DNA of 64,000 nt, from assembly GCA_949317995.1 (NCBI GenBank), contig OX439040.1, positions 74,807,972 to 74,871,971 on the forward strand. The letters run 5' to 3'. The position numbers and the translations under genes were made by a program. The first letter of the stretch is position 1. Each line of letters begins with the position of its first letter. Positions 1 through 64,000 of this stretch are shown piece after piece. Below the pieces are notes generated by a model. That model was given only the letters and a program-made list of their open reading frames with translations. It made no database searches and was not told the DNA's origin. The DNA comes from Acholoe squamosa (lineage: Eukaryota; Annelida; Polychaeta; Phyllodocida; Polynoidae).

Positions 1-763
1 GTTATTTTAATTCAACTACATTATATATCTATTGAATGGGGAATTCAAGAACATCTGTAGTTTTGTTATATTCAGATAATGTGAGACAATGGTAGAACCA
101 TGTTTACTGTGTTGGCCTTGGCCGAGTGGGTTGGTCAGGGGACCAACATTCCAACCCCATGTGTAAACATGTTGATGTCTATTGTGTTTAATAATGTGCA
201 GCTGTTTTTGCACATCCTGTCCTAAATGCATGTGATTGTGGCTCCTGTTGGAGGAGATCTAACTGTAGATAAAAAAGAGCCAAAAAAACAAGCTTACTCC
301 AATAAGGGTCGCATCCACTGCCCACATAAGGACCATCCATCTGCCTTCTTTCGTTATTTTCTCCACAGAAACCCATGATAAATAAAACGGATGAAGGCAA
401 AGGATAGTCGATCTGTAGGCAGTGGATGCGACCCTATTCTCCTGCCACCTCCCCTGATGGTAGCTGTGGAAAATAAATAGGTTTGCTAATTCTTTTTTAG
501 CTACTATCACCCTTGATATTAGCTGCAGAATGTGGACTATGACATAACATCCACAAGATTGGACACCACTACAATTGCTGGGGGCTGATGGTAGGATATT
601 TTGAGTTACCTCCAGAGAGTATAGCATGGATTTAGTAGGTAGGCAGAATGGTGCTTCTAAAAGAGAAATGGTGCATTTCCATGGAAGGTTGAGACAGTCA
701 CACTCAGTGTCTACACTGAAACAGACCTCATTGTTAGACATGCTCTACTCGCTTCCTTCCGCC

Positions 764-765
<2 letters not shown>
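1..765. other. Non-coding stretch with no recognisable gene
   Basis: Open frames here, including one of about 160 codons on the minus strand, show no domain, coding-like composition or splice context. The only structure seen is the short inverted repeat at 305-435, listed separately. Confidence 0.5.
305..435. repeat. 18-bp perfect inverted repeat
   Basis: AGGGTCGCATCCACTGCC at 305-322 recurs as its exact reverse complement at 418-435, leaving a 95-bp spacer. It may be the ends of a tiny MITE; no target duplication was identified. Confidence 0.6.
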
Positions 766-830
<65 letters not shown>

Positions 831-849
831 CATATATATATATATACAT

Positions 850-885
<36 letters not shown>

Positions 886-964
886 TATATATAAATACAT
901 ATATATAAACATATATATACATATATATACATATATATATATATACATACACATATATATGTAC

Positions 965-1005
<41 letters not shown>

Positions 1006-1037
1006 CATATATATATATACATATATATATACACATA
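766..1037. repeat. (TA)n / (TACA)n microsatellite
   Basis: About 270 bp of nearly uninterrupted TA dinucleotides with CA and TTTATA interruptions. Long tyrosine/isoleucine open frames on both strands are artefacts of the repeat. Confidence 0.95.
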
Positions 1038-1431
1038 TGGGTCAGGTCACCAGAAAGCAGTAGATTTTGTGTTTTTGGGTCATTTTGGACGTTTATGACT
1101 CTGGAGAAAGAAGTTGTGAACCAATCTTGTCTAACATAGACTCATTTGATAGAGAACTCCTAGGGCTATCAGAAAAATGTAAATTTGTGGTCATCCATCA
1201 AAAACTCCAGGACTTATAGCCTGCCGAAGTGAAAAAAACTGCCAAATTTCTTCTTTTTTATACTTTTTGTATTTTTACAACTGTCCTGTATTGAATAAAG
1301 AACACTATAGAGTATCCCAAAGTTATTTTTTGTATTGTATATGATCAAAGGTATCATTTCCGTGAAGTTTGGACATGTTACTAAGTGAGAATTTTTCATG
1401 ATGTGTCTTTCAAAATGGAAATCTGTCATTT

Positions 1432-1830
1432 GTAACGTCCGGTACCTAAATCTAAATCGGTTATAAAACATGGAAAAAATGAAGTTTCAAAACCTTTGTT
1501 ATTACCCATATGAAGGGCCCTATCATCCCCTACTTTGGTGAAGAAATTGTATGTCTACCAGCATTTGTCTCCATATGAGAACAGCTTATGTGAAATAATT
1601 CTGATAAAAGTACCGGACGTTACGTAACTTCCGGTACTTTTATCATCATGTAGGAGGCAGTCTACTGTGCATGCATAACTCAAATTTTGTTCCATTCTGT
1701 AATTGAAGTCAATAATAGACATATTGGCCTTGTTATTTTATGTGTTTGTTATGCATAATGGGACATTCTTATATTACTGAGAGCAACTTCAATTACCTCC
1801 ATATTTCATTATTTTGGTACCGGACGTTAC
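1432..1830. repeat. Three copies of GTACCGGACGTTAC, one inside a strong hairpin
   Basis: The 14-mer GTACCGGACGTTAC occurs at 1610-1623 and 1817-1830 and as its reverse complement at 1432-1445. At 1603-1644, 15-bp perfect arms flank the palindrome GTTACGTAAC. This looks like the ends of one or more small fold-back (MITE-like) elements. The surrounding DNA has no gene. Confidence 0.6.
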
Positions 1831-1905
1831 ATGACACCAAACAAGCAATAAAAATGGAACAGGATGGCCTAGATCGGTATTTTTTGGTCTTCTGAGCTGA
1901 GGAGA

Positions 1906-1981
1906 TATGTGGATCAACACAGTAAAAGGTATGCCTGCGCACCCCCTCCTGGGCGTACCTTTTACCGTCTTGATCCACATA
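1906..1981. repeat. Imperfect hairpin, 30-bp arms
   Basis: Arms 1906-1935 and 1952-1981 are reverse complements with three mismatches around a 16-nt C-rich loop. Probably a fold-back element; no function visible. Confidence 0.65.
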
Positions 1982-4900
1982 TACCTTGACAATTTTGTTA
2001 AGGTTATATAAAGTAATTAGAAAATTAGTTTGTATATATGTACATACTCTGGGCTGCCACAGCCTTACATTCCTATACAAAAGACATCAATCCAGCTGAA
2101 TAGACCCACAGAGGTCCCACATCCTGAGCATACAAGGTTCCCATAACAAATGTCTTGTATCAGTACCGTAATACTCTGCATATAAAGTGCACTGATGCAT
2201 CACTTTGTGAACATGACAAGGGAAATGAGAAATAACATATTTCAGTTCTTTGATTTTCAAAATTCAATAACCTATGACCATCTCAAACCTCCCCTAACCC
2301 CAACCCCCCCAGAATAACAGAAGGTGATAGGGGAATATTGGTGAAATTTTATAGACAAACCTCCTCTTATTTTTCACTGATCCTATGAGCTGCACTAGGG
2401 GCTTATAAATCCTCTAATTCCAAGAGGTCCTATCCTAATTTCATGGAGGTAAATAAATTTACCGAAATGATCAACCATCATCATTAATTTTCATCATCAA
2501 CTGTTGTATATTATACCTAGAGCTTATGATGATTATCTATGCTGCACCAAGGGCCTGGAATTGTTTATGAGCATTGGTTTATGTTCAAGGTTGTACAGGA
2601 TCCCCTCTATTCTCTTGATGCTTGTGTTTTGTTGGAGCTGGTCATCCCATGAAACCATCTAGTTATGATTCCTTTCAGCCACTGTTCAACCAGAGCTCGC
2701 TCCTTTTTAAGCTTTTCAAAATATATGAAAATGCAACACATCATGAACCCTTGTCTTGTTGTTCATTGATATATAAATACTATGGACAATAATATAAAAA
2801 TAGTGGCATGACTTTAAGATAGAATATATGTGGTTATTATGTACAAGGTCTGTACATCAAATGAGGCACCATAATAAAGGAGCTGTGAATCAGCGACATT
2901 GCCACAGTGCAAACGTAAGAGGATGTAGCTCCTTGATTCAGTAAGCATTAAAAAGCAAAACACAAGGTCTTCAAACTACTCATAGTAATCAGAATACCAA
3001 CATACATGTGCACCTGCCCCTCTAGTATATTGTTGGCACCAAAGGTTTATAGCGTGACTCCTCATAAGGTATCAGTTGTATGGTGTGTCTAGTAATGAGG
3101 ATTAGCTTCTTACTGCCAAGGCTCTTCAAGGCTATTTGTAATTGAGATCTGCGTGTCTGTATAGGTAAAACCTGGGTGCTCTAATAATGAGGCTGTTAGT
3201 GTGCTGAGCTGGCCAGGAGAGAGAGTACAGCACGGTAAGAGCATTTCTTTGTTTTTTTGTAAGTTCAAATTATGTATCCATATTAACATTAGGAGGTTCG
3301 AAGAATCTTCTTTTACAACTTAGATAGGATACATAAGCATATCATACTATCAAAACCATGCATGAGGCACACCTCACATATATGGTGCATCCTGAATTCA
3401 TGTAAAATCTTTCAGGTGCACCTTGGGCCAGATTTTGGTCATCCTTGTACTGTCTTATTGAAGTCCTGACCTACTTATAAGGTACAGCTAGGGCTTAAGG
3501 GCCGGTCAGACTGGTTTTAGGAAGACTAGAGCTACAATGCGATTTTGCGGCCGGAAAATCAGGGATAAAATCATACAGTGTTGCAGAGTCCTACTACTCA
3601 AAAAAATCGGCCAAAATCTCACAATTTAAAAATCGTAGAAGTTTGGTATGCACAACTTTAAAAATTGTGTCGTAGTCGTGGACTTTTTGTCCTAGTCGTG
3701 GCTTTCCCACGACCAGCCCTTTAGTCTCACATATATAAGCCTACATTATACACCCAAGCATTTTTAGTCATTTCTATTTCCTTTCATAACCGCTTTGTTC
3801 CCTTTTATCAACACTGCATTTACTTGAGGTGCAGATCACATCTCTATAGAACAATTCACACATATTTTTCTTCATTGCAAAGATTTCCTTTGCCTTAATG
3901 CAAGTTTTAAATCCTGGTTAATCCTGTGACTTCATTTTTTGCACTTACCAAGCAAAGGTGGTCTGTCTTCGTAGCTGTGACAGACACTAGTCACCACATT
4001 TTTGTACTTTGGCATGTCTAATGTCACATCTTGTACAATATCCCAGTACCGAGCCACCAACCAAAAGTGACCCTACCTCAGTATGGGTAACAGCTCAGGT
4101 AGCTGTGACATTGGTAATAGCGGCTTTGTGCCTGGTGGCAAGACAGACCCTGCACACTACGCCCATCACCCTGACATCCTGAAGCTGACCAAGGATGACT
4201 TCCAGGTCCCTCTAATAGATACGGAGCTGCAATGTTAAACCTATGGGCTGTCAGTATCTTGGGCATATAAACATGAAATAAAGGGTGATTTTTCAATCAG
4301 AATATACATATTTAAGAGAAAAAAAGTATAGATTATGATACTTTAGCATGTAGTCCTGAACCATTTATTATCATCAAATATGAAAAAAATACAACACTTA
4401 CCATAGATGCTATAGTTACAATGCTTTTTTCCTTACTGTTGCGCGTGTAAATCATCCGTAGGTTCTGTCCCATCTGTGTCACGTTACCATGTGCTAAAGG
4501 GTGTGTCCTATGAAGTATAACCAGAGGGGAGGGAGTATAAAGTGTCTGCCTCAGTATTGTGAAATCATGTTAAGCTTTGTGAATCTAACCCTCTGAGAAA
4601 GGTATGATGCCTCTACTAAAGGTGATGCACTGGTGCAGTGTTGGTATGTAACTGAAACAAATAGGTTCTTCAAAATCAGCAGAATATAATGAATGAGACA
4701 AAACCTGGAAAAGGCTCTCTATGCTGATGATTATCACTCTATGGTCATCAGGTAGGCCCATGTGCCTGAACCATCTAAATTTGTTAAGATTAAGAGTCTG
4801 TGAAAGGGCTAACAGTTTAATGTTATAGGTTTTGCCTCATTTACTTTATGATCAGAAGACCCTAGTGTTATAAATGATATGTTTACCCCTCTCTAATACC

Positions 4901-6045
4901 CTACTGGTAATTTAACTTGTCGTGACAAGGAGCGTAAAAGGCAAGGGCCCAAAAAAAATTCATTCAGGTAATGCTTGTAAATGCGCCTCATGCTTTTATC
5001 TGACCATAAAGTCAACTTGTGCAACCATAATCATCATATATTACATCGATACGATTAATCTCTCCTTGTCACTTGTGATTCAAGTATCTGAAAAATTTCA
5101 ATTTGTGAATTCATACTGATATCATCTATTTCAAGTTATATCTAAGTTCATTTAAAAAACACATTTTATGGTTGTCTTTATGGGGAATGTGGTTGTAGAA
5201 TAGATTAACCCATACTAATCTGGTCAACAGCATGCCCCAGCTATGATGTGGTATACTACAGGGATGGAAGTCTTCAGGGATTTCCCTGATTTCAGGGATT
5301 TTCACGTCCCAAAGCCCTATACATTCATATATAAAATTAATATTTAGCTGGGATTTTTTCAAGCATTTCAGGGATTTTTGGCCTCAGTGGCTTTTATCCC
5401 TGATACTATCACACACTGTAAAATGATGATGGCGAAATAACGACGGATTTCTTCTACCAAAGTTGCCAGAGATCTGTCATTGCATTCAGAGAGATGTCGT
5501 TATTTTCACAGTGATTCCTTGTAATACACACTGCCTTGGGTTTCTTGTAAAAACTGCACTGGCTCCCTGCTTCATATTTTAGGTGGTTCATTGTCCAGGT
5601 TTATGAAGATCCTTGGTAGTTTCACTAGTTATTTTTTACAGTGTAGTTAGAATGAAAAGAAAAGTGGCAACCTAAACCTCAGTATGGAAGCTACAGTTAT
5701 TTCAATGTTATTTCTTTACATTAGATGTATGTGTTATTGCTCCTTTATGAAAGCCTGTTGAGTGCAACTGGGCATGTCCAGAAAAGTGTCACATGTATAC
5801 ACTGAAGTGAGTGCTAAATCCTTGGTAATCCTATAATTATCTAGCTTACATATATCCTGTTATCTAACTATCTGAGCCTCAACTGTGCTTTTTTGCTCAT
5901 AACCCCAGTTCCTTATCCAGCCATAACGCACTCTGAGACCTTTTCTTCGGCTTCAAGAGGCTGCTAGGTTCAATCTGGACATGATAATAAATTGGCGAAG
6001 TATACAAAGTCAACCACGCCATAGTTTTCCAGTTAAAACCGTTTA
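1982..6045. other. No gene or repeat recognised
   Basis: About 4 kb of AT-rich sequence. Open frames are short and lack domains or consistent splice signals on either strand. Confidence 0.5.
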
Positions 6046-6120
6046 GGTTCAACGGGGAATCGATCCCCGGCCGCTGGGGCAGGAGGCGAGCTCGCTGTCC
6101 ACTATACCAAGCTGACCGGT
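6046..6120 (-). repeat. tRNA-derived sequence, probable SINE head
   Basis: Read on the minus strand this has an A-box-like TGGTATAGTGG and a B-box-like GGATCGATTCC inside a perfect T arm (CGGGG, 7-nt loop, CCCCG). The acceptor ends do not pair and the anticodon arm is not convincing, so it is not a functional tRNA. A tRNA-derived SINE or tRNA pseudogene fits best. An internal RNA polymerase III promoter is implied by the boxes. Confidence 0.55.
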
Positions 6121-6286
6121 GCTAGAAACCACTGCACATGGAGGATTTGAAAAAGTTTTCCGACATACCTGAAGTTTACACACCTCGTTAGCCTAGAATA
6201 TATGGAGCCTGGTGGAGTTATTAACAGAGAAACATCCTTAGATATCCTAGATGAACATGCCATGCCAAATTCCTCCATTTTCTTAT

Positions 6287-6483
6287 AAATAAATAAGAAT
6301 CCATTGATTTTCCATACCGATCCAACGCACACGGCCTGGTACACGGCCATTTCGTCTTGTTGACAAAGCGGGGAGGTGTCCGGATGTTAGAACTAGGTCA
6401 GCCACGCGTCGAGCAAGGAATGGCCGGACGGGGTGGGTCACGACTCGTATCGATGTGGAAAATCAATGGATTCTTATTTATTT
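6287..6483. repeat. Inverted repeat, 35-bp arms (MITE-like)
   Basis: Arms 6287-6321 and 6449-6483 match in reverse complement at 33 of 35 positions, with a 127-bp spacer. It lies just beside the tRNA-like segment and may be part of the same composite repeat. Confidence 0.65.
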
Positions 6484-6739
6484 CGAAGAAAATTGAGACA
6501 AAATGTATAGAGATCGTATATTTGGCGCTGCTAGAATAACAGGGCTTGACATCCTTGGATTATACCCGAAAAATGTGTGTAAAGGTGGAGGTATGTCGGG
6601 CAGAACGACAACATGGCCACGACGGCTTGGCAAACCGAGCGGATCGTATGCACTTACAAAATATCTTCTCATGGATTAATTCTTGGGTTATAAGGTAAGA
6701 AATTAATACAAAATGGAGAAATATGTTCGATAAACGCCT

Positions 6740-6895
6740 TAATGTATGTTATGGGTATGCACTCGTGGGTTTATGGGTTAATAATCCACTCCCCCTTCGG
6801 GGTCGTGGATTATTAACCCATAAACCCACTTGTGCATACGGGGTCGTGGATTATTAACCCATAAACCCACTTGTGCATACCCATAACATACATTA
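6740..6895. repeat. 50-bp-arm hairpin with a 41-bp tandem duplication of one arm
   Basis: Arm 6740-6789 is the reverse complement of 6846-6895 (48 of 50). Between them most of the second arm is duplicated: a 41-bp unit at 6799-6839 is repeated exactly at 6840-6880. The duplication allows two alternative foldings of the same left arm. Confidence 0.75.
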
Positions 6896-8853
6896 AACGC
6901 TAACTATGTCCCCATCTCGCTTTGATAAATACCTGTGCTGCTGCTATATACATATATATAGTTACCTGTAATTATAACTGGCTCTAATCATGGTAAAGAA
7001 AAGTACCATTTATGAATACCATGTACATAATTTATGTTCACTGTTTATTCCATTGACCTAATGCTGAAATCTGCATAACATGTTGCAATAAAAAACTCAA
7101 ACACTCATCTCTACAAAACAACCTCATTTAGGCTGGATATTTACAGAAAGTGGACAACTTGACCATGGCTTTCTGGACAACAAGGGTGGGTAAGGCATTA
7201 GTGCCAACGTGAGTGCTTATCTGTATTTTCATTGTTACATTATGATGTGATATAACCATGGATATGGGTGTTGGTGTTGCTTATTACCACTACTGTACAC
7301 CCATAGATTGATTAATGATCATGTTTGTGTGAGTTTGGTGGTAGAATATCCCCCTCCATCTTCCCTCTCATAATTATAAGAATTGGAGAGTTGGGAGGGT
7401 GCTGGGAGGTCTTATTGGACTGGGGTGTTATGGGATCACATGAACATGGTGTAATGTGGTCTAGACCAATCCAGAGGGTTTGCAACTATTTTGCAGGCTG
7501 ATTTCAGGACCCTTCCCAGGAGGGTCGCCTTATTGAATTGGATGCAACGTATAATGCAATCGGTGCAGGGTGTGATGCATTCAGTACACGACCAGCAGCC
7601 AGAAATAGTGTTTAGATGCTAAACAAAAGTCTAAACATATTCTAGCAACTTTTTTTTAAATTACTTTAAGTTCCTGAACATGTTAAGCCAAACAATGTGC
7701 TTTAGTGTTAAGTGTTTAGAACCTAAACTAGGTGTTTAGGTATAAAATGTTTCTGATTTTAAATTTTGTGTTTAGATAGCTAACTGATTCGATAGAAATT
7801 CATGGTTTACCGACATAACATATTAAGGGAATAAAGGATCTTTTATTTTTTTCATTTACTTTTTGGGGGCATCAGCAGGTCATTTACATGAACAAAATCT
7901 CCAAAGATATCAGCCACAGGTAAACACACATTGTAAAATAACAACCTCCGTATGGGTTGACAGTATGGTGTGATATATACAATTTTAGATTTCAAGTGTA
8001 AAGTTCTCCTCTTGTATACAACCCTCTATATAGATCTCCTCCTGAACTATGATATAACAGAACCAACACAAAGCCAATTTATGAAGTTACTGAAGTTGCT
8101 CCTCAGCTAGGTTCCCACAGGATCTCCAGTCCTGCCCAGTCTCTCTAGAGCTGTCTCCTGCAGCTCCAGAGAGCCATCTCCCGGTCAGGTCACCATAGCT
8201 ATAGCTCAAGATGGGTTCTGCATCTGAATAATGCCAACTCTGGCCTGTCGGCCTTTATAATTTATATCACTCTCTACCCACAAACCCTCCAGCACTCCAG
8301 TCTCCATCACAGGTGGCAAGCAGGACATGTTGACACGGTGTTGTCTTCCCACCAGGTGAAGAAACCATAAAACTTTCAACAGTAGGGAATGGTCATTTGA
8401 TAGTTAAAGTGACACATTCAAAGGAAGAACCATTCAGCAGGATATATTGATACAATACTACATTATATTTTAACCACCTCAACTCCTCTTATATAGCAAA
8501 CAACTGTTATATATAATTACCCTTGATATTTAGACTAATACATCTATGAATATTATTGAAGCTCCCCCTTTGGATATACAATAGTCAGCCATGTTCATTG
8601 GATATACACAGTTTCTGTCTCAACCTCGTCTCTCTCTCTCACAATCGCTCGGTAAACCAATGGTGCATGGAGGGTGGTGTGTCACACCCCCTTACGCCAA
8701 CCAGCTGCTCTTCTATCACCCACAGTCTGAACTGGGTGGTAGAGTCCTACATCACTTGGGGCACACATTATCAGATCCGATTACAGTATAAAGTACATAA
8801 TAGAACACACTCTTTACAATTTCATCCCACTTGGGAAAAAATGTGTTTTTAAT
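6896..8853. other. No gene recognised; TAAACA-rich block at 7597-7790
   Basis: No coding evidence. At 7597-7790 GTTTAG/CTAAAC words are dense and resemble, in inverted orientation, the block at 10650-10860. The two blocks could be ends of one old 3.3-kb element, but the match is only partial. Confidence 0.35.
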
Positions 8854-8969
8854 GTTTGCAAACGTTTTTATTTGGTTTGGATAAAAAAACGTTTTTAAAA
8901 AAACATTATTTTGATGTTGAAAAAACATTTTTAAACATTTTTTCAACCAATTTTGAACCAAATGCAAAC
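8854..8969. repeat. AT-rich fold-back element
   Basis: Begins GTTTGCAAACGTTTTTATTT and ends ACCAAATGCAAAC, with imperfect complementary arms and AAACATTTTT-like internal words on both sides of the centre. A small palindromic MITE is the likely nature. Confidence 0.45.
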
Positions 8970-9833
8970 TTAGGAACCAAAATAAAACGGAATTTTACTG
9001 TCTCTGCACAATAGTATAGATACCAGTCCATAAGATGAAAGCACACAATTCAAGAATCCAATACAAATACATAAGGTCAGTACACTACCCCTCCTTACTA
9101 GTACTAAATAGCTCCTCCCAGTGACGGGAAGGACTACTTCAGGTGACAGGGTTCACCTCAACACCTGAATGCACAAGTGGCCATCCTCCTCATAAACTAC
9201 CCCCCTCTCCCTATCTAATTAACTTTACAACCCCGCAGGTGGGCTTTGCATTGAAATCCTTCCCACCTACGCACGTCATCTTGGGTTGGCCATGCACGAC
9301 TGGATCTCGATGTATACTCCATGACCTGTACCTTCTCTAGTATATACTAATCCTCTTACACTATACATGTACATACAGAAGTAATCTTGATATATAATTG
9401 ATTTAGGTTACTCATGACATCTATAATCTCTGATACAGCTAAAATCAGGAGGGAAGGCACTCCTGATTTTACAACATGCATATAAATATGTACATTGCAT
9501 TAGAATAAAAGACTTGAGAAACTACAACAGCTTGACAGGAAGAGCATTGCTTTATACTTTACAAAATATTATGATATCATGAATCGATTATTTTACACTA
9601 ATGATGGTGAATATAGTGAATCAACTATTGCTGTTATTTTTGTCATGACATTCTATATAATGAAGCAATCATCAACATGGGGTCTTGGGATATCTATCAC
9701 AAAAATTGATTGTGACTGTTTGCAGAGAGTTCATTCAGCAGTGGTGCTGCCCCGTGGTGTTTTGGATGCTTTGTTGGGGGGATTTGGGGTAGCATAAGGT
9801 CTAAAAGCTCACCTTAATTCTTCCTGTTGTTGT

Positions 9834-10622
9834 AAGTGGTAATAACGAATCCTTTCCCAACTCCACATACCAAAGTAGTTGCCAGGCAAGGCCTGTACTA
9901 AGTAATATTCCAAGAGAGCACTCTAAGAGGTAATTATATATCATAGGCTTTATTTACTGATTAACACACATTATGCACCATTTCATATCAACCTGAGGTA
10001 ATGTCCGGAGAATGCATCTAATGACTCATAAGTCACAATGCTCTACTGTCCAACACGCAATACCAACCAGGAAACTACCTATCCCATATGCAGTAGCACC
10101 AAGCCAATGGCTCTGCCCTGTCTACACGTAATCACAAAGGGCTAAGTCCGTATAGAACTGGCAATCAGTCACCCAGTATCACGAAGCAGTCTTCGCCAGC
10201 ACTGTGTCCATGAATGAATTTCCCCCTGCTTAATCAGGCAGGGATGTTATGCTTTATAGGCTGTGGCTACATCCTGTTATGGGATCAAGTTTATGGCTCT
10301 GCCTCCCGGAGGTATTGATTACATCCTGCTTAAAGTGCATCCTGCTAAGGGCATGACTCAATGTCCTGTTATCACCAGCATCCTGGTATGAGGAGTTCCT
10401 GTTTCAATGTCCTGTAAGGAGTCAGCCCTCACATTACTTCCTATTGGGAGTTAATCCCCTTCTTGTATCCTGTTGTGACTAAATTGTCTCACATCCTGGT
10501 ACAGTCACCAGATCTAACTTTAGCATTCTCCTACCTCTAATAGAGTTTTATGCTACATGACATGAATACCTTATTGCCAGCCACATACTTAAGTTGTCGT
10601 GACTGACTAACAATCGACAACA
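9834..10622 (-). repeat. Possible solo LTR
   Basis: On the minus strand the segment starts TGTTGTCGATTG and ends TTACAACAACA, giving TG..CA ends with a short terminal inverted repeat. A TATAAAG box lies near 10,250 and an AATAAA signal near 9,950, in the order expected of U3-R-U5. No target duplication is convincing and no internal region is attached, so another type of repeat is possible. Confidence 0.35.
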
Positions 10623-10649
10623 GTGGTGTGCATTTGACATCCAAGTATC

Positions 10650-10860
10650 CGAACATATTTATGTTTTAAATCTAAACACCTACCATTCAACATGCTAAAC
10701 TCTAAACATCTAAACATGCTTAGTAAAACGTTTATGCATTTAGAATAAAAGTGTATTATTCCTAAATGTGTAGTCAATGAGACACCTAACATGTTTAGGT
10801 TCTAAACATGTTTAGCCCTAAACATGTTTAAAACCTGAACATTATTTTTGCAGTGCAGTG
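10650..10860. repeat. TAAACATG/CATGTTTA-rich block
   Basis: Many copies of CTAAACATG and CATGTTTAG, ending in TTTTTGCAGTGCAGTG. It partly mirrors 7597-7790 in reverse complement. A decayed DNA-transposon end is possible. Confidence 0.35.
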
Positions 10861-11454
10861 GTATGTAGGCTGCCCCCATTCAGATCAGGAGCCCTTGAGT
10901 GGTAGGTAGGACTGGTACATGAATAAAGGACATGGTGAAATATATCAATCACACTCGGTGAGATCGTTTACTTCACAATACCGACCCAGCCACCAGAAGG
11001 GTATCACCCCTGTAAAATTGGTATGATGCATGTAGCCCCTATGATTTACTGGTGACCCTGCATCCCTGATGACTGATGGATGTGATGCATCAATGCACAA
11101 TTGGCCTCTAAATGGTACACTACGTGAATAAAACTTCCCATCGCAGGCAATTCAGTCTGGCAGATTTTATTATTCTGCTGGCCTGGATTGATTTTGGCAG
11201 GACCAAATAACTGAAGATTATTTTTGTGAAGAAACAAATAATTAAGAATAAGAATTAACTTACTACTTTAATCATTTAACTCTTTAAACCTTAGCAAACA
11301 TAATGTCTTTTGTTTTATGCTTTAAAAACCTTAATAATGGTCTGATTTCTAAGCTGTGAATATCATAGGGAGTATCGTTGCCATGTTTTCCGGAGAGTAG
11401 TGAGCGCACAAGTCCCATATTTTCCTTGTTTGAGGTATGCTACTTGAGTTATAA

Positions 11455-13087
11455 GGGGCTGTGTACAAATGACGTCATGCAGGAGGGGGGGAGGGGGGGG
11501 TCCCACTTCCCATGACCAAGCATGACAAGGGGGGGAGGGGGGGTCATGGGCTGCATGACATCATGTCATCAAGAAATCAAAATTTGCTTTGGCTCTGGCA
11601 AGAAAAGAAAAATTGTAAAGGTAGGGAGATATAATACCTATAGTAGGCACTTACATACCCCCAGTGCATGCTTCTGTTGCAGTGGAGGTGTGAAACTGAT
11701 AAAGCTGAAACTGGGGAGTGCTAAACTCTCCTTTCTTTGCAAGCTCATTGTGTAGCTATTTATTGGAGGATCTTAACAAAGATGGGCTCATTTTAAAGGG
11801 ATTGATTAGGGGTTTAATATGAATCTATTTGAGAAATAATTGATTCAGATAAACATCCCATTCTCCCCAAGTGAAGTTACCCCATAACTTTGAAAGCATT
11901 TTTTGATATAAAGGCAAAATCTCACATAAAAGAGAATAGTTCCCACACTTTCTACAGAAAAAAATGGTTTAGAAACTGTCTAGGGTTTCTCATTTCATAG
12001 GGGAACAGGATGTTTGCCAGACCCCACAAAAATTTTAGCGTGCCATTCGCTATCACCCTTCCACCAGCTTCTCCATGTTAGGTCCTTGTCTGTTTGCTAG
12101 AATCCAATCCTATGTATATCATTTATATAACAATGGATAGAGCCGATAAAAATAAGTGGATTTCCTTTTTAATTAAATGAAGTGTTTACATCAATTTAAA
12201 GGGAAATTCTGACCGTTTAAAGATCTCATATCAACTCCATAATTTTGCATCAATTCTGTGAGATCGCTAAATCACAGATGATATTAGGTCAAGATAAAAT
12301 CCCTTTAAATTGTTAAATTTTGATATGATACATTGATTTTCAACCTTTTATGGGGAACTCATACACGAAAAAGAAAATAGTCCAAAATAATGATTTAAGA
12401 GATGTAGCTACACCTGTATCAGATATGCTTGATCACAAATCTGGGCCCTATTTAAACTCCTAACAGTGACAGAATTTTGGCTTTGATTTGGGGTCTTTGA
12501 TCATTCATAACTTCCCTTATACTTGGCATAAATACTTCATTTAAAGAGCAAATCCATTTCTTCTGATGAGATCTATCCATTGCTTTAAAAAAAATGCATG
12601 GGACAAAGTCTTGAAAACTAGGTAAGTGCCTACCTATAGGCCCTACATGCATGCCTTCCTCAGACATCTCACTCAATGAGTGTCACTGCCATCAATGTCA
12701 GTGTAAAGTCAAGTTGATGTCCAGGCCAGGGTGCACTACTCTCACCCCTAATCTAGGCCCCATACTGATTTAACCCTTTTTGAAAAGGACCCCACTGAAT
12801 CTCCGCTGCTGCCTCAGGGCAGCATCGATAGTTATCCGCAGGCTTTGTTTTGCTGAAAAGGCATGAATCTTTTTACCCCTCCCCCTCCCACTCCTTGAGG
12901 TATCAAAATTATTTTTCCTCCTCCCCCAATCCACACCCTCCCTTTGTTGAACTTGGAGGGGGGGGTATCTCTGCATGACGTCATGCTGAGGGGGGGGGGT
13001 CAAGTGTTGTATGACGAAACATGACAAGGGGGGGAGGGGGGGTCGAAAATGGTCCAAAAATGCATGACGTCATTTGTACACAGCCCC
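11455..13087. mobile_element. Non-autonomous PIF/Harbinger-like DNA transposon
   Basis: The element begins GGGGCTGTGTACAAATGACG and its first 27 bp (11455-11481) are perfectly repeated in reverse complement at 13061-13087. The flanks are TAA on both sides (11452-11454 and 13088-13090), matching the TWA target duplications typical of PIF/Harbinger elements. Subterminal 25-bp copies of CATGACAAGGGGGGGAGGGG.. sit in the same orientation at 11521-11545 and 13020-13044. No transposase-like frame exists in the 1.6-kb interior, so it would depend on an enzyme supplied in trans. Confidence 0.8.
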
Positions 13088-13281
13088 TAATGGGAATACT
13101 CAAACTGTAAACATACATGAACCACTACAGCACTACAGGAATAACATTAGAAGGTAGAAGTAATTGCCTTTGTCGATAATTTTGTGTCCAAACATCAGCA
13201 CCCTTCACAGCTTGGGTGAAAATTAAGGAGGTCAACAATCTGACCGAGTGACACACATTCAGGTTACCAAGGTAAACAAAC

Positions 13282-13701
13282 ATGGCGGGTCATCAATATG
13301 CGAAAAATCAAGGCAGAAACAGGCATAGAAGGTCCTCTGGGGCTGAGATCGAGGAATACTTGGATAAAAACGTAAAGGTTAAGCCATGGGGGCCGGGTAG
13401 ACCGAGAAAGGACAAGAAGAATGTAAAGAGTAACACGATGAAGAGGATGAGACCGCAGAGCTACAAAGGATTACCTATGATGACCGGTTTGGTCAGTAAT
13501 ACTTCGCCAACATATCACCTTCGACATCAAAGATCTAAGCGCAGGGTCCAAGACAGAGAAACTAGTAGAACTAGGGAAGAATATATGCCCTCACATATTG
13601 TTCCTGTAATGGAAGGTTGTGAAGATGAAATGGAGAGTGAAGGGGATGATAGTGATTGGTCGTCTGCTAGTGATCAGGAAGAAACAGAGTGTGAAATCTA
13701 G
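13282..13701 (+). pseudogene. LINE-1 ORF1, N-terminal part (AT-hook, basic then acidic)
   Basis: A 139-codon frame starts at an ATG in a good context (AACATGG). Residues about 35-46 contain PWGPGRPRKDKK, an AT-hook-like GRP core, followed by a strongly basic stretch. The end is acidic and serine-rich (about residues 112-139). A frameshift near 13,680 carries the reading into the overlapping frame to 13,828 (basic, then a helical segment ending FTEIMERMNLNKASLQ). This is what a nucleic-acid-binding ORF1 N-terminus would look like. It is non-functional as it stands. Confidence 0.6.
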
Positions 13702-13828
13702 GCATAAAGATAGTGTGAGTACCGTTAAGAAGAAGTACAAGGGCTCTAAAAACCTTTTTAAATTGGGTTTCACTGAGATAATGGAGCGTATGAATCTTAA
13801 TAAAGCCAGCTTGCAGCGTGAATTTTAG

Positions 13829-14935
13829 GAGCTAAACGAGAAGATGGATGGCTCAAACAAGATATTAAATGTACGCTTAGACCATATATAGTGAATGAGG
13901 GGAAGATTACTGCAGCCCGTAACACATCAAAGATAAAGGAGATCAGGGGTATTGCTGAAAAGGCTGGGGAAGAGGCACAGGAAGCTACATAGATAGATAA
14001 GAGACCTAGAGGTGAAGACTATAAATCCATCATACTCAACCGCTGTGAAATTCGACATAAATGAGGAGCATAAATCCTCGAGTAGATTTAACCTAATTGT
14101 GACAGGTCTCCAGGAAAAAAATGGTGAGGTACCTGTAGACAAAGCAATGTCATTGATCAGAATATTACAGCCTGATGTTGACAAAACTGAACTTAAGTTA
14201 GTGAAAAGGGTATCAATAACACGTGATGAGGGTACTAGAGCCCTACTTATATGCTTCTCTACTTCATGGCGGAGAGATGCATGCCTAAGGGCAAAGTCTT
14301 CGCTTGCAAAACCCGATAGTGAATATCAAAGTGTATATATGAATCCAGATGAAGATCCGGAGGTCAGGAAGGTAAAGGGCTTCATGAGGAGAACCGCGAA
14401 GTATTGTAGAGAGAGGAACTTAGCTTCAGCCTGGATTGATTGATTGATTTGTGTTTTACAGCACTTTAGCGGCACTAAGTGGCTATCCTGTGCTTCACAG
14501 GTTGATAGGCACTATCAGCGGAAATGGTGGTATGATTTGTCTATGTGGGGGAAGTAATCATCAGGTTTCAACTAGATGTTATTGTACAGCCCAAGGGCTT
14601 TCATATATCCCAATATTTCCTCTGGTTTGTGTTTCTCGAATAGTTCTTTCAAGCTTGTACAAGCGTGGTATTGTGCCCTGTAGGGACACTGTTGGCAATC
14701 GATGAGAATGTGCTCCACTGTCAGGGGGTTCTGACAGCGGGCACACTTGGGAGGGTTTTCTCTCCCTATTCTGTAACCATGGGTCAGTCTTGTGTGACCT
14801 ATTCTGAGGCAGCTCATATTTTTCTCTTCATTTGCTTCAGCCTGGACCAAAGATACACGGGTGTTAATAGACAATGTCTTGTATGATGGTTACAAACCGG
14901 AGCTAATTTTATCCCAACAGAGGGTAGGAACCCTA
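13829..14935 (+). pseudogene. LINE-1 ORF1, coiled-coil and RRM-like RNA-binding domain
   Basis: After short helical pieces broken by stops (13829-14011), the frame 14012-14443 reads FNLIVTGLQEKNG and VDKTELKLVKRVS, then a basic region with RRTAKYCRERN. This is the layout of the RRM-like domain and C-terminal domain of LINE ORF1 proteins, which coat the element RNA. The domain is cut by a nested LINE fragment (14436-14833) and resumes after it in the same frame, with a stop at about 14,935. Inactive here. Confidence 0.65.
14436..14833 (-). mobile_element. 5'-truncated LINE fragment nested in LINE-1
   Basis: The 398-bp insert is flanked by a 13-bp direct repeat GCTTCAGCCTGGA (14423-14435 and 14834-14846). 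On the minus strand it encodes a LINE ORF2 C-terminus (LRIGHTRLTHGYR, then CARCQNPLTVEHILIDC, a zinc-knuckle-like segment found after the RT in Jockey/I-type elements) and ends in ATCAATCAATCAATCC, a simple-repeat tail. Target duplication, 5' truncation and tail together show target-primed insertion. It is from a different LINE family than its host element. Confidence 0.8.
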
Positions 14936-15300
14936 GACCCCTGAGAAGTGAAGATGGTGCTGACAAACCTCCCCTATCACCAGTGAGAAGAAAGACTATT
15001 GATAACAGAGATGATAGGTGGAGTAATGATACCCCTGTCATGTATGGGACTGGTACTACAAGAAGTAAGGACAAATCACCCATAACACCCATTAGTTTAC
15101 GTCTACAAAGAATGGCAGGTGCTGAATACAAGAGCAACTACACTGTACTGAAGAAGACACCACCAAAGGCTAAGTCACTACAGAGAGGTGCAGAAATAGG
15201 ATCCAGACCCAAGAGTGGATTTGCAACCTCAACACCGATACCTACACCAGCAATTAGTGCACAAAACAAGGCAAGGTCACCACAACTGTCAATTTAGACG
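14936..15300 (+). pseudogene. LINE-1 linker between ORF1 domain and NADAR
   Basis: The frame 14983-15297 encodes a basic, proline/serine/threonine-rich segment (KSPITPISLRLQRMAG, KKTPPKAKSLQRG) with no known domain. It joins the ORF1 RNA-binding domain to NADAR and ends in a stop four bases before the NADAR frame. In the intact element it was probably a disordered tether within one polypeptide. Confidence 0.45.
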
Positions 15301-15881
15301 TTGTATATGAGGCAGACAGAAATGATTGTGATATTTTGTGGTGAGAGGTGTAATTTAAGTAACCTCTACAGTGTGAGAATTGAACACCAGGGAACAGTAT
15401 TCCAGTCTGCGGAACAAATGTTTCAGTGGGTCGGTCGTGTTGAAATGGAAGAAATGGTAGCTGCTGAAAAGGTGATGAAAGCAGCTACGGCACTTGTTGC
15501 AAGAGAGGAGGGCAAAAATGTAAGAAAGGCATAAAGTGGAGAAAGATGAGACTGCAGGTGATGAAGTTATGCCTCAGTAAGAAGTTCATCCAGCACAGAG
15601 TGCTAAAGGAACTGTTGAGGAAGACGAACAAGATGTATCTTGTTCAGAGTGAATGTGACATCTTCTGGAGTGCTGGAGCCGAGTATAACGATAGTTATGT
15701 GGACGATAATAGCTTCATGGGGGAGAATATGTTAGGTACCCTGTTAGAAGAGCTGAGGTCTCGCCTACAGGAGGAGTATGACATGAAGAGTGAGGTGAAG
15801 AGAGTAGAGAATGACCTACAAGATGGGAGAGAGGTAGCCAGGATGCTAGGCACTGATGGAGCAGAATCAATGGTCCACTAA
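15301..15881 (+). pseudogene. NADAR-domain region of LINE-1 (YbiA/DUF1768-like N-glycosidase)
   Basis: Two overlapping frames (15301-15534 and 15546-15881) together cover a NADAR fold. The first has CNLSNLYSVRIEHQGTVFQS followed by AEQMFQW, equivalent to the (F/L)SNF...G..(Y/W)..SEH.FQ.QK motif of YbiA. The second has WRKM..QVMKLCLSKKF, VLKELLRKTNK, DIFWSAG and GENMLGTLLEELRSRL, matching W..V..(V/M)M..(A)L..KF, LL.T, (Y/F)WG and the KN.LG..LM..R terminus. Known NADAR enzymes hydrolyse N-glycosidic bonds of ADP-ribosyl or riboflavin-pathway substrates. One frameshift near 15,535 breaks this copy. The conserved acidic residue of the SE motif is kept (AEQ). Confidence 0.75.
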
Positions 15882-16419
15882 GAACGAAATGTACGATGGC
15901 CAGTTTGGTCGATATCTAACAGAACTATAATGAATAATAGAAAGTGGACGGTACTAACATAAAGCCAGGACCGTCCTTTTGTGTCAACTCATTTTCAAAT
16001 AACATCTGATATGCTGTATCATGTATGTCTGTGTTCAAATGTATTTACATATTCTTTCATAATATGGGATAATATTATAGAGTCCCGTAACACAATTAAT
16101 CAGTTAGGTGAAGGTAGTATTTTGTTGCTAATGAAATAGTATATTTGTGGGGTTTCTTCTATTGTTTCTTCACCATGTGGGCCATTATCTTGCTTTTTTT
16201 GTGATTCAGTTACACCACTGCAGGGTAATACAGATCCACCGTATATCATAGCAATGGCTACCGTTATTCTGGTATTGGACCCTATAAATTTCAGTGTTCA
16301 TATCGATTTAGCACTTTTAATTATGTTGTTGAGTAGATCAGCGTATTCAGGCAAATATGGTGCTTGTGGAGAAAAGTGTAACAGTCCTATAGCAATACAT
16401 GTGCAAAAAGACCACAAGA
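15882..16419 (+). other. LINE-1 spacer between NADAR and endonuclease
   Basis: About 540 bp with stops in all frames and no domain. It occupies the position of the ORF1-ORF2 intergenic region. Confidence 0.4.
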
Positions 16420-16860
16420 GGTAATCTCTGAGAATGGGTTGAATTACCTAACATTGAATGCTCAGAGTTTAAAAGATAAGTACAACTACATTGGTCAGGA
16501 CTTGCAAGGTTTTGATTGAATAGATATCACTGAGACTTGGCTGAAACCATTAACCTTAAGTGGTCAATTACATATGAATGGTATGACATTGATTAGAAAT
16601 GATCACCTTAGAACTAGAGGTAAAAGAGGTAGCTTTGTTAAATAATCTGTTACCCTGGTCATAAATTCACACTTGTTATGGGGGATCTAAATGTCAATAG
16701 TAAGGCTAGGAATTTTATAAAATTTAGAAGAATGACTAATTTTCTGAAATCAACTGGATTGAGATATCTCTGTACTGCACCGACATATTATCACCCCGAT
16801 GGAAAATCCATGTTAAACCATTATTACACTAATTGGGACTGTTAAAGGGTAAGGAGTATT
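16420..16860 (+). pseudogene. LINE-1 AP-endonuclease remnant
   Basis: Broken frames read LNYLTLNAQSLKDKY, ITETWLKPL, LIRNDHLRTRGKRG and later LVMGDLNVN and PTYYHPDGKSML. These match the N.(R)S...K, (S/T)ETWL, R.DR...RGGG, GD(F)N and S.LDHI blocks of the APE endonuclease that nicks target DNA in LINE insertion. Parts between the blocks are deleted and several stops are present. Confidence 0.65.
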
Positions 16861-16924
16861 GGATAAATGATATGACTGTATAGTTAGGAATGTTCTTTTA
16901 TATCTGGATGAGAAACACCCTGTA

Positions 16925-17575
16925 CTATCTCGCACTGAAAGAGACAATGATGTATTTTTTTATGATGACATATGTGGTTTGATAACAATTAAAAAGAGAT
17001 TTTTTAAGAAAGCTAAAAGATGTAGACCTGGAATTGTAAATCAAGCGCTTGCAAGAGTGAAACAGATTCAAAAGGATGTAAATAGAAAATTGGATGAAAA
17101 AGTAAAAATGTGACCACCAATTTTTTAGGTTTAAAAATGACCCTAGGTGTTTTTGGAAAATTTTGAATGGAGAGTGGAAGGGTAAGAGTTCTACGCCAGT
17201 AATGAGTTTGATAGATAATGATGGTAATGTAGTTAACACTTTGGATACTGCAAATTTTGTAAATGATTATTATATTGAAATTGGTGCTGATTTGGCAGGT
17301 TAAATGGAGAGCCTTGAATATATAGAACATGCATGGGCTATTGAGAGTGTTATGAAATTGAGAGAAGTACCTGTTATCCAGAGTGTCAAAATAGTTAAAT
17401 GTCTAGCTGGTCATAAAAGTTCCTGTATTAAAGATGTACCTTGTAGTATTATAAAATACCTATTGAATCATAAGCCTAATTTATTGCAAAGTTTGGTGAA
17501 TAAATCTGTTAATACTGGTTCCCTACCTGATGTTATGGAACTTGGTCAAGTAGTGCCATTACCTAAGGATGGTAC
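16925..17575 (+). pseudogene. LINE-1 pre-RT linker and RT N-terminal region
   Basis: Broken frames give a basic helical linker (IVNQALARVKQIQKDVNRKL), FWKILNGEWKGK and FVNDYYIEIGADLAG, then IIKYLLNHKPNLLQSLVN and LGQVVPLPKDG. These are the segments that precede the RT fingers in CR1/Jockey-type ORF2 proteins. The frame is cut right after PLPKDG by the insertion of repeat R1, and continues on the other side at 18,929. Confidence 0.7.
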
Positions 17576-18924
17576 TATGATATACCATTTTATTATTCCA
17601 TAAATTCTAACATATTTTGTATTAATCAAAGAATATCTATGAAATTAATACATAGGTTGGTTCTAAGAGCTATAAGAGCGCTCAAACTTTGTATAAGAGC
17701 GTTCATGCCCCACTGCACACCAGCCAGAGTCAGTTAGACAGAGTTTGTGACATCAAAGGGTCCGACCTAATGGTCCACTGCACAATATAATAAAAATGAG
17801 GGTCTCAGTGTGCGACCTCATGGTTCAGTGCACAAACTAATAACTTGTAAGTGAATGCAAACGGCCGTTAGGGGTGCCTGGGCACCACAGACGCCGTCAT
17901 GAGTGTCTGAGCACTCTAAGGACTGAACAATGGGTTACATAAGCACGACGCCATAACAGTCCGGTCGCTCTAGCGTCGTTCCTGAGCAAGCTAGGTCAAA
18001 CATCAAAGCATTTATGGAAAGCCCATAATTAGACGGTCAAAATGAGCCCAAGATCAAGGCGGAACTCCCATTATTAAGGAAGTTACGCCATGGAGACTGA
18101 ATCGACCTCCGAGTGCACTACAGACAAACCGGCGCGAGTTACGCGCCTATCCAGCGGTAATTATAAACTTGGCATATTCAACTCCGCGCATGCGCAAAAT
18201 GGCGGTTATAAACGCATAAACGACCGAGTTATGAGGGTCTGAAGATGCAGAACCGACCAAGACAAAGGGGGACACAGCGGCGTCCATGGGGGTCCTTTGT
18301 CCCCCTGTGACACATGAAAGACTCCCCTCAAACAATTGTAGAGTTAGGCAGATGCTGCTGGCTCCAGTCAGTCTGGAGGTGCTTTTCCAAGATTTGCTAC
18401 AAATAGCCTGTCTGCACCTCCAGAAGGACACATCACCAAGAACCGCTCTAGAGGTAACATCTCCAGTCATCTCCTGCTACCTGCTATACCACTGCACTAT
18501 GGTGAAACTATGCTAGACAGGCATTGGTTTTCTACCATTAGTGGCCAGGGGCTATCTTCTTCAAGACTTCCACCAGAGGGTAAAGTTATTCATTATTACA
18601 TTATTCCTCTAAGCAGCAGGTCAGGAGCTAGGTGTGGGAACCCACCTAGAACTATGCTAGACATTGTATTATTAATACCTCACAGGTGGAGTGGAACAGA
18701 ACATTATACTTTATAAATTACTGTATGTTTACTGTATGTACAAATTACCTACATACTAACTACTGTATGATTGATATTTCTTACATGTTGCCTAAAGCTG
18801 AATAAACCAGTGACAACTGGAAATAACACTATTTTATATGAGCCTGATGTATTTACTCCATACACCACTAGCCATATGATATTTCTCATATGACAACTTG
18901 ATCATGCCAATTACTAGTATGACA
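17576..18924 (-). mobile_element. Repeat R1, copy 1 (1.35 kb, inserted in LINE-1)
   Basis: On the minus strand it starts TGTCATACTAGTAATT and ends AATGGTATATCATA. It is flanked by GTAC on both sides (17572-17575 and 18925-18928). It interrupts the LINE-1 RT between PLPKDG and the NWRPI block. Copy 2 (41,062-50,850, plus) is homologous throughout once its nested insertions are removed. The 4-bp duplication and AATAATAAA near the end would suit a solo LTR; the lack of CA at its end leaves a non-autonomous DNA element possible. Confidence 0.7.
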
Positions 18925-19480
18925 GTACCTTAGCAGATGTGTCAAATTGGAGGCCCATTACGATCACAAATGTTTTTGCTAAACTGATCGAAAAATTAGT
19001 ACACTCACAATTATTGAATTATACTTTTATTTTTAGATCTCAAGAAAGCATTTAATATGGTAAATTTGGATATGTTAGTGAAAAAACTGCGTAGTATTGG
19101 ATGTGATAATGACTGTTTAAAATGGTTAAAAAGTTTACTATATGATAGAAAATAAACTACAATGGCCAATGGTATTTATTCAGATGAAAAGTTACTTGAG
19201 TGTGGGGTAGCACAAGGGACCATTATGGGTCCTTTATTATTTTATATTTATATAAATGATATAACCAGTGTACTCAACAACTGCGAGTTTTTCTTATATG
19301 CGTATGATGTGGCATTAGTGTTAAATGGAATTATACTTTTATTTTTAGATCTCAAGAAAGCATTTAATATGGTAAATTTGGATATGTTAGTGAAAAAACT
19401 GCGTAGTATTGGATGTGATAATGACTGTTTAAAATGGTTAAAAAGTTTCCTATATGATAGAAAATAAACTACAGTGAATA
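18925..19480 (+). pseudogene. LINE-1 RT palm remnant with internal duplication
   Basis: The sequence resumes with NWRPITITNVFAKLIEKLV (RT motif 2), then a deletion joins to LDLKKAFNMVNLDMLVKKL (motif A), GVAQGTIMGPLLFYIYIND (motif B) and FFLYAYDVALVLNG (motif C). The catalytic YADD is altered to YAYD, which removes one metal-binding aspartate. About 150 bp (19016-19165) holding motif A is repeated at 19328-19477, after motif C. A CAA-to-TAA change stops both copies at DRK*TT. The enzyme is dead. Confidence 0.8.
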
Positions 19481-20207
19481 AACTACAATGAAACACTCAC
19501 CGACATACTGTATATTTATGACCATGGAGCCTATTGAAATATGGGTGAGGGGTCCCTCAGGGGTCAATTTTTTGTATTTTAGGGGTTAAAAACAGGGATC
19601 TTTCTTTGGCTTGCTCTACTGAAAAACTGGATCTGACTTTGTTATGGCAAACTACCCTCATATGATGCCTTAACACATTGACAACAATAATGTATAACTG
19701 GTTAAGATCCCATCTAATACCTAAAAGCATGAGAGTAACCAAAACAAGGGCAATGTCCCCAAAACTAGGCCAAAATCTGCATGATTTGGCGCAAAATGTG
19801 GAATTTTTTTAATGATGGCTGTTTATTTTCCCTAGCAACGCTTGACTACACAATCAAAAATTCTGAGGTTTGACTAAAATCCTATTTTCAAAGGAATATT
19901 CCATATGTTTTGAATAGAAGAAGCTTAATTTGTGCTATTTATTAGCATTTCTAGAGGCTTTCAAGGTAATTTTTATGGAGAAGCCCTGGAACCACTACTG
20001 TGCCAAGTAGCCTCAACTGCCCCATCTGAAGCAAAAAAAAGGTCAATCATATGCAAATCCCAGACAAATTCAAAGAAAAAATGACCAAAATAGCTTCTCC
20101 TACACTAAATTTAGCTATTATAAAACAAAAAATCAATCCAGTTTGGATTGAGTCCTTACAAGAGACCAAAATGTGGCCAAAATCACCCCACCCAGCCACC
20201 CAGTTAA
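19481..20207. other. No gene recognised
   Basis: AT-rich, no domain, no convincing splice-bounded coding segment. Confidence 0.45.
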
Positions 20208-20676
20208 GGTGTCACGGTACTAATAGGGCCAAGGACGTTCTGATTCCCCCCATCTTCCACCATAAAACTGGCGTCAATCTGGTTCTAATTTGATGGCGTT
20301 CATGAATAAAGGCTTAAATTAAAGCTGAAGTCATTCTTGATTTTTTTAGCATGGTCAACCATAACGGAGTCAGATCTGTTTTTGCACCAGTTGCCATGGA
20401 AACCACCATGTTGAATAAATTAAATGATACAGGCACCCCTGACAAGTGACAAATGTGACCTTTGACCCCTCTCTGACAAAATAGGTTTCCATGGTGACCA
20501 AAAACTTTTTTGCAACTTTTTCCCCCAAAATCGTTACCTTTCTTCTGGTACCAAAATTATTAATCTGTGATAAAAATAAGGTCCCCTGGCACTGATTATA
20601 CCAAGCAAAACACTGTTTTTAGTTGGGACTATTTAGCTGTCCTAGGCTTACCAGGGTGGATTACTACCGTGACACC
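20208..20676. mobile_element. MITE, 469 bp
   Basis: Begins GGTGTCACGGTACTAAT and ends ATTACTACCGTGACACC, near-perfect 17-bp terminal inverted repeats with one mismatch. Flanks are TAA and TAG, so a TWA-type duplication with one change is possible. There is no open frame. Confidence 0.6.
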
Positions 20677-22198
20677 TAGTACTTATATTTACAATAAATG
20701 TTACATTTACTCCCTTATTAAACAGCACTTAGCTAAAATGAAAAGGTCAGTTTGTAGGCATTCATCTATTCTTTAATCTTGTGGGTTCATATTTCCCAGC
20801 AAATTAAACAAATAATTAGCAAATCAATTTTATACAGCAAGACTGGGGGGAAGATTGTAAATATAGCCATTTCTCAGAAAATATTTCGATTTTAGTTCAG
20901 TAAAAAAGTGTATATGTAAAATATACAACTTTGCTACCTATGGTGACTTCAAAATTATGTATTTTGATAAACAAGTAAGAGAAATTTGAAGAGAAACAAG
21001 GTACTAAGTTCTTGGTACACACCATGATCCAGGGACTATTATTCAATCTTAGTGCATACTAAGAAACGGGTTAGTCTTGAACCTGACAATTGCCTACATA
21101 AGGTTTGTCCCAGGGGATCTACAAATATAGGCAGTTTAGCATACTGTTGTGACCCATTTAAGTACTGCGGGGGTCTCAAATGAGGCCATTCTTGAGCAAA
21201 GGTGTAATGAAATCAATCCATTCTCTTACTTTTTTGTACTTTATTACTATATATATTGCTCTGGAGGTTGACGCACCTCAGTCTGGATCTTGGACCTATT
21301 CCACAGGAGTGTCATATTCATTGGTATCCATTTTCCCTCCAATTACGATTATCACTATTTTGATCTTATTCGAGCATCGGAGTAAGGATTTTTAGCCTAA
21401 CCTGGAATTCTCCGATAAACCTTATTTCTCTGCTGATTGTCCAGTACGATGTGTTCCCCTTCGGGGAAATGGAGATATTCAAGATGGCTTTCAGAATCCC
21501 CCCAAAAAATGGAAAAGTTTATATCTCAGTTTTTAATCAGCTTAATTCGCAGTGCCTAGCGATGGAGTGGCAAATCCTATCTGTGGTCCTTGCCACATTT
21601 TTCTTGTTATTTTCATGATTGGTAAGATGTTTTGAAATAGCCTGCAGCACATGATACATTTAATCCGACTGTCAAAGGCGGCAATGCTTGTGTAAACAGG
21701 GTGTTCTTTTAGTTAAAATCATTCATGAACAATGTTAACTTCATGAATTGATTAGTTATTTTATATAGCTTTTGAAGATCTTTTAACACATTCAGACTTG
21801 ACCTGGTCCTGAAATTAGCAAATGGATTCCTTATGATGAATCAATTAAGACAACCTTTATTCGATTTTTGGGGGTACAAGTTTACTAGACTTAGCCGGAC
21901 CTGTTATTCTTACTGTCCATTCATCTTTGGATGAGTGTTAAGGAAATATAACTGTCACAAAAGGAGAGCTTCGACATCTAAGCTTCAGGTTTGTGTCAGT
22001 TGATAGTCATGTGTAATCACTTCTATAACAAGTGGGCACATCATATTACAGATCTGTCATAAATGAGGGATAGTAATTTCTGACAGTAAACGGGTGTGTT
22101 TCTTTAGAATCTGAATAATTGCCCATGACCAGATAACCAAGGCATAGACTGCTATCTACCTGTTATTATACTTGTCATCATTTGTGGGATTGTTATTA
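20677..22198. other. No gene recognised
   Basis: A 71-codon hydrophobic frame at 21180-21395 has no splice context or family resemblance and was not called. Confidence 0.4.
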
Positions 22199-22438
22199 CT
22201 GTAATGTCTCACATATAAGGCGCGTCTTATATGCGGGGTTTTAGTTCTCACTGGTTCCACAAGTGGGACACCAAGAGCTTTCTTTTGATATATTACACTC
22301 CTCCTAAGTGATAATATGAGATAGAGGGCTCCATTTAGACGAACAAAAGTTATGAATTTTTATTTTTCTGACCATATTCTTGAACTCTAGGTGCGCCTTA
22401 TACATGGGATGTGCCTTATACGCGGGAGATTATGGTAC
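22199..22438. mobile_element. Short TIR element (MITE)
   Basis: Left end CTGTAATGTCTCACATATAA with GGCGCGTCTTATATGCGGGG, right end TTATACGCGGGAGATTATGG. The ends are imperfect inverted copies with the repeated motif TATAAGGCGC(A/G). A 240-bp non-autonomous element fits; no target duplication was resolved. Confidence 0.5.
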
Positions 22439-22471
22439 TTTGATATTAATGTCATGTCTTCGTATTTTCAG

Positions 22472-22625
22472 TTGCCACAAGAACTTTGAAGGTCCCACTT
22501 GCAATGAAGAGATAACTACAAACTCACTGGTTGTATGCAGTATTGCATCAGGTCTGAGTGGCTTCATGCGTAGTGGTCTTGGGATTGGCTCACTCTTGTT
22601 GGCAGTGATGCACAGACCACAGTGA
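22472..22625 (+). CDS. Possible exon with the end of an EGF-like domain
   Basis: A good acceptor (CGTATTTTCAG) at 22471 precedes a frame reading CHKNFEGPTCNEE, the C-x4-F-x-G-x2-C signature closing an EGF-like domain. The frame then becomes hydrophobic (SLVVCSIASGLSG and GSLLLAV) and stops at 22,625. No neighbouring exon was found. The threonine-codon minisatellite begins 25 bp later in another frame. It could be a relic of a secreted or membrane mucin-type gene, or chance. Confidence 0.25.
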
Positions 22626-22639
22626 ACAATACCACAACT

Positions 22640-23345
22640 ACCACAACCACCACCTAGACTACCACAACTGCCACCAAGACTACCACAACCGCCACCAAGA
22701 CTACCACAAACACCACCAAGACTACCACAACCGCCACCAAGACTACCACAACCACCACCAAGACTACCACAACCGCCACCAAGACTACCACAACCACCAC
22801 CAAGACTACCACAACTGCCACCAAGACTACCACAACCACCACCAAGACTACCACAACCGCCACCAAGACTACCATAACCGCCACCAAGACTACCACAAAC
22901 ACCACCAAGACTACCACAACTGCCACCAAGACTACCACAACTGCCACCAAGACTACCACAACCGCCACCAAAACTATCACAACCACCACCAAGACTACCA
23001 CAACCGCCACCAAGACTACCACAACCGCCACCAAGACTACCACAACCACCACCAAGACTACCACAACCACCACCAAGACTACCACAACCGCCACCAAGAC
23101 TACCATAACCGCCACCAAGACTACCACAAACACCACCAAGACTACCACAACTGCCACCAAGACTACCACAACTGCCACCAAGACTACCACAACCGCCACC
23201 AAAACTATCACAACCACCACCAAGACTACCACAACCGCCACCAAGACTACCACAACCGCCACCAAGACTACCACAACCACCACCAAGACTACCACAACCG
23301 CCACCAAGACTACCACAACCGCCACCAAGACTACCACAACCATCA
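22640..23345 (+). repeat. 21-bp minisatellite coding for TTTTATK-type repeats
   Basis: About 33 units of ACTACCACAACCGCCACCAAG and variants. On the plus strand, after an early TAG, one frame stays open through the array as threonine-rich heptads (T-T-T-T-A-T-K) and runs on about 45 bp into unique sequence. Variant units (ACCATAACC at 22,871 and 23,102; AAAACTATCAC at 22,971 and 23,202) recur 231 bp apart, showing an 11-unit higher-order repeat. The long valine/leucine frame on the minus strand is an artefact. Confidence 0.9.
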
Positions 23346-23350
23346 GTATA

Positions 23351-26105
23351 CCATCATTTAGGCAGCCATCCTTCAGAAGGTAACCCTTGATTTCCTAAAG
23401 TTGTGAATACCATAAGAACTAGCATATAACTCAGGAGGGCATTTCTCAAGATGGTACGACTAGACACAACTTGTACGACTTCAAACCCCCAATATCAAAG
23501 TGGTTGATCGTAGGTAACACACTACAACTACTCTGTATGATCAGCACTTAAGGCAGTAATTCCATAGGGTTTGGTAGGGCAGTCATACCAGTGTAATTAT
23601 CAGTGACCACTAGAAGCAGGGCTGTAATGGCATTTAACTGAGGGATCTCACTACGACTTGAAGGGGGACTAGTCATACCATCTTGAGAAATGCCTTCCAG
23701 ATCTCAAAGGGTAAATAAGATACTTCTGGTAGGATGTGCCCCCGGGGGCAGGGGCACTGACTATATGTAGGTCACTCTTAACTGCCGCCCTACCAGCTCA
23801 TCTCCCAGTGATCTTGAAATCTGACCGCCCTACTTGACTGATAAGCTAGACATTGACTGCCCCCCTTTTTTGACAATCCCAAATATTGACTCGACCGCCC
23901 CCCCTATACCTTATTGTACTCATGTATTTGTATGGATCTGAATTTTTCATTGTCCAGCACCTTACCTTTTTATCACTTTCATGCCCTCATATGTATGGTG
24001 TATACATTCCTTTTGGGATCTAATGGAATTCCACCACTCTGCTATTAGAGATCTGATGTGAATCCCCCACCCCCCTTTTTTGGGATCGCATGGCAATCCA
24101 CCGCTCTTGAGAGTCGAGCTGCAGTTGATATCCATTTGATGGGCAAGTGCCCCCCTGGGGATGTGCCTCAACTTTTGTTATGGCTTTTTAGTCGGGTATT
24201 CATACTATAGTACAAAGGAAAATTGCCCTAGACCAAGTCCTATCTGCACATTCTAGCTGTACACTTTACAAGCACTGCATTAGTGCATCATTCTGATTGA
24301 GACTTCAAGAGTTTATATAAGTCCACATTGTTTATATACATTTCAGGTCATTTGGTCCTGATCGGTTTCCATTCTGTCAGTATTAACTATCATCATTTGG
24401 TATCCTAAACATCTCACATCAGTCTATGAAACACATTCTTCGCCATAGAGGGAATGTTTTTAATTGACCCATCTGAATAATCTTTATGAGGCCACTGATT
24501 TGATGTCCCTTGTTTAAGCCTATGGGTAGCTGGCATTCAAAAACATAAATACGCTGTGACAAGTTCCTCAACCACAGCAGTGGCCTAATGATGGGATACA
24601 AGGGTCACTTGATCCGAACATTGGGGTATTGGGAACAGGATCTGGGTTGCATAACAAACCTTTACAGGTCTACCCTCAACAGTTTTCATCATAGGATTTA
24701 ATACATTAAGGGGAAAAGAAATACAAAGATAACCTAATAAATGTTTTTACCAGAACTAGAAAGAATGTCAACATTAATGTTACTGACCCTATGCAATCGA
24801 TCGTCATGCTGTCAGTCCATCAGTAGCACTATCAGTTATCCTAATACCTGTAGGTTTTGATGATGTAAGCCCAACGTCTTGTCATGGCATTTATGATATA
24901 GCCCAGACTCCTGGACATTATGAATAGGTGTGATGACCATTCTATAAAGTGTATGTAAAACAGGCGATGGTATATTCAAGTTCATAGATGGAAGTTGTCT
25001 TCAAGAGTTGGTCCGCATGAATCAGAAGTAAAGTTGGTGAAAGAAGTGACGATGGTGAAATGTAATGCAGTTTTGTCAAATATCTTCATTTCTACTTAAT
25101 CTTAATTTAACTGCATTCATAATAATTTACAACTCTAGCAAAAGATAACCACTTAGAAAATAGTGAAAACAAAAATATTAGTAGCTGTTTGTAGGTTCTG
25201 ACATAAAGATAAGTAGAATTACTGTCAGATAATGTGTTCTGTGATAACAATCTGCCTTGCATTAACTGAAATCTCAGTATGGGATTATGTGACTATGCTA
25301 AGATCACAAAATTGTCTTTTTTAGCAGACCTGAAAAAATTTGAATGACAATTTGAGATTTTGCCCGGGTTACTCATGTGTAATCATAGGTGGTGCTGGAC
25401 AAATATGGGTTTCAACAAATATTGTATGGATTTTATTTTCTATAAATTGTTACGAACCATGAATAGTCTTGGAATATTTAGCAAAAGTACTGCTTTCACA
25501 AATTATTTCCATAGTCATTAATAACAAATAAGAAATAGGACGAGCTTTTTCACTAATATTACATACTTGTGTCACAATCTAACTAATGCTGTCATATAAT
25601 CTACACATCACTACAGATTCAATGTATGTGACCTCTGCTGATGTATTGGTGTTTAGATCTGGGACCAATGTTGAGGTTGATGTCCAGTCCTGTTTCAACC
25701 TACCAATTCTTCATGGTTGGACAAGTATCCTAAACTCCAATGTATAACACTTGGCTTTCATGCAACCACATCCCATGTTCATCTTATAGCATTGGCACAC
25801 AGAAGGTGTGGGGCCTGGAGGTGAAAAACTTACACAATAGAACAGTATCGTTCTGCCCAAAATGCTGATGGACAAATAAACTATGTTAGTGAATAAACAA
25901 AATTGAGAATATGCTTTGTTGTTTGTGCACGTGTGTTTTTACTTTTAATTGTGAAAAGGGAATCACTGATTCTGTAGTACAATACATCCCTTAGAAAAAA
26001 AAACTCCTAACATATCTTGTTAGTTCTTTATCTTATTTTAATGTTTTGGTCATGTCTTAGCTAACTCAAGCTCAGAATATATTAATATTATTCCATTCAT
26101 TAATA
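23351..26105. other. No gene recognised
   Basis: About 2.7 kb with short frames only and no repeat structure that I could identify. Confidence 0.4.
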
Positions 26106-26255
26106 TATAGATAGAACTAAACGACCGTGGTGTACGAGGTGGCCGATCCACCACGAGGGGGAGGTCTCCCCCGAGGACGTTAGCCCGAGGGGGAGACCTC
26201 CCCCGAGGGGTGGATCAGCCACCGAGGACACCAGGGGAGTTTAGTTCTATATTTA
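26106..26255. repeat. GC-rich hairpin, about 70-bp arms
   Basis: Left arm from ATATAGATAGAACTAAAC to GGGGAGGTCTCCCCCGAGGAC; right arm is its imperfect reverse complement ending GTTTAGTTCTATAT. The CpG-rich core stands out in AT-rich surroundings. Related GTGGATC(A/G)GC words recur at about 26,370-26,440. Probably a fold-back element. Confidence 0.7.
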
Positions 26256-27686
26256 TTTTATGTTTTTTGAGGTTTAAATAAGGAAAAATGATCAAAATCC
26301 GGTACCGTAGTTCCCCGTAAAAGTGCCGATCCGCCATTTTGAATGTTTACATGCACCGAGAACGAGGCTGCAGTGGTGGATCGGCCGCTGTGGTGGATCA
26401 GCACACGTTACGCCACTGGGGGTGTGCGGATCAGCCCTCCAATGCTATCTCTATGGGAAGAAGTTATTGACATAAAATAAAAAGATTATCTACATTTTAC
26501 TTACTTTTACATACAGCACCTGGAGATGAGCTTGTGGCAGTTTGCTGCTCAGGCCCAGTGGTAACAAATATCTTAATGAAATAAATATCGAAGGGTACCA
26601 TAATACATTCCCCATGTATGATCAACTAACACAATCACCCATCGGCCACCTATACTCATCAATGCTTCATTTCTAGTTGACATGATTATAAAAGAATAAT
26701 TCCACCATGTATAAGTCACATTAGACAAATTGTTGGAAATGGAATGGATGATACAGGATACTATCTACTAACATGATCACAACATAATCGCTCACCACGA
26801 AAACTCCAAATTCCAGCAATAACATAGAGTCGACAGGTTATACAAGCGTTTTTTGCTAAAAAACGGCATGAATTCATGTACCTTTATGCCTCCCTTAAGG
26901 TCATTTTCTACATGCTCTTCACTCCCTTCTAGGCATACATTCCCCCTGGTGGGTAAAAGACTCCCTCACTGTTCTGTATATTCATATTACCTGGAGCTGG
27001 GACCATGACACCAATCTCCATGTATATATGGCTATGTCTCACCACTATGGTCTATAGGGGATGGTTTATGACTAGACATAAAGTTGGGGAAATAGGTGAC
27101 TTCCATAAAGAACTGACAGAACAGAGTTATTCCCACACTTGTTTCAAGAGGAAATATATCTTAGATATACTCCATGAGGCTGTAATAGGCTATAATTTGT
27201 TCAGAAATGAACGTTTCCTAAGTCATGGAATGGGGCCAATGCAGGCAGTATGTATAAATTGAGTACAAGTGGGAGTGAGCTTGGCATAATCTCTAAATCC
27301 CCAGTTTATATAATTGATAAAGTAAAAATTAATTTCATACCAAAATACGTGTATGTGTATATAATATGATAATGTCCTATTCAATCAAAAACATTTTACA
27401 TGAATACAGCTTTCTTGGATACACATTGGTGAGAGGTCTGTTTGTTATTTTCTGACAGTTTTGATAGTTTACACAACCAGCAACCAAGTTAACACCCCTG
27501 GGTTTGAAGCAGTTGTTCCCATTTTTTTCCAGTTTGGAAACATATCTTAATTCATGCCGACAAATTTTGAAATAGTCCATGTGTTTAGGATGTAAACAGT
27601 GTTTATAAATTCAAACACCCTGGGTAATTGATAAAGGCTTATGTCAGCATCAACATACATCCTTTACATGACTGTTTACCCAAGCA
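26256..27686. other. Downstream flank of the transporter gene, no gene recognised
   Basis: Contains more GGATC(A/G)GC words at 26,320-26,440 and otherwise AT-rich sequence. It presumably holds the transporter's 3' UTR, as transcription runs towards lower coordinates. Confidence 0.35.
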
Positions 27687-28697
27687 CTATTTTTCAAAGT
27701 CTTCATGTTTTTCTCCATTATTAAAAAAGGCACTCAGAGTAATGGATCCTACAATGAGCACACACCCGGCTGCCTCCAGTACATTTCTTCTACCATACAA
27801 ATATGCACCAAGGAGGGTATACTGAAGGATCAGATTCAGCACTGTTTCAAGGTTTTTTATTATAGAGACATGTATTGGGCTTATCATTTGGCAAGAAGTG
27901 ACTAGTGTGATTCCTCCTAGTCCAGCTCCAACCACATGTATACAGATGATTAAGATGGTATATGGGTCAGTAATCCAGACTGGCTGTTCCAAGTAAAAAC
28001 TGCATATGAGACACAATGGTATTGTCACACCTGACATTGTAAAGATCAAAAGAGCGGGCTTGATCTTCTTCAGGTAAGTACCAGCCAGCAGAAGGAAGAA
28101 AGCCTCAAATACAGCAGAACCAACTAAAGCAATGAACCCAATGACGACCCACCATGTAGGACTTTTTACCACACAGTTATTTGTATCAGAGTTGGTGGCT
28201 GAGATGCTGCAGTTTGTTGTAGAAGTACCGAATCCTGGTGTAAATCCATGGGTGAAATTTTTCCAAGGCTGAATCAAGCAGATCATTCCAAATGTGCATC
28301 CAAAGATGCAGACAGAGAGTACTACGTTTGGTGATTTATCAATTGATATCTTTGCCAAGATTGCTACACCAATCATCGTACACACTAATTCAACAGACAC
28401 ATAGCTCAAAGGGATAATTGACGCTGCCAGAAAATGAAGGACATTAAAGCCCACGCTACAAATCCCAAGCAGCAGCATATGAAGGTAGGATTCCTTAGGT
28501 ATTTCAAGTTCTGTTTTGTTGAATCGCACAAACAATGCAGCAATGAGCATTAAACCGACATAACGAAGAACACCGAGCTGAAAGTCAGGCACTTTTCTGT
28601 ATAGTGTCTGTACAGCAGCTGAGGATGATGTCCACAGAATAGCATAAAGGACGCCAAGTCCATATCCGACAAGTGTCTTTTTGAAGTATGATTCCAT
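27687..28697 (-). CDS. SLC35G-like EamA-domain (DMT superfamily) membrane transporter, intronless
   Basis: An intact 336-residue frame starts at ATG with A at -3 (CAACATGG). Ten hydrophobic segments are visible at roughly residues 8-30, 40-59, 72-94, 96-114, 124-144, 182-208, 214-238, 248-272, 274-296 and 306-325. That is the two-times-five layout of EamA/drug-metabolite transporters, and the length is close to SLC35G proteins. The second repeat has the characteristic GLGGITLVTS, ISPIHVSIIKNLETVLNLIL and GAYLYGR...LEAAGCVLIVGS pattern. The loop at 148-180 has NFT and NCS glycosylation sequons. The C-terminus is short and charged. Substrate is unknown; relatives sit in the plasma or internal membranes. 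There is no intron, so retroposition or an intronless invertebrate expansion is possible. No TATA box is obvious upstream. Confidence 0.88.
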   Translation of the reverse strand: MESYFKKTLVGYGLGVLYAILWTSSSAAVQTLYRKVPDFQLGVLRYVGLMLIAALFVRFNKTELEIPKESYLHMLLLGICSVGFNVLHFLAASIIPLSYVSVELVCTMIGVAILAKISIDKSPNVVLSVCIFGCTFGMICLIQPWKNFTHGFTPGFGTSTTNCSISATNSDTNNCVVKSPTWWVVIGFIALVGSAVFEAFFLLLAGTYLKKIKPALLIFTMSGVTIPLCLICSFYLEQPVWITDPYTILIICIHVVGAGLGGITLVTSCQMISPIHVSIIKNLETVLNLILQYTLLGAYLYGRRNVLEAAGCVLIVGSITLSAFFNNGEKHEDFEK

Positions 28698-28936
28698 GTT
28701 GAAGTTTAACCGTTAAGTATTATTGGTGTCAATGTTATGTTATAAGACTGGGACTATGTAGCTATGTAGCATACACATACACATGCAGTACTATCAAAGT
28801 CATCTGTTAAATTGGTTTATGACTGAGATGAGTTTCAACGAAACATTAAACAGAGCTATTTTTGTACTTTTTTTATCAATTAAAATATTTTGACGTAGGG
28901 CTCAGTTAAAAGCAGATTGGCATTTTGGCCATGGTC

Positions 28937-29104
28937 ATCTGCAGGGTGGTTGAAAAGAGAGCAGCCAAAAAAGAATCTGAGAATGAAGCCCAGCTCCAGA
29001 AGGAGGACAATGGCCTGGTGAGGTCTGGTAAAGCCTACATGGATGCCATGAACGATGTGTTCCAGACAGGTGAGAGAACTGATCCAGATTACTTCATCTT
29101 GTAA
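28937..29104 (+). CDS. Exon-like coding segment, unrecognised
   Basis: After an acceptor (TCATCTGCAG) the frame reads VVEKRAAKKESENEAQLQKE and SGKAYMDAMNDVFQTGERTD, ending PDYFIL and a stop. Codon use is strongly coding-like (CAG CTC CAG AAG GAG GAC). A GTGAGAG donor lies inside at 29,070. The charged helical character suggests a coiled-coil or BAR-like piece, but I do not recognise the family. It converges on and overlaps the minus-strand segment by 16 bp, so the two could be inverted pieces of one gene. Confidence 0.35.
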   Translation: MCRVVEKRAAKKESENEAQLQKEDNGLVRSGKAYMDAMNDVFQTGERTDPDYFIL

Positions 29105-29289
29105 ATGAAGGGGCTTTGTTTGGCCACCGCCGTCATTGCTACCATCATAGTCTGCTGAGCCTCCAACAGCTTCTTGTCCACCAGCTTGCCAGCTGTTGTA
29201 GTCACTTTGGCCAGGATAAGATTGAGTATGGAATACTGATAGTACAACAACTGCATGAATGTCTGGATAAACTCCCACCTCCCTGTCCA
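29089..29289 (-). CDS. Terminal exon-like coding segment, unrecognised
   Basis: Behind an acceptor CTTTTCCCACAG the frame reads WEFIQTFMQLLYYQYSILNL, then LAKVTTTAGKLVDKKLLEAQ, ending SPFIYKMK and TAA. Codon choice (AAG CTG GTG GAC AAG AAG CTG) looks genuinely coding. The acceptor AG lies within the first bases of the MITE at 29288-29681, so the element may supply the splice site or may have split an older exon. No upstream exon was found. It stops 390 bp before the transporter start codon. Confidence 0.4.
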   Translation of the reverse strand, partial: WTGRWEFIQTFMQLLYYQYSILNLILAKVTTTAGKLVDKKLLEAQQTMMVAMTAVAKQSPFIYKMK

Positions 29290-29681
29290 CTGTGGGAAAA
29301 GCGATGTCCGTAAAGCGCTTTACGGATGTCGATTTGGTTGAGCGACTTTGGACCTCCTATACTTTAGCATTGCAACTGATGTACCGTAAGGCAATTTGCC
29401 AGAATTGGCTAGGATCTTCGTAAAGCATTTAAAAGTCTCCATAACACGAGTGATAAACTTGCTATAACTCCTTTTTCTACCCCTTCAAATTGAAAATTTT
29501 GTGGTTTGAGACATGTATACACTGTGGGTACTATTTTTGTTGTTTTATTTCCACTTTACGGTACATCGCAGAAATGCTTTACGGTACATCAGTTGCAATG
29601 CTAAAGTATGGGAGGCCCTAAAGTTGCTCAACAAAATCGAGATCGGTAAAGCGCTTTACAGACATCGCTATCCCCACACTG
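29288..29681. mobile_element. Palindromic MITE, 394 bp
   Basis: Begins CACTGTGGGAAAAGCGATGT; its end read in reverse begins CAGTGTGGGGATAGCGATGT. Both arms continue through GTAAAGCGCTTTAC and TACTTTAGCATTGCAACTGATGTACCG. Arms of about 100 bp match well. Flanking CTGTC and TTGTC could be a slightly decayed target duplication. Confidence 0.75.
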
Positions 29682-29994
29682 TTGTCATTACCATGGGAGC
29701 AACAGCGTGGCCTCAATAGCCGACATAATGCATTGTCACACCCCACTGCTCTATCCCGTCCACAGGCCTCTACTGAGTTCAAAATACCAGGCTGGTGATT
29801 GTGGGTATGTTACATAAAGCCTGCAACTCCTAGTCCACGGTCATCTTAAAGCCTGCCTCTTGATAGCATTCTGATGAATCTGAATCAATTTAAATGCAGT
29901 AAAGGGTCCAGGGCTTATTCATTTCCAAACATAGCAGGTAACCCTACATAAACATGTAAAGTGTTGACTTTTCAAGCTCATACAGGCTATTTTC

Positions 29995-31130
29995 AGCCAA
30001 GTCTGTGGATGCATGACCTGTGCACTGTTAAAGTGAGGCTATCTCCCAAAAGGCCTAAATACTAAAGCTTACTCCTCACTTTACCTAATCTCTTTCTGGT
30101 CCTAGTTTCTCATAGTTTACCTATCCTCAATCTGCCTATCATTCATCTTACCTAGCCCTGATGGTGATTATCCCTCAGACCATCATGTTTGAACTGTATT
30201 CTTCATCTCTTTATTTAGGCCCTAATGGTTAAGACTTTACACCTATCCCCCAACTCTGCATATCCCTCATATTTGACTTGCATATCTTTCCCTATATAGC
30301 CCCGTGCATGTTTGCTTCCAATCCTTTTGAATGCCCATCCCTCATGATTTCCATATGGCTTTCTCACCATATCAGCCCAATCAGTCTAACCCACTATCGC
30401 TCTCTACATATCTCAGCTTGTGTTCAATATCTTCCACCTGTCTCCAGGTTTATGCCTTGTGAAATATGCCTATCCCCCATTAGTCTATCCTCCATTCATA
30501 TCATTATATAGGTTAACTGAAAGATATGCAGCATGAATGATAGGTAGATTTATGAATGAGGTGGCCTGTAACCAGTATGTTAGGTCATAGGTTGACTAAG
30601 AAATAGTCATCATAATGAAGGTCGGTTGTGACATAGGTAGGTTAAGGGAGTTGAGATGGGTCAGAGAGCTATATAGAGAGCATGGGGGAAGGGTAAGGAT
30701 GGGTAGCAAGCGGGATAGGTAGTATGATCAAATAGGCACAGAGTAACTTGCAAGATAAGCAAACTTTAAAAAAAAAGAAGACATGGGTACCAGGGACAGA
30801 TATGCAAGTCAGATATTAGGGACGTGCAGAGTTGGGGGATAGGCACAATGAGGGATAGGTAGGCTTCATGATGAGCATTATTAGGGATAGGTAAAATTGA
30901 AATAGTAGACATGGTAAAGAATGTACTGTTAACCAATAAAGGCTTATATGGCAGAAAAACAATGCAGATTCAACATGAGAGTCTGAGGGATAGTCACCAT
31001 GAGGGATAGGTAAAATGAATAATAGACAGATTGAGGATAGGTGAACTAAAGCAAAGAAGGAACAAATAAGATCAGGTGAGGTGAGGGGCAAGCATTATGA
31101 ATTAAGCCTTTTATGAGATAACCAGATTTA
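29995..31130. repeat. 1.1-kb imperfect palindrome built from GGGATAGGTA-type words
   Basis: The left arm (about 29,995-30,515) is the reverse complement of the right (about 30,520-31,130). Example: TATCCCTCAGAC at 30,170 matches GTCTGAGGGATA at 30,980, with some 100 further bases matching beyond. ATATGCAAGTCA near 30,802 pairs with TGACTTGCATAT near 30,274. Within the arms TACCTATCC/GGATAGGTA recurs many times. No coding frame is supported. A fold-back element or inverted duplication. Confidence 0.75.
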
Positions 31131-33288
31131 ACTGTAGATGTTTTGGATTGAAGAGATAGGCAGGATGGGTGATAGGTACACAATTGATATGCTGTATGTG
31201 GGATAGGCAGAGCAATGCACAGGCCCAGAACTTGTTCTATATTTAAAGATTTCCAATCATTTTCAATATCATTTTTGTACATTTTCAAAGTATTTCCCTC
31301 ATCAAACATCATTTTTGGGTACTTTTGGTTAATTTCTGAGAATAAAAACCATCATTTCTGAATTTAGGAGGATCTTTTGGTTTAGATGGTCTCTTCAATT
31401 CATTTTGGTATCCCTTTAATGCTCCATAAACCCCCTTATTCTAGAAGGGCCCAATAATTAACACACAAGGTCACCTAGTTTCATGGGGGGGTAGAGGGGG
31501 GTTGGCCTTCACTATGATACTGTATGGACTGACCCATACTATACTGTACCCTCTTTGCTACAGGGAATACTATGGTACATGGGCCTACCATCTGTATAAA
31601 TCAAGTACTACTTTGAGAAAATGTATTACCATCCAGGGGCGCCTTATAGCGTGCCATATATTCCTGAAATCACTAATTCTACACATGTATGATTAGTTAT
31701 AAGCATGAACATGTCCAAACAAACCAGCCATGGCCTCTCATAATAATGTACTGAGGTACCCTGTTTAATGATTTGACGTGTCCAGCTACCAAGTTACAGG
31801 ATAAAACACTGACGAACGGCCCTTGGATAAATTGTCCCTGGAAAAATGGCCAGTGGGACTGGGAGCCCCCAGGACAGGAGGCCCTCTTTTCGCGTGCCCG
31901 TCATCTTGACCCATCATATTATATCTTTTTGCCCGTCTAGATCTATCTCTATTTTATTCTTTTGCCCATCAGATACAGTCAGGTCGTAAGAATCCAGTCT
32001 GTTATAATCCAGTCAAGCACCTTACAGTCAGAATTTACTCGGGACGTTTTTTTTCACCATAAGTGTATTTGATAATCCAGTTGTCTTGGTTTCCAATCCT
32101 AGTTGGGAAATATAGGCAACCCCCAGGGGTGGCACTGGCCCTTGGTTTGGGTACCAACTGTGGTATGGACCCCCACGGAGCTGTCAACACATCAAAGAGA
32201 GTAAAAAAAGGGGGGGGGGCTGTTGACTGAATTACATCTTGAGATAAGGGGACTGTTAATACCTATTATAACTTGCATGGAAAGGAAGAAAGTTAAATAT
32301 TATATATATTATATGTAATCACTCCAGGGCTGTAGATTTCTTGAATATTATTGTGAAAAAACCTTAATTTACATGGAAAAGGGCCCCGAAAAGGGGGGGC
32401 TGTTATCAGCCTCCTTAAAAAAAAAAGGGGGGGGGCTGTTAAAATTGAGCTGTATTTTAAGGGGCTGTGAAATGGCAAAAATAGGGGGTCTGTAGTTTTG
32501 CGGTTGGTAATACCAATCAAACCCCCTGGGAGGCAACCCATTTTATATTTTACATTATAAAATAACTTGATATTCCGGTCTGCTGAGATCATAATTTATG
32601 GTTGGATGGGGGGCTATTCAAAGGAGAGAGATGAAAATCCCAGTTGACACTTCGGAATCTTGGGAGTGCCTTTCAAAAACTGAGTTGGTTTAGTAGCTAT
32701 GACCTAAGACAGGAAACTGTCTGTGTCAGTTCGTCTATGTTTAAATATAACATAAGATTTATCGTGAATCCAAATCCATTGGGGGGGTCTGAGTATATAA
32801 TGTATAGGTGGTGGGGTACCTCAGCACAAAATGTGATGAGTTAAATATGAAAGCTGTTGCCATGGCAACGCCCAACACATATATACCCTGTAAACGATGT
32901 CCGGGCGAGTGACTTTTGGGGGTTTTAACCCCTTATTGTAGCCAAACAGGATGTAAAATGTTTGTGGTGCACTGTTATATAGTTTTAATTGGAGAATAAG
33001 GTCAAAGTGTTGGGTTTTGGGTGCAGTATGCATAGTTCATGTGCATTTTGCTTTGCCCTCAGCTAATTTTCCTGTGGAGCCTACCTTGCATTTCGAGGAA
33101 ATCTCAGGTCCGAAAATATTGTTTTTATTCTCCCTTCCATCCCCCTTCCCCCTTTTTATTCTCTGACCATTATATTTAAGGCTTTAAGTAGTTATTTCAT
33201 GCCTTTATAGTAAAATTTTATAAGTACTGCATTTTACACTTTAACTTGTATTCCTGTATTAATCAATGAATGGAAAATGAGCTCACTC
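31131..33288. other. No gene; poly-G/poly-A low-complexity clusters
   Basis: Three related motifs of A-run, G-run, CTGTT occur near 32,200, 32,390 and 32,425. Otherwise unremarkable. Confidence 0.45.
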
Positions 33289-33492
33289 GTCCAGATTTTC
33301 TACATATACATGCACACTTGTAATTTATATTCTAAATGTACAGAGTGAACCAGGTCACTCGCCCAGATATTCTACATACATGGAGACTTTTAATTGATAT
33401 TCTAAACGTACAGAGTGAACCAGGTCACCCACCCAGATTTTCTACATACATGCAAAATTGTAATAGATTTGCTAAATGTATAGAGTGAAACA
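33289..33492. repeat. About 71-bp tandem repeat, three copies
   Basis: Units begin CCAGATTTTCTACATA at 33,291, 33,363 and 33,433 and run through GTACAGAGTGAACCAGGTCA. Divergence is moderate. Confidence 0.8.
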
Positions 33493-34297
33493 TGCAAGCA
33501 TACAATCTGACTAATCATGGCCACAAAAACAGCTAAGGGGAAGACATTAAAGACCTCATGCTTTTATGGGATATGTACACATTTCAGTGTTTTAGCTTGG
33601 GTGAAGGGGTGCAGCGGGCAGCCCCAAGCGGGTAATCCCATGCTTTCTATACAGGACTAGCACATTGCTGGTACTAAGGCAATCAGCTAGGTGGCTCACG
33701 TAGTCGGGGGCTAGATCATCATTTGGCCTCTTTGTTTAGTCTAATTTGACAACCTGCCAATTCATTACTACCAATGGGATTTTTCTATAAATCATACATG
33801 TGTGGATTCTCCATATCAACATCTTTAAGGAGATAATCTAGAAATAGTTTTTAAAATTAAAGACCAATAGATCATTGAAATTTCTGTTGCCACAGGTAAG
33901 CCAAAAAAGGCATTGTCTCCCTATCAGGGTTATCACCTTCACACCTGAAACAATAGAGAGGTACTTGTGGTGATTAGGATAAGGGGTAGGGTACAGCTTA
34001 TCAGTGTTATCACTGACCATTGTTCTGGGGGCTGATAAAAAATTTACCCATAATGCACTGCTTTGGAGTCGGGGGCCTAACCAAGATGGCGGCCTCCATA
34101 GCCTAATATATTAATGCTCTATAGAACAAGCTGCCAGCTACTCCCCTTCACTCAACCTGGAGCTACTGAAATGTGGCATATGTGTACATGTACAGAGGCA
34201 GATGTTATATACAGTACAGATGTTGGTCTTAGTTCAATCTTTTCCTTTTTTTGATGATTTTCCTGGCAGTTCTTCTGCAGGCTATTGCGGTAGATGT
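33493..34297. other. Downstream flank of the phase-2 gene; no other gene recognised
   Basis: No separate coding region. It should contain the 3' UTR of the minus-strand gene ending at 34,298. Confidence 0.35.
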
Positions 34298-34433
34298 TCA
34301 GGAGTAGAAGCGTGGTGTGACATTAACTTCTTCCTCTTCGTCGTCTGTGGCGGGCTCTATGATCTCCTTCAGAAGGGCCTCTTTGTTTAGGACAGATGGT
34401 ATATTGTACTGGTCCTCCTCTTCTTCATCATCA
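34298..34433 (-). CDS. Phase-2 host gene, exon 5 (terminal, acidic)
   Basis: Acceptor GGGTGTCTCATACAG precedes the exon, which begins in phase 2 and ends with TGA after 44 complete codons. It encodes DDEEEEDQYNIPSVLNKEAL followed by LKEIIEPATDDEEEE and a VNVTPRFYS tail. Two acidic clusters flank a short amphipathic helix. The matching donor of exon 4 leaves two bases, so the join stays in frame. I do not recognise the family; an acidic C-terminus on a basic protein suggests a nuclear, chromatin- or nucleic-acid-associated role (inference). Confidence 0.65.
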
Positions 34434-34747
34434 CTGTATGAGACACCCAGGCTTAAAACAGGCTTCCACCCAGGGCATCCCTTTAGCATCCGACAACCCT
34501 CCCTCATACAGAACTCTTTTAATTAACTTATTATCTGGATGAGTGACAACATCAGACTTTCATTATAATTAATATTATTAAGGGAACAAAAGATCACTCC
34601 ACCAGACATAGCAATACATGTAAGCTTAAGGATATCTATGGACCATTAAATTCTGGGCAAGTGACAGACTTTCATTAGAATATTATAAAAGGTCACTCGA
34701 CCTGACTTAGTAATACAGGTTTTTATAACTAACAAAACCTAACTTAC

Positions 34748-34918
34748 TTCTTGAAAGCAGGCAACTTAACCACTAAGCCGGGAGCCTGGCGCTTAGGTCT
34801 GGTGAAAGGGCTTCTTCGTGGCCTTTTTTTCTGTTGTTCAGTCTCATCATCAGACATGGGGACTGCTTTGGTTTTGTGCTGCCTCTTAGTCGTGGGCGTA
34901 TATCGCGCATCAGGTGAA
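34748..34918 (-). CDS. Phase-2 host gene, exon 4
   Basis: A 171-bp exon between an AAAG acceptor and a consensus GTAAGTT donor, phase 2 at both ends. It encodes SPDARYTPTTKRQHKTKAVP then MSDDETEQQKKRPRRSPF and PGLVVKLPAFK. The piece KTKAVPMSDDE corresponds to KPAVPVSDDS of exon 3 and KKPAVPVSDEDS of exon 2, so exons 2-4 carry copies of one basic-then-acidic motif. KKRPRRSPFTRPKR could be a nuclear-localisation signal. Confidence 0.65.
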
Positions 34919-35011
34919 CTTTATCTAGACATTCAGAACGCGTACAAAATGTATTTTTCAGTCAATTCATGATCATGAGGATCTCAGAAAATTTTTAAAA
35001 GGGACACTTAC

Positions 35012-35066
35012 ATCCCTGTAGGGGTGTCTGGACCTTTGACATCACCTTAGAGCTCAGGCTTTTTGC
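35012..35066 (-). pseudogene. Phase-2 host gene, exon 3, downstream half (split by Gypsy-A)
   Basis: This is the remainder of exon 3 beyond the Gypsy-A insertion, ending GACACCCCTACAGGGAT before a consensus GTAAGTG donor. It aligns with the end of exon 2 (CAGACCCCTACAGTGAT, then GTACGTG). In the original frame it holds a TAA. Only 93 bp separate it from exon 4. Confidence 0.65.
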
Positions 35067-35718
35067 TGTCAATGGACTATTCTGGGTGTTATTCATTATT
35101 TTACACATTTATTAAATTCTTCGCCACTCACACTCAGGCCCTGCTCACAAGCTTACAGCTCATCCCCCCAGTGTGTACAGTAAGCTGCTCTTACATCACC
35201 CATACCAGGATGTTATGAGAGCCGGACCCATTCCATTTCTGGGCACTGACTCACTGGGAGTATCACAACATACCAACATAGCTGTGGACGCGTTTCTAGG
35301 ATGCAGGGAAATTCCACAATCTCCCTTCATCCTGATTGGTCCACATATAAATAAAATCATTACCAGGTATGATGGCGCATCAGATCTGACCAGATCCAAC
35401 CAGACCTGACCAGATCTGACCTGCTCCTACCGGTACATTTCATCACCCTGTGAGCTGCTCACCTAGGTTTATAAGACCCTGTGAGCAGCTCCCAGTCATC
35501 TATCTCTTTAGACCTTTTACATCCTACACACAACCTCCCTAGTATCTAGAACCTACGACAGGTTGAGCTACAAGCTTAGGGGCAGAGCCTGTACGCTGGT
35601 GAGTGTATCAATGTTACCACCTGTATGTACACTCTGTCATCATGTAATAAACAAGGATCAAAGAACTTCTCTGGACTCAGTGTTCATAACAACATCAACT
35701 TGTAACAGTTCATTGACA
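35067..35718 (+). repeat. Gypsy-A 5' LTR
   Basis: Starts TGTCAATGGACTATTCTGGG and ends CATTGACA. It has a TATAAGACCC promoter box near 35,477 and an AATAAA signal at about 35,646. It is followed by ATGGTGGAGAACTCC, the position of the primer-binding site, also found after the Gypsy-B LTR. Confidence 0.88.
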
Positions 35719-35766
35719 ATGGTGGAGAACTCCTCGGAATATCCCACTACATAACCTCTCATAGTC

Positions 35767-36030
35767 ATGAGCAATAGTCAGACCACACCCAAGGAGCCAG
35801 TTTCTGAACATACCTTTACATCACCTGGGCTAGACGCGCCCAACCCACCTGCAGCCACAGCACGCCATTTCCAGAGAGAAAATTCATCACATGACGCCTT
35901 CAAAATGATCCAGCTATACCCACTAATCAAATCGAGGGACCCTACCCCTAGCAGAAAGGATAGCAGAAGCTACACAGGGTCTCAGTCTAATGCTGACAGT
36001 GACAGCCCCAGGAGCAGTCGCGATGATTAG
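35767..36030 (+). pseudogene. Gypsy-A gag remnant
   Basis: The start MSNSQTTPKEPVSEHTFTSP matches the start of Gypsy-B gag. After about 55 codons it jumps to SRDPTPSRKDSRS, which is the end of Gypsy-B gag. The central capsid-like region is therefore deleted. Confidence 0.7.
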
Positions 36031-36183
36031 GATTCAGGGGAAGGAACTACAGCACCTAAAGTTCCCGCCCCCACCGTAAAGGACCCGACCAAACGACTGC
36101 CCCCCACTACTTCTGATTCAATTACTGAAGCAGAAGCTAACTCAGCTGACTCTCACACCTCCAGCACCCATTACACAGAACAT

Positions 36184-36740
36184 ATGGAATATAAGGAGAA
36201 CCAAAACTCTTGCACTGACGATGATGAAGACAAACACGAGGACCACAGCCAGAGAACTTCCATTCTGAAGCTGAAGATCAAGTCTGATCAATATGGGCAG
36301 CAAGGTAAGGCCTTTTTTTATACAGAATTGACTAAGGGTGCAGTATCTGTTGATATAGATAACCACTTGTATAGAGCTCTCGTTAATTCTGGCGCCTCCC
36401 TGTCTTTTATTAGCAAAAGAAAATGGCTGATTACATATCAAACACACCCAATTTCAGACATGGTAGACACTCTAGACTCACAGTGTTACTGGCTGATAAG
36501 ACCCCAGTCCAGATAAGTCACTCAATGACCATAGACTTCCTCATCGACGGCCATGAATTTAGAACCAGGTTCCATGTGGTTCCTGATTTAAATCACCCAC
36601 TCATCCTAGGTGTAAATTTCATGACCAATGACAGAGCAAAAAAAAAAATCTCCTTTGGTCCTAAACCAAAAACACCCTACCACATCAGGGCTGTAAAGAA
36701 TATTCCCATACCATCTAACACTAAAAGAAAAAGAGAGTGA
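36184..36740 (+). pseudogene. Gypsy-A aspartic protease remnant
   Basis: Two overlapping frames encode TELTKGAVSVDI...ALVNSGASLSFIS and later DLNHPLILGVNFMTND. The catalytic D(S/T)GA triad is changed to NSGA, so the active-site aspartate is lost, and there is a frameshift near 36,420. The ILG(V)NF motif is the conserved end of retropepsin. Similarity to Gypsy-B ends at about 36,710, where the pol gene should continue. Confidence 0.8.
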
Positions 36741-39700
36741 CCGGCAAAGAATGGAACAATAACCTTTGCCCCATCACCAACCAAAAAGGCAAAGAAAAAT
36801 CCCTCCAAAAGAAGAAAGTGATCCTTTTCCTTCCAAAAAAAATCTTACAACGCCTGTACTCAGAGTATAGACCCCGCCCTCCCCCCGCCCCCACCCCAAT
36901 CCCACACCCATAATAATAATTTTTTTACCATCCTTAAAACAGACATACAAACACTACCCAGACACTATAGGCATCTTTTCTTCATGTGATAGATGTTTTC
37001 TCTCCATTTCTCATGAATTATTAAAATGGAGAGCACTCATTTTAGAACCCCCAAATTCAGTTGTTTTTTTTTATTTTCTTTCATAATTTCCAATTTTTAT
37101 ACCAACACATCACAACTTTACAACGACAATTGAGTGAGTGACATTGCCAAAAATTTTATTTAATTTCCTGAAGGCTCAGGCAGCCATAAACTGGATGATC
37201 TGGTTGGCACGCCACATAAATTACCCACGGTCACAGCGTATTCTCGGTTGGTGATCCCACTCCCTTGGGACACGCATGCGCTGGTTTGTTACAAGCTCAG
37301 GGCTCCTCAATACCCTAAGGTATTACCAAATGACAGCCTACTGTAGGAGAGCAGCACTGATCCGTGTTTATACCTCTGTTTACCATTTGGTACTGGAATG
37401 TTTTGTGAGACACATAATTACATTAACATCCTTAATTCCTGCACCACAGGTGGCCAGGAAAGAGATCCAATATGATCTGATTCCATCATCAGTATTTCAT
37501 ATCCCACCCACCCATAAACACTGCAATATTGTGTCATAACTGACCACTCCATCCCGTTAGCTACAGGATCATAATTTGCATAGGACCGGCTGGTGCTCTA
37601 GCATTCATCCAATAGAAAGGCTCCATGCCATTTTTGGGAAGATTTGTTTGTTTGTTTGTTTAGTTTTACGTCCGGGGGCCATCGAGGAACTCAGACATTT
37701 TTTTTTTTTTTTTGCAAGAGAAATACCTGTAAGGGATGCCTGTGATTGAGAAATAGCTACCTCATGATCAGCATATAAGCCTCATCCCACCCCAATCTTA
37801 TCCACTTCTCAACAATACACCAAATTTACCAAACCCAGTCACCACATGGAGCAAGTATCCGGAGACCACAGGGCCAAAATGCCGAAGCTGCAATGCAACC
37901 AGCCCAGGTAGGATTTGTCTTATGTGTCCATTTAGTACCATCATCAATTGTTCTAGTATGACAATGGTGGATTATGCCATCATGTTACCCATATACCCAT
38001 TACATGCCAATGGTAGTGTGCACCCAGAGTGCTTTGTAAAATGCAATAGTTGAATAGTTGACCACTTTAAGTCTTATTTATTAACCTTTTGGCAACACCC
38101 CACCCACCCCCAACCCACATCATCCTATCTTACCTTAGACTACTATTCATTTAATATTATTTAATAGCCTTGAGGCACCAAAGATACATGGACTCAACTC
38201 AGGGTGGACCATCCATAGCCTTCTAGGCCCACATGGCAATAGGAGCAAGGCCAAAGATCTGTTTGGGCACAGCTATCAATCTTTTAAGTGCTCCAAATAT
38301 CAGGCCAGCCGCCCCCACCACCGAATTGAACCATCTCAGTTCGCTAATCACTAACCTTCATACAAAAGTCAAGGTAAAACACATCAATTACTAGTCATAG
38401 ATTAGCCTAGCAACCTAGTCTGTTTAAGAATTATGCCTACAAGTGTCCTAGAAACGAACACATCACCCACACAAGCGCAACCCCCCCCCTAAATTTGTAT
38501 GGATTTCCCCCCAAACAACTGCGCCTTACACACCTTTCCCTCACACAAAGAGCCAAGCAAACACCCCCCCCCCCACCCACCCCCACCATCATATAACTTA
38601 GGACCGTCCAAGGTTATACCCAAAAGTCAGTAATGTCTTTGAAGATACCATCACATTTATGTGGGGAAGGCAGGTACCCCTTACACACAACATCGGATAA
38701 GATGGCAGATGGCACCAGGAAGACGCTTATGTGGGGATCGCCCCCCAACCCCATTTCCCCATCGGACCCCCGCCCCCCCTACCGTGAACCCCCCACCTCA
38801 GGATATCGTCCAAAGCACACCCATACACCCCTAGACACTAGGCTTATTAGGCTACATAACATCATAGCAGTAAATAGGCCTAACTAACACAATAGACCAG
38901 GTCAAACCCATATTAAATCCCATAGCTTACCAGCCTTGTTCTCGCCATCATGGTACAGCCCCAGCTCGGTACTGCCACCTGGTGGAGTTTAGAGTAACTA
39001 ACCAAAGCGTCCTTAGATACAGGACCCGCGCTAAGCCAAAATGAATCGGTTGAGCTCTGTACATTGTTTTTATGAGTTAACTGAATGCTTTAACCTTGTG
39101 TCTTTTTTCTGTGTTGACGGTGGCCTGTTTGCAAACCCTGACAGACAATCTGTAGGTTGATGAATTGTTTTCTCTTCCTGTCGTTTTCTCAGCAGGCCTA
39201 CCACCGAACACAGCATCGGTTCCTTCAGGACTAGAGTCCAAGCCCAGCAGAGGGACCAGTACCATCAGGTCCAGAGGCAAAACCAACATGGCAAACAGCA
39301 TGGCAACCTACCACCCAATAGCTTCCATGAGCATTTCAGGAAAAAAAAGTGACAATTTCTCCATAGCAGCTATGAACTTCAGACCTTTGTAATGAGTTTG
39401 TGGAGACACAACCTTCCCCTGACCCCCCATACAACCATCCAAGATAATTATTTTTGGATAAAAGACTGAATCTATTTTATTGTAAACGAGGTCAACCTTT
39501 TTCATGCCTGCAAAGGATTGGCAAACTCTGATGATCTTATAGGTGATATTTATAACGTGACCTTTATAATGTCAACTTAGGTGCTACAAGATCAACCCCA
39601 TTTGTACACCTTTTCAAGCTCAATTATGTATTGTATTTATGAGTTTTAGTCAGTAGCATAAATAGTTCATATTTACCAACAGTATAGACAGCCACATTTA

Positions 39701-40262
39701 ATACCACCTTGGTCAATTTTCTTTTTGCAAAAAAGATACCTGGCTGAATATGTGCCCTTGGCAGCTTGAAGCCGAACTTATCTTGGGAAACCCCCAACCT
39801 TGATTTGATTTCCTGATGCCAACTCCACAAACTGCGTAAATTTTTGCTTTCTCTGTACATTATATTTGTAAATACTCCAGATACCTCAGCTTAAAAAGAA
39901 TGTATTTTTATACTCCAATGTATCACTATATAGCTCACGACAAGCTCAGGTACAAAAACAGTATTCACGACGTGCCAAAAATATCTGTACCTATTTATTC
40001 TTGTAGTAATAAGTATTATAAGCCTTCTTTGATCCAACAAGGTATTAGCATGCTACCTGTATCTCTTATTTTTACAGTTCCATAAAGGAACCTCTATGTA
40101 TACATTTTTTTTTTATACGGTATTTTCATACCGAACACCTCTTTGTACCATGTATCTTATATGCATAATACCCAAATTTGTCAATGGACTTGGCATAGCC
40201 CTTATTATTGATGACTTTCCTCCCTTAAACCTTGTGCAGAGACGAGTAGGAATGTGGGGATT
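36741..40262 (+). other. Gypsy-A non-coding insert in place of pol
   Basis: About 3.5 kb with C-rich tracts (36,875, 38,490, 38,560, 38,760) and no pol domain. The part 38,605-40,262 reappears, inverted, at 61,202-63,510 in Gypsy-C: CATCACATTTATGTGGGGA and AAGACGCTTATGTGGGGATC at 38,650-38,740, the CAGCAGGCCTACCACC region near 39,190, and the tract before the 3' LTR. Two element copies therefore share this non-viral segment. (GTTT)n, GTTTTACGTCCGGGGGCC and an oligo-T at 37,640-37,715 look like a small SINE or MITE scrap. Confidence 0.65.
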
Positions 40263-40910
40263 TGTCAATGGACTATTCTGGGTGTTATTCATTATTTTAC
40301 ACATTTATTAAATTCTTCGCCACTCACACTCAGGCCCTGCTCACAAGCTTACAGCTCATCCCCCCCAGTGTGTACATTGAGCTGCTCTTACATCACCCAT
40401 ACCAGGATGTTATGAGAGCCGGACCCATTCCATTTCTGGGCACTAACTTACTGGGAGTATCACAACATACCGACATACCTGTGGATGCGTTTCTAGGATG
40501 CAGGGAAATTCCACAATCTCCCTTCACCCTGATTGACATATATATATAATCATTACCGGGTATGATGGCGTATCAGATCTGACCAGATCCAACCAGACCT
40601 GACCAGATCTGACCTGCTCCTACCGGTACATTTCATCACCCTGTGAGCTGCTCACCTAGGTATATAAGACCCGGTGAGCAGCTCCTAGTTACTATCTCTT
40701 TAGACCTTTTGCATCCTACACACAACCTCCCTAGTATCTAGAACCTATGACAGGTTGAGCTACAAGCTTAGGGGCAGAGCCTGCACACTGGTGAGTGTAT
40801 CATTGTTACCACCTATATGTACACTCTGTCTTCATGCAATAAACAAGGATCAAAGAACTCCTCTGGACTCAGTGTTCTTTACAACATCAACTTGTAATGG
40901 TTTGTTGACA
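40263..40910 (+). repeat. Gypsy-A 3' LTR
   Basis: Matches the 5' LTR over its whole length, with substitutions and small indels. It is followed directly by TTGC and then host exon 3. Confidence 0.88.
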
Positions 40911-41033
40911 TTGCGGTGACTTGTCCTCCTTGGTGTGTTAACTAGACCAGAGTCATCTGACACTGGAACTGCTGGCTTCCTGTGCCATCTCCTCCTAGTC
41001 TTTGGAGTCTATGGAGTGCTAGGTGAACGTTGC
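40911..41033 (-). pseudogene. Phase-2 host gene, exon 3, upstream half (split by Gypsy-A, in-frame stop)
   Basis: A strong acceptor (poly-T, then ATTGTGTAG) opens a phase-2 exon reading RSPSTP, a TAG stop, TPKTRRRWHRKPAVPVSDDS, then NTPRRTS. Exon 2 has NTPRRTSPRKKPAVPVSDED, so exons 2 and 3 overlap in motif content. Joined across the retrotransposon (one TTGC copy removed), the exon is 174 bp, a multiple of three and phase 2 at both ends. It carries two in-frame stops (TAG here, TAA in the other half). Skipping it keeps the gene in frame. Confidence 0.7.
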
Positions 41034-41347
41034 CTACACAATAAAAAAAAACAGTGCATTATGTCATACTAGTAATTGTGCATGATCAAGTTGTCATATG
41101 AGAAATATCATATGACTAGTGGTATATGTGAGGGAACGATTATATTGTTACCCAACCCATGCTGGAAGGCAGGAGACCAGATGGTTGGACACAGAACAGC
41201 CGGTGAGAGCGACCAACCACCCAGGGAGAGCGACCGGGAGGAAGGCCCCCTCACAGAGGAGGCAGACAGTGACTTACTGCAGCAAATCGAGCTGGAGAGG
41301 GCTAGGAAGGCAAGCCTTGAAAACTTTCAAAGCGTAAGGAGCTAGAA

Positions 41348-42039
41348 ATGGAATTAGCCAGTTTGAGGGCTGATAATAACCGTTCTGTTCGTCAATTAAA
41401 AGATGAAATACGAGCATGGCAAGGAGCTATGGGTGCGTTCGACCCACAAGTTTCATCTCTTACCTTGGGTTCTACAGGCTTGGATCCCCAGGAGGGCAAC
41501 ACGGTAAGCTACGAAGGTAGGGGCCCGAACGCACCTGACAACAAAGATGGCCGTGCTGGACTTCCTGTCCAAGCTGCTACAGCAGATTACCAGAGTTTTC
41601 TGCCAAAACTTCAGTGGCAGGTAGATGAGGGTCATGGAGCACGGTCCTGGCAAAATACGATCATAAAGTGGTTGATGAAGTTATTGAGGGTAAATTAGTG
41701 AATTTTGTCTCCGGTTACACCCCAGCCGTAGAGGCTTATTTAAGTGCGGAACACATGACCGTAGTAGAGAACTTGCTGTCAAGACAAGATCAGGGTTCCA
41801 ATCGCCGTAACAACAGACGTTGCCGCAACCGCCAGCGGGGGGGGGGTAATCAGCCCGGATCGGATTGGCCCACGGACATATGTTGGAAATGGAACTCTAA
41901 TACATGCGATTATGATCCGTGTTACAAGAAGCATGTCTGCGCCACTTGTAGAGGCTCACATAAGAAGAAATTCTGTAATAGTGACGACGTGCAATCGGAT
42001 AAAAACGCTCATCAGCACGGCAACCAGAAAAATCAGTGA
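41348..42039 (+). pseudogene. Ngaro gag-like protein remnant
   Basis: Two overlapping frames (41348-41698 and 41668-42039). The second encodes WPTDICWKWNSNTCDYDPCY then KKHVCATCRGSHKKKFC, a Cys/His cluster like the zinc-binding region of DIRS/Ngaro gag proteins, after an arginine-rich stretch (about residues 45-65). A frameshift near 41,690 separates the two. Confidence 0.65.
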
Positions 42040-43145
42040 CTGGGCAACCATGCTTATACAGGTTTAGGCATAAGTTCCACATATGCAGATTGTTTGTCAG
42101 ACCTGTGGCCCAACAAGACAATTTCATGAGCTTCGGCACGAGAGCTGCCCCCTATATATTCAACAGTATATCCGATGCCATAGCTCGCTATGTCAACGCC
42201 AATGGCTTTTTATGCCGGAATTATTTAGATGACTTCATCGTTCTTGGTAGTGATTATGAGGAATGCAGGAACGCTCAGCTGTTTCTCCACGCTACAATAC
42301 CCTCGCTAGGCTTCCATATAGCTTATGCTAAAGTTCGATCCCCCTCACAGGTGCAGCGTTATTTGGGGGTGATCTTGAACTCGCTTGATATGACGCTCAG
42401 CTTACCACAAGACAAGTTGGACAAGCTTCACTTAGAGCTGCGCTTTTTTGCTGGTCACCGTGGGGCGACAAAGCGCCAGTTGCAACACCTTTGTGGTGTG
42501 CTAAGTCACTGCTCAACATTGGTACGGGGAGGAAGAACTTTCTCCCACAGGGTCATAACGATGTTACATGTGTTTACTGCAAAGAAACGTTATATTACAC
42601 TGTCGGATTCATTTTACGAGGACTTGAAATGGTGGGGCGACTTCGCCTCATGGTTCAATGGCTCAGCGAAGATTATCACTCCGCCTGAATTCACTTCACT
42701 TGTGTACACTGACGCTTCTGGTATAGGTTATGGTGCCGTTCATGGTAATGATTGGTTATGCGGTCACTGGTGTGACAAGCTAGTGTTGGATAGTGACATT
42801 CACGGTCATTGCCGGGACATACCGACAACGGAGATACCAGCCAATATTAATGTCAGGGAACTCTATCCCATATACGAGGCTTTAGAACGCTGGGGTCCAT
42901 ATTGGAGAGATCACAAAATATATTGTGTTACTGACAATACACAAGTTATGCATGCCATCAACAAGGGTAGAAGTGACAATGACGCCTCAATGATATTGTT
43001 GAGAAAAACTTTTTGGTTATGTGTTATATTTAACTGTCACTTAGTGAGTATTCATATCCCTGGTGTACAGAATGTTCTAGCAGACGCGATTTCAAGGGCC
43101 ACATGCTCTAAAGATTTGCCCGTATTTCTTTGTTGTAGACGCTAG
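42036..43145 (+). pseudogene. Ngaro reverse transcriptase (C-terminal part) and RNase H
   Basis: A long open frame of 369 codons. It starts partway through the RT palm (FMSFGTRAAPYIFNSISDAI), has the catalytic YLDD in CRNYLDDFIVLGSDYEE, and a thumb with YLGVIL and KRQLQHLCGVLSH. RNase H follows with TSLVYTDASGIGYGAV, INVRELYPIYEAL and VTDNTQVMHAINKG, keeping the D-E-D residues. The RT fingers are missing: the gag zinc-cluster frame ends where the palm begins, so several hundred bases are deleted near 42,040. Confidence 0.85.
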
Positions 43146-43152
43146 TTAGCGA

Positions 43153-44103
43153 GTGCCCCAATTAGACTTGGAAGCAGCCGAGTATAGGTCCAAAGCATGG
43201 GCCCCCAGTACGTGGAGGACAAAGGATTCCCAGTGGAAACGTTACATAAGCTTCAGTAACTCGATCCTCAGACCAGCGCTACCCACGGATTCCCAACATA
43301 TGTGCCGTTATGTCGCAGACATGGCTAGGAATCTTAAGTACTCGACTATCCAACATTACGTCAGCGGAGTGATCTCATTGAATATGTACTATGGTTATGA
43401 TGTTAAGTTTATCCGCTCTTCCTTTGAATTCATTATGACTCTAACCAGGGTTCGCAGGATCTTAGGTGATCCGGAACCAGTGCGCCCATCATTCACTTTG
43501 AAAGACATACTCAATATGTATAAATTTGTCGACATGAGTCAAACTCGTGACAGAGTCCTATGGACCTGCCTGGCACTAAGCTTTAGAGGACTACTCAGGA
43601 AATGTAATATAGTCCCAGACTCTGTCGCAGCTGTTGGAGTTCATTATCTCAGGCGCGGAGCGGTTAGTTTCACAGACTGGGGCATGGAACTGGCCGTGTC
43701 TAGTTCTAAGACTATTCAGCACGGTTAGAGAGTAGACAAGGTGCCTATCACCTAAGCCCCCGGATCTCCTCTATGTGCTGCGAGTCTAGTCAGACGTCAT
43801 CTAAATGAATTCCCCAGTTCTGACCCATCAGTGCCAGTTTTTGTACTTCCCAAGGATTCTGAACTGGTACCAGTCACATACGGTCAATTGTTGAAATTTC
43901 TGAAAAGGTTAATGTTTTTAGCTGGTTTACCTTCAGAACGCGCTGGCATGCACTCCCTCAGGAGAGCGGGAGCTCTATACATGTACCGTATGGGGCTCAC
44001 TTTGGAGGACATACGCCAGGCCGGGGACTGGGCCAGTATGGCCGCCTTATTGTACCTGACTAAACCCTATCACACACGTATCGTGACGGACATGGTAGTG
44101 TAA
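43153..44103 (+). pseudogene. Ngaro tyrosine recombinase
   Basis: Frame 43153-43728 has the N-terminal SAM-like region (STWRTKDSQWKRYISF, MCRYVADMARNLKYSTIQHY) and the first catalytic arginine in LSFRGLLRKCN. A stop at 43,726 interrupts. The frame from 43,831 holds MHSLRRAGALYMYR (HxxR), RQAGDWAS and LYLTKPY with the likely nucleophilic tyrosine. So R, HxxR, W and Y are all present. The enzyme joins element circles to target DNA in DIRS-order elements. Inactive because of the stop. Confidence 0.85.
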
Positions 44104-44218
44104 AGCTGTTTGGGAAAAGAGTGGTCTATCTAGGGTTCGACTATCTAATAGACATAATATTTTCCATGTTTTCTTTTTCATGATGTTTATTATAATTATG
44201 TTTCCTTTACTTGGAGTT

Positions 44219-44550
44219 GCCGGTAGTTCTGTTAAACTGGCCCAAGTCCATCACTGTGTTATTCCCTTGTCCCTCTCACCGTAAAGGATTAATGTGAGGG
44301 AACGATTATATTGTTACCGGTATTCATCCTCAGGTGGAGCCACTGCTCCTCTACAGGTGTGTTACCTGTCAGGTGCTGACCTACATTGCTGCTACCAACC
44401 CTCATGCTGGAGGGTCTGGTGCTTGGTCACAGCTGGGAAAAATTCTTTCTTTTCTTTCTTTTGTTTTTTTGTTCAATAAATAGGCCGGTAGTTCTGTTAA
44501 ACGTCCATCACTGCATTATTCCCTTGTCCCTCTCACCGTAAACGATTAAT
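44219..44550 (+). repeat. Ngaro B1-A2-B2 split direct repeats
   Basis: B1 (44219-44292) and B2 (44484-44550) share GCCGGTAGTTCTGTTAAAC and end CGTAAA(G/C)GATTAAT. Between them A2 repeats the left end A1 and continues (ACC(CT)CATGCTGGA, TTGGTCACAG). A1 is shortened by a deletion. Confidence 0.85.
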
Positions 44551-44772
44551 AGAGAGTAAGAATATCAAGCTCTTATTAGTGCTATTCCAGTTATCACTGG
44601 TTTATTCAGCTTAGGCAGAACATGTTATGTATCAGTAACAACATGGCAGGACAGGGTTGAGCAGTTGAAAATAGGGCTGCAGGATTTTGGCAAATATATT
44701 AGGATATACATATAGGAACTGAGTCAAACTTGACATACTGCTACATAAAGGTTCCAGGAAACCACTTACATA

Positions 44773-45352
44773 ATGTCTAACACTAGAGAAGGGTCTCAGA
44801 CCAGGAGGAGAGGAAAAGAAATAGAAATGCTGTCGCCGGAAGCCACCTTAAAGGATGTAATTGCCGCTGTCAATTCAATTGACAAACGAGTCAAAACGGT
44901 GGCATGACATGAAGAATAGTCTCGATGGGTTCAAAGACTCTATAAATACCCTAAATATCACCACCACCACCATAAATTCTACTCTGGACGGTATAAGAAC
45001 TAGGCTTACCTCCACAGAAGGAACAATGGATATAGTATCCACCACTGTCAAGGAGACGGGGGACGCCATGACGGCTCACATGCAGAATATTCAGGCCCAA
45101 ACAGAATTGTTACTAAAACATACACAGAGGTTTGAGAAAATAGACGAGGACATCAAGAGAAAAATAGTCGTAGTCAAAGGTCTAGAGGAATCTGATAATG
45201 AAAATTTATTGGAAAAAGTCAACCAACTATTCAGGGACGTGCGCGCGGATTTCGGCACCGAAAGCATACAAAGTTGCAGTCGTGAAGGAGCACCTATCAC
45301 AAGAAACCAAGATGGTGGCACCCATGATAAAAACAAGAAACCTTCCGTCTGA
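44773..45352 (+). pseudogene. LINE-2 ORF1, N-terminal and coiled-coil part
   Basis: Starts MSNTREGSQTRRRGKEIEML and continues LKDVIAAVNSIDKRVK; a stop at about 44,907 requires a shift into the frame 44861-45352. That frame has heptad-like helices (SLDGFKDSINTL, MDIVSTTVKETGDAMTAH, LLLKHTQRFEKIDEDIKR) and then KIVVVKGLEESDNENLLEKV with LFRDVRADFG, the first half of the RRM-like domain of LINE ORF1 proteins. This is the trimerising, RNA-binding part of the element's ribonucleoprotein. Confidence 0.75.
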
Positions 45353-45360
45353 TTAAAATA

Positions 45361-46086
45361 GTGTTCAACAATGTGTATACAAAGGCCAAGCTGATGAAAC
45401 TTCTGAAAAATCTAAAAGAAAAGTTCTTATACAAACATGTATCAATCGGGGACGAGCTGGGCGAGACTGAACAGCGAGAGTTTAATGATCTACGAGCAAT
45501 GCACTACTTAGCTAAAAGGCAGGGGTACAACACACAGTTGAGACAGCGCAAGATCATAATAGACAAGAAACCATTTGAATATAATCAACTCCACCAATTA
45601 CCCTACCAAGATCTAAATATGCAGAGAGCAAATGAGGCTGAAACACCGGACGGGCTTATGTTCAAGTCGCATCACCACAAACTATCTAACCTTTACCACT
45701 GTCAGATGTCCTATAGAGGGGTAGAATACAACAGCTCTGAGCAGGCATATCAAGTATCCAAAGCCCAAGCATGTGGTCAGAAGAACCTGGTCCTATCCCT
45801 GAAGAAGTTAGAAGATCCGGTAGAAATTATGTATGAAGCCAGGAAAATCAGACCCACAACGGAATGGAACAAAATGGCTGCTACGGTCATGCTAGAAGTC
45901 AACAAAGAGAAATTCTCTATACCATGTATGAGAGACTATCTAATCTCCACTGGGGATAAGAACTTGTATGAAGCTAGCTTTCACCCGATATGGGGGGTGA
46001 AGATGCATTTCGGACAGGCTAATCAGTGTACGACTGGAAATATCAAGGGTGAAAACCTTATGGGACAAATCGTACAGAAAATTTGA
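45361..46086 (+). CDS. LINE-2 ORF1 C-terminal domain fused to NADAR (ADP-ribose N-glycosidase-like)
   Basis: One open frame of 241 residues, entered by a frameshift and stop from the upstream ORF1 segment. Residues 1-85 are the ORF1 C-terminal domain (KAKLMKLLKNLKEKFLYKHV, LAKRQGYNTQLRQRKIIID). Residues about 100-241 are NADAR: LSNLYHCQMSYRGVEYNSSE then QAYQVSKA (conserved E127), W169 in TTEWNKMAATVMLEVNKEKF, YLISTGDKNLYEAS, PIWG (W211) and KGENLMGQIVQKI. These equal the SNF..SEH.FQ.QK, W..V, LL.T....L.E, YWG and (K)N.LG..LM blocks of YbiA. NADAR proteins cleave N-glycosidic ADP-ribose linkages, including ADP-ribosyl-guanosine in DarT1-NADAR modules. No NADAR residue is obviously missing, so the fold may be intact. 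Function in the LINE is inferred. Confidence 0.85.
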   Translation: MFNNVYTKAKLMKLLKNLKEKFLYKHVSIGDELGETEQREFNDLRAMHYLAKRQGYNTQLRQRKIIIDKKPFEYNQLHQLPYQDLNMQRANEAETPDGLMFKSHHHKLSNLYHCQMSYRGVEYNSSEQAYQVSKAQACGQKNLVLSLKKLEDPVEIMYEARKIRPTTEWNKMAATVMLEVNKEKFSIPCMRDYLISTGDKNLYEASFHPIWGVKMHFGQANQCTTGNIKGENLMGQIVQKI

Positions 46087-46419
46087 GTACAACTATCCAA
46101 AGAACCTGGAAATCCAGATGAGGAATAATAATTTCCTGAATCGATAATAATGCTTTTGTTATATACATGTTTAGTAGTTCCTTAGATGAAAGGATGTAAT
46201 AGCCTCTAAACTTTAACTGCAAAACTCATACATTATTTACATGGGTAGCCACAAGAGCTGTAAGCCCGTGGTGGGAGGGGGGTATGAAATTATTTATCGC
46301 GCATGGCATAGATTTGCTTGGTCCATAGTAACATGTATTTGGAGAGAGATCGAACACTTATGTATAAAGAAGATGTTTACTGGCAAAGTCGAATTTATTT
46401 ATGATTCTTTAGAATTAAT
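46087..46419 (+). other. LINE-2 spacer between NADAR and ORF2
   Basis: About 330 bp without an open frame, placed where an intergenic or ORF2 translation-start region would be. Confidence 0.5.
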
Positions 46420-47188
46420 ATGCCTTTAAAAAATAAATTTAGAAAAGGTTTCTCAATTGTACACATGAATGCTAGGAGTGTGAGAAATAAGTTTACTAAG
46501 ATCAAAGAAGAATTAAATGATAGTTTTATAGATATTATACTATTTTCAGAGACATGGTTGAATGAGATGGATTGTAGTAAATTATATAGCTTCCCAAGAT
46601 ATAATCTTTTTCGCCAAGACTGTATCAGTATTTATAGAGGCGGTGGTTTGTGTGCATATGTTGATGAGGGTCTATCATGTTCAGTTGACAAGTTTAAAAC
46701 CTTAAACAGAATTAATGAAAACATAGAAGTTCAATGGCTATTATCAGCCAAAGGTGCAAATAAAAAATGTATTGTGTGTAATATCTAGACCACCCTCAGG
46801 TAACCTTATGGAATTTTGTAATACTATGCGAGCTTTACTTCTACAAATTGATAATCTAGATGGATATGATATTTTCATTCTTGGAGACTTCAATGTAAAT
46901 ATATTAACCAACACACCAGATAAACAGCTTCTTATAGAAACCTTTGATCATTTTCACTTGGTACAACTCGTTAATGAGGTCACAACCACATCAGGTACAA
47001 ATACGTGTATAGATTTGATTTTTTCAAACTGTGATACTATCACCTCTAGTGGTCCACTAAACATACATTTGTCAGATCATTTACCGGTACATATTCAAAA
47101 ATCCCAAATACATGTAAAAAAGAATTACAGAACCTTCCTCGGAAGATCATACAATAAGCTAGATTTAGAAAATTTTATTCAGACCTAG
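46420..47188 (+). pseudogene. LINE-2 ORF2, AP-endonuclease domain
   Basis: Two overlapping frames (46420-46788 and 46754-47188, one frameshift). Motifs in order: SIVHMNARSVRNKFTKIKEE, IILFSETWLNEMD, YRGGGLCAYVDEG, FILGDFNVNIL, and CIDLIFSNC with LSDHLPVHI. The catalytic E (SETWL), D/N (GDFN) and H (SDH) are present. This domain nicks the target to prime reverse transcription. The start is taken at MPLKNKFRKG, where the frame opens. Confidence 0.85.
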
Positions 47189-49234
47189 AAAATTGTAATT
47201 GGAATTATTTTAATCAATCGAATGATCAATGTGTTTGCTGGACCATACTGGAAAATATGATTAAAATAATGCTTGACTTACAATGTCCTTTTAAAAATTT
47301 TAAAGTTGTAGATAAGCCTAGTCCATTGATGTCAAATGAGCTTCTTAAAAGGATTAACGACAAAAATGTATTATTAAAATTAGCTAGACAAAACATGGAT
47401 ATTATCTCCTGGCACAGAGCCAGAGAGTGTAGAAACAAAGTTAACAGAGAAATAGAACTGGCCAAAGAGACTTATCATTCCAATTTGTCTGAGATTTTTA
47501 AGAACGATTCTAAAAAATTCTGGAGTACTATGAAAGACATCCTACCTTCAAAAAAAGGCAATAATAAATCAATTATGCTAACAGACGAAAATGGCCATGT
47601 AATCTTGATTAATGATACATCTACTTATATAAATAATTTTTTCGCAGAGATTGGACCTAGACTTGCTGAGCAACACCAAACTATTTTTAATTTCAAAGGT
47701 ACTCGCTGTGAGGTAGACATGCCAGATATGAATTTTACAGATGAAGAAATCAAAAAATGTTTGTCTGATATAGACACATCTAAGTCATCTGCCATTGATT
47801 ATTTATCCACCGATATATTTAAAAAAACTATGATTAAATTTCCTCAAAAATTCATTAAAATTATTAATTTGATTACAAATACAGACCAAATTCCAGATAG
47901 CTGGAAAATTGCTACGGTGACTCCATTACCAAAAGGCAGGGATCCGTCCAACGTGTCAAATCTCAGACCGATTAGTGTCCTACCGGTACCAGGCAAAATT
48001 CTTGAGAGACTCATACACAATAAACTAAGTGAACATTTAGATAGATTTGATATATTATCGAAAAACCAAGGAGGCTACCAGAAATGTAAATCTACACTCG
48101 ATTCTATCTCAGTATTAGTTAATGATGTATTAGAAAATAGAAATGAAGGCAATGTAACAATGGCTGCTTTTATAGACATGAAAAAGGCCTTTGATTCAGT
48201 AAACACTTGATATTATTAAAAAAACTTAAACAATATGGAGTCAGAAATAAAAATCTAACTTTAATAGAAAATTACCTGTCAAGGAGACAACAATGTTCTA
48301 TAGCCAACCATATACGTTCTGAACGAGCTAACTTATCATGTGGAGTGCAACAGGGCTCAATTTTGAGTCCTTTGTTCTTTTTATTGTATATTAATGACTG
48401 CATTTCTGAAAATGATGTACATAAAACCTTGTTATATGCAGATGACTCAGTACTATACGTATCAGGAAAAAATATAGATGTATTAACAAATGAACTTTCT
48501 ACTGCACTAAATCCTTTCTCTCTTTGGTCCTCGGCTAACAAACTTACAATGAATGAAGCTAAAACAAAAATCATGACCTTTGCTTCAGCAATCAAGTTGA
48601 AAAGAATGCATAAGCCTAAAATTGTTCTAAACAGGAAAACTTTAATGAATGTCCAATCGTATAAATATCTAGAAGTTACCCTAGACCAAATAATGAATTT
48701 TAATATGTATGTGTGAAATGTCATAAAAAATCATTAATCTTGTATAAAACTAGGAAATATCTATCTACCACAGCAAGAATAAGAATGTATAAAATGCATA
48801 TTATACCAATTATTGATTACTGTGATATATTATACAATGGAGCTAAGGCTGAGCTGCTATTAGAACTTCAGCGACTGCAAAATAAGTGTCTAAAGACCTG
48901 TTTAGATGTCCATATATTGACTCCTACCAAATTTGTACATAGAGAAACGGATACTCCCATGCTAGAAGCTAGAAGACTTTATCATATTAAAATGCTTGCT
49001 CATAAAAGATCAACAATGGAGGAATATATTAAACCGACAGTAAGAAATACAAGATTTTCGAGTGCTCCTGTACTAAACTACAGGAAAATAAATTGTACAG
49101 CATATACAAAATCTCCTGAATGTCTATGTGCCCAAACATGGAATAATCTTGAAACTGATACCAGAAATATAAGAGATAAAGATAAATTCAAGGCTATATC
49201 TAAGAAATGCCTGAATCAATCCATCAATGTATAA
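47189..49234 (+). pseudogene. LINE-2 ORF2, reverse transcriptase and C-terminal region
   Basis: Frame 47257-48210 has the basic linker, NFTDEEIKKCLSDIDTSKSS, VTPLPKGRDPSNVSNLRPIS, RLIHNKLSEHL and FIDMKKAFDSVN (motif A). A frameshift at 48,207 leads to 48207-48716 with GVQQGSILSPLFFLLYIND and the intact catalytic YADD. A second shift leads to 48713-49234, the thumb and C-terminal region (TARIRMYKMHIIPIIDYCDI, LQRLQNKCLKTCL). A stop at 47,186 also separates it from the endonuclease. All motifs survive, so the inactivation is recent. Confidence 0.9.
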
Positions 49235-49779
49235 ATTATATTGTAAAATAATTATACAAACTGTAACTGAAATAATATCTAAGAACCTATACCATAATGT
49301 GCAATGTTAAACGACTACTTAAGACCATACTTAGAGTGTTCTACATCGACTCTGTCAATCAATGTATAACTTAGTTAGAATCTGACTGTACCAATGCATG
49401 TTGTAAATATCAATTATAAGACAGGGGGAGGGAAACAATCATTATTGTACTTAAAGTAGATTTAGAGTGCCCCAAATTGTTCAAAATATTATTATTATAC
49501 TTTATAATTCTATGAATACTGGTAAGAATTTAAATGGTCAGATCATAACAACATTTTCTAAATGACGATCTGGTCATTAACAGTTTGGTCATGTTAATAT
49601 CACTATAAATTACCTTATAACAAGGGTAATTATGTAATATATTATTGTATGTACTTAGGTTACTATACAAAAATGATATTATATCCAACGGACAGCGATA
49701 TATACACCACGAGCCTATGTTTACATGATGAATGTACCTTAAGACCAAATAAAGTTTAAATCTGTTAAAAAAAAAAAAT
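49235..49779 (+). other. LINE-2 3' UTR and poly(A)
   Basis: Follows the RT stop, contains AATAAA at 49,748 and ends in twelve A. It marks the 3' end of the insertion. Confidence 0.75.
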
Positions 49780-49871
49780 CAGTAATACAAATGTTAATAT
49801 ACAGGTAATTTCCACACACAGTAATTATACAGTTGGTTATAAAGTATAAAGTTATGTTCCACTCCACCTGT

Positions 49872-49872
<1 letters not shown>

Positions 49873-49952
<80 letters not shown>
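49873..49952. repeat. (AAT)n microsatellite
   Basis: About 26 AAT units inside R1, grown at the place where copy 1 has only a short ATTAATAATA. Confidence 0.95.
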
Positions 49953-51058
49953 GTCTGACCCAACAGAGTGCAGAGCTATAGCAGTTAGCAGGAGAGCTGG
50001 ACTGGAGATGTTACTGGAGTGGTGGTTCTGGAGATTCTGATTTCAAGAGGTGCCCACCAGGGGTATAAGTACCCAACCCCTGGCTTGGCCCTCCAGACTT
50101 ACTGGAGCCAGTAGTCATTCAGGTCTCAGTGGGCCCACAAAGGACCCCTATAAACGCCGCTGCATCCCCCATTGTCTCAGTCAGTTTGGCATGTTCAGAC
50201 CCTCATAACTCCGATGTTTATGCGTCTAGAGCCTCCATATTGCGCATGTGCGAACTTGAATATGTCCGATTTCCACTCATAGTTTTCTGGGCGCGTTTCT
50301 TGCGCCAGTTTGTCTGTGGCGCATTCGGAGGTCAAAACAGTCTTTGTTGCATAACTTCCTTAATAAATGGAGTTGGACCTTGATCTTGGGCTCATTTTGA
50401 CCGTCTTATTGTAACAATTACATAGCTGCTTTCATATTTGACCTGGGTTGCTCTGGGGGGCTAGAGCGACCGGAAGTTTATGGCGGTGTTACTTATGTAA
50501 CCCATTGTTCAGTCTTTGCTGCTCAGACACCCATGACGGCATCAGTGGTCTCAGCCACCCATGACAGTCGGTTGCATTGACTTTAAAACATTATATACAC
50601 TATTGTTTGTGCTCAGTGAACCATTAGGTCGTTAGCTTTGACCATTAAATAATTATATATACCTTTGTTATGTGGTCAGTGAACCATGAGGTCAGTTCTT
50701 TGGTCTTATAACTTATGTATATTTGACATAGTTGGTGTTCAGTGGAACGTGGATGCTCATGTGGACATTCAGTGTATTAATGCCTCATATTTTCATGCAT
50801 TAATACAATCATATGTTAAGATTATTGGAATAATAAAATGGTACGTCATAATTACATTTACATGTAACATTTATACTCTACTCCTCCCGAGTGAACTCAA
50901 GTACATAATGTATAGAAGTGTAGCCTAAAGTATGTGTAATGTCAGGGCGTGTGACCTGCTTAAAATTGTTAAGACAGTGTACCTGTAGTCTTGCCATTCA
51001 TGGTTATAAATCACCAATTCAGAAACCTTTGTATAGGGAGACAAATCTATACACGTAC

Positions 51059-51193
51059 ATCACTGTAGGGGTCTGTGGTGTGTGAGGTACACTGTCCTCG
51101 TCTGACACTGGAACAGCTGGCTTTTTGCGGGGACTTGTCCTCCTTGGTGTGTTAGCTAGACAAGCATCATCTAACACGGTAACAGCTATCAAG
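51059..51193 (-). CDS. Phase-2 host gene, exon 2
   Basis: Encodes a central LANTPRRTSPRKKPAVPVSD then EDSVPHTPQTPT. SPRKK is a minor-groove-binding SPKK-type motif, and TPRR/SPRK sites could be proline-directed phosphosites. The donor is GTACGTG. The acceptor chosen is GAGACACAG at 51,194, which joins exon 1 in frame; GCGAG six bases upstream would also keep the frame. Phase 2 at both ends, 135 bp. Confidence 0.6.
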
Positions 51194-51405
51194 CTGTGTC
51201 TCGCTTGGTACATACATATGGACTGGGTCAAAGGGAATTTTGATGAAATGGCTGTATAAGGGGTTAGGGAAGGGTAAAATCTGAGAACGTTAACATTGTG
51301 AAAAGGAACTGAAAAGGAATTTAAGACCAAACACCCCACCCCTGTATTGCTCACCTCTCTGTTTAGTTTATCACATTCTTTTTTGGGAAGTAGATCTACT
51401 CTTAC

Positions 51406-51524
51406 CTCTCTACTTTTCTTATCTTATCTGGGAGCTTCTTCTCCTCAGCATCTTTAGTCTTCTCTCTATGACGTGCAGAACTTAGCCGACTTTTCTCTTT
51501 CTGTTCTGGTGTAGTAGGCACCAT
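51406..51524 (-). CDS. Phase-2 host gene, exon 1 (start of a small basic protein)
   Basis: ATG in a good context (AAAAAGATGG) opens MVPTTPEQKEKSRLSSARHR then EKTKDAEEKKLPDKIRKVE, ending in a GTAAGAG donor in phase 2. With exons 2, 4 and 5 the coding length is 561 bp, 186 residues, in one frame. The product would be short, disordered, lysine/arginine-rich in the first two thirds and acidic at the end, without a signal peptide or membrane segment. I do not recognise a family. Upstream, 51,525-52,600, should hold the promoter; no TATA box is evident. Confidence 0.65.
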
Positions 51525-52921
51525 CTTTTTAGGGAACAAAAAAAAAAACACTACTTTTTTAACATGGAAATTCTCCAGGCGAGTGACCTTCTAGCCCTAT
51601 ATCAAAAAAAAAAACACACAAAATCATACGAAAAGGAAGGTAGGCACTTTGATAAAGCCACTGCGGAGGGTGAGAAAAGCTGGCACACTGGGTTGACACT
51701 TTCTGCCAGGTGGGAGTGCGGCTGATAATCGCGACCTTGCCGATATTGCCAATTTAGGGTACTATTAGGGGATTTTCCTTGTATTTTAATAGTTATCCTT
51801 AAAGTTCAGATATCAAGGTACCCACCAGCGAAATCTGGGAGAAGAAAATACAATTATTAAGTGTTTTACAATGACTTTAGTATGAAGGTAATATTGAAGC
51901 CTTGAAAAACATATTCAAACCACTGGAGACACCAAAAAACTAATATCAGACACAGTTAAAGTGCATAATAAACTAGCAGCATATATAATTTCATGTATTT
52001 ATGACTTTGCCCAATGATACCTTTGAGAGGACCAAAATATAAAACAATAGAAAAGAAATGGCTGTGTGTAGAGCCGCCATGTTATGATTTTTTATTAGCA
52101 TTTCACTACTACTTAGAATCAATTTGAAAATGAATTAAAGATATCAACTGAAAGCTAAGATTCTAAATATCATGTAAAACTAAATTTTATTTAGATCTGA
52201 TCTCTGTTTCTATACAAGATATAAACAAAATTCAATGGCCTCGATCAAATGCGGTCACAGGGATCTTTCTGTATTCAGTTTAATTGTTTTTGCTGAAGTG
52301 CCCAGGCAATGTAAGGGACCGAATGCTGCGTTACCTGACCACTGACCCAAACGAGTTTGTCATCGAAATACATTGAAATCATGGAATAATTATGGCTCAG
52401 CTATGTCTCTATAGTACGTACCTCTCCCAGTAATATCTACTCTGTTTTACAACGTATTTTCACATTAAAACCGAAATAATTAGTTAATTGCATCGACATC
52501 TTACCATGATTTGTTGTCGTCTGGCACCGAAAGCGTCCGTACGACCAAAGTAGGAGGTCACATGATCTCACTCAGTCAATGGCAGGCCAAGCTGTGGAGT
52601 AGTTCCAAAATAATCCGCTAGATGTCACTTGGGAGCACATGCAGGTTGCCCGGACATAAGCAGTTTCCCGCCCCCTGCACCAGGCCGAAAGGCAATACAA
52701 GGTACTCTATGGCCAGGTCCTTTAGGGGTCTTGGGGGGTGAATAACTGTAATGGTCAGTATATTTAAATATATTATTCACCAGGAGGGGAAGAAACAATT
52801 TTTGGATGTCCAGGCGAGAAAATGGGGGATTTTTATGTGAAAACACTAATGGGTTCCTGATGACGAAGATATACTAGGAATTCTAACTTTTTTTGGGGGA
52901 ATATATTATATATAACTTAGA
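51525..52921. other. Upstream flank of the phase-2 gene; no other gene recognised
   Basis: No coding region on either strand. It is the likely promoter region of the minus-strand gene starting at 51,524. Confidence 0.35.
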
Positions 52922-54115
52922 TTTTTTTTTTTTTTAAATATCTTTATTGCCAATAAAGTAGGTTACCGGTACAGATCAATCTTAACGTCTTTGTTGAATA
53001 GTCTTAAGTTCTAGGAATGTTTCAGGTATTCCTTACTAATGGTATTTTCTTTTAATACATTAATTCAACAGGTATCTATGTATATACTTCAAATAGAAAT
53101 AGATAAATACGACGGAGGTCTTATCTGGTCTCCTACCGGTAGATCATAGTATATCAATTATCGATTATCAACCACATAATTTGGTACAATTTGTTCAGAA
53201 AGAGTCAATATATATACAGTAGCATAGTATTAAGCAAAAACCTCATTAGGTCTTCCGCTTTAGTTCATAGAATATCAAACAATGAGGAATACAGTGAGAA
53301 TTTAGACTAAACTCTTATTAATCATGTCTTTTTCATATGGCAAAAAGAAAGCTATGGACCTCATCCCCACTAAATTAGTGTTATGGGTTGATCCTTCTGG
53401 TCCTAGCTATTTAAACATTTTAATAAAATAGAAAACTAGACACTAGAAAAGGAATATATTTGAAATTGATAGGGAGAGGGGAGAGGGTCTGGGAAAACAT
53501 GTAAAATTACATTAATTTGGAATAGGTTGATTGTAGGGTAGAAGGGATTTAAGATATGTTCTAGTATCATTTTTAAATATTTCTAAGGTTTCAGTGTTCC
53601 TTCTACCACATGTTAAAGCATTCCATGTTATGGCACCATGAAACTCCACACTTCTAATATAAGAAAGACAATTTGGAGTAATTGTTTTACATAAAGGGGC
53701 ATCATGTTGTCTGGTTTGTAGTCTATTTACAATCTTGTAATCCAGTGATCTCGAACGGCTATACATATAGTTTATAGTATGAGCAAATCTTCTGTCTATT
53801 AATTTATTACAACCAGTAACATTGTGTATTAAATTTGTGTTTGTAATATGAGGTACTTTCAGGCATATTTTCAAACATCTATTTTGGGCATATTGTAGTG
53901 GATCCAAATATTTTCCATAAGTTGTTGAGAAACATATATCAGCATAATCCATATAGGGAAGTATAGTAGTTTTATAAATTTTCACTGATAATTTCACATC
54001 TAGATATTTCCTTAGTAAACACAGTTTATATGTTTTAGAAGTGATAGTCTTAATCTGTTTTTTTAGGTGGTATTTGTAAGAGTGTCAGTAGACCGTTATA
54101 GGTATTGTACTTATC
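52922..54115 (-). mobile_element. LINE-3: 5'-truncated LINE fragment
   Basis: On the minus strand it ends with AATAAAG and an A-run (T-run at 52,922-52,935 on the plus strand). The frame 53512-53997, extending in frame upstream to about 54,065, encodes an RT thumb and C-terminal region: YKLCLLRKYLDVKLSVKIYK, TILPYMDYADICFST, AQNRCLKICLKVPHITN, AITWNALTCG. This is the same region as the LINE-2 C-terminus but clearly diverged. Catalytic motifs are absent through 5' truncation. Confidence 0.8.
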
Positions 54116-54154
54116 ATATTTATTTTTCACCTTTGACTCTACCATGTAACCCAG

Positions 54155-54761
54155 TGTCCGAGTCTACCCACAAGCCAAGCCATACCCATAGACCAAAGGC
54201 TGGCGATGTCAACTGCACTCAGTGACCCCGCCTCCTCCCACTGGAGGATACGCCCGTTAATCACGAGCAGCTCACTGCATGCTAGAAATTCCTAGCAGCT
54301 ATGTTTAGACCAACTCCTCCCGCTGGAGGACATGCCCATTGATCATGAGCAGCTCACAGCATACCGGGAATTCCCAGCAGCCATATTTAGAACCATACTG
54401 AACTCTGTGACCCCCAGTGCTATGTTTAGGATCCACCTACATACCTGCACTGGAGTTCCCCAGTTACTATATTTAGCTCACCTGATACTATTTTTATGAT
54501 GAGCTGGGTGAGCAGCTCCTACTATAAATACTTGTAGGTGGAGCAGCTCACTCATCTATCTTTCTACCTTCATACCTCATCCCTCACACACTCACGTGAG
54601 ATAAGAGCCCTCAGCTCAAGGGCTAGGCTTGGACACTGTTGGGCCCCTTATACTGTATCACCATCTATACCTTGTGGACTTCAATGAATAAAGTGGATAT
54701 CAAACTGGATCCCTGATTCGTCTGTATTCTTCCTCATTCATCATTTACGGACTTGTTGACA
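54155..54761 (+). repeat. Gypsy-B 5' LTR
   Basis: The start is taken at TGTCCGAG; the end TTGACA is shared with Gypsy-A. It has repeated GAGCAGCTC words, a TATAAATACT box near 54,525 and an AATAAA signal near 54,687. The second half aligns with the Gypsy-A LTR; the left boundary is less sure. Confidence 0.7.
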
Positions 54762-54812
54762 ATGGTGGAAAACCCTCACGTATCATCCCACAGTTACCAC
54801 CTCTCATGAGCC

Positions 54813-57806
54813 ATGGACAACAGTGAGACCCTACCAAAGGAGCCAGCCCCACAATGTATCCTCACATCTCCAGACAGAGATCAGCAAGAAGCCACCAGAA
54901 CACAGTACACCACCCCGAAAGACTCCTCACCAGACGCGCTCCAGCTGGACCCAGTGCTGCCAGTCCACAGACGTACACATAAACAAACACCTGTGAGTTC
55001 AAACACCTTACATTTTTCGTCCACTATAGTGGACACCAACACAGGTGCACATGCCAGCACACCAGCAGGAGCCTCACCACCAGGTTTAGACCTCACCCTA
55101 CCTGGTTATTCACCCTCAGAATCACCACCCCTAAGATTAGGTGGTCTTCAAAATACCACATACAGCACGCCTGAAAATCAATCACCTGATCACCTCCACC
55201 TAGATCTAGAAGAAAGATCCAATAGCCTCCAGGACGCCCTGGAAGCTGCTAGACATTCATTTTCATCCAGCACTGATTCTGGTCCACAGTGTACACCCGA
55301 CCTAAGTTGGGACAACCTCACTGTACTAGATATCCAAGCCCACCCATCAGTAGCAGACGGTACTGGAGGAGCAGGTTAGACTCAGCAATCCACAGGTGGA
55401 GAGAAAATAGACTCAACACAGGACGTGCACAGCAAGTACCCACCGGCGCTACACCAAGCTACCAGTGTGGTGAGAGCCCCTCTGTTTTCCTAGATAGGAT
55501 AAACCGTATTCTAGAAGAGCAGTGGCAAGACAGCTCCAACCTCAGCAACTTACTAAGGCTTCACCAACACCCACAGCCGAATAGCAACCCACCTGGAGGC
55601 AACCTCAGGTCTTACTACACCTACTCCACTTCCGAGGAAGACGAGGCGACACCTCCAGTACCAAATCCATCCCTGAGCACGCCACCAAGGGCCAGATCTT
55701 TTGAAAGGCCAAACCCCACCCATAGGCCCAGGAGAAGGGTACAATCATCCTCCTCTCACAGCCCAAATACACCTGTATTTTACAGACCTCAAAGAAGCCT
55801 GGACTCTGCAGCTAGAAGAGGCAACATTGTGGCTACTACTCCCATCCTACACAGGAACAGTCACATCCCCGCCCACTTACAAACAGAACCTACTTCAGAA
55901 GAAGACACAGAAGTAACTTTCCCCCACCTGCACAGAGTACCTGCCTACCAAAATATGGCCACTGCAGCCCCACCCCCAGAGTATAACCAGGACGACATGA
56001 CCAGGAATATAGTGAGAGAATGCACTCAAGCAGTCAATGACTCCCTCTCCAACCTTCTGACAGGACAAATGAACTTATTGTCTGCTGAAATAAAAAGGAT
56101 TGGGAACGACTTCTCCTGCCAACTGTCAAGAATTAATGACAGATTGAATGACATGGACACCTGGTAATCACACCTGAAAAATGACATTGGCCACATACAA
56201 AGAAGAGCAGCTCAGGACAGTGCTGATGTCCTGAGAAGGTCTGAAATTGCGTCAGCCAATCTGTCTGACAGGATCAACAAAAACATTGATGGAAAAGCCA
56301 AAGCAATCCATTCTCACCCACCAACACTAGGTTACCCCCCTCAGGTCAACCTTCACAGGCTATGGGCACCTCTACCAGAACGCCAACATCATTGCCAGTA
56401 GGGTACAGGCTCAGCCCCCCAAGGGTTTTCCAAAATACAGCCTGCACCATAGCGACAGGTGCCACGCCCACCCACCAAGGCACGACACATGCAGGTTTTG
56501 GCAGTTCGGCCATGACCCACCAGATGGCGCCCTCTACCACCCATCCATTACCGGTAGCCGCCACTTCATCCTCAGGCAGTGTGTACAACCATGTATACAC
56601 ACCCCACCAGGCACACACGCCCTACAACAACCCTATACCCATGTATAGTTTGTTTACAAACACATCACCGGCCTAAGCAGCTGCCCACCACCCTGTAGCT
56701 CAATCCACCCCAATTATACCAAATCTCACATCTGCTCAATTAAGCTGTTTCAACAAACCAGAACCCTTTGACAAGCCCTCACCCTACAGGTCTGCAGCCA
56801 GATTTCTGGCAGAATTCAATTCTATATAAGAAATGCATACCTCCACAGCCCAGCAATGCATGCATCCTGTATGTATACCTTTTTAAAGGGCAGAGCAGCA
56901 CAGTGGTTTTTCACAAACTTTTTTGATAAACCAGTCATGTATGACACTGAGGCAGTCTATACTGCTTTTCTCAGCAGGTTCAACCAGCCTGACCCTGCCA
57001 CAATAATCATAGGGTATAGAAACAGAAAACAGCAGCCCAAAGAGACTGTAGAGGAATATATAGCAGATATGACCTTATTGCTATCCAACAGCAACCTGGA
57101 TGAGCCTGTACAAGTGGACTATCTCATAAATGGCCTCAAGGATGAAATAAAAAATGTTGTACTCTCAGACACCCCCAAAAGCATTAGAGAGGCTGAGACT
57201 GCAGCATTAAAACAGGAATTGGTCATAGAAGCAGCTAAAGCAGCCCATGCCTCAAGCCAACCTTCAGACTTCTGTGCCATGAACTATAATAACTACAATG
57301 GGCAAAAGAACAACAACAACAACAATAACAGATCCAGGAAAGACCAGTACAATAACAACAGTTATAACAACAAGTCCTCTGGAAACGGCAACAATAAGCA
57401 GTATGACGATAAATCCAAGTCAGAATACAACCAAAATCAGCAAGGCTACAACAACTCCAGATCCGGCTCAAACAACAGGTCTAACTCCAAGAACAGATAC
57501 CAGTCACCAGGCAGGAGCAGATCTCAAGAAGGCAACAAAAGCAGATCTAAGTCCACTGACACAAGAAATAATTTTGTCTTCATCCCTGTTGCCTCCACCC
57601 CCACTAACACCCGCCAGGTGTCCTTCCAAAAGCTCCTAGTCCCAGCAGACTTCCCGATCCCTGACGATTGGACCCAGCAACAAAAGAAGAAGTCTAGGGA
57701 TCCAACACCAAGCAGAAACGACAACAAAAGGACCAGAGATAACCATCCTGACAACCAACCTCCTGATTCTGGACAAGGAGATCATTACAATGACAATATT
57801 GAATAG
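54813..57806 (+). pseudogene. Gypsy-B gag
   Basis: Broken into frames 54813-55379, 55385-56167, about 56,170-56,676 and 56856-57806. The first two are long, proline/serine/threonine-rich and disordered. The last holds the capsid-like retrotransposon gag domain: FLKGRAAQWFFTNFFDK, FLSRFNQPDPATIIIGYRNR, KETVEEYIADM, QVDYLINGLKDEIKN. It is followed by an asparagine-rich stretch and a basic SR-rich tail (GRSRSQEGNKSRSKS) and no CCHC knuckle; the SR tail may take over RNA binding. Several frameshifts and stops make it a pseudogene. Confidence 0.8.
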
Positions 57807-57851
57807 GAACCAGGGGAGGGCCATCATGCATCTTACGGCCCCGCCCCCACA

Positions 57852-58380
57852 TTGGGCAACAAACTTGGAACGCCCCCCACATGCCATATTTCACACATGA
57901 ACAATGGAGCAGAATTAAATTCAGCAGAACAACAGGACCGCGACCCCCACCTTGTGAATTGTGATGAAGACTCCTCATCAGACAGTGAGGACCTCTATGA
58001 GAACCAGAACAAGAGGATTTCCACCCTCCAATTAAAAGTCGAGACCAGTAAGTATGGGCAGCAAGGTAAGACCTCTTACATTAATACTGAATTGACTAAA
58101 GGCGCAGTTAATGTTGATATCAATGGCAGTTCTTACAGAGCCCTAGTAGACTCTGGAGCCTCCCTTTCCTTTATCAGCCAGAAAATGGCAGACAAAATAG
58201 TATCAACCCCCAATTCCAGACATGGTAGGAGATCCCGTATGGTTATCCTACTAGCTGATAAATCCTCGGTTCAGGTCAACAATTCCATCACCATAACCTT
58301 TTAATTGATAACACAGAGTTTAAGACAAGACTACATGTTGTCCCAAAGCTAAATCACCCCCTAATTCTTGGCGTAAACTT
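57852..58380 (+). pseudogene. Gypsy-B aspartic protease
   Basis: The frame 57852-58304 has ELTKGAVNVDINGSSYRALV followed by DSGASLSFIS, with an intact D-S-G catalytic site, and NSRHGRRSRMVILLADKSS. A stop at 58,304 precedes the continuation LHVVPKLNHPLILGVNFM with the ILG motif. The enzyme would process the gag-pol polyprotein. Confidence 0.85.
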
Positions 58381-59676
58381 TATGACCAAATATAGGGCCA
58401 AAATTTCCTTTGGAACCAAATCTCCTTCACCACACTTCATAAGAGCAGCCAAAGGTCTAACCATGCCACCAAATTCTGAATCCACATTCAATGCAATCGT
58501 CATAGGACCTGATTCCTTAATAGGCAAAACAGGCATCACAGAAAATGTTGACACGACATTACCGGTACTAATCAAACATGCCCTTGTTGAACCAAGGTCA
58601 ACAAGAAAAATTATACCGGTAACAGTGGCCAACCCAAATGATTTTTCCATCAACATCAAAAAGCACATGAACCTAGGTGTTTTTGCACTTAACAATCTAA
58701 AGAAAGCCATTCCCATTGGAAAACTGAACAGCCAACACTCCCTCAATAGCATAATCTCTGACAAAGACATGCTCCCCATCAATTGTGGAGATGATCCCCC
58801 GGATCAACTACCCAAAGGGGATGACCCTCTAAAATATACAATAGGTGACAAACTCACTGAAGCCCAAAAACAACAAGTCAAAAACATTGTTGAATCAAAC
58901 AGAAAGGCCTTTGTGTTGTAATCCATAGGATTAAATGTTGAAAATGAAGTCAAATTAGAATTAATCCCTGATTTCAAACCCTGCAACAGACCATCCTATA
59001 GAATGTCACCCAAGAAAGAGATTTTCCAAAGAGAGCTATTGGAAAAACATTTACAGCAAAATGTCATTGAAGAATGCACCAATCCCTGTGAGTGGAATTC
59101 CCCAGCTTTGTTGGTCCCCAAACCCCAGGAAGACAGATCTGTAGCCTCAGGATGGAGGATAGTCGTGGATTAAGATGGGTTAACCAAAACCTAAAGTCTT
59201 TTTCCTACTCCTTCCCCAGGGCAGACGACCTCATGCAACAAGTTGGCAGAACAGGTGCTAAATATCTTTCCAAATTGGATGTATACAGCGCCTACCATCA
59301 GATTCCTCTAGCTAAAGAATCCAGGCCCTTAACAACCTTCTCTGCCAATGGTACAAGATATATGGCCAAGGTACTACCCATGGGTTTAAAAACTTCTGGT
59401 TTGTCATTCATGAATGACATGGCCATATACAGCCCTACATGGGAAAGGCACCTCCAAGACCTACATGAAGTGCTAAAACTTTTCATCAAAGGAAACATCA
59501 AATTAAAATCTGAAAAATGTGAATTTGGCACCACAAAAATGGAATTCTTAGGCTTTACCTTAGATCAACATGGCATATCACCTTCCCCAGACAAAATCTT
59601 GCCAGTTAAAACCTTCCCAGCACCTAAAAACATCCACGACCTTAAGGTGTTTCAATGGTATGGCACAATTCTATAA
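58381..59676 (+). pseudogene. Gypsy-B reverse transcriptase, catalytic motif deleted
   Basis: The frame 58382-58921 is the protease-RT connector. RT follows with frameshifts: NPCEWNSPALLVPKPQ, GWRIVVD, YLSKLDVYSAYHQIPLAKES, LPMGLKTSGLSF. Then MNDMAIYSPTWERHLQDL follows directly; the stretch of about 30 residues that should lead to and include the YxDD motif is gone, so the metal-binding aspartates of motif C are missing. LGFTLDQHGISPSPDKI marks the thumb. Stops occur at 58,919 and near 59,170. Dead enzyme. Confidence 0.85.
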
Positions 59677-60499
59677 GAGATTCATCAAAGGTTTTGCCCA
59701 TATAATGAAGCCCTTATATGAAGCCACAAACGGTACCTTCAAATGGACCACTCAATGCCAAACAGCCTTTGAAAAGATCAAAGCATCAATTTGCACTGAG
59801 GCAGTCCTGAAATTCCCAGACTATAACAAGCCTTTTATCATCTTCACAGACTCCAGCAATTTCAGCTTAGGAGCAGTGATGACACAGATAGATGAACATG
59901 GTTTTTATAGACCCATTGAATTCTCTGGGAGAGGCCTAACACCTCAGGAAACCAGATCATACAGCCCTAGTCTCCCTCTTTAACAAAAGAATATCACCAA
60001 TGGTAGATTGGCAAGATGGGTAGACACTGTTATGTCCTATGACTTTGAAGTGAAATACCTACAAGGCAGAGCTACCCTAGTGGCAGATTGCCTGTCCAGA
60101 ATAAAATACCCCCCTAGCTCTGATGATCCAATACCAATTAGATCACAAGGAAGAAGCATTCTCCCACCAAAGAAAGTGCGATTCTCAGATATATCCATGA
60201 CAAAGGTTTTCAGATCAGATGACCCAGTTCCCAATAATCCCATCTGCATGGGACCTCCTAGATCAATATTAAAAGGAGGCAAAATTTGGGGAAGCACGAA
60301 TAAACCACCCAAAGGCGTCATAGCCAGAAAGGGCACCCCAGAAAGGCAACAGGTTGTGAATCCTGACCTGTGTGTACTCACTCGAGCACAGTCCCAGTCC
60401 CAGGATGACACACCCCCAGCCGCCAGCCAATCAGCGCCCAGTAAACAGACCCGCCCACTCAAGCCTAAGTGCAGCAGTCCTCGTCCCCGCCAAATCTAG
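59570..60499 (+). pseudogene. Gypsy-B RNase H and following linker
   Basis: The frame 59570-59983 has GMAQFYKRFIKGFAHIMKPL, PFIIFTDSSNFSLGAVMTQI (catalytic D) and RPIEFSGRGLTPQE. A stop at 59,981 separates it from 60008-60499 with ARWVDTVMSYDFEVKYLQGR and VADCLSRI, the end of Gypsy RNase H, then a basic proline-rich linker. No HHCC zinc finger or DDE integrase follows before 60,608. Confidence 0.85.
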
Positions 60500-60608
60500 G
60501 TCACCTAGGGTCTCTATCAAAGCTGCTAACGCCAAAAGAGCTAAGCTCTCCCGCCGTGTGCTACCTCTAGCTGAAAGGGCGATTCAGGAACTCTGTAAAC
60601 ATCAATCT

Positions 60609-61201
60609 GTCAACGGACGGTTACAAGTGGTGAAGTGAATATACACGGAATCCAGAGAAGTTCATTTGATCCTTTTATTGCATAGCTGACATGAGTGTTT
60701 CATAAAGATGGTAACAATGATAACACTCGCCAATATCCAAGCTCTGCCTCTGATCCTATAGCTCAACCTGTCATAGGTTCTAGGTATACTAAGGGCTTGA
60801 GCAGCTCACAGTGTTGTGAAATGTTCTGTACATGTGGCTCAATAGAATAGTGACACATGTCATACAGAGAGAGTGCCACCTGTGGGTAGATTATGTTAAT
60901 GAGAATTGAGAGGAGATTGTGAAATATCCTCTCATTCCAAATATGGCACCACAGGTGGATCGCACTTCCTCCAGTTGGACTGTGTGGATGTAGATAAGGT
61001 TGGAATGTTATTACATCCGTGTACCTTATGTCACAGAGTGTCATGGAGGAAGTGTGTTTGTGATGAGTAATGGATCCTGGTTCCTGTTGGGGAATACAGG
61101 AGATTATTGAGTGTAGATCATGGGCAGAGCTTAGGCTTTATATGGCGAAGAATTTAGTAAATATGAAAAATAATAATAATACCCAGAATGGTCCATTGAC
61201 A
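60609..61201 (-). repeat. Gypsy-C 3' LTR
   Basis: Reverse complement of the Gypsy-A LTR: starts TGTCAACGGACGGTTACAAG on the plus strand, shares TTTGATCC..TTTATTGCAT and AGCTCAACCTGTCATAGGTT, and ends CCATTGACA. The U3 half has diverged. Confidence 0.85.
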
Positions 61202-62713
61202 AATCCCCACATTCCTACTCGTCTCTGCATGAGTGTAAAGGGAGAAAAATATGCAGAAAAATAAGGCTTTGCCAAGTCCATTGACAATTATGGGTATTAT
61301 GATACAAATACAGGATTTTGTGAAAACCTGATGAGTTTGACATTATATGCGGTATAAAAAAAAAGGTTCCTTTATGGAATTACAGAAATACAGTTTGTGT
61401 GGATCAAGTGACTTAATCTATGTACACAGGTTATAAATGCAACGATATGTACAATGCTTAAAATATATATGTACCAGTTTGTTATTGTGAGAAAATGAAA
61501 ATTTTCCTGGCTTGATAACATGTTTGGTTTTATACATTAATATGCAATGAGATATATTCCGATCAAAGTTAACCAAGTTTCGTGATTCTTGGTATCGTGG
61601 GGCCAATAATCAACACAATGGTGATGATTTTTCGGCTCCACATTACCAAAGCTTATAACTGAAGTTGTGTAGGGCCTGCTACACAGTCAGGTATAAGGTA
61701 CAAGTCAAGGTGGTATTCAGTGTTACTGTTGACTAGAAACATGATAATTTTCACGAAAATATACAAAAATGGGATATTTATAACCTGTTGCTTATCGATA
61801 ACTAATTTGACTAAAACTCATAAATACATGTCAGATTGAGCTTGAAAAACAATGGTAAAGGTGATGAATTTTATAGCACCTGGAGAGGCAAGCCAGAAGG
61901 GTATTTCATGTGTCTCTCATAAAATTCATCAAAAATCATAAATTAACGTCACAATTGTGTCTCAGCGATTTGGATTTAAAATATGGTTATACAAAAATTC
62001 ATTTTGAAAAATGTCTGTTTGTGTCTCCTGAAGTGTCAATTTGGGTGTATACTGCTGGGAAGTAGGTTCTAATGTTTCTTATGGTAATGTTGTCATTTGT
62101 GGCCTGAAAAGTTCCATGGCGAGGAAGCTATTGGGTTATAAGTTGCCATGTTGTTTCGGTGTTTGTTGTTTCTGGACTTGATGGTACTGGTCCTTTCTCC
62201 TTGGGTTTGGCCTCTGGCGCTGAAGGAAACGATGCTGTGTTGGTGGTAGGCCTGCTGAGGAAACAACAGGAAGAGGAGACAATTCATCGACCTATAGTTT
62301 GTCTGTTATGGGTTGCAGACAGGCCACGGTCAATACAGAAAAAGGACGTGAGATCAATATCATTTTGTCAACGTACAAAACCTAAGTACAGAGCTCGATT
62401 GATTTATTTGACTTAGCGCGGGTCCTGTATCCAGGGACGCTATGGTTAGATTATCTAAATTCCACCAGGTGGTAGTAGCCAGCTGGCGCTGCACCGTAAT
62501 GGCGAAAAATCAGATAAGTTATGGGGATTAAATACAGGTATGACCTGCTTAGATCGACTCCTACCTGTCTCTATTGTCTTACAAAGAATTATGTTGGGGT
62601 TGATCGAAGGAAAATTTGTTTTTGGGCCGAAATGGGGGGCGGAAAAAGAAAAAGAAGAAACGAAAAAAAATTCTTTCCCGTGTCGCCAGATTTCTTTTTT
62701 TGATCCGGGGTGC

Positions 62714-62721
62714 TATAAAAA
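62714..62721 (+). promoter_or_regulatory. TATA box (TATAAAAA)
   Basis: GTGCTATAAAAAGGCAC lies 52 bp upstream of the ATG at 62,766, in a locally GC-rich setting. It is antisense to Gypsy-C. Confidence 0.4.
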
Positions 62722-62765
62722 GGCACTCGTCCGCTCCGTGATGTCATAACATTACATAACTAAAG

Positions 62766-62846
62766 ATGGAGGTATACGAGGTCGAGCTCGTCATGCTCAA
62801 CGGCACTATCCTGCATCTAACCATCACTATGTCGGGTGGATTGTTA
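62766..62846 (+). CDS. Candidate first exon of a captured or resident gene inside Gypsy-C
   Basis: From an ATG (AAAGATGG context) the frame reads MEVYEVELVMLNGTILHLTI then TMSGGLL. A weak donor (GTATTTTC) would end it in phase 0; without splicing it stops after 36 codons. It lies in the 690-bp segment that Gypsy-A lacks. No family recognised. Confidence 0.35.
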
Positions 62847-62946
62847 GTATTTTCTGACTTCAAGGGCGGTTTTTGAATTTTTGAGAATTTTGGCTATTCA
62901 AAACGTGGAGCATTTGGTTTAATTTGACTTTTAATTTGTATTTCAG

Positions 62947-63005
62947 CATAACGCAGATCAAGTGGGTCATTATCCCTCCGGGCGGGAAGCCAAATGGGTA
63001 CTGAG
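62947..63005 (+). CDS. Candidate second exon inside Gypsy-C
   Basis: A textbook acceptor (TTTTAATTTGTATTTCAG) and a donor GTAAGTTC bound 59 bp. In the frame joining exon 1 it reads HNADQVGHYPSGREAKWVL and leaves two bases. A further piece at 63,541-63,588 (WDGDFHHEPKRAMLEW, donor GTGAGTC) continues in phase 2, though its acceptor is poor. Both splice sites here are good, the protein assignment is not. Confidence 0.35.
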
Positions 63006-64000
63006 GTAAGTTCGATCTGAGCAAGTTAAAGTTTGAACATGTGCTAATGTTGTTGTTGTGGTAGAGATGTCACGTGCGGGTGTCACATGACCGATGGTAG
63101 TCATGGTGACGGTCGTGACGTCCGTCAGTTTCGGTAATTAAAACGAAACCAAGATGGCGCCGGGCTGCCGCCTATGGCGCAAAAGTTGTCGGACCAGGTG
63201 CTGCAGCCGGTGCTAATACTGCTAATACATCAGTGTAGGCCGATCTATTGTGTTAGTTAGGCTTAGCTGTGGCTATGTTGTTGTTTAGCTCATTATGTTT
63301 GATGATGGCTGTGTATGGATGTGTTTTGGGCGTCTTGGGGGGGCTGGGGGTTCAATGTGGGGTGGGGGGGGCGGGGGTGAAGGGTAGGCTAGATGGGGGG
63401 GCGATCCCCACATAAGCGTCTTTGCAGCGTATGTGTAAGGGGTACCTGCCATCCCCACATAAGTGTGATGGTATCTTCCAAACGCCACTGATATTTGGGA
63501 TAACCTCGGGACATTGTGGGGGTGGCCGGTAGTTAATGAGGTGGGACGGTGATTTCCATCATGAACCGAAGCGGGCCATGTTGGAATGGTGAGTCGAAAT
63601 TTTTACCTACCATTGACTATCTATGGGGCCCTCTCAGCCAGGTTGAGTTTAAACATATGTGGCCCAACGGGGGAGAACGTGCCTCCGGGGGGGATTTTTA
63701 GTACTGGTTTTGGCCACCAGGGGGTAGTATATGGGTAAAACACTGACAAATATGCTAAAAATAGCTTTAGACCAATTTTTTTATAAGGAATCCAGTGGTA
63801 TGCTTAAAATCATTCCATCTCCACTGAAAACCACTCCCCTATTCCAATTAGGAATTTTTGCCCACATCTTTTTTTGAAAATCCCTCAGGAACCCAGAACC
63901 GAAAACAGAGCTAAAAAATTCCCTCTAGAACCAATTTTATGACAAAAACATCACATTCCTTTGGTTATTTTTTCACAAAACTGTATTTTTTGCATTATTA

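Follow-up and report, generated by a model that had tools for sequence, protein, structure and literature searches.

The LINE insertion and its NADAR domain

The window, which is the whole stretch of 64,000 nucleotides of Acholoe squamosa DNA that was analyzed, contains a LINE insertion whose features are listed in Table 1. The direct repeat ATCAGTAA, together with the A-run before its second copy, indicates target-primed insertion at the boundaries given there, and the NADAR domain therefore lies within one LINE unit. The LINE sits in an older repeat, of which another copy, on the minus strand of the window, is uninterrupted; the two LINE flanks (44554-44625 and 49771-49886) match neighboring parts of this second copy. 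An AP-type endonuclease and a reverse transcriptase (RT) are present in ORF2, in broken frames here, and an A-rich 3' end accompanies the target-site duplication, as in a LINE.

Table 1. Features of the LINE copy in the window
Feature	Coordinates	Strand	Basis
Whole LINE insertion, about 5.1 kb, short A-run at end	44639..49777	+	Target-site duplications at both ends; uninterrupted paralogue of surrounding repeat at 18858-18667 (-)
5' target-site duplication ATCAGTAA	44631..44638		Read from sequence
3' target-site duplication ATCAGTAA	49778..49785		Read from sequence
ORF1 start, 44 codons then stop; frame 1 of 3	44773..44907	+	Matches N terminus of intact sister copies
ORF1 middle, helical, coiled-coil-like, and RRM start; frame 2 of 3	44861..45352	+	Coiled coil by inspection, weak Pfam matches
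ORF1 RRM end, C-terminal domain (CTD) and linker; frame 3 of 3	45331..45630	+	Alignment to intact ORF1s; LINE-1 ORF1p profile link through sister families
NADAR domain (Pfam stretch), in the frame of the RRM-CTD part	45670..46080	+	Pfam
ORF2 endonuclease, two overlapping frames (46405-46788, 46727-47188)	46405..47188	+	Exo_endo_phos_2 E=5e-7 on second frame
ORF2 RT, two frames (47158-48210, 48195-48716)	47158..48716	+	RVT_1 E=3.6e-11 and 2.5e-15
ORF2 C-terminal part, separate frame	48704..49234	+	No Pfam match; 61% identical to L075

The ORF2 of the window copy is split over five overlapping frames, and three of them scored over the Pfam cut-off (one endonuclease and two RT), in agreement with the sequence-only reading, which had placed both enzymes downstream of NADAR. 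The first endonuclease frame had no Pfam match of note, yet it was 68% identical to locus L075. ORF1 begins with an ATG at 44773 and is broken twice before the frame that carries NADAR; its N-terminal part, coiled-coil-like by inspection, was matched weakly in Pfam, always below the cut-off. The window element belongs to a LINE family, of which it is a decayed copy, and in this family the ORF1 protein almost certainly joins a coiled-coil-like part, an RRM, a C-terminal domain and NADAR in a single chain.

On the plus strand, an open frame of 251 codons begins at 45331 and ends with the stop at 46084-46086. The 241-aa version read earlier starts 10 codons in, and its E127, W169 and W211 are E137, W179 and W221 of the 251-aa frame. 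The earlier claim that one open frame joins the RNA-binding C-terminal part of ORF1 to NADAR was borne out: the Pfam profile PF08719 matched the 251-aa frame clearly (E=5e-19; 69.6 bits against a cut-off of 35.1) over residues 114 to 250 and profile positions 9 to 157 of 163. A sequence search of the PDB with E values up to 1 matched a single chain, the P. nicotianae NADAR 8bau (E=1.4e-6). The NADAR/YbiA fold was also found in the structure comparison, with identities over the structural match of 28% to 8bau and 20% to E. coli YbiA (2b3w). Among the matches listed, the ORF1 part before NADAR in the model had no strong structural match, which is not evidence against an ORF1 part. The NADAR end is about 14 codons longer in sister copies, indicating that the window copy ends slightly early.

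Other features were observed elsewhere in the window. Remains of another retroelement, presumably DIRS-like, lie at 42003-44103 (+), with RT/RNase H-like and tyrosine-recombinase-like frames and a stretch repeated at 44219-44293 and 44484-44550. Broken gag- and RT-like frames at 54810-59676 (+) belong to what we take to be an LTR element of the Gypsy type. Fragments related to the ORF2 of the LINE, at 28 to 38% identity, are found at 17130-19380 (+) and 53512-54084 (-). An open frame of 341 aa at 27687-28712 (-) resembles a membrane transporter of the drug/metabolite type, and a tandem repeat at 22430-23394 leaves several frames open on both strands.

Copies of the fusion and selection on NADAR

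The genome searched comprises 1.48 Gb in 63 contigs. With a NADAR profile, the best 150 of 3224 first-look candidates were scored and all 150 were above the cut-off; among these best 150, 143 were without an internal stop and 90 lay in stop-free frames of at least 400 aa, with ORF1 read in the fetched loci only and the top two matches being standalone genes. With the window protein, the best 150 of 3110 candidates were scored, and the 29 best others were 89 to 95% identical. Among the 30 protein-fetched loci, which include the window copy, open ORF1-NADAR frames of 458 to 464 aa were present in 10, and endonuclease coding followed ORF1-NADAR in all 30 (tblastn). The gap from the ORF1-NADAR frame to the ORF2 match was 264 to 329 bases in 28 of these loci and 572 and 817 bases in the other two. 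In four loci (L021, L027, L034 and L038), the coding stays open from where the endonuclease begins until the fetched stretch ends. Other copies with ORF1 and NADAR in one frame, a check that had been proposed with the first reading, are present in the same genome. Neither outcome that would have refuted that reading, a missing NADAR match or a lack of other intact copies, was seen.

Sixty loci (L009 to L068) represent 49 distinct places and 11 duplicates, with 30 places fetched by protein and 19 by DNA search only. A stop inside the 251-aa stretch was found in 13 of the 49 places. For copies chosen as the best-matching ones, a choice biased toward conserved protein that the DNA-fetched places answer only in part, dN/dS was calculated pairwise (Nei-Gojobori; pairs not independent): in the 19 DNA-fetched places the NADAR value was 0.76 at pS below 0.1 (46 pairs), 0.18 at 0.1 to 0.3 (62 pairs) and 0.10 at 0.3 to 0.5 (63 pairs). 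In the 30 protein-fetched places, it was 0.17, 0.09 and 0.06 in these classes and 0.04 at pS above 0.5 (20, 72, 104 and 239 pairs). For the RRM-CTD part, the values were 0.69, 0.15, 0.07 and 0.06 in one series and 0.17, 0.06 and 0.05 in the other, the last class being saturated. In the ten full-length frames that were chosen as intact, dN/dS was 0.10 over the N-terminal part, 0.06 over RRM-CTD and 0.05 over NADAR. NADAR is under purifying selection about as strong as that on the RNA-binding part, and the pattern is as expected for copies that decay once inserted, with the protein maintained in the lineages that replicate.

A sister family (L072 and L075) has an ORF1 57% identical to the window frame and ORF2 pieces 55 to 70% identical. 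It keeps the fusion and the residues E137, K144, W179 and E214; between the window family and L072, synonymous sites are saturated and dN/dS is uninformative. Because many copies in the genome keep the fusion and the active site, the element probably makes use of its NADAR.

Two standalone, open-frame NADAR genes were found in the genome, at L001 1486-2151 (-) and L002 1336-2076 (-). They share 63% identity with each other and 51 to 67% with their six top listed matches each, among which are named NADARs of annelids, nemerteans and hemichordates; the named matches place NADARs in many invertebrates. A recent capture of a host NADAR was unsupported, with the window NADAR only 22 to 23% identical to L001 and L002. 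That a fragment of a host NADAR was captured once and has since been carried unused is very improbable. The standalone genes and the broken window copy would suit such a passenger, but dN/dS of 0.04 to 0.10 in the most divergent classes, the fusion and residues kept by a sister family at saturated synonymous distance, and the low identity to L001 and L002 argue against it; it is refuted for the window family and stands only for the single decayed window copy. A chance open frame or chance insertion is ruled out by the NADAR match, the insertion unit, the open frames of other copies and the purifying selection. Of the earlier interpretation, the fusion in an element with endonuclease and RT and its single frame in other copies stand, but the ORF1 of the window copy itself is broken.

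Other NADAR-carrying LINEs

NADAR was found in the ORF1 of further LINEs of this genome. L069 has a 530-aa ORF1 with NADAR and an ORF2 of the L1/Tx1 type (854-aa piece against LINE-1 ORF2p, E=4e-74). In L008 and L071, a 506-aa ORF1 with NADAR is accompanied by an endonuclease-RT frame open for 982 aa and by two further frames, the second with a weak GDSL resemblance (E=4.5e-5, under the cut-off for that profile). In L070, a 757-aa ORF1 at 467-2737 (+) carries NADAR in mid-protein and, by eye, an SGNH-like C terminus, and is followed by a 1087-aa endonuclease-RT frame that ends with the stretch. L073 and L074 contain ORF1s with NADAR (the fetched stretch being the ORF1 part). The RT of the window element was nearest to that of L071 (33% over 336 aa, E=4e-52, and 36% over 151 aa) and less like those of L070 (26 to 31%) and L069 (26 to 28%). 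A 173-aa RT fragment of the window element found no LINE RT in the PDB. By their motifs, the window and L071 elements would be placed among the CR1/L2 LINEs.

Frames that look SGNH/GDSL-like are located between ORF1-NADAR and ORF2 at L008 119-760 (-) and L071 3925-4599 (-). One similar frame was seen by eye downstream in L004 and in L006, and L073 possibly has one.

Ahead of NADAR, related stretches are present in L010, L072, L069, L006, L008, L074, L073 and the metagenome protein P0002. When L006, L008 and L074 were made into a profile, it found the other five members, with E values over ten sequences only; among these ten, L070 and the Tegillarca protein P0003 were not found. A profile of L006, L008, L074 and P0002 (A7) matched the LINE-1 ORF1p structures 2ykp/2yko at E=0.002. 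The alignment of the window family to A7 (hhalign, E=5.5e-6, probability 85.7) spans 154 columns and extends as far as the NADAR linker. Through this profile of sister families, the ORF1 of the window family is predicted to have the L1-type RRM and CTD of a Type II ORF1. The related stretches across families indicate that an L1-type RRM-CTD-NADAR ORF1 has been paired with different ORF2 types. NADAR also appears in an ORF1 without the RRM-CTD part (L070), which points to one module and at least two fusions. Exchange of ORF1 among LINEs has been described (PMC4120745).

In a NADAR tree of 54 chosen rows, the 12 retroelement-labelled rows (10 from this genome, P0002 and P0003) fell on one side of a branch with support of 55/84 that was present in 54% of bootstrap trees. 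With this support and long branches, the tree decides neither for nor against a single origin of the retroelement NADARs. The window frame alone gave 187 candidates among 5.8 billion proteins, none at E≤0.001, whereas profile A2 found three proteins in the same collection; the viral contigs searched gave no match. P0003, a predicted protein of Tegillarca granosa, carries NADAR behind an unrelated N-terminal part and is possibly another mobile-element fusion.

Active site, possible role and known systems

Site residues were mapped through E43 and K50 of 8bau, the equivalents of E88 and K95 of the E. coli C7 NADAR. In the 49 places of the window family, E137 was present in 48, K144 in 49 and E214 in 48, and both glutamates were kept in all 21 rows of alignment A1. 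E214 is the glutamate of the last beta strand (E125 of 8bau), a trait given for the YbiA subfamily in the accounts of PMC11543638 and PMC11125620. D171 of E. coli C7, the catalytic aspartate of the DarT1-linked type, is structurally equivalent to E125 of 8bau (PMC11543638); mapped through E125, this position was Glu in 48/49 and Asp in 1/49 window-family copies. Two of the eight ADP-ribose contacts checked were changed in the family. The R93 counterpart was alanine in 49/49 copies, and the D130 counterpart was proline in 48/49 in one alignment and His or Asn in another, never Asp. In other families, K144 was replaced by Arg in L069 and L008, and R171 by Lys, His or Asp in 8/8 rows outside the window family. 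W221, earlier called conserved, is kept within the window family, but five of the eight ORF1 rows from other NADAR-LINEs have Phe, Met or Tyr instead.

The window family preserves the NADAR fold and most of the ADP-ribose contacts that were checked. The kept catalytic residues and the purifying selection fit an enzyme, and catalysis is very probably retained in this family. Given the changed contacts and the site variation among families, NADAR may differ in substrate or rate, or even in whether it is active. DNA breaks arise during LINE integration, and NADAR could serve as a binding module without catalysis, reading ADP-ribose (for example, at PARP-marked breaks during target-primed reverse transcription) or shaping the particle. 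The loss of the R93 and D130 counterparts, the further losses in other families and the Arg at K144 in two of them would agree with this; with both glutamates and the lysine so nearly invariant in the window family, and both glutamates in every row of A1, we consider it unlikely.

ORF1 proteins bind element RNA. By coating that RNA, the ORF1 protein would hold NADAR on the particle, where it would act as an N-glycosidase that removes ADP-ribose from element RNA, single-stranded cDNA or particle proteins and so undoes the work of a host ADP-ribosyltransferase. Guanine would be the most likely target, as the linkage on which tested NADARs act: according to PMC11543638, eukaryotic NADARs conserve the hydrolysis of ADP-ribosyl-guanine in DNA. 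As a whole, a LINE with an RRM-CTD-NADAR ORF1 acting as a particle-tethered ADP-ribose eraser is the best explanation, with a probability of roughly 0.5; the erasing role on the particle may be given slightly less than an even chance. When the seven main frames on the plus strand of the element were scanned with Pfam, no transferase, DarT included, was found among them. E. coli NADARs outside DarT operons are described as keeping hydrolysis while being inefficient against DarT1 (PMC11125620), and conservation therefore does not name the substrate.

NADAR might instead process RNA outside any host conflict, acting on element RNA or on NAD-linked RNA (5' end, trans-splicing). Processing of an RNA intermediate is suggested in the Ectocarpus paper (PMC12477816), the nematode trans-splicing factor SNA-3 is reported to need its NADAR domains and to be tied to the cap-binding complex (PMC9303266), and the fusion to an RNA-binding part fits. 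The available portions of the cited literature show no RNA substrate for any NADAR, however, and this role seems rather unlikely.

The eraser reading may extend, tentatively, to several unrelated LINE groups of one genome, which would have armed their RNA-coating protein through the shared RRM-CTD-NADAR module and at least one separate NADAR fusion. If so, a defense by ADP-ribosylation of nucleic acid would act against retrotransposons in an animal, with the LINE on the counter-defending side, in parallel to DarT-NADAR in phages and bacteria. The role of NADAR in animals is called unclear (PMC11125620); purifying selection on NADAR in a retroelement family makes the element's own RNA, cDNA or particle a place to look for its substrate. 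If NADAR is active on the particle, it would be a handle on whether animals mark parasite nucleic acid with ADP-ribose, and the NADAR-LINE copies offer matched intact and changed versions for testing.

Older work on NADAR is reportedly that of de Souza and Aravind. Whether NADAR-carrying LINEs had been described, which the sequence-only reading left open, can be answered: a Repbase query reported in PMC12477816 found NADAR, there called YbiA-family, in the ORF1 of Tx1 LINEs from Crassostrea gigas. Those elements likewise carry NADAR in the ORF1 protein of an invertebrate LINE but differ from the window element, whose RT is nearer to L071 than to the L1/Tx1-like L069. L069 is the likest to the oyster kind by RT type, a likeness drawn from the description, without oyster sequences. 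The oyster account, as far as available, includes neither a test for selection nor a count of intact copies nor a check of the active site for the LINEs (PMC12477816). An LTR retroelement with a captured NADAR is alike as a capture by a retroelement but is of the LTR type, with another protein and in another host lineage. Among the matches listed, literature searches on NADAR/YbiA/DUF1768 with retrotransposon or LINE terms gave no further NADAR-LINE report, the YbiA/DUF1768 search being too loose to show absence.

NADARs are also reported in phages (PMC11125620). In invertebrate RNA viruses, polyproteins carry NADAR together with the polymerase gene, as a parasite does here, and NADAR is proposed to undo host ADP-ribosylation (PMC9503650); the window element is a LINE, not a virus, and its NADAR is on an RNA-binding protein. 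From 8bau and YbiA (2b3w), the window NADAR differs by the RNA-binding domain in front and by the lost R93 and D130 counterparts. The Type II (L1-type) ORF1 is described as coiled coil, RRM and CTD (PMC4120745), and the RRM-CTD of the sister families links to LINE-1 ORF1p; the window family adds a C-terminal enzyme domain. The reticulate evolution described for LINE ORF1 (PMC4120745) would thus extend to an enzyme domain common to distant LINE groups. As far as the literature listings reach, what is new comprises the finding of NADAR in LINE groups whose RTs are of other types, the common ORF1 module, the tally of long open frames, the test for selection and the map of the active site.
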